From the NCBI RefSeq assembly GCF_028372415.1, contig NC_092872.1, positions 12,994,979 to 13,058,978 of the forward strand: a DNA stretch of 64,000 nucleotides. Direction: 5' to 3'. Shown one piece after another: positions 1-64,000 of the stretch. The stretch is from Notamacropus eugenii (Eukaryota > Chordata > Mammalia > Diprotodontia > Macropodidae). The translations under genes were made by a program, and so were the position numbers. Below the pieces are notes generated by a model. That model was not told the origin of the DNA, did no database searches, and worked only from the letters and a program-made list of their open reading frames with translations. How positions within the stretch are numbered: the first letter of the stretch is position 1; each line of letters starts with the position of its first letter.

Positions 1-605
1 TATCTCTATTTGTAGATGATATGTCTGTTTATCAAGAAAATTTTTGAGTCAACTGAAAAATGAATATGAATAGCTTTAGTAAAGTAGCAAGATACAACAT
101 AAAGACAGAAACAAAAACCAACAGTATTTCTGTGTATTACAAATACAACTGGAAATAAGAGGCAGAAAAAGAATTAGTATTTAAATTTTTAAAAGGTTCA
201 TTCAGTATCTGGAGTTGACATACACAGGACTCATATAACTAATAACTTATACAACAAAATTTAAGGGGGAGAAATGGAAGGTATCTGGAATTACTCAAAT
301 TATTTTATACGTAGATAATTACCAAAACCAAAAATGGGGAAAAAGTTTATGAAAAAAGTAAGTAAGACTTCACAGGAAACACATAGCACAGCATTTCTAT
401 ACCTCAAAGTCTATTATAAAGCTAGTCATCAAAATTATTAAGTACTGAATATAAAAAAAAGGAAAGGTGCTTAATGGAATACTACATAAACAAGACCCCA
501 AAACAAATGTGTACAGCTCAGTATCCTATAAACTCCCAAAACACCAAGAATTCACTACTGGACAATAATTGCTAGGCTAACTGGAAAGCAGTCTGGCAGG
601 AATTT
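1..605 (+). mobile_element. Old L1 ORF2 fragment, reverse transcriptase region
   Basis: The left edge begins inside an L1 reverse transcriptase: the frame starting at base 5 reads SLFVDDMSVY, the FADD catalytic-motif region. Further on, around 545-600, a frame reads close to DNNCxANWKAVWQ, the segment seen intact at 25485. Stops and frameshifts are frequent, so the copy is dead. The 7SL retrocopy follows it. Confidence 0.75.
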
Positions 606-617
606 GCTTCAATTACA

Positions 618-925
618 TCTTTTTGTTGACGCTGGGTCTCAATATCTTATCCAGGTTGCACAGGTAGCAGTCACTCACATATGGCCCCACTGCTAATCGG
701 CACAAGAGCTTTCACTTGCTCTGTTTCTGCTGAGGACCAGTTCTCTCTATCATGGCAATCTAGTGGCGTCTTAACAGTGTCACTTGATATCCGTGCAAGA
801 CTTTGTGCAGACACCCAATTAGCTTAGCTCACCTCAGAATTCCTGGGTCAAGTGAGTCACAGCCTCAACATACCACCCAGCCCAGTACAGATTACGTTAA
901 GTTCAGCTAGATCACATCTTACATT
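618..925 (-). pseudogene. 7SL RNA (SRP RNA) retrocopy, decayed
   Basis: The reverse complement follows the whole 7SL RNA in order. Plus-strand landmarks are GCTGGGTCTCAATATC (3' end), CCCACTGCTAATCGGCAC (matching CCCACTACTGATCAGCAC), CTTGCTCTGTTTC, TTTGTGCAGACACCC (matching TTAGTGCGGACACCC) and CAGAATTCCTGGGTCAAG. Many scattered substitutions and small gaps show it is an old, non-functional copy. It sits among L1 fragments, consistent with L1-driven retrotransposition. It does not have the dimeric Alu structure, as expected outside primates and rodents. Confidence 0.8.
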
Positions 926-959
926 ATATATCACTATAAATTCCAAAAGACTTATTCCA

Positions 960-1110
960 CCTAAGTGTGTTATAGGATTAAAGATCTGAGCTTTAAGTGA
1001 CTTTGAGGTCGAATCCCTCATTTTGCAGAGGAAGAAACCAAGGCCCAGGCAGGTGAAGTGACTTGTCTAGAGTCACAAAGCCAGGTTAGTTCAGTGTCTG
1101 TGGTATGAAA
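960..1110 (+). repeat. MIR-like CORE-SINE fragment
   Basis: Contains the typical 'gcagaggaagaaacca', 'aggcccaggcaggtgaag' and 'cttgtctagagtcacaaag' words of the MIR/CORE-SINE tail. Confidence 0.6.
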
Positions 1111-1964
1111 AAATGAAAACATGCTACCTACCTCCTAATAGAGAGATGAAAGATTCAGATTGCAGAAATAGACAAATTTGGGGGGAGAGGGTCATGGTCA
1201 ATGCGGACATTTGTTTTGATTGAGTATTCATGTTTGTAATGGTTGGGTTTTTGTTTTTTTGGGGGGGCTCTTTCTTAACTTGGGAGGCGGGTTTGGTGTG
1301 GGAACATGAGAAATCAGATCTTGGCTGATTTTTCAGAGAGCTAAAGCCTCATGTGGAAGTTCTGTTAGTACCCTAATATGCAACCCCCCTAATCTGATTA
1401 AGAGCAGCCATCTGAACTCTTAAAACCTCTTATCTGGTTTTCAACCTCCTCTGAGACATTCTCCTTTTGTGCCTCCAGGGTCCCTGGAAAATCACATTCC
1501 TCAACAGAGAAAACAGAAGCAAAGCAAGAAGTGAGTATTTCTACCTTCTTCCCTTCCTTTACCATGATAAGTAAATAAAATCAAAATAGAGATCATGTCC
1601 CCTCTTGTATTTTCATTTTGTCCCTAACATAATTAAGAAAGTCCTATGTATTGTCCTTGTTATTCCTTAATCTCACATCATTCTAACCTTTTATAATGCT
1701 ATTTATTATTCTTACAGACACTTGTCATTTTTGTTTTCATCCTCTTAGCTCCTCCCAGCTTAAATCTTTCACGTGACCTTTAAAAATATCTAAAATGACT
1801 TCTGAGTTCCCTGAATATCCTTTTAGACACCTTCAACTTTTGTTCCCCATGGAGATAGTTTTTTATTTGTATTGCTATAACTTTCATTCTTCAGAATTTT
1901 GCTTCATTCCACTGTCATCCCAATGTACATTTCACAATTAGATGTACAAGTCCCAAATAGAATC
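1110..1964. other. No gene recognised
   Basis: AT-rich, low-information sequence with short homopolymers (T and G runs near 1250-1267). No exon, RNA or clear repeat family was recognised. Confidence 0.4.
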
Positions 1965-2275
1965 CTTTAAAAAAAAAATTTACTAAGTATTGCAGTGGAA
2001 TAGATGAACAAAAACTACAGACAAACACCACTATGAATATTAAAGTAAAACTATTGAATAAAATAGTAGAAAAAATGCTACATCAATATACCCGAAAGAT
2101 TATTTACCAGGGTGGATCAGTATTAGGAATTTAGGGATGGTTCGATATGAAGAAAACTATAAACACAATATAAAACTAATACCAAAGACAATAAGATTTG
2201 ATGTTTTTAAAAGACAGAGAGAAGGCCTATGACAAAATAAAACACGTGTTAAAAATTGAAAGTACAGAAATAAAT
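1965..2275 (+). mobile_element. Old L1 ORF2 fragment
   Basis: Decayed reverse transcriptase coding sequence (the stretch holding 'caccactatgaatat', 'ctacatcaatatac' and 'gcctatgacaaaat'), with several in-frame stops. It is followed by an inserted repeat that opens with a transposon-like 'gtgccaggcactgtgctaag' stretch at 2337-2356. Confidence 0.7.
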
Positions 2276-2279
2276 GGAC

Positions 2280-2785
2280 TTTTTTTTACTATGACAAGGA
2301 AGGTAGGAAACAAGCATTTATTAATCACCTACTATGTGCCAGGCACTGTGCTAAGCATTTTATAAATATCACAGAATGGCGGGGCTTACCCTTTGGAACT
2401 CTGGGTAGCTGTTAAGGAGTGGACCCCCCTTTCCCTGTTTTAAAAACCCAGATGTTGGTGTTTTTCTCTCTGGGACCTCATTTTCCCATCTGACTACATT
2501 TCCTATGACATCTGATTGTAGTTCCCAGAACTGAAATCTTGTAAGACGTGTCTAGATTCAAGGAAATGGTGCCACAGAGAATAAGGCCCCAACGGACCTC
2601 AGTGATCTATGAAGAAAGAAGTGGAGTTTCTAAGTTGTATAGGTTGGGAAACTGAATTCAGAGGTAGGCATAGTATGCTGCAACAATTTCCAGATTGGGG
2701 TTCCAGAGAACCCAGACTCTCAACTTCATGTACAGACAACAAAAAGAACCCCATACCGAATATGCCACCTAGTTAGCTGTCTAAC
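2280..2785. repeat. Short ancient repeat start plus unclassified insert
   Basis: 2305-2365 carries the 'cctactatgtgccaggcact' word of an abundant ancient family. The rest to 2785 is unclassified and separates two L1 pieces, so it is probably another insertion. No coding signal. Confidence 0.4.
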
Positions 2786-2789
2786 AGTT

Positions 2790-3540
2790 TCTATCTAAAA
2801 CCAAAAACCAGTATCAAATGTAATGAAGAACCTACTAGCAAGATAAGCAGATGAGTGGTAAAATAAGGACGTCAATTTTTATTACTTTTATTTGATGTGG
2901 ACCTAGAAATGTTAGCTATAAGGACAAGAAAAAAAATTCAGGGAATAAGCACAACTAAGTGAAAATATCTTCTATCTGTTGATACAGTCATTTAGAGAAT
3001 TCCAGATCCTCAGCGAAATAAAAATTAAGTGAAACAACTTTACTAAAGTAGAAGAGCACAGAAATGACTGAACTTTCAGTGTATTACTAGAAATACCCAG
3101 AAAAATGAGGGAGAAAAAGAAATTTCATTAAAAAAATAACTATATCTGGGAGTCAATCTCCTAAGATACACTCACGACATAAAACAATTATAAAACACTA
3201 ATTATAGAAATAAAGACTTACATAAATGTAGAGATACTAAATGTATATGCTGGGTCAAAGCAATATAATAAAAATGGTATTACTACCTAAATTATACAGA
3301 TTCAGTACCAATTACACTACAAAGGAATTACTTTATAGAGACAAAATTGTCTTGAGGTTGAGATCAAGAATCTTAAGGGAACTAATGAAAAAAGGAGAAC
3401 TGAAGGGGCCTAGCATTAAGCCAAATCAAACTATATTATGAAGCATTAATCATCATTATTTGCTCATTAAAACCATATACTGATTAAAAATTAGAAAAGT
3501 TGATCAATGGAACAGATTAGGAAGAATTCTTAACTGAGCA
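2790..3540 (+). mobile_element. Old L1 ORF2 fragment
   Basis: Continuation of decayed L1: a frame at 3241-3441 keeps NIIKMVLLPKLYRF, corresponding to NIIKMTILPKLIYLF in the younger copy at 25120. Stops break it on both sides. Confidence 0.75.
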
Positions 3541-3544
3541 ATTC

Positions 3545-4270
3545 AACTTTTTTTTTTAATGCCTACTATATGCCAAGTATTGTGTCCTAGCACAATACCT
3601 TCTGGGAATAAAAACAAATTTGAAAAAGTCCCTGTATATAAAAAATAAATACAAAGAAATTTCAGAGGACAGAGGTGTCAAATATTGGGGAAATCAGGAA
3701 AGGTTTTGTTTTTTTTTCCTAAAGAAGGTGGTGGTTAAGTTAAATCTTGGAGACAGCTATACATTCCAAGACATAATGGTGACGAGCAAGATTGTTTCAG
3801 GACATCTCTTTGGAACAGCTAGCGGATGAGTTTGCCTGGAGTACAAAATGCAAGAGCAAAGTAATACGTACTTACTTTGGAAAGACAGGTTGGAAGCACA
3901 CTGTAAAGGGCTTTAAATCTTAAAAAAGGTGTTACAATTTGATCTCAGACTTAACAGTGACAAGCCACTGAAGCATCTTGAGCACTTGTGTTTTAAGAAT
4001 AGCAGTTTAGTAGCCATGTGTTACATGGTTTGAAGAGGGGAAAGACTAGAGACCAAGGTCACCAATTAGAAAGCAATTAAACTAATGTATGCCACAGGTT
4101 ATGAGAGCGACTTGGGGTAGCTGTACCCTAAAAAATGGGAATGGACAAGAAAGACATGGAGGCATGGAGACAGAATCAATAGATTCTGCAACTGATTAGC
4201 TATAGGAAGGGAGTGAAAGGTAAGAGCTAAGGAAAATAATTGTGAAGGTTGTAAACATTCATTACTGGAA
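3545..4270 (+). repeat. Ancient interspersed repeat ('ctactatatgccaag' family) inserted in L1
   Basis: Starts with 'tgcctactatatgccaag' and runs through landmarks shared with copies near 34640 and 47390 ('aaggctt..', 'ggctttaaatc', 'ccactgaagca'). It separates two parts of the surrounding L1. I could not name the family securely; it is non-coding. Confidence 0.5.
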
Positions 4271-4279
4271 GAACAGTAA

Positions 4280-5165
4280 TACCATTAGTAGAAATCTTGC
4301 CATTTTGAAGAGGGGGGGGCTTAAAAGAAAAGGCAATCAAAATATAATACTCTACGGCTCAATAAACTCAACAATTTCTTTTAGAATAATGATTCTCTAT
4401 TTGACAAAAATGCTTTGAAAACTGGAAAACAGTTTGGAAGACATAGGACTTGAACCAACATCCTGTGTCATATTCTACAGTAAACTATTCTGAGGGAACA
4501 TAACATCTAAACATAAAAGACTATACCAATAAAAAAAAAAAGGTGAATGGAAAGAGGCAGCTCTACAAGTATGGCTGCGGAGGATTTTTAACTAAACAAC
4601 GAATAGAGATAATTGTAAAAGATAAATCTGATCATACTAATAAAAATTTCTGCAAAACAAAACCCAATATAGTTAGAATATGTTATTGAAATATAATTGA
4701 AAAAAAAAGAAAAAGCTATTGGGGGAAAATCTTCAAAGCAAGTATCTGTTATCTAAGATCACAAGACCATAAATTTAGAGCTATATTAGAAATATTACAC
4801 ATATTTGAGAATTAGAGCCAGAGGGTATGAACAATTTTAAAAAAAAAACCTACCAACTATAAGAGAAAATGTTCCAGATCACTAATAATAAAAAAAAAAA
4901 ATAAGCCATCTAAAGTTTTAATTCACATTTCATTGGTTGACAAAGATGAGAAAGGACAAAAAATGATTAATGGAGAAAACGCAGCAAGATAGACAAAAAT
5001 AATGAACTGTTGGTAGAGTTGGGAACTGTTCCAATCACAATGGAAAAAACCCTTGGAATTATATAACAGTCATTCAAATGTACATCCTCTTTGAGCCAGG
5101 AATTTTACCAGTAGGCATTATGACTGAATATGAACAGAGTAAAATATTACTGATATAAATGACAA
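4280..5165 (+). mobile_element. Old L1 ORF2 3' part
   Basis: Translated fragments keep FDKNAL / NWKTVW-type words near 4400 and NELLVELGT near 5002, the region that in a young L1 holds the C-terminal cysteine motif. Heavily mutated. Confidence 0.65.
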
Positions 5166-5169
5166 ATAT

Positions 5170-5690
5170 TAAGAATTTAGGAAGGGAGGCAGAGCCAAGA
5201 TGGTGGAATAAAAGGATGAAGTACAACAAGCTCCCTCTCCACTCCCAAACTCCTCCAAAGAGATCTAGAAAAGCCATGTAACCAAATCCAAAAAAATTAA
5301 GAGAAAGTAATTTTTCCAGTGTAGGTTAGCATAGGAAGAGAGAGGTCTAAGTGACACTGGTATCTGGCCAGGAAGGGATCAGTGAATATTCCAGCTCAAG
5401 GAAACACTGCGAATCAGAGCAAGAAGACATCTCAAATCCAGTATAGTGGAGCCTAAATGTGTGTGGGGTGCAGAAACAGGTGCCAAATGACTGCTCTTGC
5501 TCAATACCCAGTTCCACCTAATGAGGTCCCCGGCACTAGGCTGAGTATCAGGCCTAAATCAAAAACTAACTACTGGATATTTCAAAGTAGAAGACCTGAA
5601 AGCATATATCAAACAACACATCCAAAACAGGACTTTTTATTATTTTTTCCCATTCCTTACCTCCAAACTTTCCTATTTCTATTGAAGGTA
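5170..5690 (+). mobile_element. L1 5' UTR fragment
   Basis: Begins with GGGAGGCAGAGCCAAGATGG at 5178, the marsupial and eutherian L1 5' end signature (gagccaagatgg, YY1-type site), and continues as a 5' UTR-like sequence to about 5690, where RTE sequence takes over. Confidence 0.6.
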
Positions 5691-5694
5691 TTGA

Positions 5695-6600
5695 AGCTGA
5701 GATGCAACAAAGTATGGATCAGTTCTCTGCTGCCTGTGCTAATTTTGACCTAATAATTAACACCAAGAAAACACAGGTGCTCCATCAGCCACCACCACAC
5801 CATCCATACATGGAACCGTCGGTTACAACAAATGGAGAAGTTTTGAATGCTTCACTTACCTTATTTCCAGGGATGTACACATTGCCAGAGCTAGCTCAGT
5901 GTTTGGGAGACTCCAAAGAAAGGCTTGGGAGAGAAGAGATATTAGACTGACTACCAAACTGAAGGTCTACAGAGCTGTTGTGCTGATCTCTTATATGCCT
6001 GTGAAACATGGACAGTCTACCAGTGCCATGCCAGGAAACTGAATCACTTCCATCTGAACTGTCTTAGGAAGATTCTGAGGATCACCTGGCAGGAAAAGGT
6101 GCCAGATGCTGAGGTCCTTGCTCAAGCTGAACTGCCAAGCATTCAAGCTATGCTTCAGAGAGCGCAACTCTGATGGGCTGGCCACATTGTTCGAATGCAA
6201 AATGTCCATTAGCCAAAAAGACTATTTTATGGAGAACTCTCATGGGGCAGGCGATCACAAGGTGGCCAGAAGAAACGATACAAGGACACTTCAGGTCTCT
6301 CTCAAGAACTTTGGATCTGACTGTGCAACATAGCACAGGACCATTCGGCATGGGGTGCCCACACCAGAAAGGGTGCTGTGCTCTTTGAGCAAAGCAGAAT
6401 TGAGACAGCACAAAGTAAACATAGGATGCACGAATTTGAGAAATCCACTCCAAATACTCACACGGACTATCTGTGCCCAACCTGCGGTACAGCATTCTGA
6501 GCTTGTATTGGTCTGATCAGCCACAGCCGGACACACTGAAACATCACTTTATCGTGGTGATGTCACTGTGGCCTTCTTCAAAGATGAAGGACGACAACAA
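5695..6600 (+). mobile_element. RTE-family LINE, 3' end of ORF2
   Basis: Broken frames read NFDLIINTKKTQVL (end of the reverse transcriptase, typical of RTE), then LKVYRAVVLISLI, CQETESLPSELS and in another frame AQAELPSIQAM-like sequence. The 3' tail ends with 'cttcaaagatgaaggacgac' and a short ACA-rich repeat, as RTE elements do. Several frameshifts; not active. The derived SINEs at 18.4, 23.1, 28.2 and 41.8 kb share such 5'/3' words. Confidence 0.82.
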
Positions 6601-6604
6601 CAAT

Positions 6605-7560
6605 CACCACCCTTTTGGTCAGTATTAAGTACTTACTGTAAGCCACCTTACTAACTGCTCAGGATACAAAAGTAAGTGAAAATGCTGCCTGGCCTTAGTG
6701 AGCTCATTTTCTGATGAAGGAGACAACATGCAAAAAATGGAAATAACTATGAATATGGGGAAAGTATTAAATAAGACCAGGAAGGGAGCGTAGAACCAAG
6801 TCACTGGTGCATTTTCCCAGGGAGCAGTCAACATGAAGTCACTAAAGGTTTTCTGTGACTAAACATGTACATAAAGGAGATGTCTGACAGTGACATGAAA
6901 GGCAGCAGCAATGTTTCTGGTAAGACCTGTTAGAAGACTCCATGTGGTAATTTCCCACGTCATAAAAGCTATCTACCACAGTACCAGCAATTAAGAAGAA
7001 AAGGGGGAGACAGAGATTTGAGAGGACTAACTTTCCCAACTTTATGCACATGGAAGACATGTCTAGCAGCAGTGTCAAAGATGATATGGAGATGGAAGAC
7101 TTCGTATAGTCAGGGGTGAAAGGAGAAAAGATTTGAAACAGGGACTGTGGAATATGCTGTTAGGTATTTACAAAGGTAGAAAAGAGCAGCAATGAGGGTC
7201 CACTAACTTGTAATGGATGGAATTGGTCCCATTTTATAACTTTTTCTAAAGATACTAAGCTGCCCTAGAGCAAGGGGTGTGTGGGGGTGGGGGAGGTAGA
7301 ACTGGATGAGGGAAATGAATGGTACAGACTGTGTAAAGGGGAAAAGAAAGAGGGAAAGAAGAAAGGGACAGGACAGAGGAAGACATGAGAAAAAATAAGA
7401 ATGATTAGTGGAACAAAGACCTAGAGTAGACAAAGGGCACACACGGGGGCATTAGGTAATGATAATAAGCTAACATTCATCCTCAGAGAAAATGGGAGAA
7501 GTCACAGAATTTAAAGCATGGTAGAGGGAACTGTATTAAATAAATAGCATGAATTTTCTC
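6605..7560 (+). repeat. Ancient interspersed repeat, degenerate
   Basis: The left part (6620-6780) follows the same consensus as 3545 and 47390: 'taagtacttactgtaag', 'gatacaaaagtaagtg', 'gagctcattttctgatg'. The right part is too decayed for a firm call. No coding signal. Confidence 0.4.
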
Positions 7561-8870
7561 AGTAAAGGAGGAGGGTTGAGTTCCTACATCTAAGGGAATA
7601 GATAAATTATTATCTCAATAAAACAGGAAGTTGAACAAATGTTTAGAATAACCCATGGGGCATATGACAAGAAGTCACCAAGAGATGAATAAATGCCTTG
7701 CTGAGGATATGAGATAGCACAGTGGATCACCAGTATTTATGGTGTGGGGGACACTTTCTGCCGGTGGAAAATTCTTCTATGTTCATGAAAAGCTGTGGCT
7801 GGAAACAGGTCATCCCTGGTCACCACCTCTCCAGGGATGAAACTGCCTCTCATTTAGCTATCTAGGTGCTAAACTCATACACAAGACTTTTCAAGCTTGA
7901 CAGACCAGGACAAAGCTGTCCTGGTACAGGGTCCCAGTACAGTGTCCTTAGAATGTTTTTATCATTTTAATATCCAAACAGGCTTGCATTAAAGGAGGTT
8001 GGTATATACCTAAGTGGTAAATGAGGGAAAGGTGCCGAAGGAGTAGTCACAGACGAAGGGCCGCTCACAAAGCCCATGGACCATCATAAATAACAATGCT
8101 ACTTATGTAAAGGGAATTTACTTTGCTTTTCTTTTCTCAGTCTAAATGCAAAATGAATTTTTCTGGAAAAGTAAGAACCTACAGAGCCGCTGGCTACATA
8201 AGAATATGAAGATAATAATGAGAGAAGAGGGAATAGCTGAGAAGGAAGACAAATATGATTTTTGCTAGCCAAATTCATAGCTAAGGCCTAAAAAATGTAA
8301 TACTGCATCATAAACACTGAAGGACAGTTCCTTTGGTTTTTGAAATCTATAGTTGGTGATCTAAAGAATAAAAATAAATAACAGAGCTTTGTCTACATAA
8401 TTAAAACAGGTTGAAAGAGAAGAAATGTAATTTTTGATTACATGAGAGAAACCTCTCCAAAATATAATCAGGAAGAAAAAAAAATCCACAAGCAACATTT
8501 AAGTAATGTATGCTTAGGCTTAGAAATTACATCCCCTCGTAATTAAGCTCAAGAGTCGTGGGAATAGTATCTCTCCTCAGAATACAGGTCTTCCTCCCAA
8601 CCTGACTCCCAAAGCTGTAATCCAGGGAAGCAACTCTTGTAGAGAAGTGATCTGGCAACTTCTTCAACTGGTGCTGTGGACCCTGTCTCTCCCTGTCAAC
8701 CACAGCCTTCTTGGCAACCATAGCTACCGAATACTCAGAAAATAAAGTTCCTGAAGCCAAAATCTTTGACTCTGGCAAACAGCAGGAAAAGGTATGTTTT
8801 TATTCAAGGAAATAACATTGAAGACACATCATTATCTGCTATACCTTAAGGACCACAAGGTCCTCCACTT
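7560..8870. other. No gene recognised
   Basis: Unclassified sequence. Short open frames here (for example the minus strand at 8527-8778) have no recognisable protein family and no convincing splice context. Confidence 0.4.
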
Positions 8871-8879
8871 GACTGTCAA

Positions 8880-9030
8880 CTAAAATCTCCTATTATGTTA
8901 TCACAAGCCCTTAGTAGAATGTGAGCTCTTTAAGAGCAAGTACTATCATGCTTTCTAGTTGTATCCCCAACACTTTGCATAATACTTTGAACTTAGTAAA
9001 TGCTTAACAAATGCTTTTTTCAGTCCTTCT
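8880..9030 (+). repeat. L2-like LINE 3' end
   Basis: Words 'gaatgtgagctctttaagag', 'tgtatccccaacactttgca' and 'agtaaatgcttaacaaatgc' match the L2/MIR 3' terminal consensus. Confidence 0.65.
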
Positions 9031-9299
9031 TTCCTTCCCATGTATGGAAAATTTGTAAGTAAAGAACTTGCTCTTGAAATTAGAAAGGTAATAGCATATC
9101 AATACCATTTACCACAACCTATTACAAAGGGAGATGCAACAGTCTACTGTAGGTACATGTCACAATATGACATCAACATTATTAACAACAACCAACCACC
9201 ATCATTAAATTCTCCACTGTACAGTGAAAAAAATCCTCATTGATCTTGCCTAATCCTTGGCAAGGATTCTAAATTTCCAAATCCAATAACCTTTAGTCA

Positions 9300-10200
9300 A
9301 CACTCACCTTCCTTAATTTCTCTGTAGCATGTAACCTTGTTGATGTAATCTCTCCAAGCTTTTACCCAAGTGAGATCCTGGTGGCTATTACCCACTGGCC
9401 TCCAGAACATACTCCTTCTTTTATCAATTGGTTCAGTGTCTGACACTTGGTCTCCCTTCTCCACTCCAAATCCTGTCCTCCAACTAGGAGAGTTCAATAT
9501 CCACATATACTGATGCTTCATCAAACAACATAACCTCCCAGTTCCTTATTCTTACCAAGTCTTCTACTCTACCCCAAGCACACACAGGTCTAGTCACAGC
9601 ATTGAACTCTTCTAATCTTCCCCTTCAAGTATTCACCAGTCTGATCAAGAACTCACATTCCATTACCCAGTTATGACCAATCCTTCCATCTCTTCCTGTG
9701 CCCTTCTCGCTCCTCTTCTAAAGCCATGCTTCCTCACCACAAATGACCTTTCCCCTCAGTACTTTTCCAGGCCATTATCTGTTCTGGCTACACTACCTCC
9801 CCTACCCCCACCTCATGCAATTTCCATTCCACAGCTGGCAAGTTCAACTATACAGACAGATATTGCTTCCCATATAAAGGGGCCGTTTGGGAGACCTTCC
9901 CCTTCCTTCATGGAGTTCTATTATGACCCTGTCCCCCTTCATGGCTCCACACCCAGAGCTGAAGCTGCTTTAGTGCCTGATTCCTCCACCTCCCCAAGCA
10001 GCTTCAATGCCTGGAGCAGCAGACCCTGGTGGGGGGTCCTGTTGGCAGGAAAATCCAACTTGTGCCAACTGTCTCTAGTATCTCCTCTTGAATCCCTCAC
10101 TCTCTTGTCTTTGCCAAATCCTGACCCTGGATTACTTAGATCTATTTCCTCCTGTTTTCCTAATTCTATGAGGTGGAAAAAAGAACTGGAATAATTCATA
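9300..10200 (+). mobile_element. L2/CR1-type LINE, 5' part (decayed)
   Basis: A frame around 9490 reads EFNIHIY, resembling the GDFNIH word of LINE endonuclease domains; the C/T-rich, low-stop character matches the L2-like copy that continues at 10515. The 173-codon frame at 9673-10194 is part of this element and is not a host gene. Confidence 0.5.
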
Positions 10201-10204
10201 AAAC

Positions 10205-10515
10205 TGCACTCACAAGATCCACTAAAAATTTATTATGTATTTTATGCTATACATCAAGATAATCATTGGACTAATTATCCTGCTTCTGACTTCTGGAGTC
10301 AGAAGACTTGAGTTCAAATTCAGTCTCAGATACCACCTAGCAAGACACTTGACCCTGGGCAAGTCACTTAAGTTCTCCCTCAGTTTACTAAAATGTAAAA
10401 TGGAGATAATAACTGACCTCTCAGCATTGTTATGAGGGTCAAATGAGATCATAATTTATAAAATGTTTAGCAAAGTGTCTGGTACATAGTAGGAACTAGA
10501 TAAATGTTTACTCCT
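10205..10515 (+). repeat. tRNA-derived / CORE SINE
   Basis: Contains 'ggagtcagaagacttgag', 'ttcaaattcagtctcaga', 'ccctgggcaagtcactta' and a MIR-like tail 'atgagggtcaaatgagatc' to 'ggtacatagtagg'. It interrupts the L2-like LINE. Confidence 0.8.
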
Positions 10516-12200
10516 TTCTCCTTCCTACTCTACACATGAGCTAATTCAACCCCTCCTCTTTTCAAGCCTGTTCCACTCTTCAAACTGAGGAACTTGCCTC
10601 AGAAAGTAGAAGCCATCTGCTGTCAGTTCCACTTTCTTCCCTTCTTGTCTCATAACCTGATGACAGCATCCTCTATTTCCTACTTTATTCCAGTTTCTCC
10701 TTTCTCCTTATCAAGGCTACACTGAACCCCTGATGTCATCCCTTCCTACCTTCTCCAACAGACTGCACTTCTATCATCCCCTCTATTTCAAATCTTCAAC
10801 CTCTCCCTCTCCCTATCTACTGGTTCCTTTCCTGCTGCCTACACACTTCTCTCCCCCATCCTACAAAAAGACGCTCATTAGAGCACATCATCCTCAAATA
10901 TATATTATCCTTTCCTTTCACAAATTACTTTATAATGACATCTACCCTCAATGTCTCCACTTCCTCTCCTTTTAACCTCTTCTAAATCCTCCCTCTGCAG
11001 GTTGACTTTAGGTCTTATCACTCAACTCAACTCAAACTGTCCTTTCCAAAGTTACTAATGATCTCTTAAATGCTAAATCATATAGCCTCTTCTCAATCTT
11101 CAAGTTTCTCAGTCTCTCTGCAAAGTGCCACTGTTGAGACCACTCTTTCTGGGAAGCCCAGGCCCCTCTGGCTGACATTGCCCTTTTTTGTTTCTTTTCC
11201 TCCTACCAGTCTGCCCCCTTCTCAGTCTCCTCTGCTGTATATTTATTCACATCAGCCATACTCCACAGCTCTGTCTTAGACTCCCTTCACTTTATACTCC
11301 ACACTTTCTCACTTGATGACCTTGTCAGCTGTGTGGTGATCTAGACATCCAGTCTAGTCTCTCCAGTGTTCCAGTCCCACATGACTGACTCAGACATTTT
11401 AGACTGGGTTGTTTTGTCTCACAGACATCTTAATTCAGTACATTAAAAACAGAACTCATCAAAAGCCACCCTCATTTCCTCAGTCTTCCTTACCCCATAT
11501 ATCCAAATTAGTTGATAGATCTCTTCCTAACTGTCCTGAAACCACCTCTTCCCTCTACTGACATGGTAGTCATTCCAGTTGAGGCCTTCATCATAACTCA
11601 GCTGGCCTACTGTAACAGCCTCCTCATTAATCTATTTCTCTGCTCCACAGAGCTGTCCAAGCGATCTTCCTGATGCCTGAGTCTGACTATACCATCTCCT
11701 TTTCCTACTGCTAGGATAAAATTCCAAATTCTGCTTAGTATTTAAAGTTCTTCACAAACACACTCCAATCTACATTAGGCTGTGCCCATCACTCTCCTCC
11801 CTTTACACACTCTTTGGCTTTTGCAATGTTCCTCCTCCTGTCAAGTTTCATCTCTGTCTTTGCACTTGTTGTCCCTAACCTTAGGTAAATAACTACATGT
11901 CATATCTCTTTCCTCATTTCTACTTTCCTCAAAGATCAGCTCAAAGGCCACTTCCTTCATGAGGCCTTTCTGATCCCTCCAAATAATAATACCCTACTCC
12001 CCAAATGACCTTTGATTTATTTTGCATTTTATTATACATCTAGGTGTCCCTTCTTCCAAAGCCCAAACAACAACAAAAAAAATGGAAGCTCCTTCTGAGC
12101 AGTAGGTAGTTCACTTTTTTGCCTTTATATTTCCTATGTCTAGAAGAGTTCCAAACACATAGCAAGCACTTAACAAATATTTGATTAACTGAAAATTTTA
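10515..12200 (+). mobile_element. Long L2-family LINE copy, 3' part
   Basis: About 1.7 kb in sense orientation. Landmarks are 'ttaaaaacagaactcatc' (11440), 'tcctcaaagatcagctcaaa' (11927), 'tcatgaggcctttctgat' (11958) and the 3' end 'agcaagcacttaacaaat' (12160). Reading frames are broken. Length is notable for a family this old. Confidence 0.68.
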
Positions 12201-12479
12201 AGATAAAAGAGAAAATTTTACAGAAGCAGACAAGGGAAGACAAATTGCTTCCTCCTTGATGAGGAGCAACTGAGGGAGTCAAAGGCAGATTTTAATTGTT
12301 AATATATAGAAGCTTTCTAAAACACAACATTGAATTTCAGCTTTAAAACTTACATATTTTAAAACAAACATGGAACTATGACATCTAAGGTTTTTAGTCT
12401 AATTCCAGATTGTTTGCATGTCACATCCCCCTTTCTGGTAGAATGTAAGCTCACTAAATTCAAGAACTATTTCTAATTT

Positions 12480-12690
12480 TGTCAATCAACAAAAATTTAG
12501 TAAGTGGATACTATGTGCCAGTCACTGAGCACACAAAATGAAGCAAAATACAGTCCCTTTTCCTCCAGAAGCTCACAATCTAATGAGGGAGACAACAAGC
12601 AGATATGCACAAACAAGCTATTATAATGGATGAATTGGAAATAATTTTAAAGAGGGAAGGTGCTAGAATTAAATGTAATTAATTTGTCTT
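12480..12690 (+). repeat. Ancient interspersed repeat fragment
   Basis: Carries 'actatgtgccagtcactgag', 'agaagctcacaatctaat' and 'gagggaaggtgctagaatt', as in the copies at 12755 and 47390. Confidence 0.6.
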
Positions 12691-12754
12691 TGCACATGAA
12701 AGATTCTGGAAGTATTTAATTTTCTACAGGATTCTTCAAAAGGATTCAGTGGTC

Positions 12755-13075
12755 AATAAACATTTATTGAGTACCTACTACATTAATCAACAGGTTTACA
12801 AAAAGAGGCACAAGACAGACCTCCCTCCTCAAGGAGCTCAGAATCCAAGGGGAGAGGAAGCAAATAAAAGTGTACAAACTAAACACAGGATAAATGGGAA
12901 ATGAGAGGAGGAAGGCACTAAGAATTCAGAGGGATTGAAAAAGGCTTCCTGGAAAAGAGGAAATTTTAGTTGAGACCTAAGGAAGCCAGCAGACTGAGTT
13001 GAAGATGGAATGAGGACAGGCAAAGAAAAAGCCTGGGGCCAAGAGACAGTGTGTCTTGTTCATGAAACATGTTTC
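12755..13075 (+). repeat. Ancient interspersed repeat, second copy
   Basis: Contains 'caataaacatttattgagta', 'caaggagctcagaatcca', 'aaaaaggcttcctgg', 'ttgagacctaaggaagcca' and 'agtgtgtcttgttcatg'. Same family as 12480-12690 but extending further 3'. Confidence 0.65.
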
Positions 13076-13706
13076 CTTTAAGAAGGAATACAGCTAATGT
13101 GGTATTTAATATACTCAGTAAGTATTCCACCATCACCAATACTCTCAGCACCATGGAGGCTACAAAAGACGCTTCAATAAAAATGACATTTTTCCCTTAG
13201 GAAACAAGGGACTTTTAAATCTGGCATTTATTTTTATGCCCAGAGTTACAAAAATGATTTTTGCTCCAGCTAGAACAAAGTATACAGTATCAATAATTTC
13301 TCTAGTTCTGCTACTGTTACAAAGCATATAGTAAACTCCAACGAATGTCAATGACTGAATCTTTTTTGTCAGTTAAAATTTCAAGTTCTCATTAAACAAG
13401 CATTTTGACACAGTCAACAATTTTGCCCATGATGAACTAAGTCACAACAGCAACAACTTTATCACTCTCCTGTTGTCATATAACAAAGTTTTATACCTGA
13501 TTGTTACTTTAAGGGTACATCAGGCCATGAGGCTTTGCCCTCTAAAGTCCTCTTTACCTCCAATCTTCTGACAGAACTTCGTCAAATTGATCTAAAACAC
13601 TTACTTGCAACATAACTTTTTTTTTTGTATTTCGTATTTTATTTTCCCCAATTACATGTAAAAACAAATTTTAAAATCTGTTTTTTTTTTTTAACATAGG
13701 AGCTCA

Positions 13707-13905
13707 GGGCAGCTAGGTGGCACAGTGAATAGAGCACTGGCCCTGGAGTCAGGAAGACCTGAGTTCAAATCTAGCCTCAGATACTTAATACTTACTACAC
13801 ATAGTATATACTTATACTTAATACTAGTTGACCTTGGGCAACTCACTTAACCCCAATTGCCTTGCCTTCCACCCTCGAAAAACAATTATTAATAATAATA
13901 AAAAA
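13707..13905 (+). repeat. Marsupial tRNA-derived SINE
   Basis: Opens GGGCAGCTAGGTGGCACAG, then 'agagcactggccctggagtc' (A box like) and 'gacctgagttcaaatc' (B box), and ends in an A-rich tail. It looks tRNA-like but is a SINE, not a tRNA gene. Confidence 0.92.
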
Positions 13906-16249
13906 CTTTGAGTTCCAAGTTCCCTCCTTTCCTCTCCCTCCCACCCTTGAGAAGGCAAGCAAGTTGATAAACAACTATTCTACTCAAGAAATTATATTTT
14001 ACTACTGCCCAAAAGATACAGTTCAAACCTTTCATCAGCTACATCTTCCTCACTCCTTCCATCTTATCTCCTACCATTTCCAAAAGAAATCTTCCACTCC
14101 ATTTTCGTCCTCAACGGGTCCACTCCTTAGGATGCTTTCCTCACAGCTCACTTTGGAGAATTCAAGTAATATAATTCCTTCCAGGGCCATTTCAAGTTTC
14201 ATTTCCTCTATCACAAAATCTTCTTGATAATTCTAATCAGTTCACATTGATCTTTCTCCTCTGTGAATCCCTGTGCCCCTTATCTGTACCACAATCTCAT
14301 TTACTAGTGTTGTTTTTTCCAACTGTTTCCAATACAAGTGTCTTTCTTGAGCAAAAGCCAAGTTCTGCTTATACAAGGTGGAGTATGGGAGAGTGGAAAG
14401 AGAATACTACCTTTGTAATCTTGGACAAATCACAACCTTCCTGAGAGTCTGTGGTTCATAAAATAATGCTTTAGCAACAGAATTAAATGAATCTCAGTTC
14501 TCATAGTACACACCTCATAGTCCTGAGAGAGCAGATGCAAGTATAACCTATCTTTTGCATGTAGCACAATAGCTTGACCACATTAAATGAAGTGTTTAAT
14601 AAATGCTTGCTAATTGCTGAATGATCAAATACCCATAGTAATAAAGAAAAAAAAAAACAGAGTTTAGAGTCAGGAACAACGAAATACCCAAAGACTGTCT
14701 TTTGTGTATGATGACAACCTCTATCAGCAGGGTACACTGAATTATTTTCCTAGTTGTGATGATGGATTTGCAATGATTTAGGCACACACTATTGCACAGA
14801 TCCCGTAGTGATGACTTAACACCCAGCTTAAAAACCCCTGACTGTTGAGGTTAGGGGTAAAGTTTCTGTTCACTAAATATGGAGATTCTGCTTAATACCA
14901 TAACCAAGCTAATCCACCATACAGCACTCGTCCATAAAATTAACTAGGTAATAGTAGGCTAGCCACCTTTCTGCCTTATCTAAGAAAATGTTAAAATGTG
15001 CCTAATATCAAATAGAAATACAGTAATGATTTATCCTTAACATTTTTCCTTCCACTAGAATATGACCTTCTTCAGGTAAAGTCCTACTCAGACACCTCAT
15101 CCTGTTATTGGAGGTGACCCTGAATTCTCAGAGGCTTTGCCAGAAGAGTTCAAGTTCTGGCAAGCCCTTCGGAGGCAGGAAGCCTTTGAAAATAAGCCTG
15201 GGGATGGAAAACCTAAGAATCAGTCTAGCTAAATTCAAAGGGGGCCTGTCACCAGGCTGCCCAACAGGTCATGAATTTTATTTGGCCATCGCAACTCATT
15301 AAGACTTGAGTGACTTAAGTGTAGAAATATTTTAAATCTAAGTACCTATACAGATTAAATTTTCTTTTTTAAAAAAGGATATGACCTAAATTTTCATTTC
15401 TAAAACGAGACAAAAGGAAATACATCAATAGATCAGACATATTTTGACAATGAGAACTTAGTTATAATCCTACTGAAAAACAATGAGATTAGCTATTAAG
15501 ATGATTGGCTTCTTCAAGATCCAAGTATCTCCAAATCTATGAGGCTTCATGCTACATTATACCAGAGGTTTCCAATTTTCATTTTATTTGGCATCATACT
15601 AAACTGTAGTATGTTTTTAAAAACAATGTTATTTTCCTAACTTGATGGTTGACAGCCAGTTTATATTTTAACCTAACCTTTCACTCCATTTTCCCCTTCT
15701 CATAGCCCAAATAATTCCTCTTCTATTCAAGCTACCACTCACTGCTCTCCTCTAAAAAAATTCTTTTTCAAATCATCGTCCAATTCTTGCTTTCCAGGGC
15801 CATCACCACCAGGTTCTACATCCTAGGAACAACAAAGCAAATCTCACGGCTTACCCGGACTTTCCAATGGGAAACAAAATTATGGACATGGACTTCTACT
15901 GTAAACAGAAAACCTACATACATTTGTAGGCAAAATTTCCACTCTGGAAAGGACAGCTACCTCTCTAAATTAATCCCAATATAACAGGGATGGGGGAGAC
16001 CTAGAAGGCCACAGGTTCCTCAACCGTGTGATAGAACGTTAGTATCTCTCCATTAGGGTTCGTTCAATGAAAGCACAGTTACTCCTTTCTGAGTTGTCTG
16101 GTATTTTCTGTAAACTATCAAAAATGACAAAGGCTCGGTCTGACAGGTGGTAACAAAGGTGAGAAACCTCAACAGGCCGTCTCCGAACTGCAGCCAAAGT
16201 GCCTAGGACTGAAGCACACAAACTGCTAGTGCTTGGAGATGCGGGCCCG
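13906..16249. other. Intronic/intergenic DNA with no recognised gene
   Basis: If the KANSL1-like gene is real, this is the start of its first intron on the minus strand. It holds only weak repeat remnants (a MIR-like piece near 14370-14460) and AT-rich sequence. I looked on the minus strand for the next exon of a KANSL1-family gene (the WKW...RW.WLQ segment) and did not find it. Confidence 0.45.
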
Positions 16250-18420
16250 CACGGACTTCTAACCTCGAGATCGGCCAAAACTTCTGGATGCCCCACCGGG
16301 TCAAAAGCACGGCCGTCGGACCCGACGCCGACCTGGAACTGGCAGGGTTAGGAACACGCACTCGCCAAAGGAAGGGTATTTCCTTTACGCCTAGACCCAG
16401 AAGGGAGAGGGACCGGGGAGAAAGTGGACCTTTCCTGGGGGCCACGGGCAGAGATCATTTTCCAGCACTGGCTTTAGAGAGCAGGGTCAGAAAATTCCAG
16501 ACTCGAGTTGCAGCAGACGCCGGGACGCCCGCCCAGCACGGGGAAGACCGAACACTCCGCAGCGGAGTCCGCCACGGCACTGCCCAGACCCACGCTCCCG
16601 GCCGGTCGCACCCGCCCCCGGGGAGGACGAGGTGGCACAGCGCCGGCACAGAGCCCGAGGAGTTCCGGAGCTGGAGGACGAGCGTCCGGGAGGGCGCCCC
16701 GCGGGCCCAGAGCAAGGGCGGTGACCGGGCGCGCACCGCGCACCGCGCCGGGCCGGGCAGCTCCGCGCCGCGGCCCCACGACCCCGCCCTGCTGCCGGCC
16801 TCGGCGCTTCCCCGGACGCGGCACTCACCCGGCGGCGGCGGGAGGCGGCGAAGGCGGAGGCGGAGGCCGCCCGGGGCCCGCCTGGCTCCGCAGCGCCGGC
16901 TCGTCCTCGTCCTCCTCCCCGCCGGAGGAGCAGCTGCTGCTGCTGCCGCTGCCGACGCTGCTGCTGCCGCTACTGCAACAGCTGCTGCCGCTGCCCGTGT
17001 CCGTAGCGTCCGAGTCGCAGTCCCCCTGCACGGCCCGGAGCAGGGCGGTGGCGCTGCCCACCAGCCGCCGGAGCTCCGCGGCCCGGGCGGCGGGCGGGGG
17101 CGCCGGCGGCGAGGGCGGCTCGGGCCCGGGGGCCAGGTGCCGCCAGAGCCCGGCCAGCTGCTGCCGGACGTGCCGCTCCACCTGCCGAGCCCGAACCACC
17201 TGCAGCCGGCGGCAGAGCCTCCGCGCCCGGCCCCACAGCGCTGCCTGCCGGCCCCTCAGCGCCGCCGCCGCCGCCTCCCCCTCCGGAGCCGGCCGCTGCT
17301 CGGGCCCGAGCTCTCGGCGGCGGCCTCCCGCCTCCGGCCTCCACAGCAGGTCGTGGGCACGGGGCCCGGCCGCCGCAGAGGCCGCGGCGGCTTCGCTCAG
17401 AGCCGGGGCCATGGCCGAGGAGGTGGCCGCCATGCGGGTCTTCGGGGAGGGCGGGCGGATCGTCTTCTCCGTCCCCTCGGGCCCGGCTCCTCAGTGCGGG
17501 CGGCTCGCGGCCGGCCGCCCCATCTGGCCGAGGCGCGGAGGCGGCGCGCCGGGTCCGTCCCTCGGCCACATAAGCAGCAAGGGCGGTGGGTGGCGGCGGC
17601 CCAGGCTGGAGGCCGCCTCTCCCCGCCCTCCCCCTCCCGGGCGGGCGCGGGGGGGGCCGAGGAAGCACGGGGCCGCGGGAGGGGGGAGGAGGAGGAACAA
17701 CAATACTCCATTCACTCCCCACCCACCCCGTCACGGGTCCTCCCCTCCTGCGCGCTTCAGCTGCGCTCGCACGCGCCACTCATGCGCGTCCCCGCGCCAG
17801 ACCTCGGCTCGCACTGCGGCCCGCCCCGGCGCGCCCCGGGCCATTCAGAGGGCGGGGAGGGGCCTTCATCAGAGAGGGTCGGAGCGCGGGAACCAATCGG
17901 AAGCGGCGCCGCTCTCCCCCCCGCCCCTCCCGTCCCGCGGAGTCCGCCTGCCCCGGGCTCGGCTCCTGGGGGAGGAAGAGGTCGACAGAGGCTCCGGGAG
18001 CGCGCGGCCGCTGCCCGCGGCGGGCTCGCGCTCAGACTGCCCGGCACCGGCCGTACAGCAGGATCCTGCGTGAAGCCAGGCTGTGTGTCTGGACGAGACC
18101 CGCAGACGTCTGCCTGGAGCTGCCGAAGAAGGCGCTTTGCGACCGCCGGCTTCGAGAGCCCTTCTCCGGGAGAGGGCCTGTCCAGCTAGAGCAGACCGGG
18201 GTCCTGGCCGGGCGCCGGCGCTCAGGCCACGCCACACCAGAGCGGCAGCGGCGGCCCTGCGCTCTGCAGCCCGTCTCCAGGTTCCGTGCCAGGGGACGGA
18301 CGATCAGGTGTGAGATGCCTGGCCCGCTCGGGAAGAGGAGCGGACTCACAGACAGCCCTGGGGCACAGACCCAGGACCAAGCTGGCCAGAGGCGGGCTCG
18401 CTCTTCGCTGCCGAAGAAGG
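16250..18420. promoter_or_regulatory. CpG island 1, promoter region of the KANSL1-like gene
   Basis: GC content and CpG frequency rise sharply near 16250 and fall after about 18700. The island covers the minus-strand KANSL1-like first exon, its intron start and its presumed 5' UTR and promoter (above 17433). A CCAAT box on the plus strand lies at 17893-17897, and GCGC-rich NRF1-like words occur near 17765-17800. No TATA box is apparent. The transcription start cannot be placed from sequence alone. Long plus-strand frames here are composition artefacts. Confidence 0.75.
16829..17433 (-). CDS. First coding exon of a KANSL1-family (NSL complex scaffold) gene, probable third paralogue
   Basis: Seen: an open frame of about 202 codons runs from ATG 17433 to a GTGAGT splice donor at 16828-16823; the exon ends in phase 2. 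A second ATG at 17412 has the stronger start context (GCCATGG) and gives MAPALSEAAA, matching KANSL1 MAPALTDAAA and resembling KANSL1L MTPALREATA. Residues 58-98 form a basic helix with RARRLCRRLQVV and RQVERH, close to KANSL1 RARRLQKRLQVV and KQVERH. Residues 119-145 (AAELRR, SATALL, DSDATD) resemble KANSL1L (AAEIQR, SATGLL, DSDATD). A Ser-rich stretch (147-170), an acidic run (173-178) and a Pro-rich tail follow. Known: KANSL1 scaffolds the nuclear KAT8/MOF acetyltransferase NSL complex; its KAT8-binding PEHE domain is C-terminal and would be outside this window. Inferred: a third family member, since the mix of similarities fits neither known paralogue. Odd: the roughly 250 residues between the KANSL1 N-terminus and helix are reduced to about 40. 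No exon 2 was found in the left 16.8 kb. Confidence 0.83.
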
Positions 18421-18690
18421 CCGTGCTACACGATGGCATGACTGGCACCTGACTCTGTGTTGAGTGAGGGAGGGCTGTGCAGGTCACCAGCCTCACTTTT
18501 CCTCCGGAGCCATGTGAATCCAGTGACCAGATATTCATCAGGATGACTGGAGATGACCCAGGAGGAGGCGGCTGGGGTAAGTGACCTGCCCAAGGTCACA
18601 CTGCTAGTGAGTGCCAAGTGTCTGAGGTGAGATCTGCACTCGGGCCCTCCCGCCCCCTGCTCTGGTGCACGGCCCCCCGCTGACTCGGAG
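18400..18690 (+). repeat. RTE-derived SINE in the flank of CpG island 1
   Basis: Same order of words as the copy at 23109: 'gccgaagaaggccgtgc', 'gagtgagggagggctgtg', 'caggtcaccagcctcact', 'ccagtgaccagatattca', 'cccaaggtcacactgcta', 'tctgaggtgagatctg'. This copy is unusually GC-rich. A fused tRNA-SINE-like segment forms its 3' half. Confidence 0.88.
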
Positions 18691-18699
18691 ACGGACACC

Positions 18700-19780
18700 C
18701 GAGCTTCCACTGCACCAAGATTTCTTTTTCCTGCCAGAGAGAATAAACAGCGACAGTCCAAGCGTCCGATGGCGTACTTTCCGTTCACAGCTCTGCCATC
18801 GTGTATGAAAAGCAGGGCAGAAAGTGAAGTTTTTAGATGCAACAGACGTCAGAGAAGCCAGCTTTAATTCAATGCATTTTAAATGCAGAATCAGGTTCTG
18901 GAAGGAAGGGCGGAGGTCCGAACTCGTGACTTCATGGTGAAAAGAAGCTCCCCAGGAGAAATCCCCTTTACCCACATAACTGAAACGTGCCGAGAGGCGC
19001 CCCGAAGCAGCTCTCCTCCACGCGGCCCCCTCCCATCCAAACAGGATGAACACTTAAAAGCACAGGAATCCTGCAGACCCCACGTCACGGTCACGTACCG
19101 CCTCTGTCCAGCTGCCTAAAACGTGCGGAAGCCAGGAGAGGTCAAACCAGCGAGCACAGGACGTGCGCTGGGCCGCAGAATCAGCAGGGGGCCTGAGTGC
19201 GGAGGGCAGAGGGAAGTGAGGGGGCAGCCGGGGCTCAGAGGATGGCCTCTGAGCACTCAGGGTTAGGGTCACGAGGCGTGAAGAAAGGTAGTAAGTATGG
19301 CGATGGGGGGAGATCACCGTCAAAGGAATTTCAGAATGCTTGTAAGACGGCGCCGTCTGGGGGAGGCAAGGGGTGAAAAAAGCTTCTGTAAACTGAAGGA
19401 GAGAAAGTCTAGGACTTAGGGAAGTGCCTGTAGAAAACTGAGCACAAATAAGTAATAAAAAATACTTTATATTGCACCTGGAGTTAAAATGTCTAAGGTA
19501 CCGCGTCTGACCTTCCTTGTTGAACCAGTTTTTATGTGAGTCCTCACAGGTGCAGCCTCCTCGTCCCTTTTTTCTGTCCGTCTTCACTCTGTGAAGTGTG
19601 AGTGCGGCGTATGAAGCAGTGCCTCCCGTGTCCAGATCACGGGCCCAAGGTCATCTCCCCCATGCCTGCTCTCCTGCCTACTGAGCAGGTCATTTCCTCT
19701 GGCCCCGTGGCTCTCTCTCTCTTTGGATTCCAGTTCCCCCACCCTATGCCTAAAGACAGGCAGAGACCAAATCGTACTTA
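18700..19780. other. Island shore, no gene recognised
   Basis: Moderately GC-rich sequence beyond the CpG island. Several open frames on both strands (up to 177 codons on the minus strand at 19054-19587) show no known protein signature. It could hold upstream non-coding exons of the minus-strand gene, but nothing decides this. Confidence 0.35.
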
Positions 19781-19995
19781 ACTGGTGACATGACAGCTGA
19801 TTTACAAAATCCTAGCAAATGAGATAACCCATAGTTTCTGTAGAGCAGCAGACTACAAAATCAATAGCATTTTTTATGTGGTAGTAACAAAATGCAGAGA
19901 GATGGAAGATCACATTCAAAATAACTCTGAAATGGATAAACTCTGGGAGTCATCTACCACAGCATATTCAACCCCTGTATAATTATAACTTTAAA
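19780..19995 (+). mobile_element. L1 ORF2 fragment
   Basis: Short decayed piece with 'cagactacaaaatcaatagc', matching the VAGYKIN segment just after the catalytic motif of L1 reverse transcriptase. Confidence 0.65.
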
Positions 19996-19999
19996 GTGA

Positions 20000-21830
20000 T
20001 CTGTTTCCCTGTCTGTGAACCGAAGCTCTGAAACTGTTATACAAGTAACTGTAACATGCAAGAGGTGAATGAACAGCAATGAAATGACTGATTCTGGAAG
20101 GTTACAATTTATACTCAAGTATATTTACAGTTTTCACAGGTCAAGCTAGAATTGAAATGAATTGTGTTTGCTTTTCTTTACTTCTTTTAGTCAAAGACGG
20201 ATATGACATCCAATAAAAATGTTCAGGACTTATTGTAAGTCAGCTAATAAATGAAATTTCACCATTTGAAAAAGAAACTTAGTTTGAGTAGGAAAGGGAT
20301 CTCTACACCTTTACCTCTGTCCTTAGTGAAAAAAGCTTCTGAAACCTAAAGTACTCTACAAGTTCTCTCAGATATTTTGGTCTACAGATCAGACTCTGTC
20401 TGACACAGTATGACAACCATTCACAATCCAAAGAGACCTAAATAATTAAAGAGTCATCTAAAACAATTTACATAATCATACAAATCTAGAGAATAGAGCT
20501 GCTGATTAAATCAAACTGATCTGGCTACTTCAATTTTAGAATTCCACCCGACCTAATTTTTTACTGAAGAAACTTTACTTCTAAGCCTTGAGAAATTTTA
20601 TTTTAATTGAAAAGACCATCTTGCCAGATCAAGATCCCATTTTACCTGTTTAGGGAAAAGAATACTTCCAAGGCTCTACTTGGAGAAGATTCAGTCAGGA
20701 AGGGTGGGAAAGGAAGTAGTATGAAAAAGCAAAAAAAAAAAGTACTTCCTTCACTGGCAGTCTTTAAAACATAAGTCTGATTGATATGACTTGATAAAAA
20801 CTGTCCCCAATTACAGCATATCAGTCAAATGAGCTTTCTCTGTTTACTTTTAGAGAAAAAAAATTCTTTTAGATCTATTGCACTTCTGAAAGTTTAGGTT
20901 TATCTATATTAAGAACTAATGTTTATATCGCACTTTAAAGTTTATAAATTGCTTTACGTACTTTATGCCATATGACTTTCTATGTTTCTTCTATTACCAT
21001 GTATCTTTCCTACAATCATCTAAGTAGGGGAGAAAAGTAAAATTTATGGAAAAATATTTCATTCTGTTGAAGTCAACTCCTACTAAGGTCTACTGCATCT
21101 TGGTGGTTCAACAGAACATTCTTTCTCACAGTTTAATAGAGGAAAGCAACTGGTTATCCAATATTATAAAGTATTTTAAAAATAACTACTTCCTTCCATT
21201 AGTATAGATACTAAATGGTTTATGTTATTTTTACCCCAAAATTCTGTCTTATTTTTAAAATGAAAATGAATTAGGAAGTATTATACTCTGTCCTTCTGAA
21301 AAACCCTTTCTTGTTTTTCTGCTATCACTAGAAAAAATGAAAAGCTGCACCTGCTCTATGTTATCAGGCACCATCTTTTCCTCTTGCCCAATCCTTTATG
21401 GTACTTATATAACACATATCAAATTTATTATCCTTTGTGTAGGATGCTCACTAATATTTGTTTTCAGAGTCAGAGAAGATAAGGCAACTAAGGAATAAAA
21501 ACTGAATTAAAGCAAAGAAAATGAGAAATAAAAATTAGCTGATAAAAAAAGAATCTTTGAACAACCAAAAAAATGTACCCTATAAACGTGAACTTTTCGG
21601 TTTTTATGTCCAAAAATAAACACTGCCTTTAAAAAATATATCAAGTATATCAAATTATTTCAGACATTTAGTTCTCAAAAATGTTGGATAAAATGATATT
21701 CAGCACCCTACTTAGGGACCCAAACACTAAAAAAGATATATATATTTATAAAAATCCACAGTTGTGCAAACCAGGGAAGGTGAAATCAATAGAATAAAAC
21801 TAATTTAAACACTGAATTTGGCTGCGAGTT
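20000..21830. other. AT-rich spacer
   Basis: No gene recognised. A weak MIR3-like word lies at 20905-20985 ('atcgcactttaaagtttata'). Confidence 0.4.
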
Positions 21831-21834
21831 CAAC

Positions 21835-23096
21835 TGTAACAAGCATTTATTAAACCCTTAGCATATTGGAAGTACTATGCTCATCATCCTGCTAGGTGTC
21901 TGGAACAAGGGAGAAAGAAACCAAGGTCAGGAGAGTCAGAGAGAAGACGATCAACAATACGAAAGGCTGCTGAAAAGTCGAGAAGAAGCAGACCGGGCAA
22001 AAGGTCATGAGTGCAGTGATCGACGAAGAGCTCACTGGTTGTCCGAAAGGCAAGTAGGACCCACTAAGGCAGGGGAAAGAAGGCAATGTCCTCGGTGACG
22101 TCTGTGTCCGCTGGTGTATGTCAGAGTTACTACCACATTATCATAAAAATACTCAACTGTACACGTGGCAAGCCTTGAACCAAACCCAGTAGATGGTGTT
22201 TATTTTTAGTGTCGGTCTCCTCGTCACTGTAGGAACCAATGGGATACAAAGAAAGGCCACAACCACCCCTGCCTCTGAGAAGCTTCCATTCTAATGGAGG
22301 ACACACCATGTAAATAATTAGATACATACCAGATATATCCAGAGTAGCTCAAAGGCAAGCTCAAGAAGGCAATACATTAGCAGCTGGGGAGGCTGGGAAA
22401 GGCCTACAGAACATGGTGAGATTTGAGCTGAACCTTTAATTAAATCTGGGAAACTAATTGTCAGACATGGTGGGAGGAAGGAGAGAGAGACCATTCCTGG
22501 AGTGGGTGAAGTCAGTCCAATTGTGTGAAGACAGGAATTGCAAACAGGCCAGGGTTGCTACACTGTAGACTTTGAGGGGCAGGGGGGTGGGGGGAATAAA
22601 GTGTAAAAGTACTGGAAAGGTAAGTCCGGGTAAGGTTATGAAGAGTTTTAAAGGCCAAATAGGGGCATTTATATTTCATTCCAGAGGTAATGGAGCTACA
22701 GGAGCTCACTGAAGATGAAGAAAGAATCACTGGCAGCTGAGTGGAACAGAATGGAGTGGGGAAGATACTTAAGGGAGAGAGATCAACAAGAAGGCTACTC
22801 CAAGAGTCTAGATGAGAGCTAAGAAAGGTCTAAACTACAGTTGTGGTTGTGTGAATGAAGAGAAAGGGGACATATAAGAGATACTGTGAAAGTAGAAACA
22901 AGATTCGGCAAGATTACGATATGTGGGTGATACCGAAGAGCTGAAAATGACAGATTGTAGGTGGAGGTGACTACAAAGACAGTGGTATCCTGGGGAGTAA
23001 TGGCAAAATTTGGAAAAGGGAAGGTCTGGGAGAAAAATGATGACTTCTATTTGGGACACATTCATTTGAATTTCAAGATGTCCCAAAAGCAATTCA
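21835..23096 (+). repeat. Ancient interspersed repeat(s), long copy interrupted by a SINE at 23109
   Basis: 21840-21900 opens 'aagcatttattaaaccctta'. From 22250 the sequence follows the long consensus of the family at 34640: 'cttccattctaatggagga', 'gggaaaggcctacagaac', 'gttatgaagagttttaaagg', 'aggtaatggagctacaggag'. It continues after the SINE near 23422. Confidence 0.5.
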
Positions 23097-23108
23097 TTCC
23101 ACATATCT

Positions 23109-23409
23109 GTGCGTTCGTCCTTCTTTGCCAAAGAAGACCATGCCATCAGAGAAAGAATGACGTGACTTGCAATTGACTTTGTTTTGAGTGAGGAAGGGCT
23201 GTGCAGGTCACCAGCCTCACTTCTCCAGAGCCATCTGAATCCAGTGACCAGATACTCATCAGGATGATTGGAGATGACCCAGGATGAGGCAATTGGGGTT
23301 GAGTGACTTGCCCAAGGTCACACAGTGTCAAGTGTCTGAGGTGAGATTTGAACTCAGGTCCTCCTGACTCCTGCACTGGTGCTCTATCCAGCGCACCACC
23401 TAGTTGCCC
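23109..23409 (+). repeat. RTE-derived SINE with 12-bp target duplication
   Basis: Begins in 'gttcgtccttctttgccaaa' and ends 'cgcaccacctagttgccc'. Flanked by a perfect direct repeat TTCCACATATCT at 23097-23108 and 23410-23421. The 3' half is an inverted marsupial tRNA-SINE-like module ('gcaccacctagttgccc' is the reverse of the GGGCAGCTAGGTGG start). Confidence 0.93.
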
Positions 23410-23599
23410 TTCCACATATCTACTGTCAGGAGAGAGAGGCTGGATCTGGATCTATAAATCTGACAATCATCTGCATAAATATGATAGATTAATTAATGGA
23501 AGCTGATGAAATCATCAAGTCAGATAGTATAAAGTAAAAAGAGTAGAGGACTGAAAACAGAGACGTAAGGGTTATGCATGGTTAGTGGGTATAACCCGA

Positions 23600-23830
23600 A
23601 TGAAAAAGGAGCAAAGGCTACACAGCATCAGCCAAGTGAGCGAGGACTGTTTCTGGCAGACCTAGCCCCTCACAGCAAGGCAAGGACCTAGAATATTCCC
23701 AAAGGACTCTTGAGGCAGAATGCCATCCACATCCAGAGAAAGAACTGGAACTGGAATGCAGAATGAAGCAGAATATTTTCTCTGATGTATGTTTTGTTTT
23801 ATTTTTTCTCATGGGTTTCTCCCAGTGTCC
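23600..23830 (+). mobile_element. L1 3' UTR fragment
   Basis: Contains 'ggactcttgaggcagaatgc', 'catccagagaaagaactgg' and a T-rich 3' UTR, matching the 3' ends of the L1 copies at 26.5 and 32.5 kb. Confidence 0.65.
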
Positions 23831-24163
23831 TCATTCAGTTGTAGCCTTTTACACCTGGGCATGGGTTCCCTGAACAAAGACCTATGCTCTTGACTCACTG
23901 ACTACCTCACTCACATCTAAACTTCTCTTGACTTCCTCACTTCAGATCCCTATTCTGTGCAAAGACAAACCTGGTAAATTAAGTTTAGGAGCAGTGTGGT
24001 GTTGATGGTAATTACAGGGTGTCTGTCTCAGGAGAATTTATATTATAATAAGTGATTCATAAGAGCCAACAACCTTACTCAAAAGAATAACAGGTATATC
24101 AAGTCTTCTAACAGGCTGATAAAAAAGGAGGTCTTGGGCCAGGCAAAACTTTTAGTAGTCCTC

Positions 24164-24773
24164 TGTTGGGACTGGAAGCTCAATTCCGTGTGGACAGTCT
24201 CAGGCAGGTAAAAGTGGGACTTCTAAATCTTAGAGTCTTACGAGGCCCTCCATGAACAGCGGGGGTTCGAGAAGGTCAGACTGAGCTAGCTCGGCTAGCT
24301 CGGGTATTTCCGCCTCTCCCCCGGAGATACCTGATGGGTGGAGTCTCCCTGCCCTCGAGGTCGTCCCGGATTGGAGCACACCTAGTTACCTAACAGCATG
24401 GTATTGAGATGCAAACTGTGTGGCTGAAGATTAAGTAGGAATGAGGAAGCCAGAAAGCTCTCTCTTAGCACGTGTGGAGCCAAAGAGAAAAGTAGGGCTC
24501 CCCTTCTTTTCTTTCCTTTCTCCCCTCCCCCTCTCTCCCCGCTTGTACTTCTACTTCCAATCCCTTAAGCTTAGCCTCCTTAGGAAATCTCCCCCTCTTC
24601 CTCCTAAGGAAGACCGCCCCCTGCACTTGTAACCGATTCCCTGGAATAAAGCTCAACCCCTGTTCGACTCTGGAACGTCCTTTCTCTCATATGTGCATCC
24701 GGCGTGGACAGCCGAAGACCTGGGACAGGTAGGAAAGACTCGGGTAGCCCAATACAGGCCTCTAGGCTTGGCA
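24164..24773 (+). mobile_element. Solo LTR of an endogenous retrovirus
   Basis: A 610-base sequence starts TGTTGGGACT and ends CTTGGCA (TG...CA ends), flanked by a 6-bp direct repeat GTCCTC at 24158-24163 and 24774-24779. A polyadenylation signal AATAAA lies at 24645-24650, followed by a GT-rich region, so U3-R-U5 order on the plus strand fits. No gag, pol or env sequence adjoins it, so it is a solo LTR left by recombination. A 6-bp duplication is typical of class II elements; the class call is inference. Confidence 0.82.
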
Positions 24774-24868
24774 GTCCTCAAGTTACATCACATAAAGGTC
24801 TACTTACCCTGCTCTAAAATCTATGATCCTATGGTCCCTGGTCATATGAAAATTAGAAATACACCCCC

Positions 24869-26906
24869 CTAGGGTACAAAATAAACCCACACAAATCTTC
24901 TGCATTCCTATATATTAGCAACAAAGTCCAACAGCAAGAGATAGAAAGAGAAGTCCCATTTAAAGTTAGGGTAGACAGTATAAAATACTTAGGAGTCTAC
25001 CTGCCAAAACAAACCCAGGGATTATATGAACACAATTACAAGACACTTTTTGCACAAATAAAGTCAGATTTAAGTAAGTGGAAAAACATTAGTTGCTCAT
25101 GGGTAGGCCGTGCTAATATAATAAAAATGACAATTCTACCCAAATTAATATACTTATTTAGTGCCATACCAATTAAACTATCAGACAATTACTTTCTAGA
25201 GCTGGACAAAATAATATCAAAATTCATTTGGAAAAACAAAAGGTCCAGAATATCAAAGGGACTAATGAAAAGAAATGCTTGGGAAGGTGGCCTAGCGCTA
25301 CCAGACCTCAAACTGTACTATAAAGCAGCAATTATCAAAACCACTTGGTATTGGCTAAGAAACAGAGAGGTAGACAAGTGGAATAGACTTGGCACTCAAG
25401 ATGCAGTAGGCAAGGAATATAGCAACCTTCTGTTTGATAAACCCAAGGACCCCAGCTTCTGGGATAAGAACCCATTGTTTGACAAAAATTGCTGGGAAAA
25501 CTGGATAACAGTGTGGCGGAAATTAGGCATAGACCCATACCTGACACCGTACACAAGAATAAAGTCCAAATGGGTACATGATTTAGGTATAAAGATTGAT
25601 ACCATGAATAAACTGGAGAAGCAAGGAATAGTGTATTTATCAGATCTATGGAGAAGGGAAGAATTCTTTACTAAAGGAGAGATAGAATGCATTATAAAAT
25701 GCAAAATGGATAACTTTGATTACATTAAACTGAGAAGTTTTTGCACAACCAAACCCAATGCAACCAAAATCCGGAGGGATGTAGTAAATTGGGAAAGAAT
25801 TTTTACAGCTAAGCTCGGGGATAAAGGCCTCATTTCTAGAATATACAGAGAACTGATGCAAATGTATAATCATACAAGTCATTCCCCAATTGATAAAGGG
25901 TCAAAGGATATGAACAGGCAATTTTCAGAGGAAGAAATTAAAGCTATCTATAATCATATGAAAAAATGCTCTAAATCACTATTGGTTAGAGAGATGCAAA
26001 TCAAAACAACTCTGAGGTACCACATCACACCTATAAGATTGGCAAACATGACAGAACAAGAAAATGATAAATGCTGGAGAGGATGTGGGAAAGTTGGAAC
26101 ACTAATTCATTGTTGGTGGAGCTGCGAGCGCATCCAACCATTCTGGAGAGCAATTTGGAACTATGCCCAAAGGGCTACAAAAATGTGCATACCCTTTGAC
26201 CCAGCAATATCGCTACTAGGACTATATCCCCAAGAGATCATAAAAATGGGAAAGGGTCCCACATGTACAAAAATATTTATAGCAGCACTCTATGTAGTTG
26301 CCAAAAACTGGAAGTCAAGGGGATGTCCATCAATTGGGGAATGGCTGAATAAATTATGGTATATGAATGTAATGGAGTACTATTGTGCCATAAGAAATGA
26401 TGAACAAGAAGACTTCAGAGAGGCCTGGAAGGACTTATATGACCTGATGCTGAGTGAAAGGAGCAGAACCAGGAGAACTTTATGCACAGCAACAACCACA
26501 GTGTGTGAGAGTTTTTTCTGGTAGACTTAGATTTTTGTAATAACACAAGAACTTCTTACCAAAAAAAAAAAAAAAAAAAAATCCCAATGGAGGATCTCAA
26601 GGCAAAATGCCTGCCACACTCAGAGAGAGAAATATGGAAGTCACTCACATATTGTAGCAGATCATGTTTGTGTATGTGTATGTGTTTGTGTATCATGTTC
26701 TGATTTGTTATACGATTTCTTTCATTTATCTTAGTCTGACTACATAGCATGACTATAGTGAAAATATACTCAATAGGAAAGTATATGTACAATCTATACA
26801 GAATTGTATGCAGTCATGGGGAGGGAGGGGGGGAGTAGGGGGTAGGTGGGGGGGATAAAATCACAATTGTATGGCAGTGACTGTTAAACATTACAAAAAA
26901 AAAAAA
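24869..26906 (+). mobile_element. Young 5'-truncated L1 with perfect target duplication
   Basis: About 2.04 kb flanked by AGAAATACACCCC at 24855-24867 and 26907-26919. The 5' end lies inside ORF2; the 3' UTR includes a poly(A)-like run at 26562-26581, a G-rich tract at 26820-26855 and a terminal A-tail. The intact duplication and open frame mark it as one of the youngest insertions in the window. Confidence 0.92.
24876..26524 (+). CDS. L1 ORF2 protein, C-terminal part (truncated, frame open)
   Basis: The frame is open from just inside the 5' breakpoint through INPHKSSAFLYISN and SIKYLGVYLP (end of the reverse transcriptase) to a stop at 26522-26524; an internal ATG at 25127 would give 465 residues. 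Near the C-terminus it has CWRGCGKVGTLIHCWWSC, the cysteine-rich motif of L1 ORF2p, and IAALYVVAKNWKS and SIGEWLNKLWY, also typical. The endonuclease and the catalytic FADD motif are lost by 5' truncation, so it cannot retrotranspose on its own. No host gene function is implied. Confidence 0.9.
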
Positions 26907-26919
26907 AGAAATACACCCC

Positions 26920-27600
26920 TAAAATGCAGTTTCCCTTCGTAGTATGAAAGAAAACAATCTTTCTATGCAACAATACCTGAGAGAATTAATAGTTACAAAC
27001 AATACTGAGCTCTAAGTATATAGTCAGTTTCTGAATTCTAACAAAACACTTCTGAGATGATTCAACTGAAAAAAAAATTAACTATTAAGAAGCATTTTGG
27101 CTAAGGACAAATACTTAATACATATGTAGGCTATAGCTAAAATTAAACACACTAGAGACCAAACAACACTCAATATTTTCCATAAACGTAAATAATTAAT
27201 TTAACTGCTGTTCTGTGACGAGGACAACAAATAATTCTGGCTTTAGTTGTAATATGAACATAGTAAAACTGCAGGAAATGTAGGAATCAGTCACTTAGTT
27301 ATACCATTTATGTACACAGATGTGAATGTGCATCACGGAAACAAATTGCCTTTGGCAACATTTCCTCCAAGTCCATAGTATATTACTGACTTCCATGAAA
27401 GCAGACCTTTTAAACCTCACAACTATTTCCAAATTAGGCTTTCCTCTTTTCCTCAATAGGAACTATATTTTAAAAAACACCTATGTTTAAAATATATATT
27501 TTTTGCACACTTCATATAATAATTTCTGACAATCCTTAGTAACTTTTTATCTAGATCCCTGTTTTTAACATAGTAAGGTCCATCTCATAAAGTCACTGAC
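26920..27600. other. AT-rich spacer
   Basis: No gene, RNA or identifiable repeat recognised. Confidence 0.4.
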
Positions 27601-27620
27601 AAGTTTTCCTGACTATATCT

Positions 27621-28098
27621 TGAGTCCCTCCCTTTATCTCTGGCATGCATGTATCATTTTGAGTGGAAGAGGTTTAGTGAAGACTTCTCAGATTGTAATT
27701 CTTCTCCCAAGAGTAAGAAAGACTGAGAGGCTCAAGGTTACAATATTTTTAGAGTGGAATAATTCCATATAAGGATATAAAACTGTGTAGTACATTAGGG
27801 TCTCAGTGATTGGATAAAACTTACATAATTCTTCGATGTCTTCATTTCAAAAGGGATTGGCTAGATTTCGCATCTAGAATGTAAGATCATATTCTCAGCT
27901 AATGAGGATAATGGTCAGTGGGGAGGGAGGGACTTGTGTTAGAGTCTATATATATAATCACTGCTTTTCCTTTGTCTTTGGCTTTTCCTGGTAGAGGAAT
28001 TGCCCCGCTTCTCGAGAATCGAATAAATAAACTTTCTGTCATCACTTTGAGAGCCTCTGAGTAATTAATTTAAGTAGGGAATCTTGTCATCCCACACA
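27621..28098 (+). mobile_element. Possible solo LTR
   Basis: Has a TATA-like stretch (TCTATATATATAATCACTGC, 27946-27965) followed by AATAAATAAA (28023) and a T/G-rich region ending 'catcccacaca', the order seen in LTRs. ATATC occurs on both sides (about 27616 and 28099), but the left end does not start with TG, so the borders are uncertain. Confidence 0.4.
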
Positions 28099-28194
28099 AT
28101 ATCATGAAAACATAAATGATCTCTCTTTGAAGGTACAAACTAACACTTGCAACTCCCTACCCTATCTGTTCAATACTACTAGAAGTGACGTTGT

Positions 28195-28610
28195 TTTTGT
28201 TGTGTTCATCCTCCATTGCCGAAGAAGACCACACAGTCAGAGAAATGATGACATGACTCGCACTTGACTTTGTTTTGAGTGAGGGAGGGCCGTGCAGGTC
28301 ACCAGCCTCACTTCTCCTCCAGAGTCATCTGAATCCAGTGACCAGATATTCATCAGGATGACTGGAGATGACCCAGGATGCACTGGGAGACCGTAGGCCC
28401 TTTAGGCAGATGCAAGTACTCACTTAGGGTGAGGTAACCCCGTTCATTGAATAGGCCTGTTTAAGAGATAGGCAGGGCATGGCCCCTTCAATGAGGCAAA
28501 GAACAGAAAGACATCTGGCTGGGAGGGAAACAGCAACAGTTACTATTGATAATCACTCTTGGGCCAGGAAGGTGCCAAAGAGAGGCCTTAGGCAGGGGGC
28601 AGGAACCCCA
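28195..28610 (+). repeat. RTE-derived SINE, long-tailed form
   Basis: 5' half as in 23109 ('gaagaagaccacacagtcag', 'gagtgagggagggccgtg', 'gtgaccagatattcatcagg'), then a different 3' part beginning 'ggatgcactgggagacc' and including 'ttcattgaataggcctg' and 'gaaacagcaacagttact'. The copy at 41800 shares this extension. Confidence 0.75.
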
Positions 28611-28719
28611 TGGTGTCTGAGCTTCACAGTGAATGAAAGTGATCTCAAAGAAGAAAATGTAACTGCTGAGGTGTTGATGGAGGAAAGGCCTCCTGCAGGA
28701 GCTAGAACGTGAAATGAGT

Positions 28720-29180
28720 CTTGCAAGAAGCCAGGAAAATTGAGAGGCTAAAATTAGGGGGCAGAGCATTTCAGGCACCGGCATTGGCCAGTGCAAAGAT
28801 GCAGAGTGTCCAAGTATGGCACTTATTCAGTAATAGAATGTAGTAATCACCATACATGGAGTCAGAAGACCTGTTTTGGGGTCAGGAATCTGACATTTTC
28901 TAGCTATGTAACATTAGGCAAAACACTAAACCTCTCTGACTCAGTTTCCTCGTCTTCAAAATAAAACTAACTGCATCATCTGCTGGACGTTGTTACTATG
29001 AAGATCAAATGCTATGAGATACAAATATAAAGTATATTATATTAATTCCAGTCAGTATCCTTTTATTCTTTTAGAAGAGAAGCTTCTTGAAGCCAAGGTC
29101 CATGCTGCACATATCCTGATATTCCTCCTAATACCTAGCACTTAGCCCAGCAGACAGTCAACTAATACTGAATGAGTATA
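28720..29180 (+). repeat. Ancient repeat fragments: family tail, MIR-like SINE, L2 3' end
   Basis: 28720-28820 has 'gagcatttcaggcaccg', a fragment of the ancient family. 28850-29045 is a MIR/CORE SINE ('aacctctctgactcagtttc', 'ctatgaagatcaaatgctatg'). 29075-29175 is an L2-like end ('cctaatacctagcacttag'). Confidence 0.6.
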
Positions 29181-31830
29181 ATTAAGTCATATATCTTTTT
29201 GCAAAACACATTCTTCTTTAGAACTTCTTTATCTCAATTAATGGCAACATTCTTCAAATGATACATGATTAAAAAAAAAACATTGGAGTCATCTTTAATT
29301 TATCAATAATTTCCCAAATCAAGCCAGTTGTCCTGGCTTATATATTTTCTCTTCATATCCTTCACATCCACTCACCTTCTACTATTACCGGTACTACTAT
29401 TCAAACTCAGATCCTCATATCTTCTCACTTGTACTACTGCTATAGCCTTCCTGAACGTAGCTCCAAGCTTTTCTTTTCTCCAAACCATTCAATAGCAATA
29501 TTCAGGAAGCTTAGCCATCTTAATGCATGGTTTTCACCATGTCATTCCACTGGGAAAAAAAAAATCTTCAGTACCTCTCTATTGAAACATAAATAAATTT
29601 CAAATTTGTTAGCCTAGAATTCAAAGCACTTGACAATGTTTCCAACTAACTTCTTTTCCTTTACTCACACTGAGTGACTGTGCTCTACATTCCAGACCAA
29701 CTGGAGCATTTGACATCTTCCAAGCATAGTGCTGGACTTATTGTTAATTTTCCTAGTGTTGCTCATGCTGTGTCTAATGCCAAGAATGCCCACCTGTCCT
29801 GTCTCTGCTAGTTTTTGGTACTACAAATTATTGCTATGAAGATGTTGGTATACATACATCCTCTCTTTCTCTCACTTACCACCTTGGGATATCTGACTTT
29901 TATCAGAGATGTAGGATGGCAAAGATTTTTTTTTTAATTCTGTTTGACAACTTTTCATATTCTTAGCTGCATTGGCTTTATTCGTAAATATTTTTAAAAT
30001 GTTAAATAATAAAACTTTATATAATAAATGGTATTTATTGTTTATTAAGAAAAAGCATTTAATTGGATAAAATAAATGTCACTTTACATAAATATATACA
30101 TCAGGGAAAAGAGTTGCCTTTCAGATATGAAAGCACATGCATATGAAAAGAATATGAAAAACTTCCTTTTAAATTTCTCTAGAAAGATAAAGAAATTATA
30201 TTTCTCTAGACTAAAAAGCTTTTCCAGCTTTTACTTTACCTCACATGGGTGGGATATGTTAAGGACAAAAGATCTTTCTATGAAAGTGGATTAAGGATGG
30301 TAAACTTAACTCTTAACTAGTTAAGATTATAGTCTTTCCATCCACTAGAAGTGATTGGAACCATGACCCAATAACTATGGACAATATACTCTTACATTCA
30401 GTTAATCAAGAAGTCAGTCTGCCCTTTTGCTGGTTTGCCAATCCCCACGCTAACTCAATAGGCTGCCTGTCCAAGTAAATCTCATTATCTAGGGAATGTG
30501 CAAAATTCATCCACTTTGATTTTTCGAGTGAGTATAAATAGGCGAATAACTTTCAAATGACCATATAGTTTATGAAGAAGCTTGGTAGCATTCTAGGGTT
30601 CAAGGCAATGAAAATAGAATAGAAACATTCTGGGATCTTGGCATTGACAAAGACTGTCAACTTGGATTCATATGCACGACATCCCTACAACATGAGCAAG
30701 CATCTTATTTAAACACAGGTCTTCCTGTTTTGCACCTAACATGATGTCAACTCACAAGATTACTGAACAGAGTTACTGCTGAGTTTCTATCAGTCATAGA
30801 ATCTTTTCAATAGTATTTATCATTTTAATTTGTGCTTTGAAATTTTAGTATGTGTTTTGGAAGACTTTCTTTCAGGAGAGCCTTTAAAGATCCACTTTAT
30901 TAGCATTTAGACTAAATGCTTTTTTGTAATCGGCTACACTAGAATCTTACCTTCTCTATTCTCAGTTAGTTATGACTATAAAAATGTGTTCTATCATAGA
31001 AATTGTCTACAAGAACTAATTCATTCCCTTATTTTCACAAAGGAAACTGCTTTTTTTTTTTTTTTGCAAAGGAAACATAATTCGATACATAGACTGTTCT
31101 CATAAAAATTCAGAGAATCAAAAAAGTAGCATATAGGTTGGTATTTACTCATATCTTTTTGGTTATTAATAGCTATGATTTTTTTATCTTTCCAACTTTT
31201 AAGTATTTCATAAACCACTCCTTAAGGGCCTTCAAAATTATGCTTCCATCATGGATATCTTCTGCATCTATCTAGTAGGTCCTGCCACTCTACCCAATTT
31301 CATTTTCTTGAAGTGAGTGATTGTTTCTCACACAGTACAATAGGTACAACAACAAAGATGGAGTTCAAATGCAGTGGTTCCACTACTATGATCAATAAGA
31401 ATAGATCACTAGAAATAGTAGTCTATTTCTTCAATTTCAGATCTATCTGCTGTCCTTCTTGTTTAATCTACACATGCTCTAAGGAAAACATGGTTTACCT
31501 GTGCCTTACACAAAACCCTCCATTAGAGTTTTCCCCTTAACTGCCTTGTTTTGTGAAGCAATTGCAGGTAATTTTCTGCTATCTTCTTAAATAATGCTTT
31601 GCAAATAAATTCACGCTGTAAACTGTTATCTTTGTCTACCATATTATCACCATTTGGCACAGGCATCAAATATTTGTGGAGTGAGGAAGTTTCAGGGCTT
31701 CATTTGACTCCTGGTTGTACCAGCTGTTTAGCATCAGTTAAATGTCCCAAGAGACAGTCATAGCTGTGGGATGGATGAATAAATTGTTTCTTATTTATGG
31801 AACTGGATATTATTGTGCTGGAGGAATCTC
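29180..31830. other. Spacer without recognised gene
   Basis: AT-rich. 29290-29880 has a C/T-rich L2-like character ('aaatttcaaatttgttagcc', 'gcacttgacaatgtttcc') and may be an old LINE. Nothing coding was recognised. Confidence 0.4.
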
Positions 31831-31834
31831 GTGT

Positions 31835-32810
31835 GAGGAATTTTTAAAAAATTTTTGTTTCTATAGAGAAGGGAAGAATTTTTGACTAAACAAGAGACAG
31901 AAAGAATTATGAAGTACAAAATGGATAATTTTGATTACATTAAACTGAAAAGTTTTTGCACAACCAAACCCTATGCAACTCTTTTTGGAGTAGCTGTGAA
32001 GGGGAGTTGGGTGGTTCTACTTCTTCTACTCCACTATTTTGCCTCGTGCTTATTACTTTCTACTGTGAGGAATTCAGAAACATATGAGAGAACTAACAAG
32101 AAACGCTGGTGGAATTGTGAACTGATCCAACCATTTTGGAAAACAATTTGGAGCAAGGGGCAACCTAACTGCGCATAGCCTTTGATCTAGCAATACCACC
32201 AGTAGGTCTGGATCCCAAAAAAATTATAAAAAAGGAAAAAGGACCCACATGTACAAAAATATTTATACCAACTCTTTTTGTAGTGGTAAAGAATTGGAAA
32301 TAGAGGGGATGCCCATCAACTGGGGAATAGCTGAACAACTTGTAGTATATGAAGGGAATGAAACACTATCATGTGAACAGGCAGATTTCAAAAAAACCTG
32401 GAAAGACTGACATGAACTGATGCTGAGTAAGGTCAGGAGAACATTGTACACAGTAACAGTAAACTGCCTGATGATCAACCATGATAGACTTAGTTCTTCT
32501 CAGCAATACAATGATCTGAGACAATTCCAAAAAGCCTCATGAAGGACAATGCAGATTGAAGCACACTATTTTCAATTTTTGGGTTTTTTTTTTCTCTTTG
32601 TAAGTTTCTTCTTTTACACCATGACTAATGTGGAAATGTGTTTTACATTATTACACATGTATAACCTATCAGATTGTTTGTTGTGTTGGGGAAGAGGGGA
32701 AAGGGAGAAAAATTTAGAACTCAAAATCTTTTAAAAAATGACTGCTGAAAATTGTCTTTATGTGTAATTGGAAAAAATAAAAATACTATTAAAAACAAAC
32801 AGAAAAAGAG
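31835..32810 (+). mobile_element. Old L1 ORF2 3' part and 3' UTR
   Basis: A frame at 31882-32000 keeps MDNFDYIKLKSFCTTKP, identical to the young copy except for K/R changes. An unrelated insert of about 110 bases (from 31985) precedes KRWWNCELIQPFWKTIW. Later parts are frameshifted, and the 3' UTR ends in an A-rich tail near 32800. Confidence 0.82.
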
Positions 32811-32814
32811 ATGA

Positions 32815-34420
32815 AGTAAAGTAAAATAAGTTAAACCAGGAAAACTTCAGTGACTGGTCTTGGCCCCAAAAAGAGATAAAGAAATGCAGCTCTGTCCTGT
32901 CCTTGAAGGGCTGCAGGGCTCCAGCTATGAAATGTGGCTCTTGCTGTCAGATGGGGCTGCTGCGTAGGTTGATTTTACTTATCTGTTTTTCTTTTTCACA
33001 AGAAAAAGTTCTATAGGAGGAGGAGTAAGGGTGTGTGACAAGCATAAACAAGAACAACACCAAACACTTTTATCAAATGCTTTGCTACAATGTAAACTCT
33101 ATCTACACTATTCCTTTATTTACCAGTCTAGTCCCTACTTTAAAAAAAGAAAGAAAAAGGAAAAGAGGTTGGCTGCGCATAATTTGTTCTTTTATCTCCT
33201 ATGATTTAGTTCTTTATTCTTTTCAGCTTCTGTGATTCGATTAATATTACTTCTCCTTGTGACATAAACTGTTCTTGATAAAGCTATGAAGAATTTAGGA
33301 ATCAATTTCTTTTCCAGATGTTCTCTAACCACCCTTTTAATAATATTCTAGAATTTTGCCAGCAGTTGAAGTAAAAGTCACCAGGCTAGAGTTTTCAGAT
33401 TTTCCTCTCTTTCCTTTTTGAAAATCTGGACAATGTTTGTCCCTTTCCCAAACCACAGTGACTTTCTCATCTTTCAAAGATCAAAGTATAATTGTGGCTC
33501 CACAATCACGTTGGTCTCTTCTCTCCTCATTCCTATTAATAGCCTTTGAACTATCACAAGCAACTGTACTTCCATCTAGTTCCATATTTTCTTCTCTAGT
33601 CTTGAGATGCAAATTCATTTCCATACATGTCACCTCAACAATAAAAGACATGACTCTAACAGACCTCCCGTGTGCCTCAAGCACAGAATACACAGCAATA
33701 AGAATCCCTAGAGTTTCGAAGTGAAGGACAACTATTTTAAGTCTCTTCTGAAAGACTCCCCCTCCCCCAGCACATTACTTATTTCATGTATAGATATCTT
33801 AATATTGATTGTCAAACATCAAATATGCTCTGTCATTCTGATCAAGGAAAGATTATGTATTGGTAAATGACAAGGAGAAAATGATACTTACCTTCAAGTG
33901 ACCCCCTTTCTTGTCAAATGACAGCCTATCATATCAACTTTCTTCCACAAAGCATGTTTGAAAACTGTAATCCACATGGAAACTTCAATTCAAAAACACA
34001 CCAAGTATCAGACATCTCAGAAATCAACCTGAAAAAGTACAGAAAAAAAAGTGATTTCTTTACCAGTACTATTATAAGTAGCATGCTGCTAAAAAGTTGA
34101 TAATCTTGAAACATATGCAGATGTTCATCATAGGTATTGAGTACATTTGAGGCCAGAAAATCAAAATTTGAGAAGTTCTGTCTTCAAAAGGTAGAGAAAT
34201 TGAAGATAGGAACTACTATTCTGAAGCTATTCTGATAGATTTCTATTTGATAGATCTATTCTGATAGATAAGGGAAATCTTAATCTTAAAATGGCTGACC
34301 ACTATATCAGGCCTAGGTAGTAGGGGAAATGGGACAAAAGGAAAAAGGGTGGCTCAGTCAGGAAAGAGGGAGGAACTAGGAAAAATTGTCGATTTGCCTG
34401 AAAGATGAGGATTTTATAAA
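32815..34420. other. Spacer; possible CR1/L3-like remnant
   Basis: 33290-33560 ('aattttgccagcagttgaag', 'cctttttgaaaatctgg', 'acaatgtttgtccctttc') resembles an ancient amniote CR1/L3-type element. The rest shows nothing recognisable. Short open frames on both strands lack support. Confidence 0.35.
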
Positions 34421-34424
34421 ATTA

Positions 34425-34610
34425 TCGTATTTAATTTCATAACAAGTCTGAGAGGCAGGTATTATGGATAATATTTTCTCAATTTTACAAAAGAGGAGAG
34501 TGAGACTCGGTGACAGAGTTGCCTATGATTACCCAACAGTAAGTACTAGAGCCTGAGTTTAAACCTAAATCTCTTCTAACTCCAAGCCTAGTGACTTTTC
34601 ACTACTACAC
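34425..34610 (+). repeat. MIR-like SINE
   Basis: Contains 'aatattttctcaattttaca', 'gagactcggtgacagag' and 'taagtactagagcctgag'. Confidence 0.65.
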
Positions 34611-34639
34611 ACTATGGTCTAATACTGTACAATCCTATC

Positions 34640-35170
34640 CCTATTTTAAGACTGTCCAATTCAAACATTCATTAAACTATGTATTATAGTCAAAGTGTTG
34701 TCTATATTAGGTATTGAGAAAAAACAAAACCAGACCTCATTCAAGGAGTTTACATTCCACTGGAGGAGGAGGCAAACAACATGTACACTTTTAGATAAAT
34801 ACAAGACAACTTAGAAAAGAGAGCACTACCATTTGGGGAAGTCAGGGAAAGCTTGACATGAGTTATCACTTGATCTGTGTCATGAATAAAGATATATATA
34901 GACTCCAAGAGTCTGAGATGAAGAAGGAATGAATCCCAGGTGTGGCAAATGACTTCATAAATGCAAAACAGAGGGAAATAGATGAACTACAAGTCCATTT
35001 TGGCTGGGTTATACAGTAAGAGACAGTAATATAAAGTAAGCTGTAAAATACGTTACAGATAGATGATGGAGGGCCTTGAAAAACATGCTGAGGAATTTGT
35101 ATGTTATCTTATAGACCAAAGTGAGCGACTGAAAGTTTTGGAAGAATGCAGTAACAGCCAGATGTGTGCC
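34640..35170 (+). repeat. Ancient interspersed repeat, long copy
   Basis: Includes 'caaggagtttacattccact', 'tggaggaggaggcaaaca', 'gatggagggccttgaaaaac' and 'tatcttatagaccaaagtg', the same order as in 3545 and 22250. Confidence 0.6.
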
Positions 35171-36345
35171 TTGTGAATATTATTTCCAAATGAATGGACG
35201 ATGGATTTTACATTAAGGACAGGGGCTAATTTTTTACACGATATACCATGTGATGCTTTTTATCTTGTCAACGTTCAGGTAAATGCTAATAGGAGTTACA
35301 GTCACATGTATAATTTTCCAGTTCTATTCCCTTTAATCACAAAATCCAGAAATGTAGTAAAAACACTAGGGATTGGCCTGACAGAACTGAGTCACAAGTA
35401 ATTCTGGCTAATACCTGGAACAATCACTTCAGAGTTTTCTCATTTGTAAAATAAGGATATCACATAGTACTTTGTACTTATGCTAAGTGCCTCACCCGGA
35501 GCTTTGCAGACTTTATGGTGCTGCACAAACATGAAGGTAGGAAGACTTGTCACCCCACTACAAACAAAACCAAGAATAAAGTCTCACCGAAAGCCACAAC
35601 AGGGCATCAGCAACAGTAACCTGATAATAATAGTTTCATTGTTTTTAATGTCTAAAAATTTTAAATTGGAAGAAAGGAAAAACAGTCATGGCTCACTAAA
35701 GTTTCAAGACAACTAAGAAAAAGGAAAAGCTCAGGAGACTTCAACTGAAGTGGGAGTAAATTCTGGGTCCCAAAACAATCCTATGAAATTCAATTTTAAC
35801 TTCAGGATGTAATTATCTTAGTCAAATCCTTCAGAGTTGCCAAGAAGTTTCAAAATGGGTGAAAAATCAAATAATTTCTAGTTTATTCCAACTAGACTAA
35901 TTAACAAATGGTAAACCCATAACTTTAAAAGAAAAAAAGCTCAAGAATTTGATAGTGGAAATTAGAGACAAATAGTTTTACAATAATTATTACAGACCCA
36001 TGAAGCATAATGCTCAGCAAAAGCGGGTTAAAACATCATCACTGTCGTAAGAAGCTTACCATACAACCTGTCTGCCAGCAGCTAACAACTTCCACATCTT
36101 CCCAGCAAAGAGGCCCCAGGGCTTAAGAATGCAAGTAGGACAAGATGTAAACAGCCTTCGGTGCCCACCAATGAAGACCTGTCAACAGAGCCCCCATCAG
36201 AGCAGGCCTGAATGCTGGCAAGGGCTAGTGCTAGGATCCTATTCTAATCAGCTGTCACCTCTCCTGGAAGCTGTCCAGGGTTCTATTCACCAGTGTGAGG
36301 TGTCTCTAACCTTGGAATGCTTACATTTCTATACAGCTTTGCAAG
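35170..36345. other. Spacer without recognised gene
   Basis: Includes a weak SINE tail near 35420-35500. No coding or RNA signal. Confidence 0.4.
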
Positions 36346-36349
36346 TATA

Positions 36350-36565
36350 AGGCTTCTTTCAAGGCAATTTCTCATCTCTTATTTCATGTGATCTTGACAA
36401 ACCTAGCAAGACAAGAATCATTATGCTCATTTTATGTAAGAGGGAACAGATCCTCAAACAGATCGAGTGACTTGCCCAAGGTCACAACACTAGTAGCTGG
36501 CAGAGCCAACTCAAAGCCAGCCTGCTGCTAAGTAACAGTCTTTCCGTGACTCCATATTGCTGCCC
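36350..36565 (+). repeat. MIR SINE
   Basis: Words 'tcattatgctcattttatg', 'cgagtgacttgcccaaggtc' and 'tagtagctggcagagcca' follow the MIR consensus. Confidence 0.8.
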
Positions 36566-36894
36566 TATCAGCGCGTTTTCCAACTCACTGCAGAGAAAGA
36601 ATTTGGTGATTCTAGAGTTGGTAATATTTATACAGAAGCCTGGAATCCAAGGATGCTTCTATAATACCCGGGATAACTTTCTTAACTGATTGTTGAGAGA
36701 GGCAAGCTTTTACATGAGAAAGAGAGAGTCCCAGTGTTATTATCGTGGAAAGTAGGGGGTGAGGTGACTGATGGTGAGGATAGTCTTGAAGGAATCAGAG
36801 GAATGGCTTTGGATCCTCAGTTTTCAACAATGAAAGAGAACTGATCCCAGACTAAACTAATTAGGCTCTTGTCTGAGAATACAGCTTAAGTGCT

Positions 36895-37070
36895 ACTATC
36901 ACAGGATCATAGATTACAGGACCTCAGGCAGAGGTCATCCAATCCAACCTTCTAATTAGAAGATATCGAGGCCCAGGGAGGTTAAGTGACTTGAAGAAAA
37001 GGGATTTAAACCAAAGTCCTCTGACTCTAAATTCATAGCTCATTCTGCTGTACCAAGATATGCTAGGAAG
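36895..37070 (+). repeat. MIR-related SINE
   Basis: 'tcatccaatccaaccttcta', 'cgaggcccagggaggttaag' and 'agtcctctgactctaaattc' are typical. Confidence 0.75.
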
Positions 37071-37769
37071 AAAATCTAGAAAAGAAGGCTACTGCAATCT
37101 GAATATATCCATGGTTTCTAATACAGACTGTCTTGATCAAACAAAAGAACCTTAAAGTAAGAAAGGAACTTAGTGGTCAGGAAATCAAATTTTAAAAAAG
37201 CTTATTAAGTGCTTATTATGTGTAAAGGCACTGTGATAAATGGTGGGGATAAATAAAAGCACAAAAAAATTCACTGGCCATTTTAAGCTGAAATATATTA
37301 CCAATTAGTTCATCCTGCTCATTTTATAGGTTATCTAACGTAACCTCATAATTGTCAACTAAACAGGCTTTAGTGAGGGAGACAAATATTGTAATGATGA
37401 GAACTAAAGACTCCATTAGAAGTGGAAAAACATCTTTTCATCTATTCCTTGGAAATGACTTCATCTCTCTCCTCTCCCCTGTTTAAAGGGTGATTCAAAA
37501 ATAATAAAACTCAAAAACCTACTTTTTGATAAAGTAGAAACTCATCCCAACCCTCTCTTTTAGAGGGCTGAAGCTGGACTCTCAGATCATTCCATTTTGA
37601 GTCTGCTGCCTTGCCTGATTTCAACTCTATGGAACAAGAAGCCCCCATGCCAGGTAATCTCTGATGTCCCCCTCCACCCTCACCCCCATTCCATTCTGAA
37701 ATCTTATTCCCCCTCCCACTTTCCTGCCTCCTTCTGTGTGTTGTATCCTGCTTTATAATAACAATATAT

Positions 37770-37900
37770 TAATAATAATATATATTATAATAAGCTTGAG
37801 GACAGGTATTATCTTTCTATTAATTGTATCCACAGGGCTTGGCACTGTGCCCAGCATGTCCTAGGCATTTAACAAATATCTATTGGATATAATTAATATT
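37770..37900 (+). repeat. L2-like LINE 3' end
   Basis: 'gcttgaggacaggtattatc', 'gtatccacagggcttggcac' and 'ggcatttaacaaatatctat'. Confidence 0.65.
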
Positions 37901-37904
37901 CTAG

Positions 37905-38455
37905 CTCATTCTTTCAAATGAATTTTATTATTTTATCCAGTTCTATAAAAAGTATGTCCTTAGATATTTGAATTGGCATGGTATTAAAAGTGTAAATTAC
38001 TTTTTGTAGTATGGTCATGTTTATTGTATTGGCATGGCCTAGTTATGGACACTGAATATTCCTCCAGTTATTCAAGTTATTCTTTATTTCTTTAAAGGGC
38101 ACTTTATAATTGAATCTATACAAGTCTTTTGTGTGCTGGGGTGGGGGTGGGGGCGGTGGCAGGGCATCAATCCCCTGATAGTTTATGCATTCTGTAGTTA
38201 TATGTAATGGGATTTCCCTTTCTATGACTGCTTCTAATGTTTTATTATTATTATATAAAAATGCTGTTAATTTTTGAAGAGTATTTTGTAGTCTGCAACT
38301 TTGCTAAAGCTATTAATTGTCTCAATTAGGATCTTTATTGATCTCCCAGGATTTTTCAAGTAAACCACTATATGATCACCAAACAGGGATAGTTTTATCT
38401 CTTCTTAAAATATCTTTACTCCTTCATTTCCTTCTATTGTCTCATTGCTGTTATT
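37905..38455 (-). mobile_element. Inverted 5' segment of an L1 (twin-priming)
   Basis: The reverse complement of this stretch reads as L1 ORF2 from the FADD region onward: it contains pieces like LLEKSWEINKD, then SFSKVADYKILF, and ends near LDKIIKFI. Directly after 38456 the same element continues in the plus direction at LYYKAAVIKT. This arrangement is the known product of twin priming during L1 insertion. Confidence 0.8.
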
Positions 38456-38863
38456 AACTGTATTATAAAGCAGCAGTCATCAAAACCATATGATATTGGT
38501 TAAAGAAGAGAGAGATAGGTCAACAGAACAGACAAGACAAGGGTGATTCAAAAATAATAAAACTCAAAAACATACTGTTTGATAAAGTAGAAAGCATTAC
38601 TTGGGGGAAAAAAGTTATTTGATTAAAAAACTCTGCTGGGAAAACATGAAAAACAGTCTGGCAGATCACATCTTACACCATATTCCACAATACATTCTAA
38701 ATGGAAACATGACCTTAATATTAAAGATCATACTATAAAAGATTAAAAGAGAAACAGATCACAGCTATGAAGAGAAGTATTTTTAACCAACCAAGAGACA
38801 GAGGCAAATAAAAAAGATAAAATAGATCACTTTGATTCACTGAATTGTAAAGCTTCTGCACAG
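38456..38863 (+). mobile_element. L1 ORF2, sense part (before the nested insertion)
   Basis: Decayed sequence matching the younger copy at 25313 onward ('tattataaagcagcagtcat', 'ttgataaagtag'). It is interrupted at 38864 by a half-L1 element and resumes at 41047. Confidence 0.82.
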
Positions 38864-38878
38864 ACATTAATGCATCTT

Positions 38879-41031
38879 TTTTTTTTTTATTTAACTTTTA
38901 ACATTTATTTTCAAAGTTTTGGGTTACAAATTTTCTCCCCTTTTATCCCCTCCCCCCCAAACCCAAGCATTCTAATTGCCCCTGTGACCAATCTGCTCTC
39001 TCTTCTACCCTCCTTCTCTGCCCTTGTCTCCGTCTTCTCTTTTGTCCTGTAGGGCCAGATAGCTTTCTTTACCCCTTAACCTGTATTTCTTATTTCCTAG
39101 TGGTAAGAACATTACAGTTGATCCTAACACTTTGAGTTCCAACTTCTTTAGCTCCCTCCCTCTCCACCCCTTCCCTTTGGAGGACAAGCAATTCAATATA
39201 GGCCAAATCTGTGTAGTTTTGAAAATGATTTCCATACTAGTTGTGTTGTATAGAACTATATTTCCCTCCATCCTATCCTGTCCCCCATTACTTCTATTCT
39301 CTTATGATCCTTTCCCTCCCCATGAGTGTCGACCTCGGATTGCATTCTCCTCCCCATGCCCTCCCCTCTATCCTCCCCCCCAGCCTGCTTGTGCCCTTGT
39401 CCCCCACTCTCCTGTATTGTGAGATAGATTTTCCTATCAAAATGAGTGTGCATTTTGTTCTTTCCTTTAGTGGAATGTGATGAGAGTAGACCTCATGATT
39501 TTCTCTCGCCTCCCCTCTTTATCCCTCCACTAATAAGTCTTTGCTTGCCTCTTTTGTGAGAGATAATTTGCCCCATTCAATTTCTCCCTTTCTCCTCCCA
39601 ATATTTCTCTCTCACTGCTTGATTTCATTTTTTTTTTTTAAGATATGATCCCATCCTCTTCAATTCACTCTGTGCACTGTCTCTACGTATGTGTGCGTGT
39701 GTGCATGTGTGTGTGTGTGTGTACTCCCACCCAGTACCCAGATACTGAAATGTTTCAAGAGTTACAAATATTGTCTTTCCATGTAGGAATGTAAACAGTT
39801 CAACTTTAGTAAGTCCCTTATGACTTCTCTTTGCTGTTCACCTTTTCATGGTTCTCTTCATTCTTGTGTTTGAAAGTCAAATTTTCTTTTCAGCTCTGGT
39901 CTTTTCATCAAGAAAACCTGAAAATCCTCCATTTCATTGAAAGACCATTTTTTCTCCTGAAGTATTATACTCAGTTTTGCTGGGTAGGTGATTCTTGGTT
40001 TTAGTCCTAGTTCCTTTGACTTCTGGAATATCCTATTCCATTCCCTTCGATCCCTTAATGTAGAGGGTGCTAGATCTTGTGTTATCCTGATTGTATTTCC
40101 ACAATACTTGAATTGTTTCTTTCTAGCTGCTTGCAATATTTTCTCTTTCACCTGGGAATTCTGGAATTTGGCCACAATGTTCCTAGGAGTTTCTCTTTTT
40201 GGATCTCTTTCAGGCGGTGTTCTGCGGATTCCTTGAATATTTATTTTGCCCTCTGGTTCTAGAATCTCAGGGCAGTTTTCCTTGATAATTTCATGGAAGA
40301 TGATGTCTAGGCTCTTCTTTTGATCATGGTTTTCAGGTAGTCCCAGAATTTTTACATTGTCTCTCCTGATTCTATTTTCCAGGTCAGTTGTTTTTCCAAT
40401 AAGATATTTCACATTATCTTCCATTTTTCCAATCTTCTCACTATGTTCTGTGATATCTGTCTTTCTCATAAAGTCCTTAGCGTCCATCTGTGCCATTCTA
40501 GTTTTGAAAGAACTATTTTCTTCAGTGAGCTTTTGAATCTCCTTTTCCATTTGGCTAATTCTGCTTTTGAAAGCATTCTTCTCCTCATTGGCTTTTTGAA
40601 CCTCTTTTGCCAATTGAGTTAGGCTAGTTTTCAAGGTGTTAATTTCTTCAACATTTTTTTGGTTCTCCTTTAGCAGGGAGCTGATCTGCTTTTCATGCTT
40701 CTCTTTCATCCCTCTCATTTCTCTTCCCAGTTTTTCCTCCACCTCTCTAACTTGATTTTCAAAATTCTTTTTGAGCTCTTCCATGGCCTGAGCCCATTGG
40801 GTGGGCTGGGACACAGAATCCTTGATTTCTGTGTCTTTGTCTGATGGTAAGCATTGTTCTTCCTCATCAGAAAGGAAGGGAGGAAATGTCTGTTCTCCAA
40901 GAAAGTAGCCATCAATAGTTTTATTTCTTTTCCCTTTTCTGGGCATTCTCCCCAGCCAGTGACTTGACCTCTGAATATTCTCCTCACACCCACCTCGCCT
41001 CCTGGTCCTCCCAGCCAGCGTTTGGGGACTA
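38879..41031 (-). mobile_element. Half-L1 (ORF1-only) element with 15-bp target duplication
   Basis: A 2.15-kb minus-strand insertion flanked by ACATTAATGCATCTT at 38864-38878 and 41032-41046. It has a short 5' leader (41031-40947), one intact ORF1, about 980 bases of 3' UTR with purine-rich strand and a (TG)n-containing stretch (39690-39722), and a poly(A) tail (T-run at 38879-38888). No ORF2 follows ORF1, so this is not a truncated full L1: both ends are present. Such HAL1-type elements depend on L1 reverse transcriptase. Confidence 0.85.
39858..40946 (-). CDS. L1-type ORF1 protein of the half-L1 element, intact
   Basis: 362 codons, no stops or frameshifts, from ATG 40946. A short basic/acidic N-terminus (1-50) is followed by a heptad-rich coiled coil (about 52-190), then an RRM-like domain starting RRDNVKILGLPE (194-205) with AARKKQFKY (273-281), and the C-terminal domain with LRDRREWNRIF and PRITYPAKLS (297-326). 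This is the standard L1 ORF1p architecture: a trimeric RNA-binding chaperone. An intact frame with intact target duplications implies a recent insertion. Whether it is expressed is unknown. Confidence 0.93.
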   Translation of the reverse strand: MPRKGKRNKTIDGYFLGEQTFPPFLSDEEEQCLPSDKDTEIKDSVSQPTQWAQAMEELKKNFENQVREVEEKLGREMRGMKEKHEKQISSLLKENQKNVEEINTLKTSLTQLAKEVQKANEEKNAFKSRISQMEKEIQKLTEENSSFKTRMAQMDAKDFMRKTDITEHSEKIGKMEDNVKYLIGKTTDLENRIRRDNVKILGLPENHDQKKSLDIIFHEIIKENCPEILEPEGKINIQGIRRTPPERDPKRETPRNIVAKFQNSQVKEKILQAARKKQFKYCGNTIRITQDLAPSTLRDRREWNRIFQKSKELGLKPRITYPAKLSIILQEKKWSFNEMEDFQVFLMKRPELKRKFDFQTQE

Positions 41032-41046
41032 ACATTAATGCATCTT

Positions 41047-41790
41047 GAATAAGAACTAAAGTGGTAAGATAGGGGGAAAATCTTTCTACCAATTTCTCTG
41101 ATAAAGGTGTGGTATTGAAGACATACAATTAAAAAATATGTTTAAGACTACTATCCCAATTGATAAATGGCCAAAAGATATAAATAAATAGTTCTCAAAA
41201 GAAGAACTATAAAGTATTCATAATCACATGAAAGGATGCTCAAAAATCACTAGTAATGAGAAATGCAAATATAACAACTCTGAAGTTTTACTCTGCACCC
41301 TGCAAATGAACAAAGATGATGAAAAAATGGCAATACTCAAAGTTTCGGAGTTGTGGAAGGATAGGTACACGAATAAGTTATTGGTGAAGCTGTGAAATGG
41401 TACAACCATTTTGGAAAACAAATGGGAATTATACAAATGAAGTGAATAAAATGACCACAATCAGAAGTTCCATTATTGGGCTTATACCCTAAGGAAGCCG
41501 TCATCAATATGAAGAAAGTCTTCAAGTACTCCAAAATATATATAACAGCACCTTTTCTGTGACAGCTAAGAATTCAAAACAAAGTATACGTACATCAAAT
41601 GGAGAATGGCTAAACAAATTGTGGTACATGAATGTAATGGGCCACTACTGTGATGATGCGTGTGATGAATACAGAGAAGCATGGAAAGGTCAATATGGAC
41701 CAATGCAAAGTGAAGTAAGCAGAGCCAAGAAAGCAACGAAAGAATGACATACCAAAAAACCAAAATAAAATGTTAACAAAATTATAAAGC
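41047..41790 (+). mobile_element. L1 ORF2 3' part (continuation after the nested element)
   Basis: Resumes the L1 interrupted at 38863. Frames keep NGEWLNKLWYMNVMGHYC and REAWKGQYGPMQSEVSRAKK near the C-terminus, with several frameshifts before them. An A-rich tail lies near 41760-41780. Confidence 0.82.
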
Positions 41791-41799
41791 TCAAGCTTG

Positions 41800-42210
41800 C
41801 TGTTGATTGTTCTTTGTTCTCAGAGGACCATGACAACAAGGGGTGACGCCATGACACGCAAGTGAACTGGATTTAAATGAGGGAGGGCTGGGCAAAGTCA
41901 CCAGACTCACTTTCTCCTCCCTGAGCCATCTGGTTCTGAAGATGGCCCTGGATGCAGTGGGAGACCTTGGCCTTTTTAGGCTAAGGTCTTAATTGTTTTT
42001 TTAATTGACTGAGGAAATACTCATTCAATAATTAAGGCTAGGTAAGAAATGAGGCACAGAATGGTCTCTTTCACCTAGTCCAAAAAAGAAAAAAAATCCA
42101 TTTGGGAGGGGAAGACCCTTGGGGTTTCTAGCCAAAACAGAAACAACTGCTATTTACATTCACTCTGAGCCAATCGGAGACCAAACACTGATCAAGTGGG
42201 GCTTGTTCTG
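41800..42210 (+). repeat. RTE-derived SINE, long-tailed form
   Basis: Shares 'gagggagggctgggcaaag' and 'ctcctccctgagccatctg' with the other copies and the extension 'ggatgcagtgggaga', 'actcattcaataatt' and 'aaaacagaaacaactgctat' with 28195-28610. Confidence 0.7.
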
Positions 42211-42397
42211 GGACCTACTGTTGGCCAATCAATGAAAGCCAGAGTAATTTGGGTTTAAAGAATCAAACTTAAGAAAAAATATATACCGAAAACTCCAAGA
42301 TATTTTGCAAGGTTTCAGGGCTCAAAATTTACATTCTTCTGGACAGAGCGTCTGCAGGTAAGGGTATAATACCCTATGTGGACAGAGGGGAGGGGAG

Positions 42398-42407
42398 GAA
42401 GGAGGAA

Positions 42408-42464
<57 letters not shown>

Positions 42465-42558
42465 AGGAAGGAAGGAAGGAAGGAAGGAAGGAAGGAAGGA
42501 AGGAAGGAAGGGAGGGAGGAAAGATAGATGGAAGGAAGGAAGGAAGGAAGGAAGAAAG
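42398..42558 (+). repeat. (GA)n and (GGAA)n simple repeat
   Basis: A GA dinucleotide run followed by GGAA tetranucleotide repeats, broken once near 42511-42534. Frames through it (RE repeats, SLSL repeats) are not genes. Confidence 0.97.
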
Positions 42559-42559
42559 G

Positions 42560-45095
42560 CAGGTATTATACATTACATTGTTTCAGACTTTTCTTTTTCC
42601 TCTCTAAAGAAACATTATTTATCATATAGGATTGTTCTCTGGAAGGGAAGGTGCAGGGAGACTTGGGATAACTGTAGTTATATAAGAAACAGAAAATATC
42701 AAGAAAATCTCGTTTAAAATAAATAAATAGAAAGTAGCATAGGGGAGAAGACACATAGTAGATTGGGAAACTGGCCATACCAGTTACCACATACAAGAAC
42801 CTTTTGAGACCTAGCTCTTTCAGAAAACTGTTGACCTAGAATTGATCACTTTAGCAGAGAAGTCCAGAATCAGATCAAAGACAGAAACTTTTAAGCACTG
42901 CTTCCCAGTGAGTACTTAGAGGTAATCTATGAACAAGCTACCTGCTCTCAAATTTCCAGATTCAACAACTAAACAGAAAGTTTCACAAATGTTTCCAAAG
43001 GTACTAAATTCCATCTAAATACACGGATTCAGTTGTCTTGAAATTCTAGAAAGGCTGTGTAATTATATACAAACTGTTTGTCTCTGTTTTCAACAGAGTA
43101 GGGTACTTAGTTAGAGAACCTTATCTTTTCCACTGACATTAAAAGCTATATGAACTCCATTTCTTCTATAGCTGCATTTACAATTCGTTTAAGCAGATCT
43201 TTGACAACTGTTTTTTCAACCAAAAATTCTAATTGTGCTTAAAAAAATGATCAGAAATTTAAAAATAAGCCTTCCAAGAAAGGGTCAAATTCAGAGACAA
43301 TATAGCGGGTTCAAAGCAAACTGTTTTCAACTAACACAATTTGGGCAAAAGATGAATTAGGAAACACTGCTGACGTCTTCTGACTAGAGAAGAATTAGGA
43401 AACACTGCTGACCTCTTCTGCCTAAGAGAAGAATTACACCAAAGAGACAGGAGAGGCCAACATTGAAGTAAGCCTCATTTTTTCATCATCATCATAATTA
43501 TTAACTTAGTTTCTCCTGACATCTGTATTTTTTTGGCAACCCAAATCAGGCTACAGTAGCTAGTCCTGCAGCCCACAGCTCCCACAGCCTATCAGAACCA
43601 GAATATTGGCTGTATACAGATATTGGTAATAACAGTGACATTAATAATGGTTCTTATGTACATAGAACTTTAAGATTTGCAAAGTAATTTAAATGCATTC
43701 TCTCCAAAGCCAACTCCTGCCTTGGTCAGGATTAGGGAAGGTGAGGGGGAGGAAGTTCAAACAAAATGCTATGGGCAAAAGTTAAGGCTAAACTTAAAGC
43801 TCTTTAGGAATACAGAATACTTCTGAAAGTCAGGTCATAACAGCTGATATGTTTCATCAGATAGGAAGATGCCTTAACAACCAAAAGAAAATTTAAAAAA
43901 TCCAAATTTTTCTTTTGTCCAAAGCAGATAAACTCTTGTTTTGGTCTTGTGGTAGCTAACAACTGTCATGACAACCAAAACAGTCATTTCTTCCAACCTT
44001 CCTTTACATTTCTCCAACTCATATCCACATACAATTTAAAATTTGTCTATCAATATAGTAACAAAACTGAATCTAATATGACTTTTGCTTCAGATTTAAT
44101 AATAAAATCTATAATTTCTAATTTCACATATTAAAAAGGGTTTTGTAGATGAAAGAGAATAACAAGAATCAGCGTACTGGAACAACCAGGCAGGGTTACA
44201 GAGAAAGCTGGGCATCTGGGTGCAGGTCACAATGCAACACAATGAAAACAGTGCTCTGGACCCCCAGGGCCCTAGTTGAAAGTCACTGGGGAGACTTCTG
44301 CAAAGCAATATACTCAAAAGAATTTCTATCCTGATATATAATATTAGTACTGAGAGATGAAAAGAGGGGAAATAATAACAATTCACACTTTAACATTTTC
44401 AAATTATTTCCCTCATAATAAGCAAAATAAGTCTTGCAAATAATTATTATTCCCACTTTAAAGAAAATAGATTCTGAGAGATTAGGTGACTTGCATTTCA
44501 ATCTAGATAACCTGACTTCATGCCTGGAAAAAAAAATAAAAACTATACCCCGAGTAAATGCATAGATGGACGGTGTATTTGCTTTAGGAGTGATCTAGAA
44601 ACTATTTTCTCTTGCCAAAAGAAACCATAAACTATAAAAATTTTCAATGCTGCCTGATAAAGAACTTTTGAAATCAAAATGTGTTTTCCTTATTTGTTAC
44701 TATGGTTACATTTATATAAAGATTCTACCAACTGAATCATTTGACTAAAACAATAAGCAAAACATTTTTTTACCCTTATTTTTAGTATTCAAGGGCAAAC
44801 TGTAAAAGTGAACTAGAAATGTAACTTTTTTCCCTTTCTAAGCTGTTATCTCACAAGTCAGAAATGAAAGCTTTTGAAAGAAGCTTTGTTAGCATTCTGA
44901 AAACCAAATGCTAGAAAAACAGTAAGACAACCATCTTTTGCAACTAAAAGAACCAAACAAAAACAAAAACAAACAAAAAAACATAGACTAACTTCTTTCC
45001 CTTCTGCAAAAGGAACAAGAATCCTATAAACAGTGGAACAGCTTAGTTCATATGTAGGAGAAAAATTAACTTTATCAAGTTTCCTCATTTCTGGG
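42560..45095. other. Spacer with minor MIR fragments
   Basis: No gene recognised. MIR-like pieces at 43620-43715 and 44380-44530. A 26-base segment with 'gaagaattaggaaacactgc' is tandemly duplicated around 43350-43410. Confidence 0.45.
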
Positions 45096-45119
45096 TAGAC
45101 AACTGGGGAATCCGAGGGA

Positions 45120-45720
45120 ATTTATTATTACTTCCTGTCCTATATGGGAAACCTTTCTATGACTTCCCCAGCAGGATATTCAGTATCTCTTTGAAGACCT
45201 CCAATAACCTTAGTACTTATTCCTTTACCATCCTGATTCCTCTCATCTATACTAACTCTAGTTTCTCATTAGCCTCATAACTGAACGCAACATTTCAGAT
45301 AAGTTCCAAATTATACAGTAGCACTACTAGCTTTCTTATCCTGAACACTATACTTGATCAGCTAAGATTGTATTAGCTTTTATGGCAACCAGATTACACT
45401 TAAATAGCTGTCCTCCTTTAACAACCACATACACCCTTGATGTTTTGACACCACTTCTAGGATACATTTTGGTTGGAAATGTACTGAAGTATGTATATTT
45501 TTTTTAAACCAACCATACATCTTTTCCTGGATCACTTGTAGTTTTCTTTCTTCTTAGGTCATAGTAGTCCTTTACTCACACATATATAACATCAAGTATT
45601 CAAGATTTGTTTTTACATTGCCTAAATTCCCCCATGCTCTTTCCCTTTCTCCCTCCCAGAGAGTTATTCCATACTAACCTTCTCTAACTATTTAATTCTA
45701 GGCCCAGGTCATAGACCCTC
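45120..45720 (+). mobile_element. CR1/L3-like LINE fragment
   Basis: 'gctaagattgtattagcttt' followed by 'tatggcaaccagattacact' is the standard word of the L3/CR1 3' region; degenerate upstream and downstream. Confidence 0.65.
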
Positions 45721-45729
45721 TTTAACAGT

Positions 45730-47385
45730 TGCCTCAGATCTGTACTTTGATATACTAAGTTAATGGGCTGCATCATTAAGTGTAAATCATAATCCAGGCC
45801 AGTAGTTTACAAACTGTTTTGATCATGCACCCCTATAAGAATCTTTTTTAGCATTAACTCCTGTGTTCATGTTATATACTTGTATTACTATATATGTATG
45901 TTTTTATACTTGCATATACTTATATGTAAATATTTATACACACACATGTATATGTAATAAAACTCACACAAAAAAGAAAGTTAAAAGGGATGGGATAAAG
46001 ATGAAATAACATTTTATCCTATGGTGAACAGGGAACCACTGGAGTTTACTAAGTGGAGAAGTGCACTGGCAGATGCAATAGCTAGTGCACATCATCTAGA
46101 ATGGTTTTCCCTAAAAAGGCAACGAAGCTGTCTTTGAAACCTGTCTTAGGCTCCAAAGCAGCTTCTGGGTTGTCCAAGTCATAAAAGTTCAAGACTTGAG
46201 GAGTCAGAGCTCTTCAGGTCCCACAGACTCCTTGCTGCTAAGAGGGTCAACACACTTCTTTAATCAATGCTATATTCAATTGAACCAGTGCTGTATCTTT
46301 TCTGAACACCCCATGCTCTTAGCAGATGTTGGGAGGATGGGTAGGAATAGGAAAGAGAGTTTGCACAGCCACAAGTCATTAGTGGAAGGGGGCCAAGTGG
46401 GGTAAAGGAAGTAGTGTCACTGAGTGGGAGACAAGTGCCCAGATTGGTTATCACGGAAGGGCGGCATTCAACGCATATTTCTGACCTTTTATTGGTTGAT
46501 CACAAACCCCTTGAGGGAGGTCCTGGCCCCCACTTGGTATACCAAAGGTCAAGCAATATGCATCTTTCACTCACTTTATTATTGCACTGCAGATGGTTAG
46601 ATCAATATCATTGGCATTCTGTAGATTTCATTGAAGATTCAATGACACCGAAAACTACAATATCATTTAAGGAGTATCTGAAGACCAGGAAGGAATTGTT
46701 CAGACGAAACACAGGTCATTATAAATGACAGCTGCTAACACCCTGGGTAAGCATGGGTCTCCTAGTTTTCCATTTCCCTCGACAAAAGCACTCAGCAAAT
46801 TTTTAATTATGGTCAGTCCCATTCGTCGTAGAATTCTATAAAATGCTAATTATATGCACAGAAGACATCTTTCTGAGGATGGCATTCAGCATTGCATTTT
46901 GTTCCACTTTTTTTTAAAACAGGTGATATGATAGGTAGTGGGCAAAAACCCCGCCAACAATTTGTATTCTCTGTACCTTTCATTCAACTGTGCGGTTATA
47001 AACATGTAATCTCCTGTAGAAATCATCTACAAAAGCCTATCTGTTCTTTTCTCACGTTTTCGTCAGCATAGAACATTCACGTAAAGACATGCTAAAATGA
47101 GGGAAAATGGTATATAAGGTTCTCTTATTTTTTCAGTCGCCTTAAAAAAAAAATTGCACCTTTTGAGATCTTTCCCCTTTATCGTCAAAGTTATTCCCTG
47201 AATGCCCATACAGGTGCAGCACCTAGTCTGAATATTGTATGCACGGATTTATGTGAGCAGGCACAATCATTTTCCTCAACTTCATCTTAAGTGCCATTGC
47301 CACTCTCTTATACTGGAGTGTGTTATAGCCCAAATACTCAACAATGCAGTAATCGCTGCTGTATAAAAGGCACTGTGCTAGTAGC
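45730..47385. other. Spacer; one exon-like open frame end
   Basis: 45780-46060 is AT-rich. 46414-46728 holds an open frame ending SFKEYLKTRKELFRRNTG and a stop, preceded by an acceptor-like TTATTATTGCACTGCAG (46577-46593). No family recognised and coding use is unproven; the region could equally be an unclassified transposon. Confidence 0.3.
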
Positions 47386-47389
47386 TGCA

Positions 47390-47720
47390 CTGTAATCATT
47401 ATTGCAATTCAGTTCAATAAATTAAGTGTCTACCATGTGCCAGGCACTGTGGTGCAAAGCAGTGGGGACACAAAAAGAGGCAAAAGAGAGTCCTTGCCCT
47501 CAAAGAGTTTACAATCTAAAGGGACAGACAATCTTCAAGCAAATACATAGGAAACAAGCTCTGGGCAGGATAAATAGGAAATCATTAAAAGGAAAAAAGT
47601 ACTGCAAATAAGAGGGATTAGAAAAGGCTTCCTGTAAGAGGTGGGGTTTTAGTTGGGACTTAAAGGAAGTCAGAGGTCAATAGTCAGAGCAGAGGAGGGA
47701 GACTGTTACAGATAAGAAAC
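47390..47720 (+). repeat. Ancient interspersed repeat, best-preserved copy
   Basis: Reads 'taccatgtgccaggcactgt', 'ggggacacaaaaagaggcaa', 'ccctcaaagagtttacaatc', 'agaaaaggcttcctgtaag', 'gggttttagttgggacttaa' in order. It serves as a reference for the more decayed copies. Opposite-sense or same-sense frames in it are not genes. Confidence 0.75.
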
Positions 47721-47724
47721 AGAT

Positions 47725-49140
47725 CATTATAAAATACAAGAAAATCTGTTACATTTTAAATTTACTTAGTCCATGTGGTTTCATCTTTAAGCTACCAATC
47801 TAATTTGTTTTAGAAACCTTTACACCAAACTCTCTCTAAGCTCATTTTCTCTAAAAACTTCTCATGACTTTTATGAAGACATTACTATTGTCTTCTGCCA
47901 TCATCCTCTATAATATTTTTATTAATGACCTGTACTACTATCTCAATGTTATCCAAAGTTCTCTACTTGGCAAGGATACTGTTTTTCCTGGCCAAGACTA
48001 TTTAGAGGTTCTTTAGGTCTTCTTTGTACAAAAAAACAATTTTGTGTTGGTTAAGCTTCTCTTTTAAAAAATGGCGCTAGTCAAAATGAGTGTTTACTTT
48101 TATCTGTTTCCCATTTGGGGAGTTAAAGGCTCCTCTAAACAGGTTGGGTTGTCACTGCTGTAATCACATAAAGTGTTCTCTTTCCATATTCATTCTTCCT
48201 TTTAATTTGTTGTTCATATTTCCAGTTGTTCTAATATCTAACTAGATAACAATGTGAATACAGATTGATTACTGATGCTGAAATGATTTATGAAACTAGG
48301 TGTTTCTTGTCAATCCAACATCTTCTTACCTATCATTGAAAAGAAAGTTACCATGTGCACCATGAAACTTCAGAGCAGTCAGTGGATCTTACTGACTGCT
48401 GTTACTTCTTGAATCTGAACTATATTTTTAAATACTGTTTTTGCTGCTTCCCTGTATACCCACTTTCATATTAAAGTCAACAAATATCAAAATAACAGGT
48501 AACTTAATTTGGAGGATCTTGTCAAGTTCAAGTCAATTCAATAAATTTGCTTTCAGCATTCTTCAGTGAATTCTCACATTTTATAATACTCTACAATGGA
48601 TTTCGCACATGATGCAATTATCTCCACTGTTTGATCATGTTCACTGTGAACGCTGTAGGACCACATGACCTGAAGTCCCATTAAATGCTTCCATTAGCCA
48701 CATTATGAAAATAATTCAGTCATTCCTTTATTTTCCCCTCTGAGAAACTCCAAGAAGCTAACTATTTTTTATGTCTTCTAATTTCCTTACATCAAGAATA
48801 ACAACACGGACATGGTCCAGTTCTCTCAGAAGTACGCCAAGATGGCGGGTCTGGTCACACACAAACACTAGACTTTGGGAAAGCAGATCTGAAAAAAGAT
48901 ACCATGACTAGAGGATCTAAAAGGATAAAAGCTCTCAAAAATTAAATCCTGACAAATACCATTCCATTGCAAATGATCCTAATGAGGAAAAAAAGGGTTT
49001 AAAAAAGCATTAAAAAAAATGTGGCTGTACTCAGAGGTTTCTGAATTCACCCACTGCTTAGGATGGATGATACATGAACAGATGACAGAGACTATTATTC
49101 AACTTCAATTGTGCTTATAATTTTCTTTTTGAGAAGAATA
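47725..49140. other. Spacer without recognised gene
   Basis: AT-rich unclassified sequence. A lone GCCAAGATGGCGGG (48836-48849) matches a YY1 site and also the L1 5' end word. Confidence 0.4.
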
Positions 49141-49144
49141 AACA

Positions 49145-49283
49145 GGGCAGCTAGGTGGTGCAGTGGATAGAGCAACAGCCCTGGAGTCAGGAGGGCTTGA
49201 GTTCAAATTCAGCCTCAGATACATACTAGCCGTATGACCCTGGGTAAGTCACTTAACCTCAACCGCCTCCAAAAAGAAGAACT
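49145..49283 (+). repeat. Marsupial tRNA-derived SINE
   Basis: GGGCAGCTAGGTGGTGCAG start, 'agcaacagccctggagtca', 'gcttgagttcaaattcagc', 'gaccctgggtaagtcactta' and A-rich end. Confidence 0.93.
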
Positions 49284-49284
49284 G

Positions 49285-49725
49285 TGAAACTGGAAAGAGT
49301 GAGATAAACATGGCTACAGAGGAAATAAAAATAAATAAAAATTCTCTTATTGTAGAGAATCTCTTAGCCCTGAGAAATTCCATCCCAGTGTACCTAAAGA
49401 AGTATTTGTGTAATCTTTTAATTGCAGAACCACTAACATCATAAACTCAGTTTCATAAGAATAAAGAAACGCAAATGTCTCAATTATGAAAAATAAGGAG
49501 AAGAAAAATATGGGAAAGACAGAAGGTACAATAACTTGACGTTAATCTCTAGAAAAACTCCAAAGCAAATCATTTAAAATACATTCAGGAATATTTAAGG
49601 AAAAATGATCACTTTAAGCTAGCATTAGCTTACCAAGAACAACTTATGACAAACTAATCTGACTTCCTTTTCTGGGACCATGTTACCAAAACAAGAGTGC
49701 TATTCCTGTGGTACAAATAGCCTGG
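49285..49725. other. Spacer
   Basis: AT-rich; nothing recognised. Confidence 0.4.
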
Positions 49726-49727
49726 CA

Positions 49728-50000
49728 TTAGTTAATCAACTAAGGAACAAGCATTTCTTAAGAACCTAAGTATCAGGCATTGATGTTAAGTACTGGAGAG
49801 ACCTCTACAAAAGTGCTTACAGTCTAGCTGGGGAAGATACATACATATAAATCTTATGCATACAGAGGTAAATAAAAAATGGATACCAAGTCATTGGGTG
49901 GGAGGGAAGGTATTGATAGGGGTATCAAGGAAGAGCCTCCTATAAAAGCAGAACCTTCAGCTGAACCAGTCTTTTGGGGTACGTTTGTGGAAAGATGGAG
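49728..50000 (+). repeat. Ancient interspersed repeat fragment
   Basis: 'caagcatttcttaagaacct', 'cttacagtctagctgggga' and 'atcaaggaagagcctcctat' follow the family consensus. The open frame at 49879-50169 overlaps it and is not a gene. Confidence 0.55.
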
Positions 50001-50640
50001 AAATGTTGGAGGCATGATTATATATTTAGGTGGATTAAATATGCGTACTGAAAGGATATCAATTAATGAACCAACGTTAACAAAGATCTCTAGCGGTATA
50101 CTTTTATACCACAGAGTTCACAAAGCCTTTTATACGGTGCTTCAAAGCATTTGCCCCAAGTTATTCTGATGAGCTGTCTTTGCTTTATGGCCACTCTGGG
50201 GTGTATTCTAGGAAGGCAGATGCTGTAATCTGTACAAATGCTCTGTCTCTCCCAGCAGCTGGCAAATCTGCACCAGGAGGGGCTTACACGTTTCCTGGAT
50301 TCTGCACAGTGGCCATCGCAGAGGCACTGAGGCCATGAGCGGACTACTGGAAAGATACAACCAAACCAAAATCTCACACAGCTCACTGCAAATGGTACAA
50401 AGTTACCTCACGTTTGTGTCTGTACTGTTTCAAGGCTGACAAAGTGCTTTCTTCACAATATCCCTTCCGGGGAAGTAACGTCAATATTATTACCCGTCCT
50501 TTAAAAGCAAGGAAAGGCCAGGGCAGGGTCCAAGGCTGCCCAGCTGGGTCAGGCCTTTCCCTTCTCCCAGCAGCATCCCTGGTCAGTCACACCAGGGACT
50601 CTGGCTTCACTCTCGGTCCCAAGCCTGACCTGGTACCGGC
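50000..50640. other. Sequence upstream of CpG island 2
   Basis: GC content rises gradually. A MIR-like piece lies at 50410-50560 ('gtaacgtcaatattattacc'). No exon recognised. Confidence 0.35.
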
Positions 50641-52377
50641 CACCTCCGCTTACCGACTCTAAGAAAGCCTTCCCACTCCCACGGCTCAGAAAAGTGCCAG
50701 AACACCCGACTTCGGTCCAAAGATCCGGGTTCCCTGACTGTCTTGTGCTGTCCCTGCCTCAGGTCTCCGCTACTTGCCTTGAAGGAAAGGCCAAGGTCAG
50801 GGTCGAGGGCTCCAGACTCTGCCTCCGAAGCCCCGGGTCCCAGCCCTGCACCCCGCGCAAGGTGACCAGGTCCCCCGCTTTGTCTCCATCTCCTCACCTG
50901 TGGGGTGAGGCTGGGCCGGGCAGACCCTAATGCCCTTCAAGTCCAATCTAACACCCCGGGATACTACCACGTGGGGAGCGCTTCTAAGAGGAGGGCAGGC
51001 CGGCTTAAGAGTGAGTTCATTTGACTACCAGGGAAGAGAAGAGCCCTGCACAAGCACCGGGTACCGTTCTCCCATCGTCGGGGAGCCCAGGTCCAAAGCC
51101 CGGCCGGAGTCCATAGGGATGACCCTCTCTGACCCCTGGGGGGTCCGCCTCTTCCTTGGACTCCTACGCTTAGGACGGCGCCGGCACACCGGGAGCGCTC
51201 CGTAGAGAGCTCCTGATGAGGCAAGATCGAATCATCCCTTACGGAGGTTCGGGCCGAGGCCTCCAAGGGTGAGAGGGGCCTGCTCGCGGACCTGCCCACG
51301 GCCACGCTCGGCCACGCGGACCAAGCCACGCCACGGCCTTTCCTCGGGTCCGGTCCAGACCGAAGCTCCCGAGCCCCGGAGATCGCCCACGCCGCGGCAC
51401 AGAGGTCCGGCCAGCGGGGCTCGGACGGAGCCAAGGCGGGCCAGGCTCCTCTGGCAGGACCAAGTAGGGGCCACACCAACACCAGGACGCGGGGCAGCCC
51501 CCGTCCGAGCGGCTCCTCACGCGCCTCGTTGGGTAAGGCCAAGCCGGCACGGGCCAGCCCGGAGCCCGCCCCCAGCCCTCCTCAGCTCGGACCGGGTACC
51601 GCTCGGTGCCCCCGGGCACGAGAGGCGGCCGCACGCCCCCACCGACTCACTGCAGGGAGAAAACGGGCCGGGCACCCGGGATGCAGTCCGGGCAGAACTG
51701 GGGAGGGGGCACGAGGGCACGGAGCAGGACTCAGAGGCCATCGAGGGCGGGGCGGGGCAGAAGTCGGACCCTGAAGCAGAAGGGGCCTGGGGCTGGGGCA
51801 GGTAACGTGTCACCAACCGCCGGAGAGGAGGACCCCGGGGCCGAGGGAGGGGCATCAGGGGAGAGCCGGAGGTCGGACCTCGGACCGGGGTGCCGCCCGG
51901 GCGGCGGCTGAGGAGGGGGAGCTGGGGGGCTGAGAGGGTGGGGCCAAGTCTCGCGCAGGGTGGTGGGGAGGGGCCGCTGAAGGAAGTGGGGAGGGGCAAC
52001 CCGTGGAGACAGGGCCCCCGGCCCCCGCTGCGTGGGGCGGCCGGGAAGGGAAGCGGGGCGCGGGGAAGGCGTGTGGGGGGGGCAGACCCAGTCATCACCT
52101 CAGGACCCCGTTACCTGTTGCCCGTCGCCTGGCCCACTCCCCTCGGCGGCCCGGGCTCCTCGCGCCGGCGCCAGCCCCCCCTCACCGCTAAGCGACCGGT
52201 GTCACACCGGATGTCCCGCCCCCAGTCCGCCTTGGGCCTATTTCTCATTGGGCCCTGGGGCCGGCCTCCTCCCCACGGGTTGGTCTCTTGGCGCCCGCGA
52301 GCCTCAGTGGCCGTTTGGAGGTGCCGGGTGGGAGCCCAAGGCTCGTGGCCCCCGGGAACTAACCAGCGAGACCGGCT

Positions 52378-52480
52378 CTGGGTGGGGGGGTGGGAGTGGG
52401 GAGGGGGAGAAGTGTGGAAGGGGGAGGGGGAAAAGGAAGGAGAAAGGGAAAGAAAAAAGAAAGGGGAGGGTCAGAGGGGA
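52378..52480 (+). repeat. Polypurine G/A-rich tract
   Basis: About 100 bases are almost purely G and A on the plus strand with several G-runs of 4 or more, directly upstream of the promoter cluster. It could form G-quadruplex or triplex DNA; that is inference. Confidence 0.7.
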
Positions 52481-52490
52481 AAGAGGGCTG

Positions 52491-52571
52491 CTTCCGCCAC
52501 GTGACCCGGAAGAGGCCGCGCTGCCGCTTGTGGGAGTTGTAGTCCTACTTGGGTGGAAGCGGCTCATGCGC
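52491..52571. promoter_or_regulatory. Core promoter cluster: ETS, E-box, ETS, ZNF143-type ACTACAACTCCC, NRF1-like
   Basis: In 80 bases there are CTTCCG (52491, reverse ETS), CACGTGAC (52498-52505, USF/MYC-type E-box), CCGGAAG (52506-52512, ETS/GABP), GGGAGTTGTAGT (52532-52543; reverse complement ACTACAACTCCC, the ZNF143/Staf box common in housekeeping and bidirectional promoters) and CATGCGCGT (near 52565, NRF1-like half site). There is no TATA box. This is the best candidate for the DHX30 transcription start region. Confidence 0.65.
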
Positions 52572-53001
52572 GTTACACCGAGGTTTGTTTCACATCTGTA
52601 ACAACAGGTGAATTGTGCTTTTTATTCTCCCCCCGTGGCGTGTCTCCGCGGCCAGGGGTCGGGGGAGGGGATCGCGGTAGGGGAAGCCCCCGGGGGCTCT
52701 TCCCCTGTTCCTGAAAAGAGCGGGAGGCGGGGAGGCCCCAGGGACCAGGCCGGGCATCTTGGGCCCCACCAGGGGGATCCAGCCTGGGATGGGGACAGTT
52801 AAGAGGCGGGAGCCCGACCCGCCCGTTGCCATGGAGCCCCAGGGGAGGCACCCGGAGGGAAGCCGAGGTCGGGCTGGGCAGGGCCCCGCATCCCGGGACC
52901 TCCGGGGGAGGGGGGGAGCCCCTGATGCTCAGAGGGCAGCTCGGGGAGGCCTGCAGCCCCATCCTTTCTGGCCCAGGCGCCCGCCGATTTCCTGAGGAAG
53001 G

Positions 53002-53428
53002 CCCCGGTGCACCCCTGGAGCCGGGGGAAGCAGCCCCTGAGGCCCGTTCCCGGGGGGGCGGGGGTGGGGGGCGCGGGCCCCTGCGAGGAAGCCCCGGCCA
53101 GGTCCGCGGCCTGGGACGCCGGGTCCGCTCCCCTCGAGCATCTCGGCTGCACGAGCGGAGAAGGCCCGGTGCATCCTGGAACCTTTGTTTGCCATGATGC
53201 GCCTGGACCACTTGAAGGGGAGGCCCGGCGGCTCGGACAGGCCAGCCCCCGGCTCTGCCCCCGGCCCCCTCGGCCGCTCCGCGGGGGGAGCCCGGTGCAT
53301 GCAGGGTTCTTTGTTTGGCTGTGGACGCCCCCCCTGCGGGGGCGGGGCGGGGTGCGGGCCCTCCGTGGGCCCCAGGCGGTTTAACCCTTTGTGGGGGGTG
53401 GCCCGGAGCGTGCGGAGCCCTTTGTTTG
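53002..53428 (+). repeat. Four diverged copies of a ~27-base box (CCCGGTGCAT...TTTGTTTG)
   Basis: Boxes begin at 53002 (partial), 53165, 53291 and 53402, spaced about 165, 126 and 111 bases apart. The last three share CCCGG(T/A)GC(A/G)T, a G-rich middle and TTTGTTTG. The spacers between them are not clearly alike. In minus-strand translation this gives a weak recurring ANKG/PNKE pattern, which I do not regard as coding. Confidence 0.55.
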
Positions 53429-53696
53429 CGGCGGGCCCCGTGGTCTGCAGCCGCTCGGCCCCCAGGCTGCTGCTGGTGCCAGGGGGTCTCCTGGGGACCC
53501 GGGTTAGGAAGGGCCCAGAGCGTCGTTGACCCTGGGGCACCCCCCCCCACTGCCAAGGGGCTGAGCCCTGGGGGCAGCAGATTGGCCCGGAGGGAGCCGC
53601 TGCGGGGAGCGTTCTCCCTGGCTTTGAGGAGATCCCCGGTGGCCTGAGAACAGCCTTGGAGGAGTCCTTGGCTGTCGAGCATCTCGAGGGCCGGGG

Positions 53697-54172
53697 TCGG
53701 GGGCCTAGGGGCGGGCTCCCGTGCCAGGCGGGGGCCTAGGGGCGGGCTCCCGTGCCAGGCGGGGGCCTAGGGGCGGGCTCCCGTGCCAGGCGGGGGCCTA
53801 GGGGCAGGTCCCTGTGCCAGGCGGGGGCCTAGGGGCGGGCTCCCCTGCCAGGCGGGGGCCTAGGGGCAGGTCCCTGTGCCAGGCAGGGGCCTCGGGGCGG
53901 GCCCCTGTGCCAGGCGGGGGCCTAGAGGCAGGTCCCTGTGCCAGGCGGGGGCCTAGGGGCGGGCTCCCCTGCCAGGCGGGGGCCTCGGGGCGGGCTCCCG
54001 TGCCAGGCGGGGGCCTAGGGGCGGGCTCCCCGTGCCAGGCGGGGGCCTAGGGGCGGGCTCCCCTGCCAGGCGGGGGCCTAGGGGCGGGCTCCCCTGCCAG
54101 GCGGGGGCCTAGGGGCGGGCTCCCCTGCCAGGCGGGGGCCTCGGGGCGGGCTCCCCTGCCAGGCGGGGGCCC
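53697..54172 (+). repeat. 31-bp G-rich minisatellite, about 15 copies
   Basis: Tandem units of 31 bases with core GGGGGCCTAGGGGCGGGCTC followed by CCGTGCCAGGC; successive GTGCCAGGC words at 53721 and 53752 give the period. Variants differ mainly at the CCCGTG / CCCCTG / CCCTGTG positions, and one unit near 54027 is 32 bases. Each unit holds a GC-box (GGGGCGGG). The period is not a multiple of three, so frames through it are not coding repeats. Confidence 0.95.
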
Positions 54173-54639
54173 TCCAGCACTGCCCGCCCCGCGCAGGGCC
54201 GTGCTGCCCGCCTCTAGGACTCAGGGCTTCGAGTTGTTTCCAGGCTTCGGCATGGACTGCCCCGGGCAGGGAGGGTGTGAGCGGCCCGAAGCGGCTCCCT
54301 TGGCTTGTCTAAGAGAACAGATCCTGAAGCCGCCACACTGTCCCCCCCCTCCCCAGAAAGTGCCTGGTCCGGCCAGGCCGCGGCTCTATGTAATCTCGGA
54401 CCGGGTCAGCGGAGCCCGCGCTGTGGTTCCGTGGGATCACGGCTCCAAACCTTTGCCTGAGGGCAGGGCCCCCGAGGCAGAAGGCCCGGGCATCATCTGA
54501 GGCCCAAAGCCTCGTCCGCTTGACGCCACTAGAACAAGGTGGTACAAAGTGGGGGCGCGGCGCTTGCGAGGCCCCCCAGTTGGCCGGGGCTGGCAGGCTG
54601 AGTGGGCAGCGGCTCGAGTGACCCACGTTGTCCTTCCCA

Positions 54640-57186
54640 GGAGGAGGCCCAGCCTGGGGATGAAGAGTAGGACAGAGAGGACTTCCTTCCCATTCCAAGG
54701 CTGTAGGAACCCGAGGCTTCCCCTGATCTTGTGAGGTGAGTGTTTAATGAGACCAGGTGGACGTGCAGCGGAGCGCTGGAGAGGGAAAACCCACTCGTGA
54801 CACTTAGAGGGCCGTGGGCGCCTTGGAGGGGTCACCACATAGGGAACCTGGCCAGACATGGAGAAGGGCGCCTGCCTACAGATGGTTAAAGAGGTGCGGT
54901 TGGGTCTGAACCGAGCTTTGTGGATCAATGGATTTCCCCTCCACATAAGGAGCAAAGCAGCTTTCCTTCCTTGTGCGCCCTGCGGAGGGACGAAACCTCC
55001 CGGGATGTCAGCTCCGAGAAGGGATTGGAAAAGGAGCCTAGTTAGCGTGGAATGAGGTAGCTGGCATTTGTTTAATTAAAAACAATGACTTTAGCATGCG
55101 TTGAGAAGCGCTCCTGAAGCCTGTAGCCCCAATGATCTGCTGCCAAATTTTCTTTTGCTATAAAAAGCTATATAAGAAACAGGGGTAGATGTTAATTGAG
55201 CACAAGATCATTTATTATTTAGTGAATTTATTCCCAGATCATGTAGAGTAAAAATGGATTTGGATGGAATGGATTTCAAAGTAACTATTCCATAGTCATG
55301 AACGCACATAAAAAACTTGGCGCACAGTAGGTAATTAATAAATGCTGGTTGGTTGATGGATCCTTTCAGACGCTTCAGATTTTGTGATCATGCTCTGGCT
55401 TCCTTAAATGTGTGATGTGACTTAGTTAAATTGAAAGGGAAAGTTGGCATACATGTTAAAATAAAAGAGAGAGGTCCCAAGATAATAGACGTTTGTGGGC
55501 TAATCAGTAACTTCTCTGTGTAGGCATAAAACCATGTCTTCTAAAGCAAATCCTCGTGTCTGTATTTCCATCTGACGTGAGTTCAGCAGATGTTCATTGA
55601 GTGTGTGCTGGTGTGTAGAACTCAGAGATGAACTAACACACCTCTCTGTCCTCAAGGCCTGGTTGGAGGGCAGTTGAGCAGAATTGTGTCAAGTTTTTAA
55701 AGGACAGGAACAAAGTGCTCGGGAAAGTAGATTCTTTTCTCTTACCACACGCTAATACTCACATTAACACCATCCCTGGAAGGGAAGACATGATCAGAAC
55801 AGACCTGTTACAAACCTGAAATCCTTATCTGTGCCACACATATGAAAATGTGACCTAAGAAAAAATAAGAACAGTGGATGGTGATGAGCTGTAAATCCCT
55901 GCCAGAGTCTCAGCTACACTAAATTACATTGGAATAAAACATCTGTAAAATGTGGATTTTATGGCATTTGGTTTTTTATTATGGTTTTTTTTTTCAGTAT
56001 AAAAATGCTATATCACTGGGATGTTTGTTTTTCTAGTTTCTAAAATTGTTCCTACATTTGGAATGCTTAGGGGCAAACATATGAGAATTTGTGAATTTAT
56101 GACGCAAAGGAAAAACCAGCAGGAGATCAGCAGCTGAATTTTAATTTGACATGACCTATTAGCCATTTTGCCCCTACACTCCAGCCCTTTGTAGAAAGTA
56201 TCCGAAACAAGGAGAAGTACAAAGCATCCTGGAGTGGCAGTTTCCAACAACACCAGACCTCCCCACTGGCTCTAATGACCAATGGTTGACCTAAATGGGA
56301 ACACCTAGAAGTCTAGTGGGAAGGGTGAACTGGTTTCCAGTGACTTAAGAAATTGTCTCGGGCCAGATAAGCCAATGATCTGCCACAAATTCTTAATTGC
56401 TTTAAAAATATAAGAAACTTATTTTTCTATTTAGTTGCTCAGTGCTTTGTTTGGAATCAAGTGGATCCAAATGGAATGTTTGCTCCTTTAATGCAGTGGT
56501 GTTTGCATTTATATTTGTGTCCCTAGCACCTAGCTCAGCAGATGCTTCATAAATGTTTGTTGGGTTTGAATTTTTGTTTTCATTTAATCTATTGTGATGA
56601 AAGAGCTCATTTTTGAGGAATTACAGTCATCTCTGTCCCCATTTAAGAAAGGTCTTACAAGGTAAATCAGTTCCTGGAAACTTATCTCACGTAGACAAAG
56701 CTCAGTAAGCCAGTGAGTTTATAAAGTCTTAGTCCTGTTCCCGATACCAGTTTGGAGGGGTCTTCCCAGAATACTCTGAGATCAAGCTGAAAACAATATG
56801 CTTTTTCAGGCTCAGTTTCTTGATCTGTAAAAGGGGCAATCGTGCTTGTGCTACCTATGTCATAGGATGTTTTTTAAGGCAAATGCTTTGTAAGTCATGA
56901 AATGTTATAAAAATGTGTGTTGTTATTTTTTCTCTTAAATTATAGTCTCCGCTGAAATGTGTTGATTTCTGGAGTGTAGGATTTAAGAGTCATTCTATGG
57001 CTTTCTAACTGAAGAAAACGGATAAAAACTAGAAAAAATCATAGTGCACTGGGGTACATCTTTAACATGAGTGAAAATGATTTGAGCTTATTAATGGAGA
57101 TCTCCCTTTGTCTTCTGCTTAAACAAAGCTTTGCGTGGCATCACTAGGCCAACAATATTGACTTGTCTTTCTGTCTTCCTTCTCAG
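54640..57186 (+). other. Presumed DHX30 5' UTR intron
   Basis: If the first exon lies in CpG island 2, this is intron. A clean donor GAG|GTGAGT near 54736 could end an alternative first exon. L2-like 3' ends occur at 55315-55365 and 56490-56580, and a MIR-like SINE at 56800-56930. Nothing else was recognised. Confidence 0.5.
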
Positions 57187-57241
57187 GATACCATCTTTTT
57201 CACTTTGACAGAGATGTTTAGCCTGGACTCATTCAGAAAAG
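57187..57241 (+). CDS. DHX30: DHX30 exon carrying the start codon of the long isoform
   Basis: Seen: a pyrimidine-rich acceptor (CTTCCTTCTCAG) precedes 57187 and a GTAAGA donor starts at 57242. ATG at 57214 (G at -3) gives MFSLDSFRK plus one base; joined to the exon at 61250 it reads [20 protein letters not shown], the N-terminus of the long human DHX30 isoform with one substitution (A12T). The 27 bases before the ATG are 5' UTR and happen to be open in frame. Known: DHX30 is a DEAH-box RNA helicase with two dsRNA-binding-like domains. It acts in mitochondrial RNA granules and mitoribosome assembly, and cytoplasmically in translation control and as a partner of ZAP (ZC3HAV1). The long isoform that starts here lacks the mitochondrial leader supplied by an alternative first exon. 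The promoter is probably the CpG island about 5 kb upstream. Confidence 0.95.
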
Positions 57242-59244
57242 GTAAGAACCATGTGTATGTCAGGGTAAGAGGAAAATCCAAATGACTTTGAAAATCATTT
57301 TCCTGTTCACTAAGGATCATTACTAATGCCTTACATTCGTATAGTCTTTGTATTTTACAAAGTACTTTCATGTGCTTTATCTCATTTGACTCTTACGGCA
57401 ACCTTAATGAGATAGATAAGACAGATTTTTATCCGCATTTCAGATGTAAGGAGACTGAAACTTAGAAGTTGAGAAGGCTACACATTAAGTCAGACTTCGG
57501 ACCAGAAACTAGATTTGACAGTCCTTGGTCCTTCTTTTTATCGGTGTCGGTGCTGCCTCCCTAGTAAGAACCAGTATTGCTTTTCAGTGTTTCACCAGCA
57601 TTACCCAGATGCCCTGTGTTGAGTGCAGAGTGTTGCTTCTCCTTCTGACAACCTTAGGGATGTGCATGTATCTGAGAAACCTATAGAAAGCACATTACCC
57701 AGCCTGCAGGATGCCCCTCCCAAAGGAAAGGTGTATGGGCCTTTCTCCATCCCACTTCAGGTTACGTTCCCTTGGATTAACTAGAGAGCTATGCTGCTAG
57801 TTATAGGGGAGCAAAAAGAATGATTGGTTTGGTTAGTTATCACTTGTGTAAAAGTTCACAGTATTTTTTCTTCGTGTCCTTTGCTTCTGCTGCTTCTACC
57901 TCCTATCATCTCCTCAGGAAATTATTTACTCTCCTGTTTTTATTAGTTAGTTCTGTACCTGGGTTGGAGATAATCAAATCTAAGGTTATTGTGGCTAACA
58001 GTAGACTGATTTTAAATTCAGGTTTCAGCATTAGGTTGCTTTGTGTCCTGAGATGAATTATTGACTCTTCAGTTACTTGCAAAAATTGGGTGATTGTTTT
58101 TTCCTCTTCCCAGAGAAATGCATTTTTTTTAATGATTATAGTGGACGACACAGTTGAGACATGATCACATGACTCACCACATATCTTGAAAGGTGCTCTG
58201 GGAGAGACTGTCCTCGGATTTATTATTTCCTTGCACTTATGTACAATCTCCTAAATTTTCAAGCCTTCTACATGAGTAGGATTATTTAAATTCAGCTTAG
58301 TACTTGGGTTCTGTTCACATTTATAGAGTACTATCTAATGTTGTACCTTGATTTAACCACATCTAAATGTTGTTTACTTAACTTTAGGCTGAAAAGTCAT
58401 TAGTAGAACATGTAATTCTTTCATTTCTAGCTGCATTGCTGATAGCTGGTAGGTAAAGAGACTTTTCTAAACTCTTTAGCCACCCTGGGTTGCCCATTGC
58501 CTCCTGGAATGCCCCCTAATGCTGCTCGTGAAGGTTCAGAGTAAAGCATTCTGGGTTGAGTTTTCTCAGCCACTGTGATCTCTCCTTCCTCAGAAATTCT
58601 GCAGAACTTGTTTGTGCCATTTATTTGGCAATAAATCATGTGATGCCTTGTTTTATTTCTTCTCTTATTGTGCTGATTTTTCATTTCTCTTGTAAATTGT
58701 TTATAGCTTTTTCCCCAATGTCTTCCATGAACTAGATTGTAAGCCCTTTAAGGGCTAGGATTATGTTGTTCTTTGTATTTCTTGTCATATCACCTGTCAC
58801 CTCAATCCTTGGAGAAATATCTAATTTCATCACTGTGGGTGTTCCCTCTAGATTGCAACCCCTGAAAAAGTTGTGCCCCAAAGCTCATCACCTGGTACTC
58901 AGACTTGTGGTGATGAACCTTTCCATACTTATCTAGGCTAGTCAGCAGACGACAGATGCAATGTTGGCCACCATGCCTGTACATGAAACCTTTCCAGTTT
59001 GGTAAGAATTGTTAAAAACCCAGGGTTACCTCCATGTCAGGATGAGGTTTAGGAGAGAATTTAAAGTAGGTACTAATAAATACTTGTTGATTTATTGATT
59101 AGTCGGTGTGGCAGACCAAGGGACCCTTGTCTAACAGTAGTTTTCACATCTTAAAGTTCTATAAAACTGTATTGAAAAACATACAAAACAGTATTGGTTT
59201 GCTTGGTCCTATCATGCAATCTGTTTTCTTGTTCTGAATGAAGC

Positions 59245-59440
59245 ATTAGTTCATTAATTCATTCAATAAACATTTATTGGTTGTTTACTGTGTACGTAAG
59301 GCCCTGTACTAGTTGCTATGGAAAATTGAAACAGCTCCCCTGCAGACATTTACAATCTAGTTGGGTGAGGGATGTATACAAATAATGACAACCCAATATA
59401 TGAGAACTACTGTATGAGTGGTACAGATAATAAGGGCTGT
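59245..59440 (+). repeat. Ancient interspersed repeat fragment
   Basis: 'attcaataaacatttattgg', 'agacatttacaatctagttg' and 'gggatgtatacaaataatg' match the family at 47390. Confidence 0.6.
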
Positions 59441-60769
59441 CCAAGTTCAGGAAAGGGAGAGATCACTTCTGGTTGCATGCTGGGACCTATTGTGTCAATG
59501 AGTTAGTATCCATACAGCTGTAGTTAACATCAAAGTATAACCATTGAAATCTTGATGAGTAGCCAGTTCCTGCCTTTTTATCAAGACAGATACAAATATC
59601 TGGTTTTCTAGTATTTTAAAGTTCTGAGAAGCGTGTCAGGGTCAGTGAGCAAAAAACTAGAAGGGTCTTTTCTCATTGGCTTCATGCTCCAAAGATATGC
59701 GATTTTATTGCTTTGTTTGCTCCCTTTACACGAACAGTTCTCACTCTGGGTCCGCAGACTTGTTTATTTCAATATTTTGACAGTTGTATTTTAAGACAAT
59801 TGGTTTCCTTTGTAATCATGTGTTATTTTATGCACTTTTAAAACACTGTGGTAAGAAGAGACCCGTAGGCTTTACCAGACTGCCAAAGAAGTCCCTGACC
59901 AAAAAGCTGAATTGACAGTCTCTGTGATTTTCTTTGACTGAAAACTTCAATTTATGGTGACCAAACCTCTATTGATGAATATATCTTGACTTAAATATAC
60001 TGGTCCTTGGACATCAGTCTCATACTCAAAACTTTCCAGTTGGATAGGACTTGTCAGAACGTGAGCTCTGCTGGCATAAGCCTTCAAAAATGTAGGCTCA
60101 GTGCCAAGACATGATGATGACTTTCAGTGGAATCATTTGTTATGAGACGCTGAAAAATGATAAACGTGTAATAGGAAGGCGTATAGCCCCTGAAGTCCAT
60201 GGATCAGATGGATTCTCGGTCCTGGGAACAAGTATTATTTTTAACTTTTATACTTTATCCCTTAAATGCTAAAAGTGCTTATCCAAGCTGATGTGCATAA
60301 CCGTCAAACAATGGTAGAACTTATTTGTACATATATATCCACACATATTTGTACATAGATAAGTGGATTATGTTTCTTCAGCATCCCAGTAATGGTTGGT
60401 GGGAATGGTCCTCCTCTTACATGTAGACAGGTGACAACAGAGAGGTTGCATTGTTTGTGACCACAATTCATCAGTGGTAGGGCTGGCTTTACTTCCCCTG
60501 GTCCTTTATTTCTGTAAGTTTCTTCATCTAGATGATCTTTCTCAGGTGTATACCATTCTGACCATTCATTACTTAGCACCTGTTTTGGAAGAAAGAATGA
60601 AAATATTGCTAAAAATTGTCAGTGGCCAGCACCTTTTCCTGTTAAGGCTTCTTCAGCGTGGCTCATGAGGGAAAGAAGGAAGTTTGAAGGGTAAGAGCAA
60701 AGGTGGTTACTTTGGGAACTCAAAGCACACATAAGGAATGTCATCATGGTTTTATTAAGAAAAATAATT

Positions 60770-61015
60770 CCTTACCTTTGGAAGTCCTTTATACTTTTTT
60801 CAAAGTACTTTGATATCCATTATCTCATTTGATCCTCATAACAACACCGTGAGGCAAATAGGGAGAGTAAAATATCTCCATTCTACAAATGAGAGAGCTA
60901 GTTCTCTTCCAAGTTGTCCAACGTCACACAATTCCTTAGGGGTGGAACTACAACTTCCTGGACTCCTAGTACAGTGTTCTTCCCATTCCCTCATGCCGCC
61001 TTTCAGATGCTACAG
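60770..61015 (+). repeat. MIR SINE
   Basis: 'tatctcatttgatcctcata', 'ccattctacaaatgagagag' and 'cgtcacacaattccttagg' follow the MIR consensus. Confidence 0.8.
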
Positions 61016-61249
61016 AGGCCAGCCTCTAGATAAAACAATTTCCTTATTTCTGCGGTGATTTGTTCCCCATCCTCACCCCTCCACATACCCCTTATGTACA
61101 GAAGTCACATTAAAAAAGGTGTATATCCCTGGGTAGATGCTTCAGATTTAGTCCTATAGCGGGTAGTATCTTCTGGAGCATATGAAACTTCCCAAGTGAC
61201 TGGAACTGATGAGACCAATGTCACCCTGACATCCTCTCTTTTTCCCCAG

Positions 61250-61345
61250 ATCGGACCCAGCACAGGCAGCGTCAGTGCAAGCTCCCCCCACCCCGCCTTC
61301 CACCGATGTGTGTCAACCCAGCCCCTGGAGGGACCATCTCTCGGG
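61250..61345 (+). CDS. DHX30: DHX30 second coding exon (residues 10-41)
   Basis: Seen: the acceptor TTTTTCCCCAG ends at 61249 and donor GTAAGAG begins at 61346. The 96-base exon completes the split codon G|AT (Asp10) and continues to TISR followed by a lone G (phase 1). The encoded segment contains [13 protein letters not shown] and PAPGGTISR, matching human DHX30 except Ala for Thr at residue 35. In human the next codon is Ala (G|CC) of ASRDLLKEF, so the phase fits. The exon carrying ASRDLLKEF and all dsRBD, helicase and OB-fold exons are beyond the right edge; none was recognised between 61346 and 64000. An alternative mitochondrial-leader first exon was looked for and not found in the window. 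Confidence 0.95.
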
Positions 61346-62739
61346 GTAAGAGAGGAGCCTGGTCTCCAGCACCTGTTTGGTCTATGGTCCATGGTGGGGG
61401 AAGGCAGAGTGAACTTTTTTGCCAGGGTCGTAGGAGTTTTTAGGAAGGATCCAGTTCATATCTGCCTACGTGGTTTAGACCTCAGTTGTCTCTTTTGGCA
61501 CCTCTTGTGTGGCTGAGGCTGGAGGGAAATCCAGTATGGGTTTGGGCATTTGGGATATATCCTAGGACCTCTGCCCCTTTATGCATGGTTCATGTAGCAC
61601 TGAGAATAGAGCACTAAGCACACAACAGGAATGGGTACAAGGAGTATTAACTCAGCCAAGTCTCCTGCATCTTTTTCTGGAAGGTTTAAATGACGCATTG
61701 TGACACCATTAGTAATGGACTCTTGCTTCCACTTCTTACTGAGTCACCTCAAAGCACTTCACTGACAATGAATTGAGTTCCCCTTTTGTCTGTGGAGGCT
61801 AGTCAAGAAGCCCCAGGCAAGCAGAATAATAGTTTGGAACTAAAACTTAAGGTTTCTGCACTCCCTGACGCCTACCCCCCCATGGTATCTTCTCCTCCTT
61901 CATGCTTTTTAAAACTGATAAAAGTCAGTGATGCCTGTTGTCCCTTTCTGCCTGTTAAATCATCGCTGCCAACCAAGCTTCTTCCTGAATGGCTTAGAGA
62001 TGGGTCCCATCCACTGTTCCTATGGGCTGTCTTGGTCTAACGGGTGGCATCAGCTTTGTAAATTCAGTGCTTTGTAAGCCAAGGACACCATGAAATGTGC
62101 TTGGGAGTAAGAGAATACTGCATTTACAGTAGTAAATGTTATTAAATGTACCCTCTAGTCTCCATTCTACAAAGCCCCTTCCGAACGTGGCCTTGGCACC
62201 AGGACGGACGCAGTCCATCTGACTGCTGAAGCCTCCCATTGCCAAAAAAAAAAAAAAAAAAGAGTTGATTGACCTTTTTTGTTTTCAAAATGCCCTGTAA
62301 CTCAGAAAGACTGAACATTAACATTTCCAACAAGGCAGGTGAGTGGCTCTCAGAGCAACAGATGCTCTTTGGCTTAGCTTGAAAGCAGTTACTGTGGGGA
62401 TAACCAGGCAGCCCATGGTTAGGAAATGCTTCCTTGAGCATGTGCGGTGAGAAAGGCCACTACGTGTGCTCCTAACGTAGTTGATTTTGCCCAGCGCTGG
62501 CCAATGGCCTTTAGAGAAGCCTGGAGCTGCGTCCCTGAGCTCTTTTGTTCTATGCATTGACAGTTATCTGGGCCATACTTGCTGACCTCACAGCTATGCC
62601 TCCAGAAAGCATTCACGGACGTGTGCTTTAATTCATATCTGGACATAACGTTTTAGTCACCAACACCCACTAAATTCTTTTACTCTAAGAGCACAAAAAA
62701 ATGGTGGTTAAAATGAACCGCCAGGAGAATCTAAGATTA

Positions 62740-63245
62740 GATGTTAGAGGTAATTAATTCCAACACTCCATTTTATTTAGGAGTCCCTTCTATAACATTT
62801 GTGGCTGGTGATTAGGCAACCTCTGCTTAATTAAACACTTCTAATATTGGGGAACTCACTACATTGTGAGGCAACTTCTCCCATTTTGGGGACACTCATT
62901 GTTAATAGGTCCTACTTTATATTGAGCTAAAATATGCCCTCCTCTGATTTTTCACCCATTGGTCCTAGTACTTTCTTTTGGAGCTTCACAGAGCAGATCT
63001 AATCATGTTTCCGTGTGACAGTCCTCAGTATATTTGTAGACAGTAAAGACATCTCTCCTCCGTCTTCTCTTCTCTGGGTTAAGCACCCCTAGTTTATTTA
63101 ACCTTTCCTCATACAACATGGTTTTATCACCTTCTTCAAGACATTCCTATTTGTTCAGAGAATGTTGTGTCCAAAATTGAACAGTCGTTTAAATGAGGTC
63201 TGACTAATGCCAATTGTAAAAGGATCCAGATATTATTTCCTTTCA
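62740..63245 (+). mobile_element. CR1/L3-like LINE 3' region
   Basis: 'ttctcttctctgggttaagc', 'cccctagtttatttaacctt', 'cctcatacaacatggtttta' and 'tgaggtctgactaatgcca' follow the L3/CR1 3' consensus in order. No intact frame. Confidence 0.75.
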
Positions 63246-63392
63246 AAAACTGGTATTTTGAAGAGATGGAGCTGTTGGTTTATCTCATACAAGCCAAATG
63301 TCCATACCAGCCAGGAAATGGAAAGTCTTATTTAAAACAAATTATGGGTCCACTTTAGAGATCGAGGTAGCAACCTCAACATGTATTCTCAT

Positions 63393-63560
63393 TCAGTCAG
63401 CAAGCATTTGTCTATTAAGTGCTTACTTAGTATGTGCTGGATACTGTGCTAAATGCTATAGGGACAGACATGCAAGCTCGGCGGTGCAGTGCATAGAACA
63501 CTGGCCTCAGACTCGCTGTGTGACCCTGGGCAAGTCATGTAATCCAAGAAAAAGGAAAGG
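63393..63560 (+). repeat. Ancient repeat fragment with tRNA-SINE remnant
   Basis: 63393-63475 matches 'taagtgcttacttagtatg' and 'ggatactgtgctaaatgc'. 63476-63550 is a SINE piece ('ggcggtgcagtgcatagaac', 'gaccctgggcaagtcatg'). Confidence 0.7.
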
Positions 63561-63656
63561 AGGGAGGAAAAACGATCTTATGGTCATAGCACGATCTGAT
63601 CAACTTTTGGGGGGGGGGCAGTCAAATTTACCTTCTCTTATTAGTGATCTGGAAAT

Positions 63657-63880
63657 AGGGCAGCTAGGTGTGGAAGTGGATGGAGTGCCAGGCCTGGAGT
63701 CAGAACGATTTCCCTTCCTGAGTTCAAATCTGGCCTGACACACTCACTAGCTGTGTGACCCTGGGCAAGTCACTTCACCCTGTCTGCCTCGACTTCCTCA
63801 TCTGTAAAATGAGCCGGAGAAGGAGACGACAAATAGGGGACAAGACGGAACGTGATGCCACTAACGGGTCAGGGGCGCAC
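63657..63880 (+). repeat. Marsupial tRNA-derived SINE
   Basis: 'agggcagctaggtgtggaag', 'caggcctggagtcagaacg', 'gagttcaaatctggcctgac', 'gaccctgggcaagtcacttc', then 'catctgtaaaatgagccgg'. CpG-containing and fairly well kept. Confidence 0.9.
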
Positions 63881-64000
63881 TAAGTGTGAAGAAATGACCA
63901 ATCACGGCTTGTCATTTGCTCTGCCGCGGACCGAGCCTGGCCTGAGTCCCCACGAGGCACAGTGTGCCGGACACACGGCTGGCTCCCTTCCCGAGGGTCA

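What the first reader, a model, noticed from the sequence alone, without database searches (positions are those of the whole stretch)
16829..17433. A third KANSL1-family gene in a marsupial
The minus-strand exon encodes a protein start that aligns to KANSL1 in the helix (RARRLxxRLQVV, KQ/RQVERH) and to KANSL1L in the next block (SATxLL, DSDATD), and to both at the very N-terminus (MAPAL / MTPAL). It has an open frame, a strong start context, a CpG island and a consensus donor, so it looks like a working first exon and not a processed copy. To my knowledge only KANSL1 and KANSL1L are known in human. A third NSL scaffold could give a different KAT8 complex in marsupials.
Basis: partly seen in the sequence, partly recalled or inferred. 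Interest (0 to 1): 0.92.

Follow-up and report, generated by a model that had tools for sequence, protein, structure and literature searches.

The report
Third KANSL1-type chromatin scaffold gene
The exon is the start of a real tammar wallaby gene, a third relative of the chromatin-regulator scaffolds KANSL1 and KANSL1L; it is not special to marsupials but old and widespread in land vertebrates, and it was not seen in placental mammals such as ourselves.

Summary
So it is a spliced first coding exon, not a retrocopy. One correction: the gene is not a marsupial novelty. Database searches found it in marsupials, echidna, tuatara, lizards, snakes, turtles, birds, frogs and a caecilian, probably coelacanth, perhaps sharks; no placental is among the rows listed. 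Its tree follows the species tree. Human KANSL1 is excluded from the marsupial clade (AU p 7.8e-100); human KANSL1L less firmly (p 0.04-0.11). The WDR5-contact arginine is kept in 120 of 121 aligned proteins. Best reading: an ancient vertebrate paralogue, possibly a 2R ohnologue of the MAPT/MAP2/MAP4 paralogon, acting as an alternative KAT8-NSL scaffold and lost in placentals. [quoted passage not shown] nine paper searches listed none that describes it.

The parts
16829..17433 (-). first coding exon of the third KANSL1-family gene (residues 1-201 plus two bases of codon 202), phase-2 donor
   Evidence: 100% identical to residues 1-202 of wallaby protein P0003
16829..17412 (-). the same exon from the second in-frame ATG, which has the stronger start context and begins MAPAL as KANSL1 does
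   Evidence: contexts; which ATG is used is an inference
17134..17283 (-). predicted long helix, residues 51-100, holding the KANSL1-like RARRLCRRLQVVRARQVERHVRQQL block
   Evidence: AlphaFold2 model, ten-residue block means of pLDDT 77-88 over residues 51-100; tblastn with recalled human KANSL1
17023..17091 (-). second predicted helix, residues 115-137, in the KANSL1L-like SATxLL...DSDATD region (tblastn match 16996-17076)
   Evidence: block means of pLDDT 65-72, so less sure
16933..16994 (-). serine-rich low-complexity tract in the exon, seen by TRF as a triplet/21-mer repeat
16823..16828 (-). splice donor GTGAGT
   Evidence: the residue junction G|YPKAEWQW in P0003 fits
17491..17493 (-). 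in-frame upstream stop (TGA), 20 codons before the first ATG
16251..18500 (.). CpG island over the 5' end of the gene
1..16828 (-). intron 1 (part): no further exon of the gene matched in the window, so the intron exceeds 16.8 kb
   Evidence: tblastn of P0003 against the window, (only weak chance-level matches beyond the exon)

Best explanation
This is the first coding exon, with its CpG island, of a third KANSL1-family gene: an ancient vertebrate paralogue of KANSL1 and KANSL1L, possibly a 2R ohnologue, kept in amphibians, reptiles, birds, monotremes and marsupials (probably coelacanth too) and lost in the placental lineage. The protein most likely works as an alternative scaffold of a KAT8 (MOF) NSL-type complex. 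Its PEHE domain would bind and activate KAT8, its conserved arginine (equivalent to KANSL1 R592) would sit in WDR5, and its N-terminal helices plus the WTWLQ helix would recruit other subunits. Shown by computation: the exon, the continuation in the wallaby protein model, the PEHE domain, the conserved WDR5-contact arginine, the tetrapod-wide clade. Inferred: expression in wallaby, KAT8/WDR5 binding, the 2R origin, and the loss in placentals and its date.
For: Wallaby P0003 (841 aa) matches the exon at 100% and carries a PEHE domain at E 1.6e-20. The only PDB matches at E<=10 to the 46-sequence profile are the two MSL1 chains 2Y0M_B and 4DNC_D, in the PEHE core, though weak (E 0.24, 0.56). The R592 equivalent is R in 120 of 121 proteins, the other being a gap; human KANSL1 R592 mediates WDR5 binding (PMC6607013, passages). 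Tree of 29 of the 121 longer proteins plus two recalled human sequences: tetrapods 100/100, amniotes 100/99, echidna+marsupials 100/100, coelacanth with tetrapods 96/98. AU rejects marsupials+human KANSL1 (p 7.8e-100; 2.9e-9 with echidna on well-filled columns). Wallaby-opossum identity: WTWLQ segment 48/48, PEHE region 99/104, WDR5/Cys region 107/114, C-tail 145/161, linkers 77/85 and 107/126, exon-1 part 169/200. Five unnamed proteins, frog- and skink-like by BLAST, come from contigs of 2.0-4.5 kb, short for a gene with a long intron, so they look like cDNA. No placental name appears among the 67 hits or the 120 listed of 731.
Against: The wallaby genome could not be searched, so coexistence with KANSL1 and KANSL1L in one genome and the neighbours of the gene are not shown. 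AU tests against a marsupial-KANSL1L clade are borderline (p 0.054; 0.042 and 0.112), and KANSL1L has the mammal-type residue at 4 of 13 mammal-derived columns. The coelacanth and shark proteins may be KANSL1 instead: grouping sharks with human KANSL1 is not rejected (p 0.219), nor is sharks+coelacanth+human KANSL1 (p 0.236), and at 6 columns that separate the tetrapod clade from sharks+coelacanth KANSL1 has the shark/coelacanth state at 5. The exon-1 part is as variable as a linker. The PEHE match to MSL1 in the PDB is weak, and no binding or marsupial transcript was tested. Absence in placentals rests on protein databases with length and word filters, and 611 of 731 hits were not shown.
Confidence: 0.75

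Rival explanations
1. The gene is simply the non-placental orthologue of KANSL1L, and human KANSL1L is a fast-evolving placental version, so there is no third gene.
For: AU tests do not clearly reject marsupials+KANSL1L (p 0.054; with echidna 0.042 and 0.112). Human KANSL1L (recalled) shares the SATxLL/DSDATD block, a C-terminal KNR ending, and the mammal-type residue at 4 of 13 mammal-derived columns.
Against: At 9 of those 13 columns KANSL1L does not have the mammal state, and two of the four shared ones also occur in KANSL1 or coelacanth. KANSL1L is no closer to the mammalian members (223/613, 36.4%) than to the sauropsid ones (168/414, 40.6%, different column sets). The N-terminal helix of the wallaby matches KANSL1 at 18 of 29 positions and KANSL1L at 11 of 29 (counted by eye). 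Of 20 bird species with a contig length, 13 copies lie on contigs of 153-180 Mb, and the Xenopus tropicalis copy on one of 154,486,312 bases; from memory these are bird chromosome 2 and Xenopus chromosome 6, whereas KANSL1L/MAP2 lie on bird chromosome 7 and Xenopus chromosome 9.
Confidence: 0.08
2. It is KANSL1 itself, or a recent marsupial duplicate of KANSL1.
For: Same domain order; MAPAL start and N-terminal helix are KANSL1-like; some database entries are named KANSL1.
Against: Human KANSL1 with marsupials is rejected (p 7.8e-100; 2.9e-9 with echidna). The clade includes echidna, reptiles, birds and amphibians in species order.
Confidence: 0.02
3. A pseudogene or isolated fragment: the exon is open by chance in GC-rich DNA and the gene is dead in wallaby.
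For: Openness alone is expected in about a fifth of shuffles (423 of 2000). No second exon lies in the window, and no wallaby RNA was examined.
Against: The 841-residue wallaby model continues with conserved domains, and wallaby and opossum are 48/48 and 99/104 identical in the WTWLQ and PEHE blocks.
Confidence: 0.03
4. A genuine third paralogue, but one that no longer serves KAT8: a divergent scaffold with another partner.
For: The stretch before the first helix is short in the amniote models shown: helix motif at residue 26-94 in eight, leaving out the tortoise fragment at 124, against 297 in recalled KANSL1 and 334-392 in coelacanth and sharks; frogs and caecilian are mixed, 94-330. The KANSL1 N-terminus binds PHF20 and MCRS1 (PMC6607013, passages).
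Against: The PEHE core and the WDR5-contact arginine are kept.
Confidence: 0.12

Closest known systems
[quoted passage not shown] human 17q21.31)
   Same: MAPAL start, N-terminal helix RARRL..RLQVV.A.QVERH, EWxW..RAAI..RW.WLQ helix, AARxRP motif with the WDR5-contact arginine, PEHE domain (recalled human sequence)
   Different: 35-38% identical to wallaby over the best aligned stretches of 447 and 273 columns; the stretch before the helix is much shorter in the amniote models shown; separate clade from the tetrapod members
KANSL1L (human 2q34)
   Same: same domain order; SATxLL and DSDATD block; C-terminal KNR ending (recalled human sequence)
   Different: 31% identical over 778 columns; N-terminal helix more diverged; separate locus by memory only; orthology not firmly rejected
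MSL1 (scaffold of the MSL KAT8 complex)
   Same: the PEHE core (tPsWr...lEDtsd..Y..rH.kyE..eR.rWd in the profile) aligns to the MSL1 chains 2Y0M_B and 4DNC_D; from memory these are complexes with KAT8/MOF
   Different: only the PEHE core matches, weakly (E 0.24 and 0.56)

Membership tests
KANSL1 family | PEHE domain that binds KAT8 | tested here: met
   domain present: Pfam PF15275 at E 1.6e-20 (wallaby), 8.7e-19 (echidna), 4e-24 (X. tropicalis); binding itself not tested
KANSL1 family | arginine that contacts WDR5 (human KANSL1 R592) | tested here: met
   R in 120 of 121 aligned proteins, one gap; role of R592 from passages of PMC6607013
KANSL1 family | conserved WxW...RWxWLQ...[16 protein letters not shown] segment | tested here: met
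   strict WTWLQAQ in 118 of 122; alignment; that it defines the family is from memory
KANSL1 family | N-terminal helix before the DSD(A/V)TD block | tested here: met
   wallaby motif from residue 69; the strict expression matches 87 of 122 and DSDAT 106 of 122, the rest unmatched; helix predicted 51-100
KANSL1 family | physical binding to KAT8, WDR5, MCRS1, PHF20 | not testable with these tools
   no experiment
KANSL1 orthologue | groups with human KANSL1 beside the mammals | tested here: not met
   AU p 7.8e-100, 2.9e-9 with echidna; human sequence recalled
KANSL1L orthologue | groups with human KANSL1L beside the mammals | tested here: inconclusive
   best tree does not, but AU p 0.054, with echidna 0.042 and 0.112
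2R ohnologue next to MAP4 | linkage to MAP4/MYL3, as KANSL1 to MAPT/MYL4 and KANSL1L to MAP2/MYL1 | not tested
   genome search did not complete (15 calls); paralogon described in passages of PMC4815063

The most novel reading that the evidence does not exclude
A third KANSL1 ohnologue from the two early vertebrate genome duplications, in the MAP4 paralogon, survived in frogs, caecilians, lepidosaurs, turtles, birds, monotremes and marsupials but not in placentals. [quoted passage not shown]
Probability: 0.55. Interest if true: 0.7.

Novelty: new member of a known kind. Interest (0 to 1): 0.56.

Why it matters
The papers seen here describe the NSL complex with KANSL1 (plus KANSL1L) as scaffold, from human and fly work. 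A third scaffold in many tetrapods, apparently gone in placentals, would be a clean natural experiment in scaffold redundancy and dosage: whether loss of one KANSL1 copy is milder where the third gene exists is directly testable. It would also fill the empty slot beside MAP4 in a known paralogon (MAPT-KANSL1, MAP2-KANSL1L, MAP4-?). [quoted passage not shown]

Tried and rejected
Searches of the PDB and Pfam with the exon alone gave nothing useful, nor did P0003 alone against the PDB. A scan of the window for the next exon by motif and by tblastn found none. The fold search of the AlphaFold model gave 12 matches at E<=10 and none at E<=0.001; mean pLDDT is 50 and 556 of 841 residues are under 50. 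Rfam and tRNA scans of the window were empty. Processed copy: rejected, because the wallaby model continues over a donor with an intron of over 16.8 kb. Recent KANSL1 duplicate: rejected by the tree. Marsupial-specific gene: rejected by hits in many other classes. Codon-level selection could not be measured because no orthologous DNA was fetched. KANSL1 and KANSL1L from other species could not be fetched: one search listed only 120 of 731 hits and the three protein searches were then spent. Reading the shark and ray proteins as members is left open (AU p 0.219 for grouping them with KANSL1), and the coelacanth one is probable only (AU p 0.236 for sharks+coelacanth+KANSL1).

Full report
What is in the window. 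On the minus strand, 17433-16829 is an open frame of 201 codons plus two bases, ending at a GTGAGT donor. An in-frame TGA lies 20 codons upstream and the whole sits in a CpG island of about 2.2 kb. Two in-frame ATGs open it; the second, which begins MAPAL, has the better context. In such GC-rich DNA an open frame of this length is unremarkable (423 of 2000 shuffles), so the case rests on homology.

Homology. Searching the exon alone, with the tool's length filter, gave one relative: an 'uncharacterized protein' of the tortoise Chelonoidis abingdonii, E 6.8e-21, 62% identical over 89 residues. A second search that admitted longer proteins gave 67 at E<=10. The best, P0003, is a tammar wallaby protein of 841 residues (isoform X3); the exon is its residues 1-202 at 100%, so the window is from tammar wallaby or something indistinguishable here. 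No later exon is in the window, so intron 1 exceeds 16.8 kb. The gene is therefore spliced, not a retrocopy.

How widespread. The 67 hits are marsupials (Notamacropus, Petaurus, Sminthopsis, Monodelphis, Phascolarctos, Sarcophilus), echidna, tuatara, lizards, a snake, turtles, birds and frogs, plus three without a name (P0050, P0051, P0062), frog-like by BLAST. A profile of eight members gave 731 hits at E<=1e-6, of which 120 were listed: the same groups plus a caecilian, coelacanth and three sharks/rays; four listed rows have no name (P0050, P0051, P0093, P0110), frog- or skink-like by BLAST. I read through both lists and saw no placental and no teleost. A placental orthologue should score near the echidna one (1295 bits), while the weakest row listed scored 832, so a full-length placental member among the candidates should have been shown. 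This does not cover truncated models, proteins outside the length filter, candidates cut by the word filter (7991 scored), or genomic remnants. The 611 hits not listed presumably include KANSL1 and KANSL1L. That galliform and passerine birds, crocodilians and platypus are not among the listed names is not interpreted, since rows are 90%-identity clusters and the list was cut.

Phylogeny. The tree is unrooted. The clade follows the species tree: tetrapods 100/100, amphibians 96/97, amniotes 100/99, echidna with marsupials 100/100, tuatara with squamates 99/98, turtles with birds 100/99, and coelacanth with tetrapods 96/98. Human KANSL1 is outside, and holding it with marsupials costs 107.6 log-likelihood units (AU p 7.8e-100; 2.9e-9 with echidna on well-filled columns). 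So the split from KANSL1 is older than the split of amphibians and amniotes, if the root lies outside the tetrapod clade. A FastTree of 120 proteins (P0002 and P0062 left out) also keeps both human sequences outside.

What the tree does not settle. For KANSL1L, marsupials+KANSL1L gives p 0.054, and with echidna 0.042 and 0.112. KANSL1L carries the mammal-derived residue at 4 of 13 informative columns, the ancestral one at 1 and another at 8; two of the four are shared with KANSL1 or coelacanth. It is no closer to mammalian than to sauropsid members (36.4% of 613 against 40.6% of 414 consensus columns). The sharks are not placed: grouping them with human KANSL1 is 1.8 units worse (AU p 0.219), and without KANSL1L they lie with KANSL1 on one side of a branch (96/94). 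Even sharks+coelacanth+human KANSL1 is not rejected (5.6 units, p 0.236), and at the 6 columns that separate the tetrapod clade from sharks+coelacanth, KANSL1 has the shark/coelacanth state at 5. So coelacanth membership is probable, not shown.

Position, by memory only. Of 20 bird species with a contig length, 13 copies are on contigs of 153-180 Mb; the exceptions are four accipitrids (48-110 Mb), Gavia (63 Mb) and two short scaffolds (Apteryx, Aptenodytes). The Xenopus tropicalis copy is on one of 154,486,312 bases. I recognise these as bird chromosome 2 and Xenopus chromosome 6, while KANSL1L with MAP2 is on bird chromosome 7 and Xenopus chromosome 9. None of this was tested.

Why 2R is a fair guess. 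Passages of PMC4815063 describe a paralogon of 17q21 (MAPT, KANSL1, MYL4), 2q (MAP2, KANSL1L, MYL1) and 3p21 (MAP4, MYL3), with no KANSL1 relative at 3p21. A third KANSL1 gene lost in placentals would fill that slot. That paper names KANSL3 as a third paralogue; to my knowledge KANSL3 is not a sequence relative of KANSL1. Linkage to MAP4 was not tested, because the genome search did not complete (15 calls).

How it most likely works. KANSL1 is a largely unstructured scaffold that binds KAT8/MOF by its PEHE domain, WDR5 through arginine 592, and PHF20 and MCRS1 by its N-terminus (PMC6607013, passages). The third protein keeps the PEHE domain; the only solved chains its profile finds at E<=10, weakly (0.24, 0.56), are MSL1 chains 2Y0M_B and 4DNC_D. 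It keeps the WDR5-contact arginine in 120 of 121 proteins, the other being a gap. The strict AARxRP motif is in 117 of 122 and WTWLQAQ in 118 of 122. Strict TPSWR is in 95 of 122: of the 27 misses 18 are birds, five frogs, two anoles and two truncated models; the 11 such birds displayed all read VPSWR. AlphaFold2 gives mostly disorder (mean pLDDT 50) with better-scored helices at 51-100, 204-248, 467-487 and 635-664, and a weaker one at 115-137. Wallaby and opossum are identical at 48 of 48 positions in the WTWLQ segment, 99 of 104 around PEHE, 107 of 114 around the WDR5 motif, 145 of 161 in the C-tail, 77 of 85 and 107 of 126 in linkers, and 169 of 200 in the exon-1 part, so constraint is strongest in the binding segments and loosest in exon 1 and one linker. 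I infer an alternative KAT8-NSL scaffold. The stretch before the first helix is short in the eight amniote models shown (motif at residue 26-94; the tortoise fragment P0002, at 124, left out), mixed in amphibians (94, 131, 330), and long in recalled KANSL1 (297), coelacanth (334) and sharks/rays (379-392). If PHF20 or MCRS1 need that stretch, the complex would differ there.

Expression. Five unnamed proteins (P0050, P0051, P0062, P0093, P0110) come from contigs of 2.0-4.5 kb, short for a gene whose first intron exceeds 16.8 kb in wallaby, and look like frog and skink cDNA. This is indirect; no marsupial RNA was examined.

Novelty. [quoted passage not shown] Nine paper searches over open-licence PubMed Central papers listed none that, by title and start of abstract, describes a third KANSL1 gene; I read passages of PMC4815063, PMC6607013, PMC13380446 and PMC12478385 only. 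Subscription papers were not searched. I rate it a new member of a known kind, raised in interest by its age and its apparent loss in placentals.

Noticed in passing
window 53698-54171 within 51001-55000: A GC-rich stretch of about 4 kb (GC 0.61-0.81, CpG o/e 0.45-0.78) contains a 31-base minisatellite of about 15 copies; no gene was recognised in it (its ORF 52576-53766 gave no Pfam match).
   Followed up: partly
window 39858-41141 (-): An L1 ORF1-type protein, 427 codons open (Pfam Transposase_22 2.9e-13, L1 dsRBD-like 2.4e-9).
   Followed up: partly
window 24857-26524 (+): A 555-codon open frame that looks by eye like the C-terminal part of an L1 ORF2; Pfam gave only a weak unrelated match.
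   Followed up: no
P0035, P0036, P0072, P0075, P0076, P0082, P0092, P0098, P0114, P0118, P0120: These 11 neognath bird members all have VPSWR for TPSWR and EKP for EKL in the otherwise conserved PEHE core, while Rhea, emu, ostrich and kiwi keep TPSWR and EKL.
   Followed up: partly
P0003 residues about 418-432: A cysteine cluster (CSCEWPHTCILCECK) is largely fixed in the third protein (C418, C420, C426 invariant in 46, C429 nearly so) and only partly present in recalled KANSL1 and KANSL1L; it might be a small metal-binding motif.
   Followed up: no
P0002 (Chelonoidis abingdonii LOC116828392): The tortoise model stops soon after the first exon and starts upstream of the shared Met, so it looks like a truncated annotation of this gene.
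   Followed up: no
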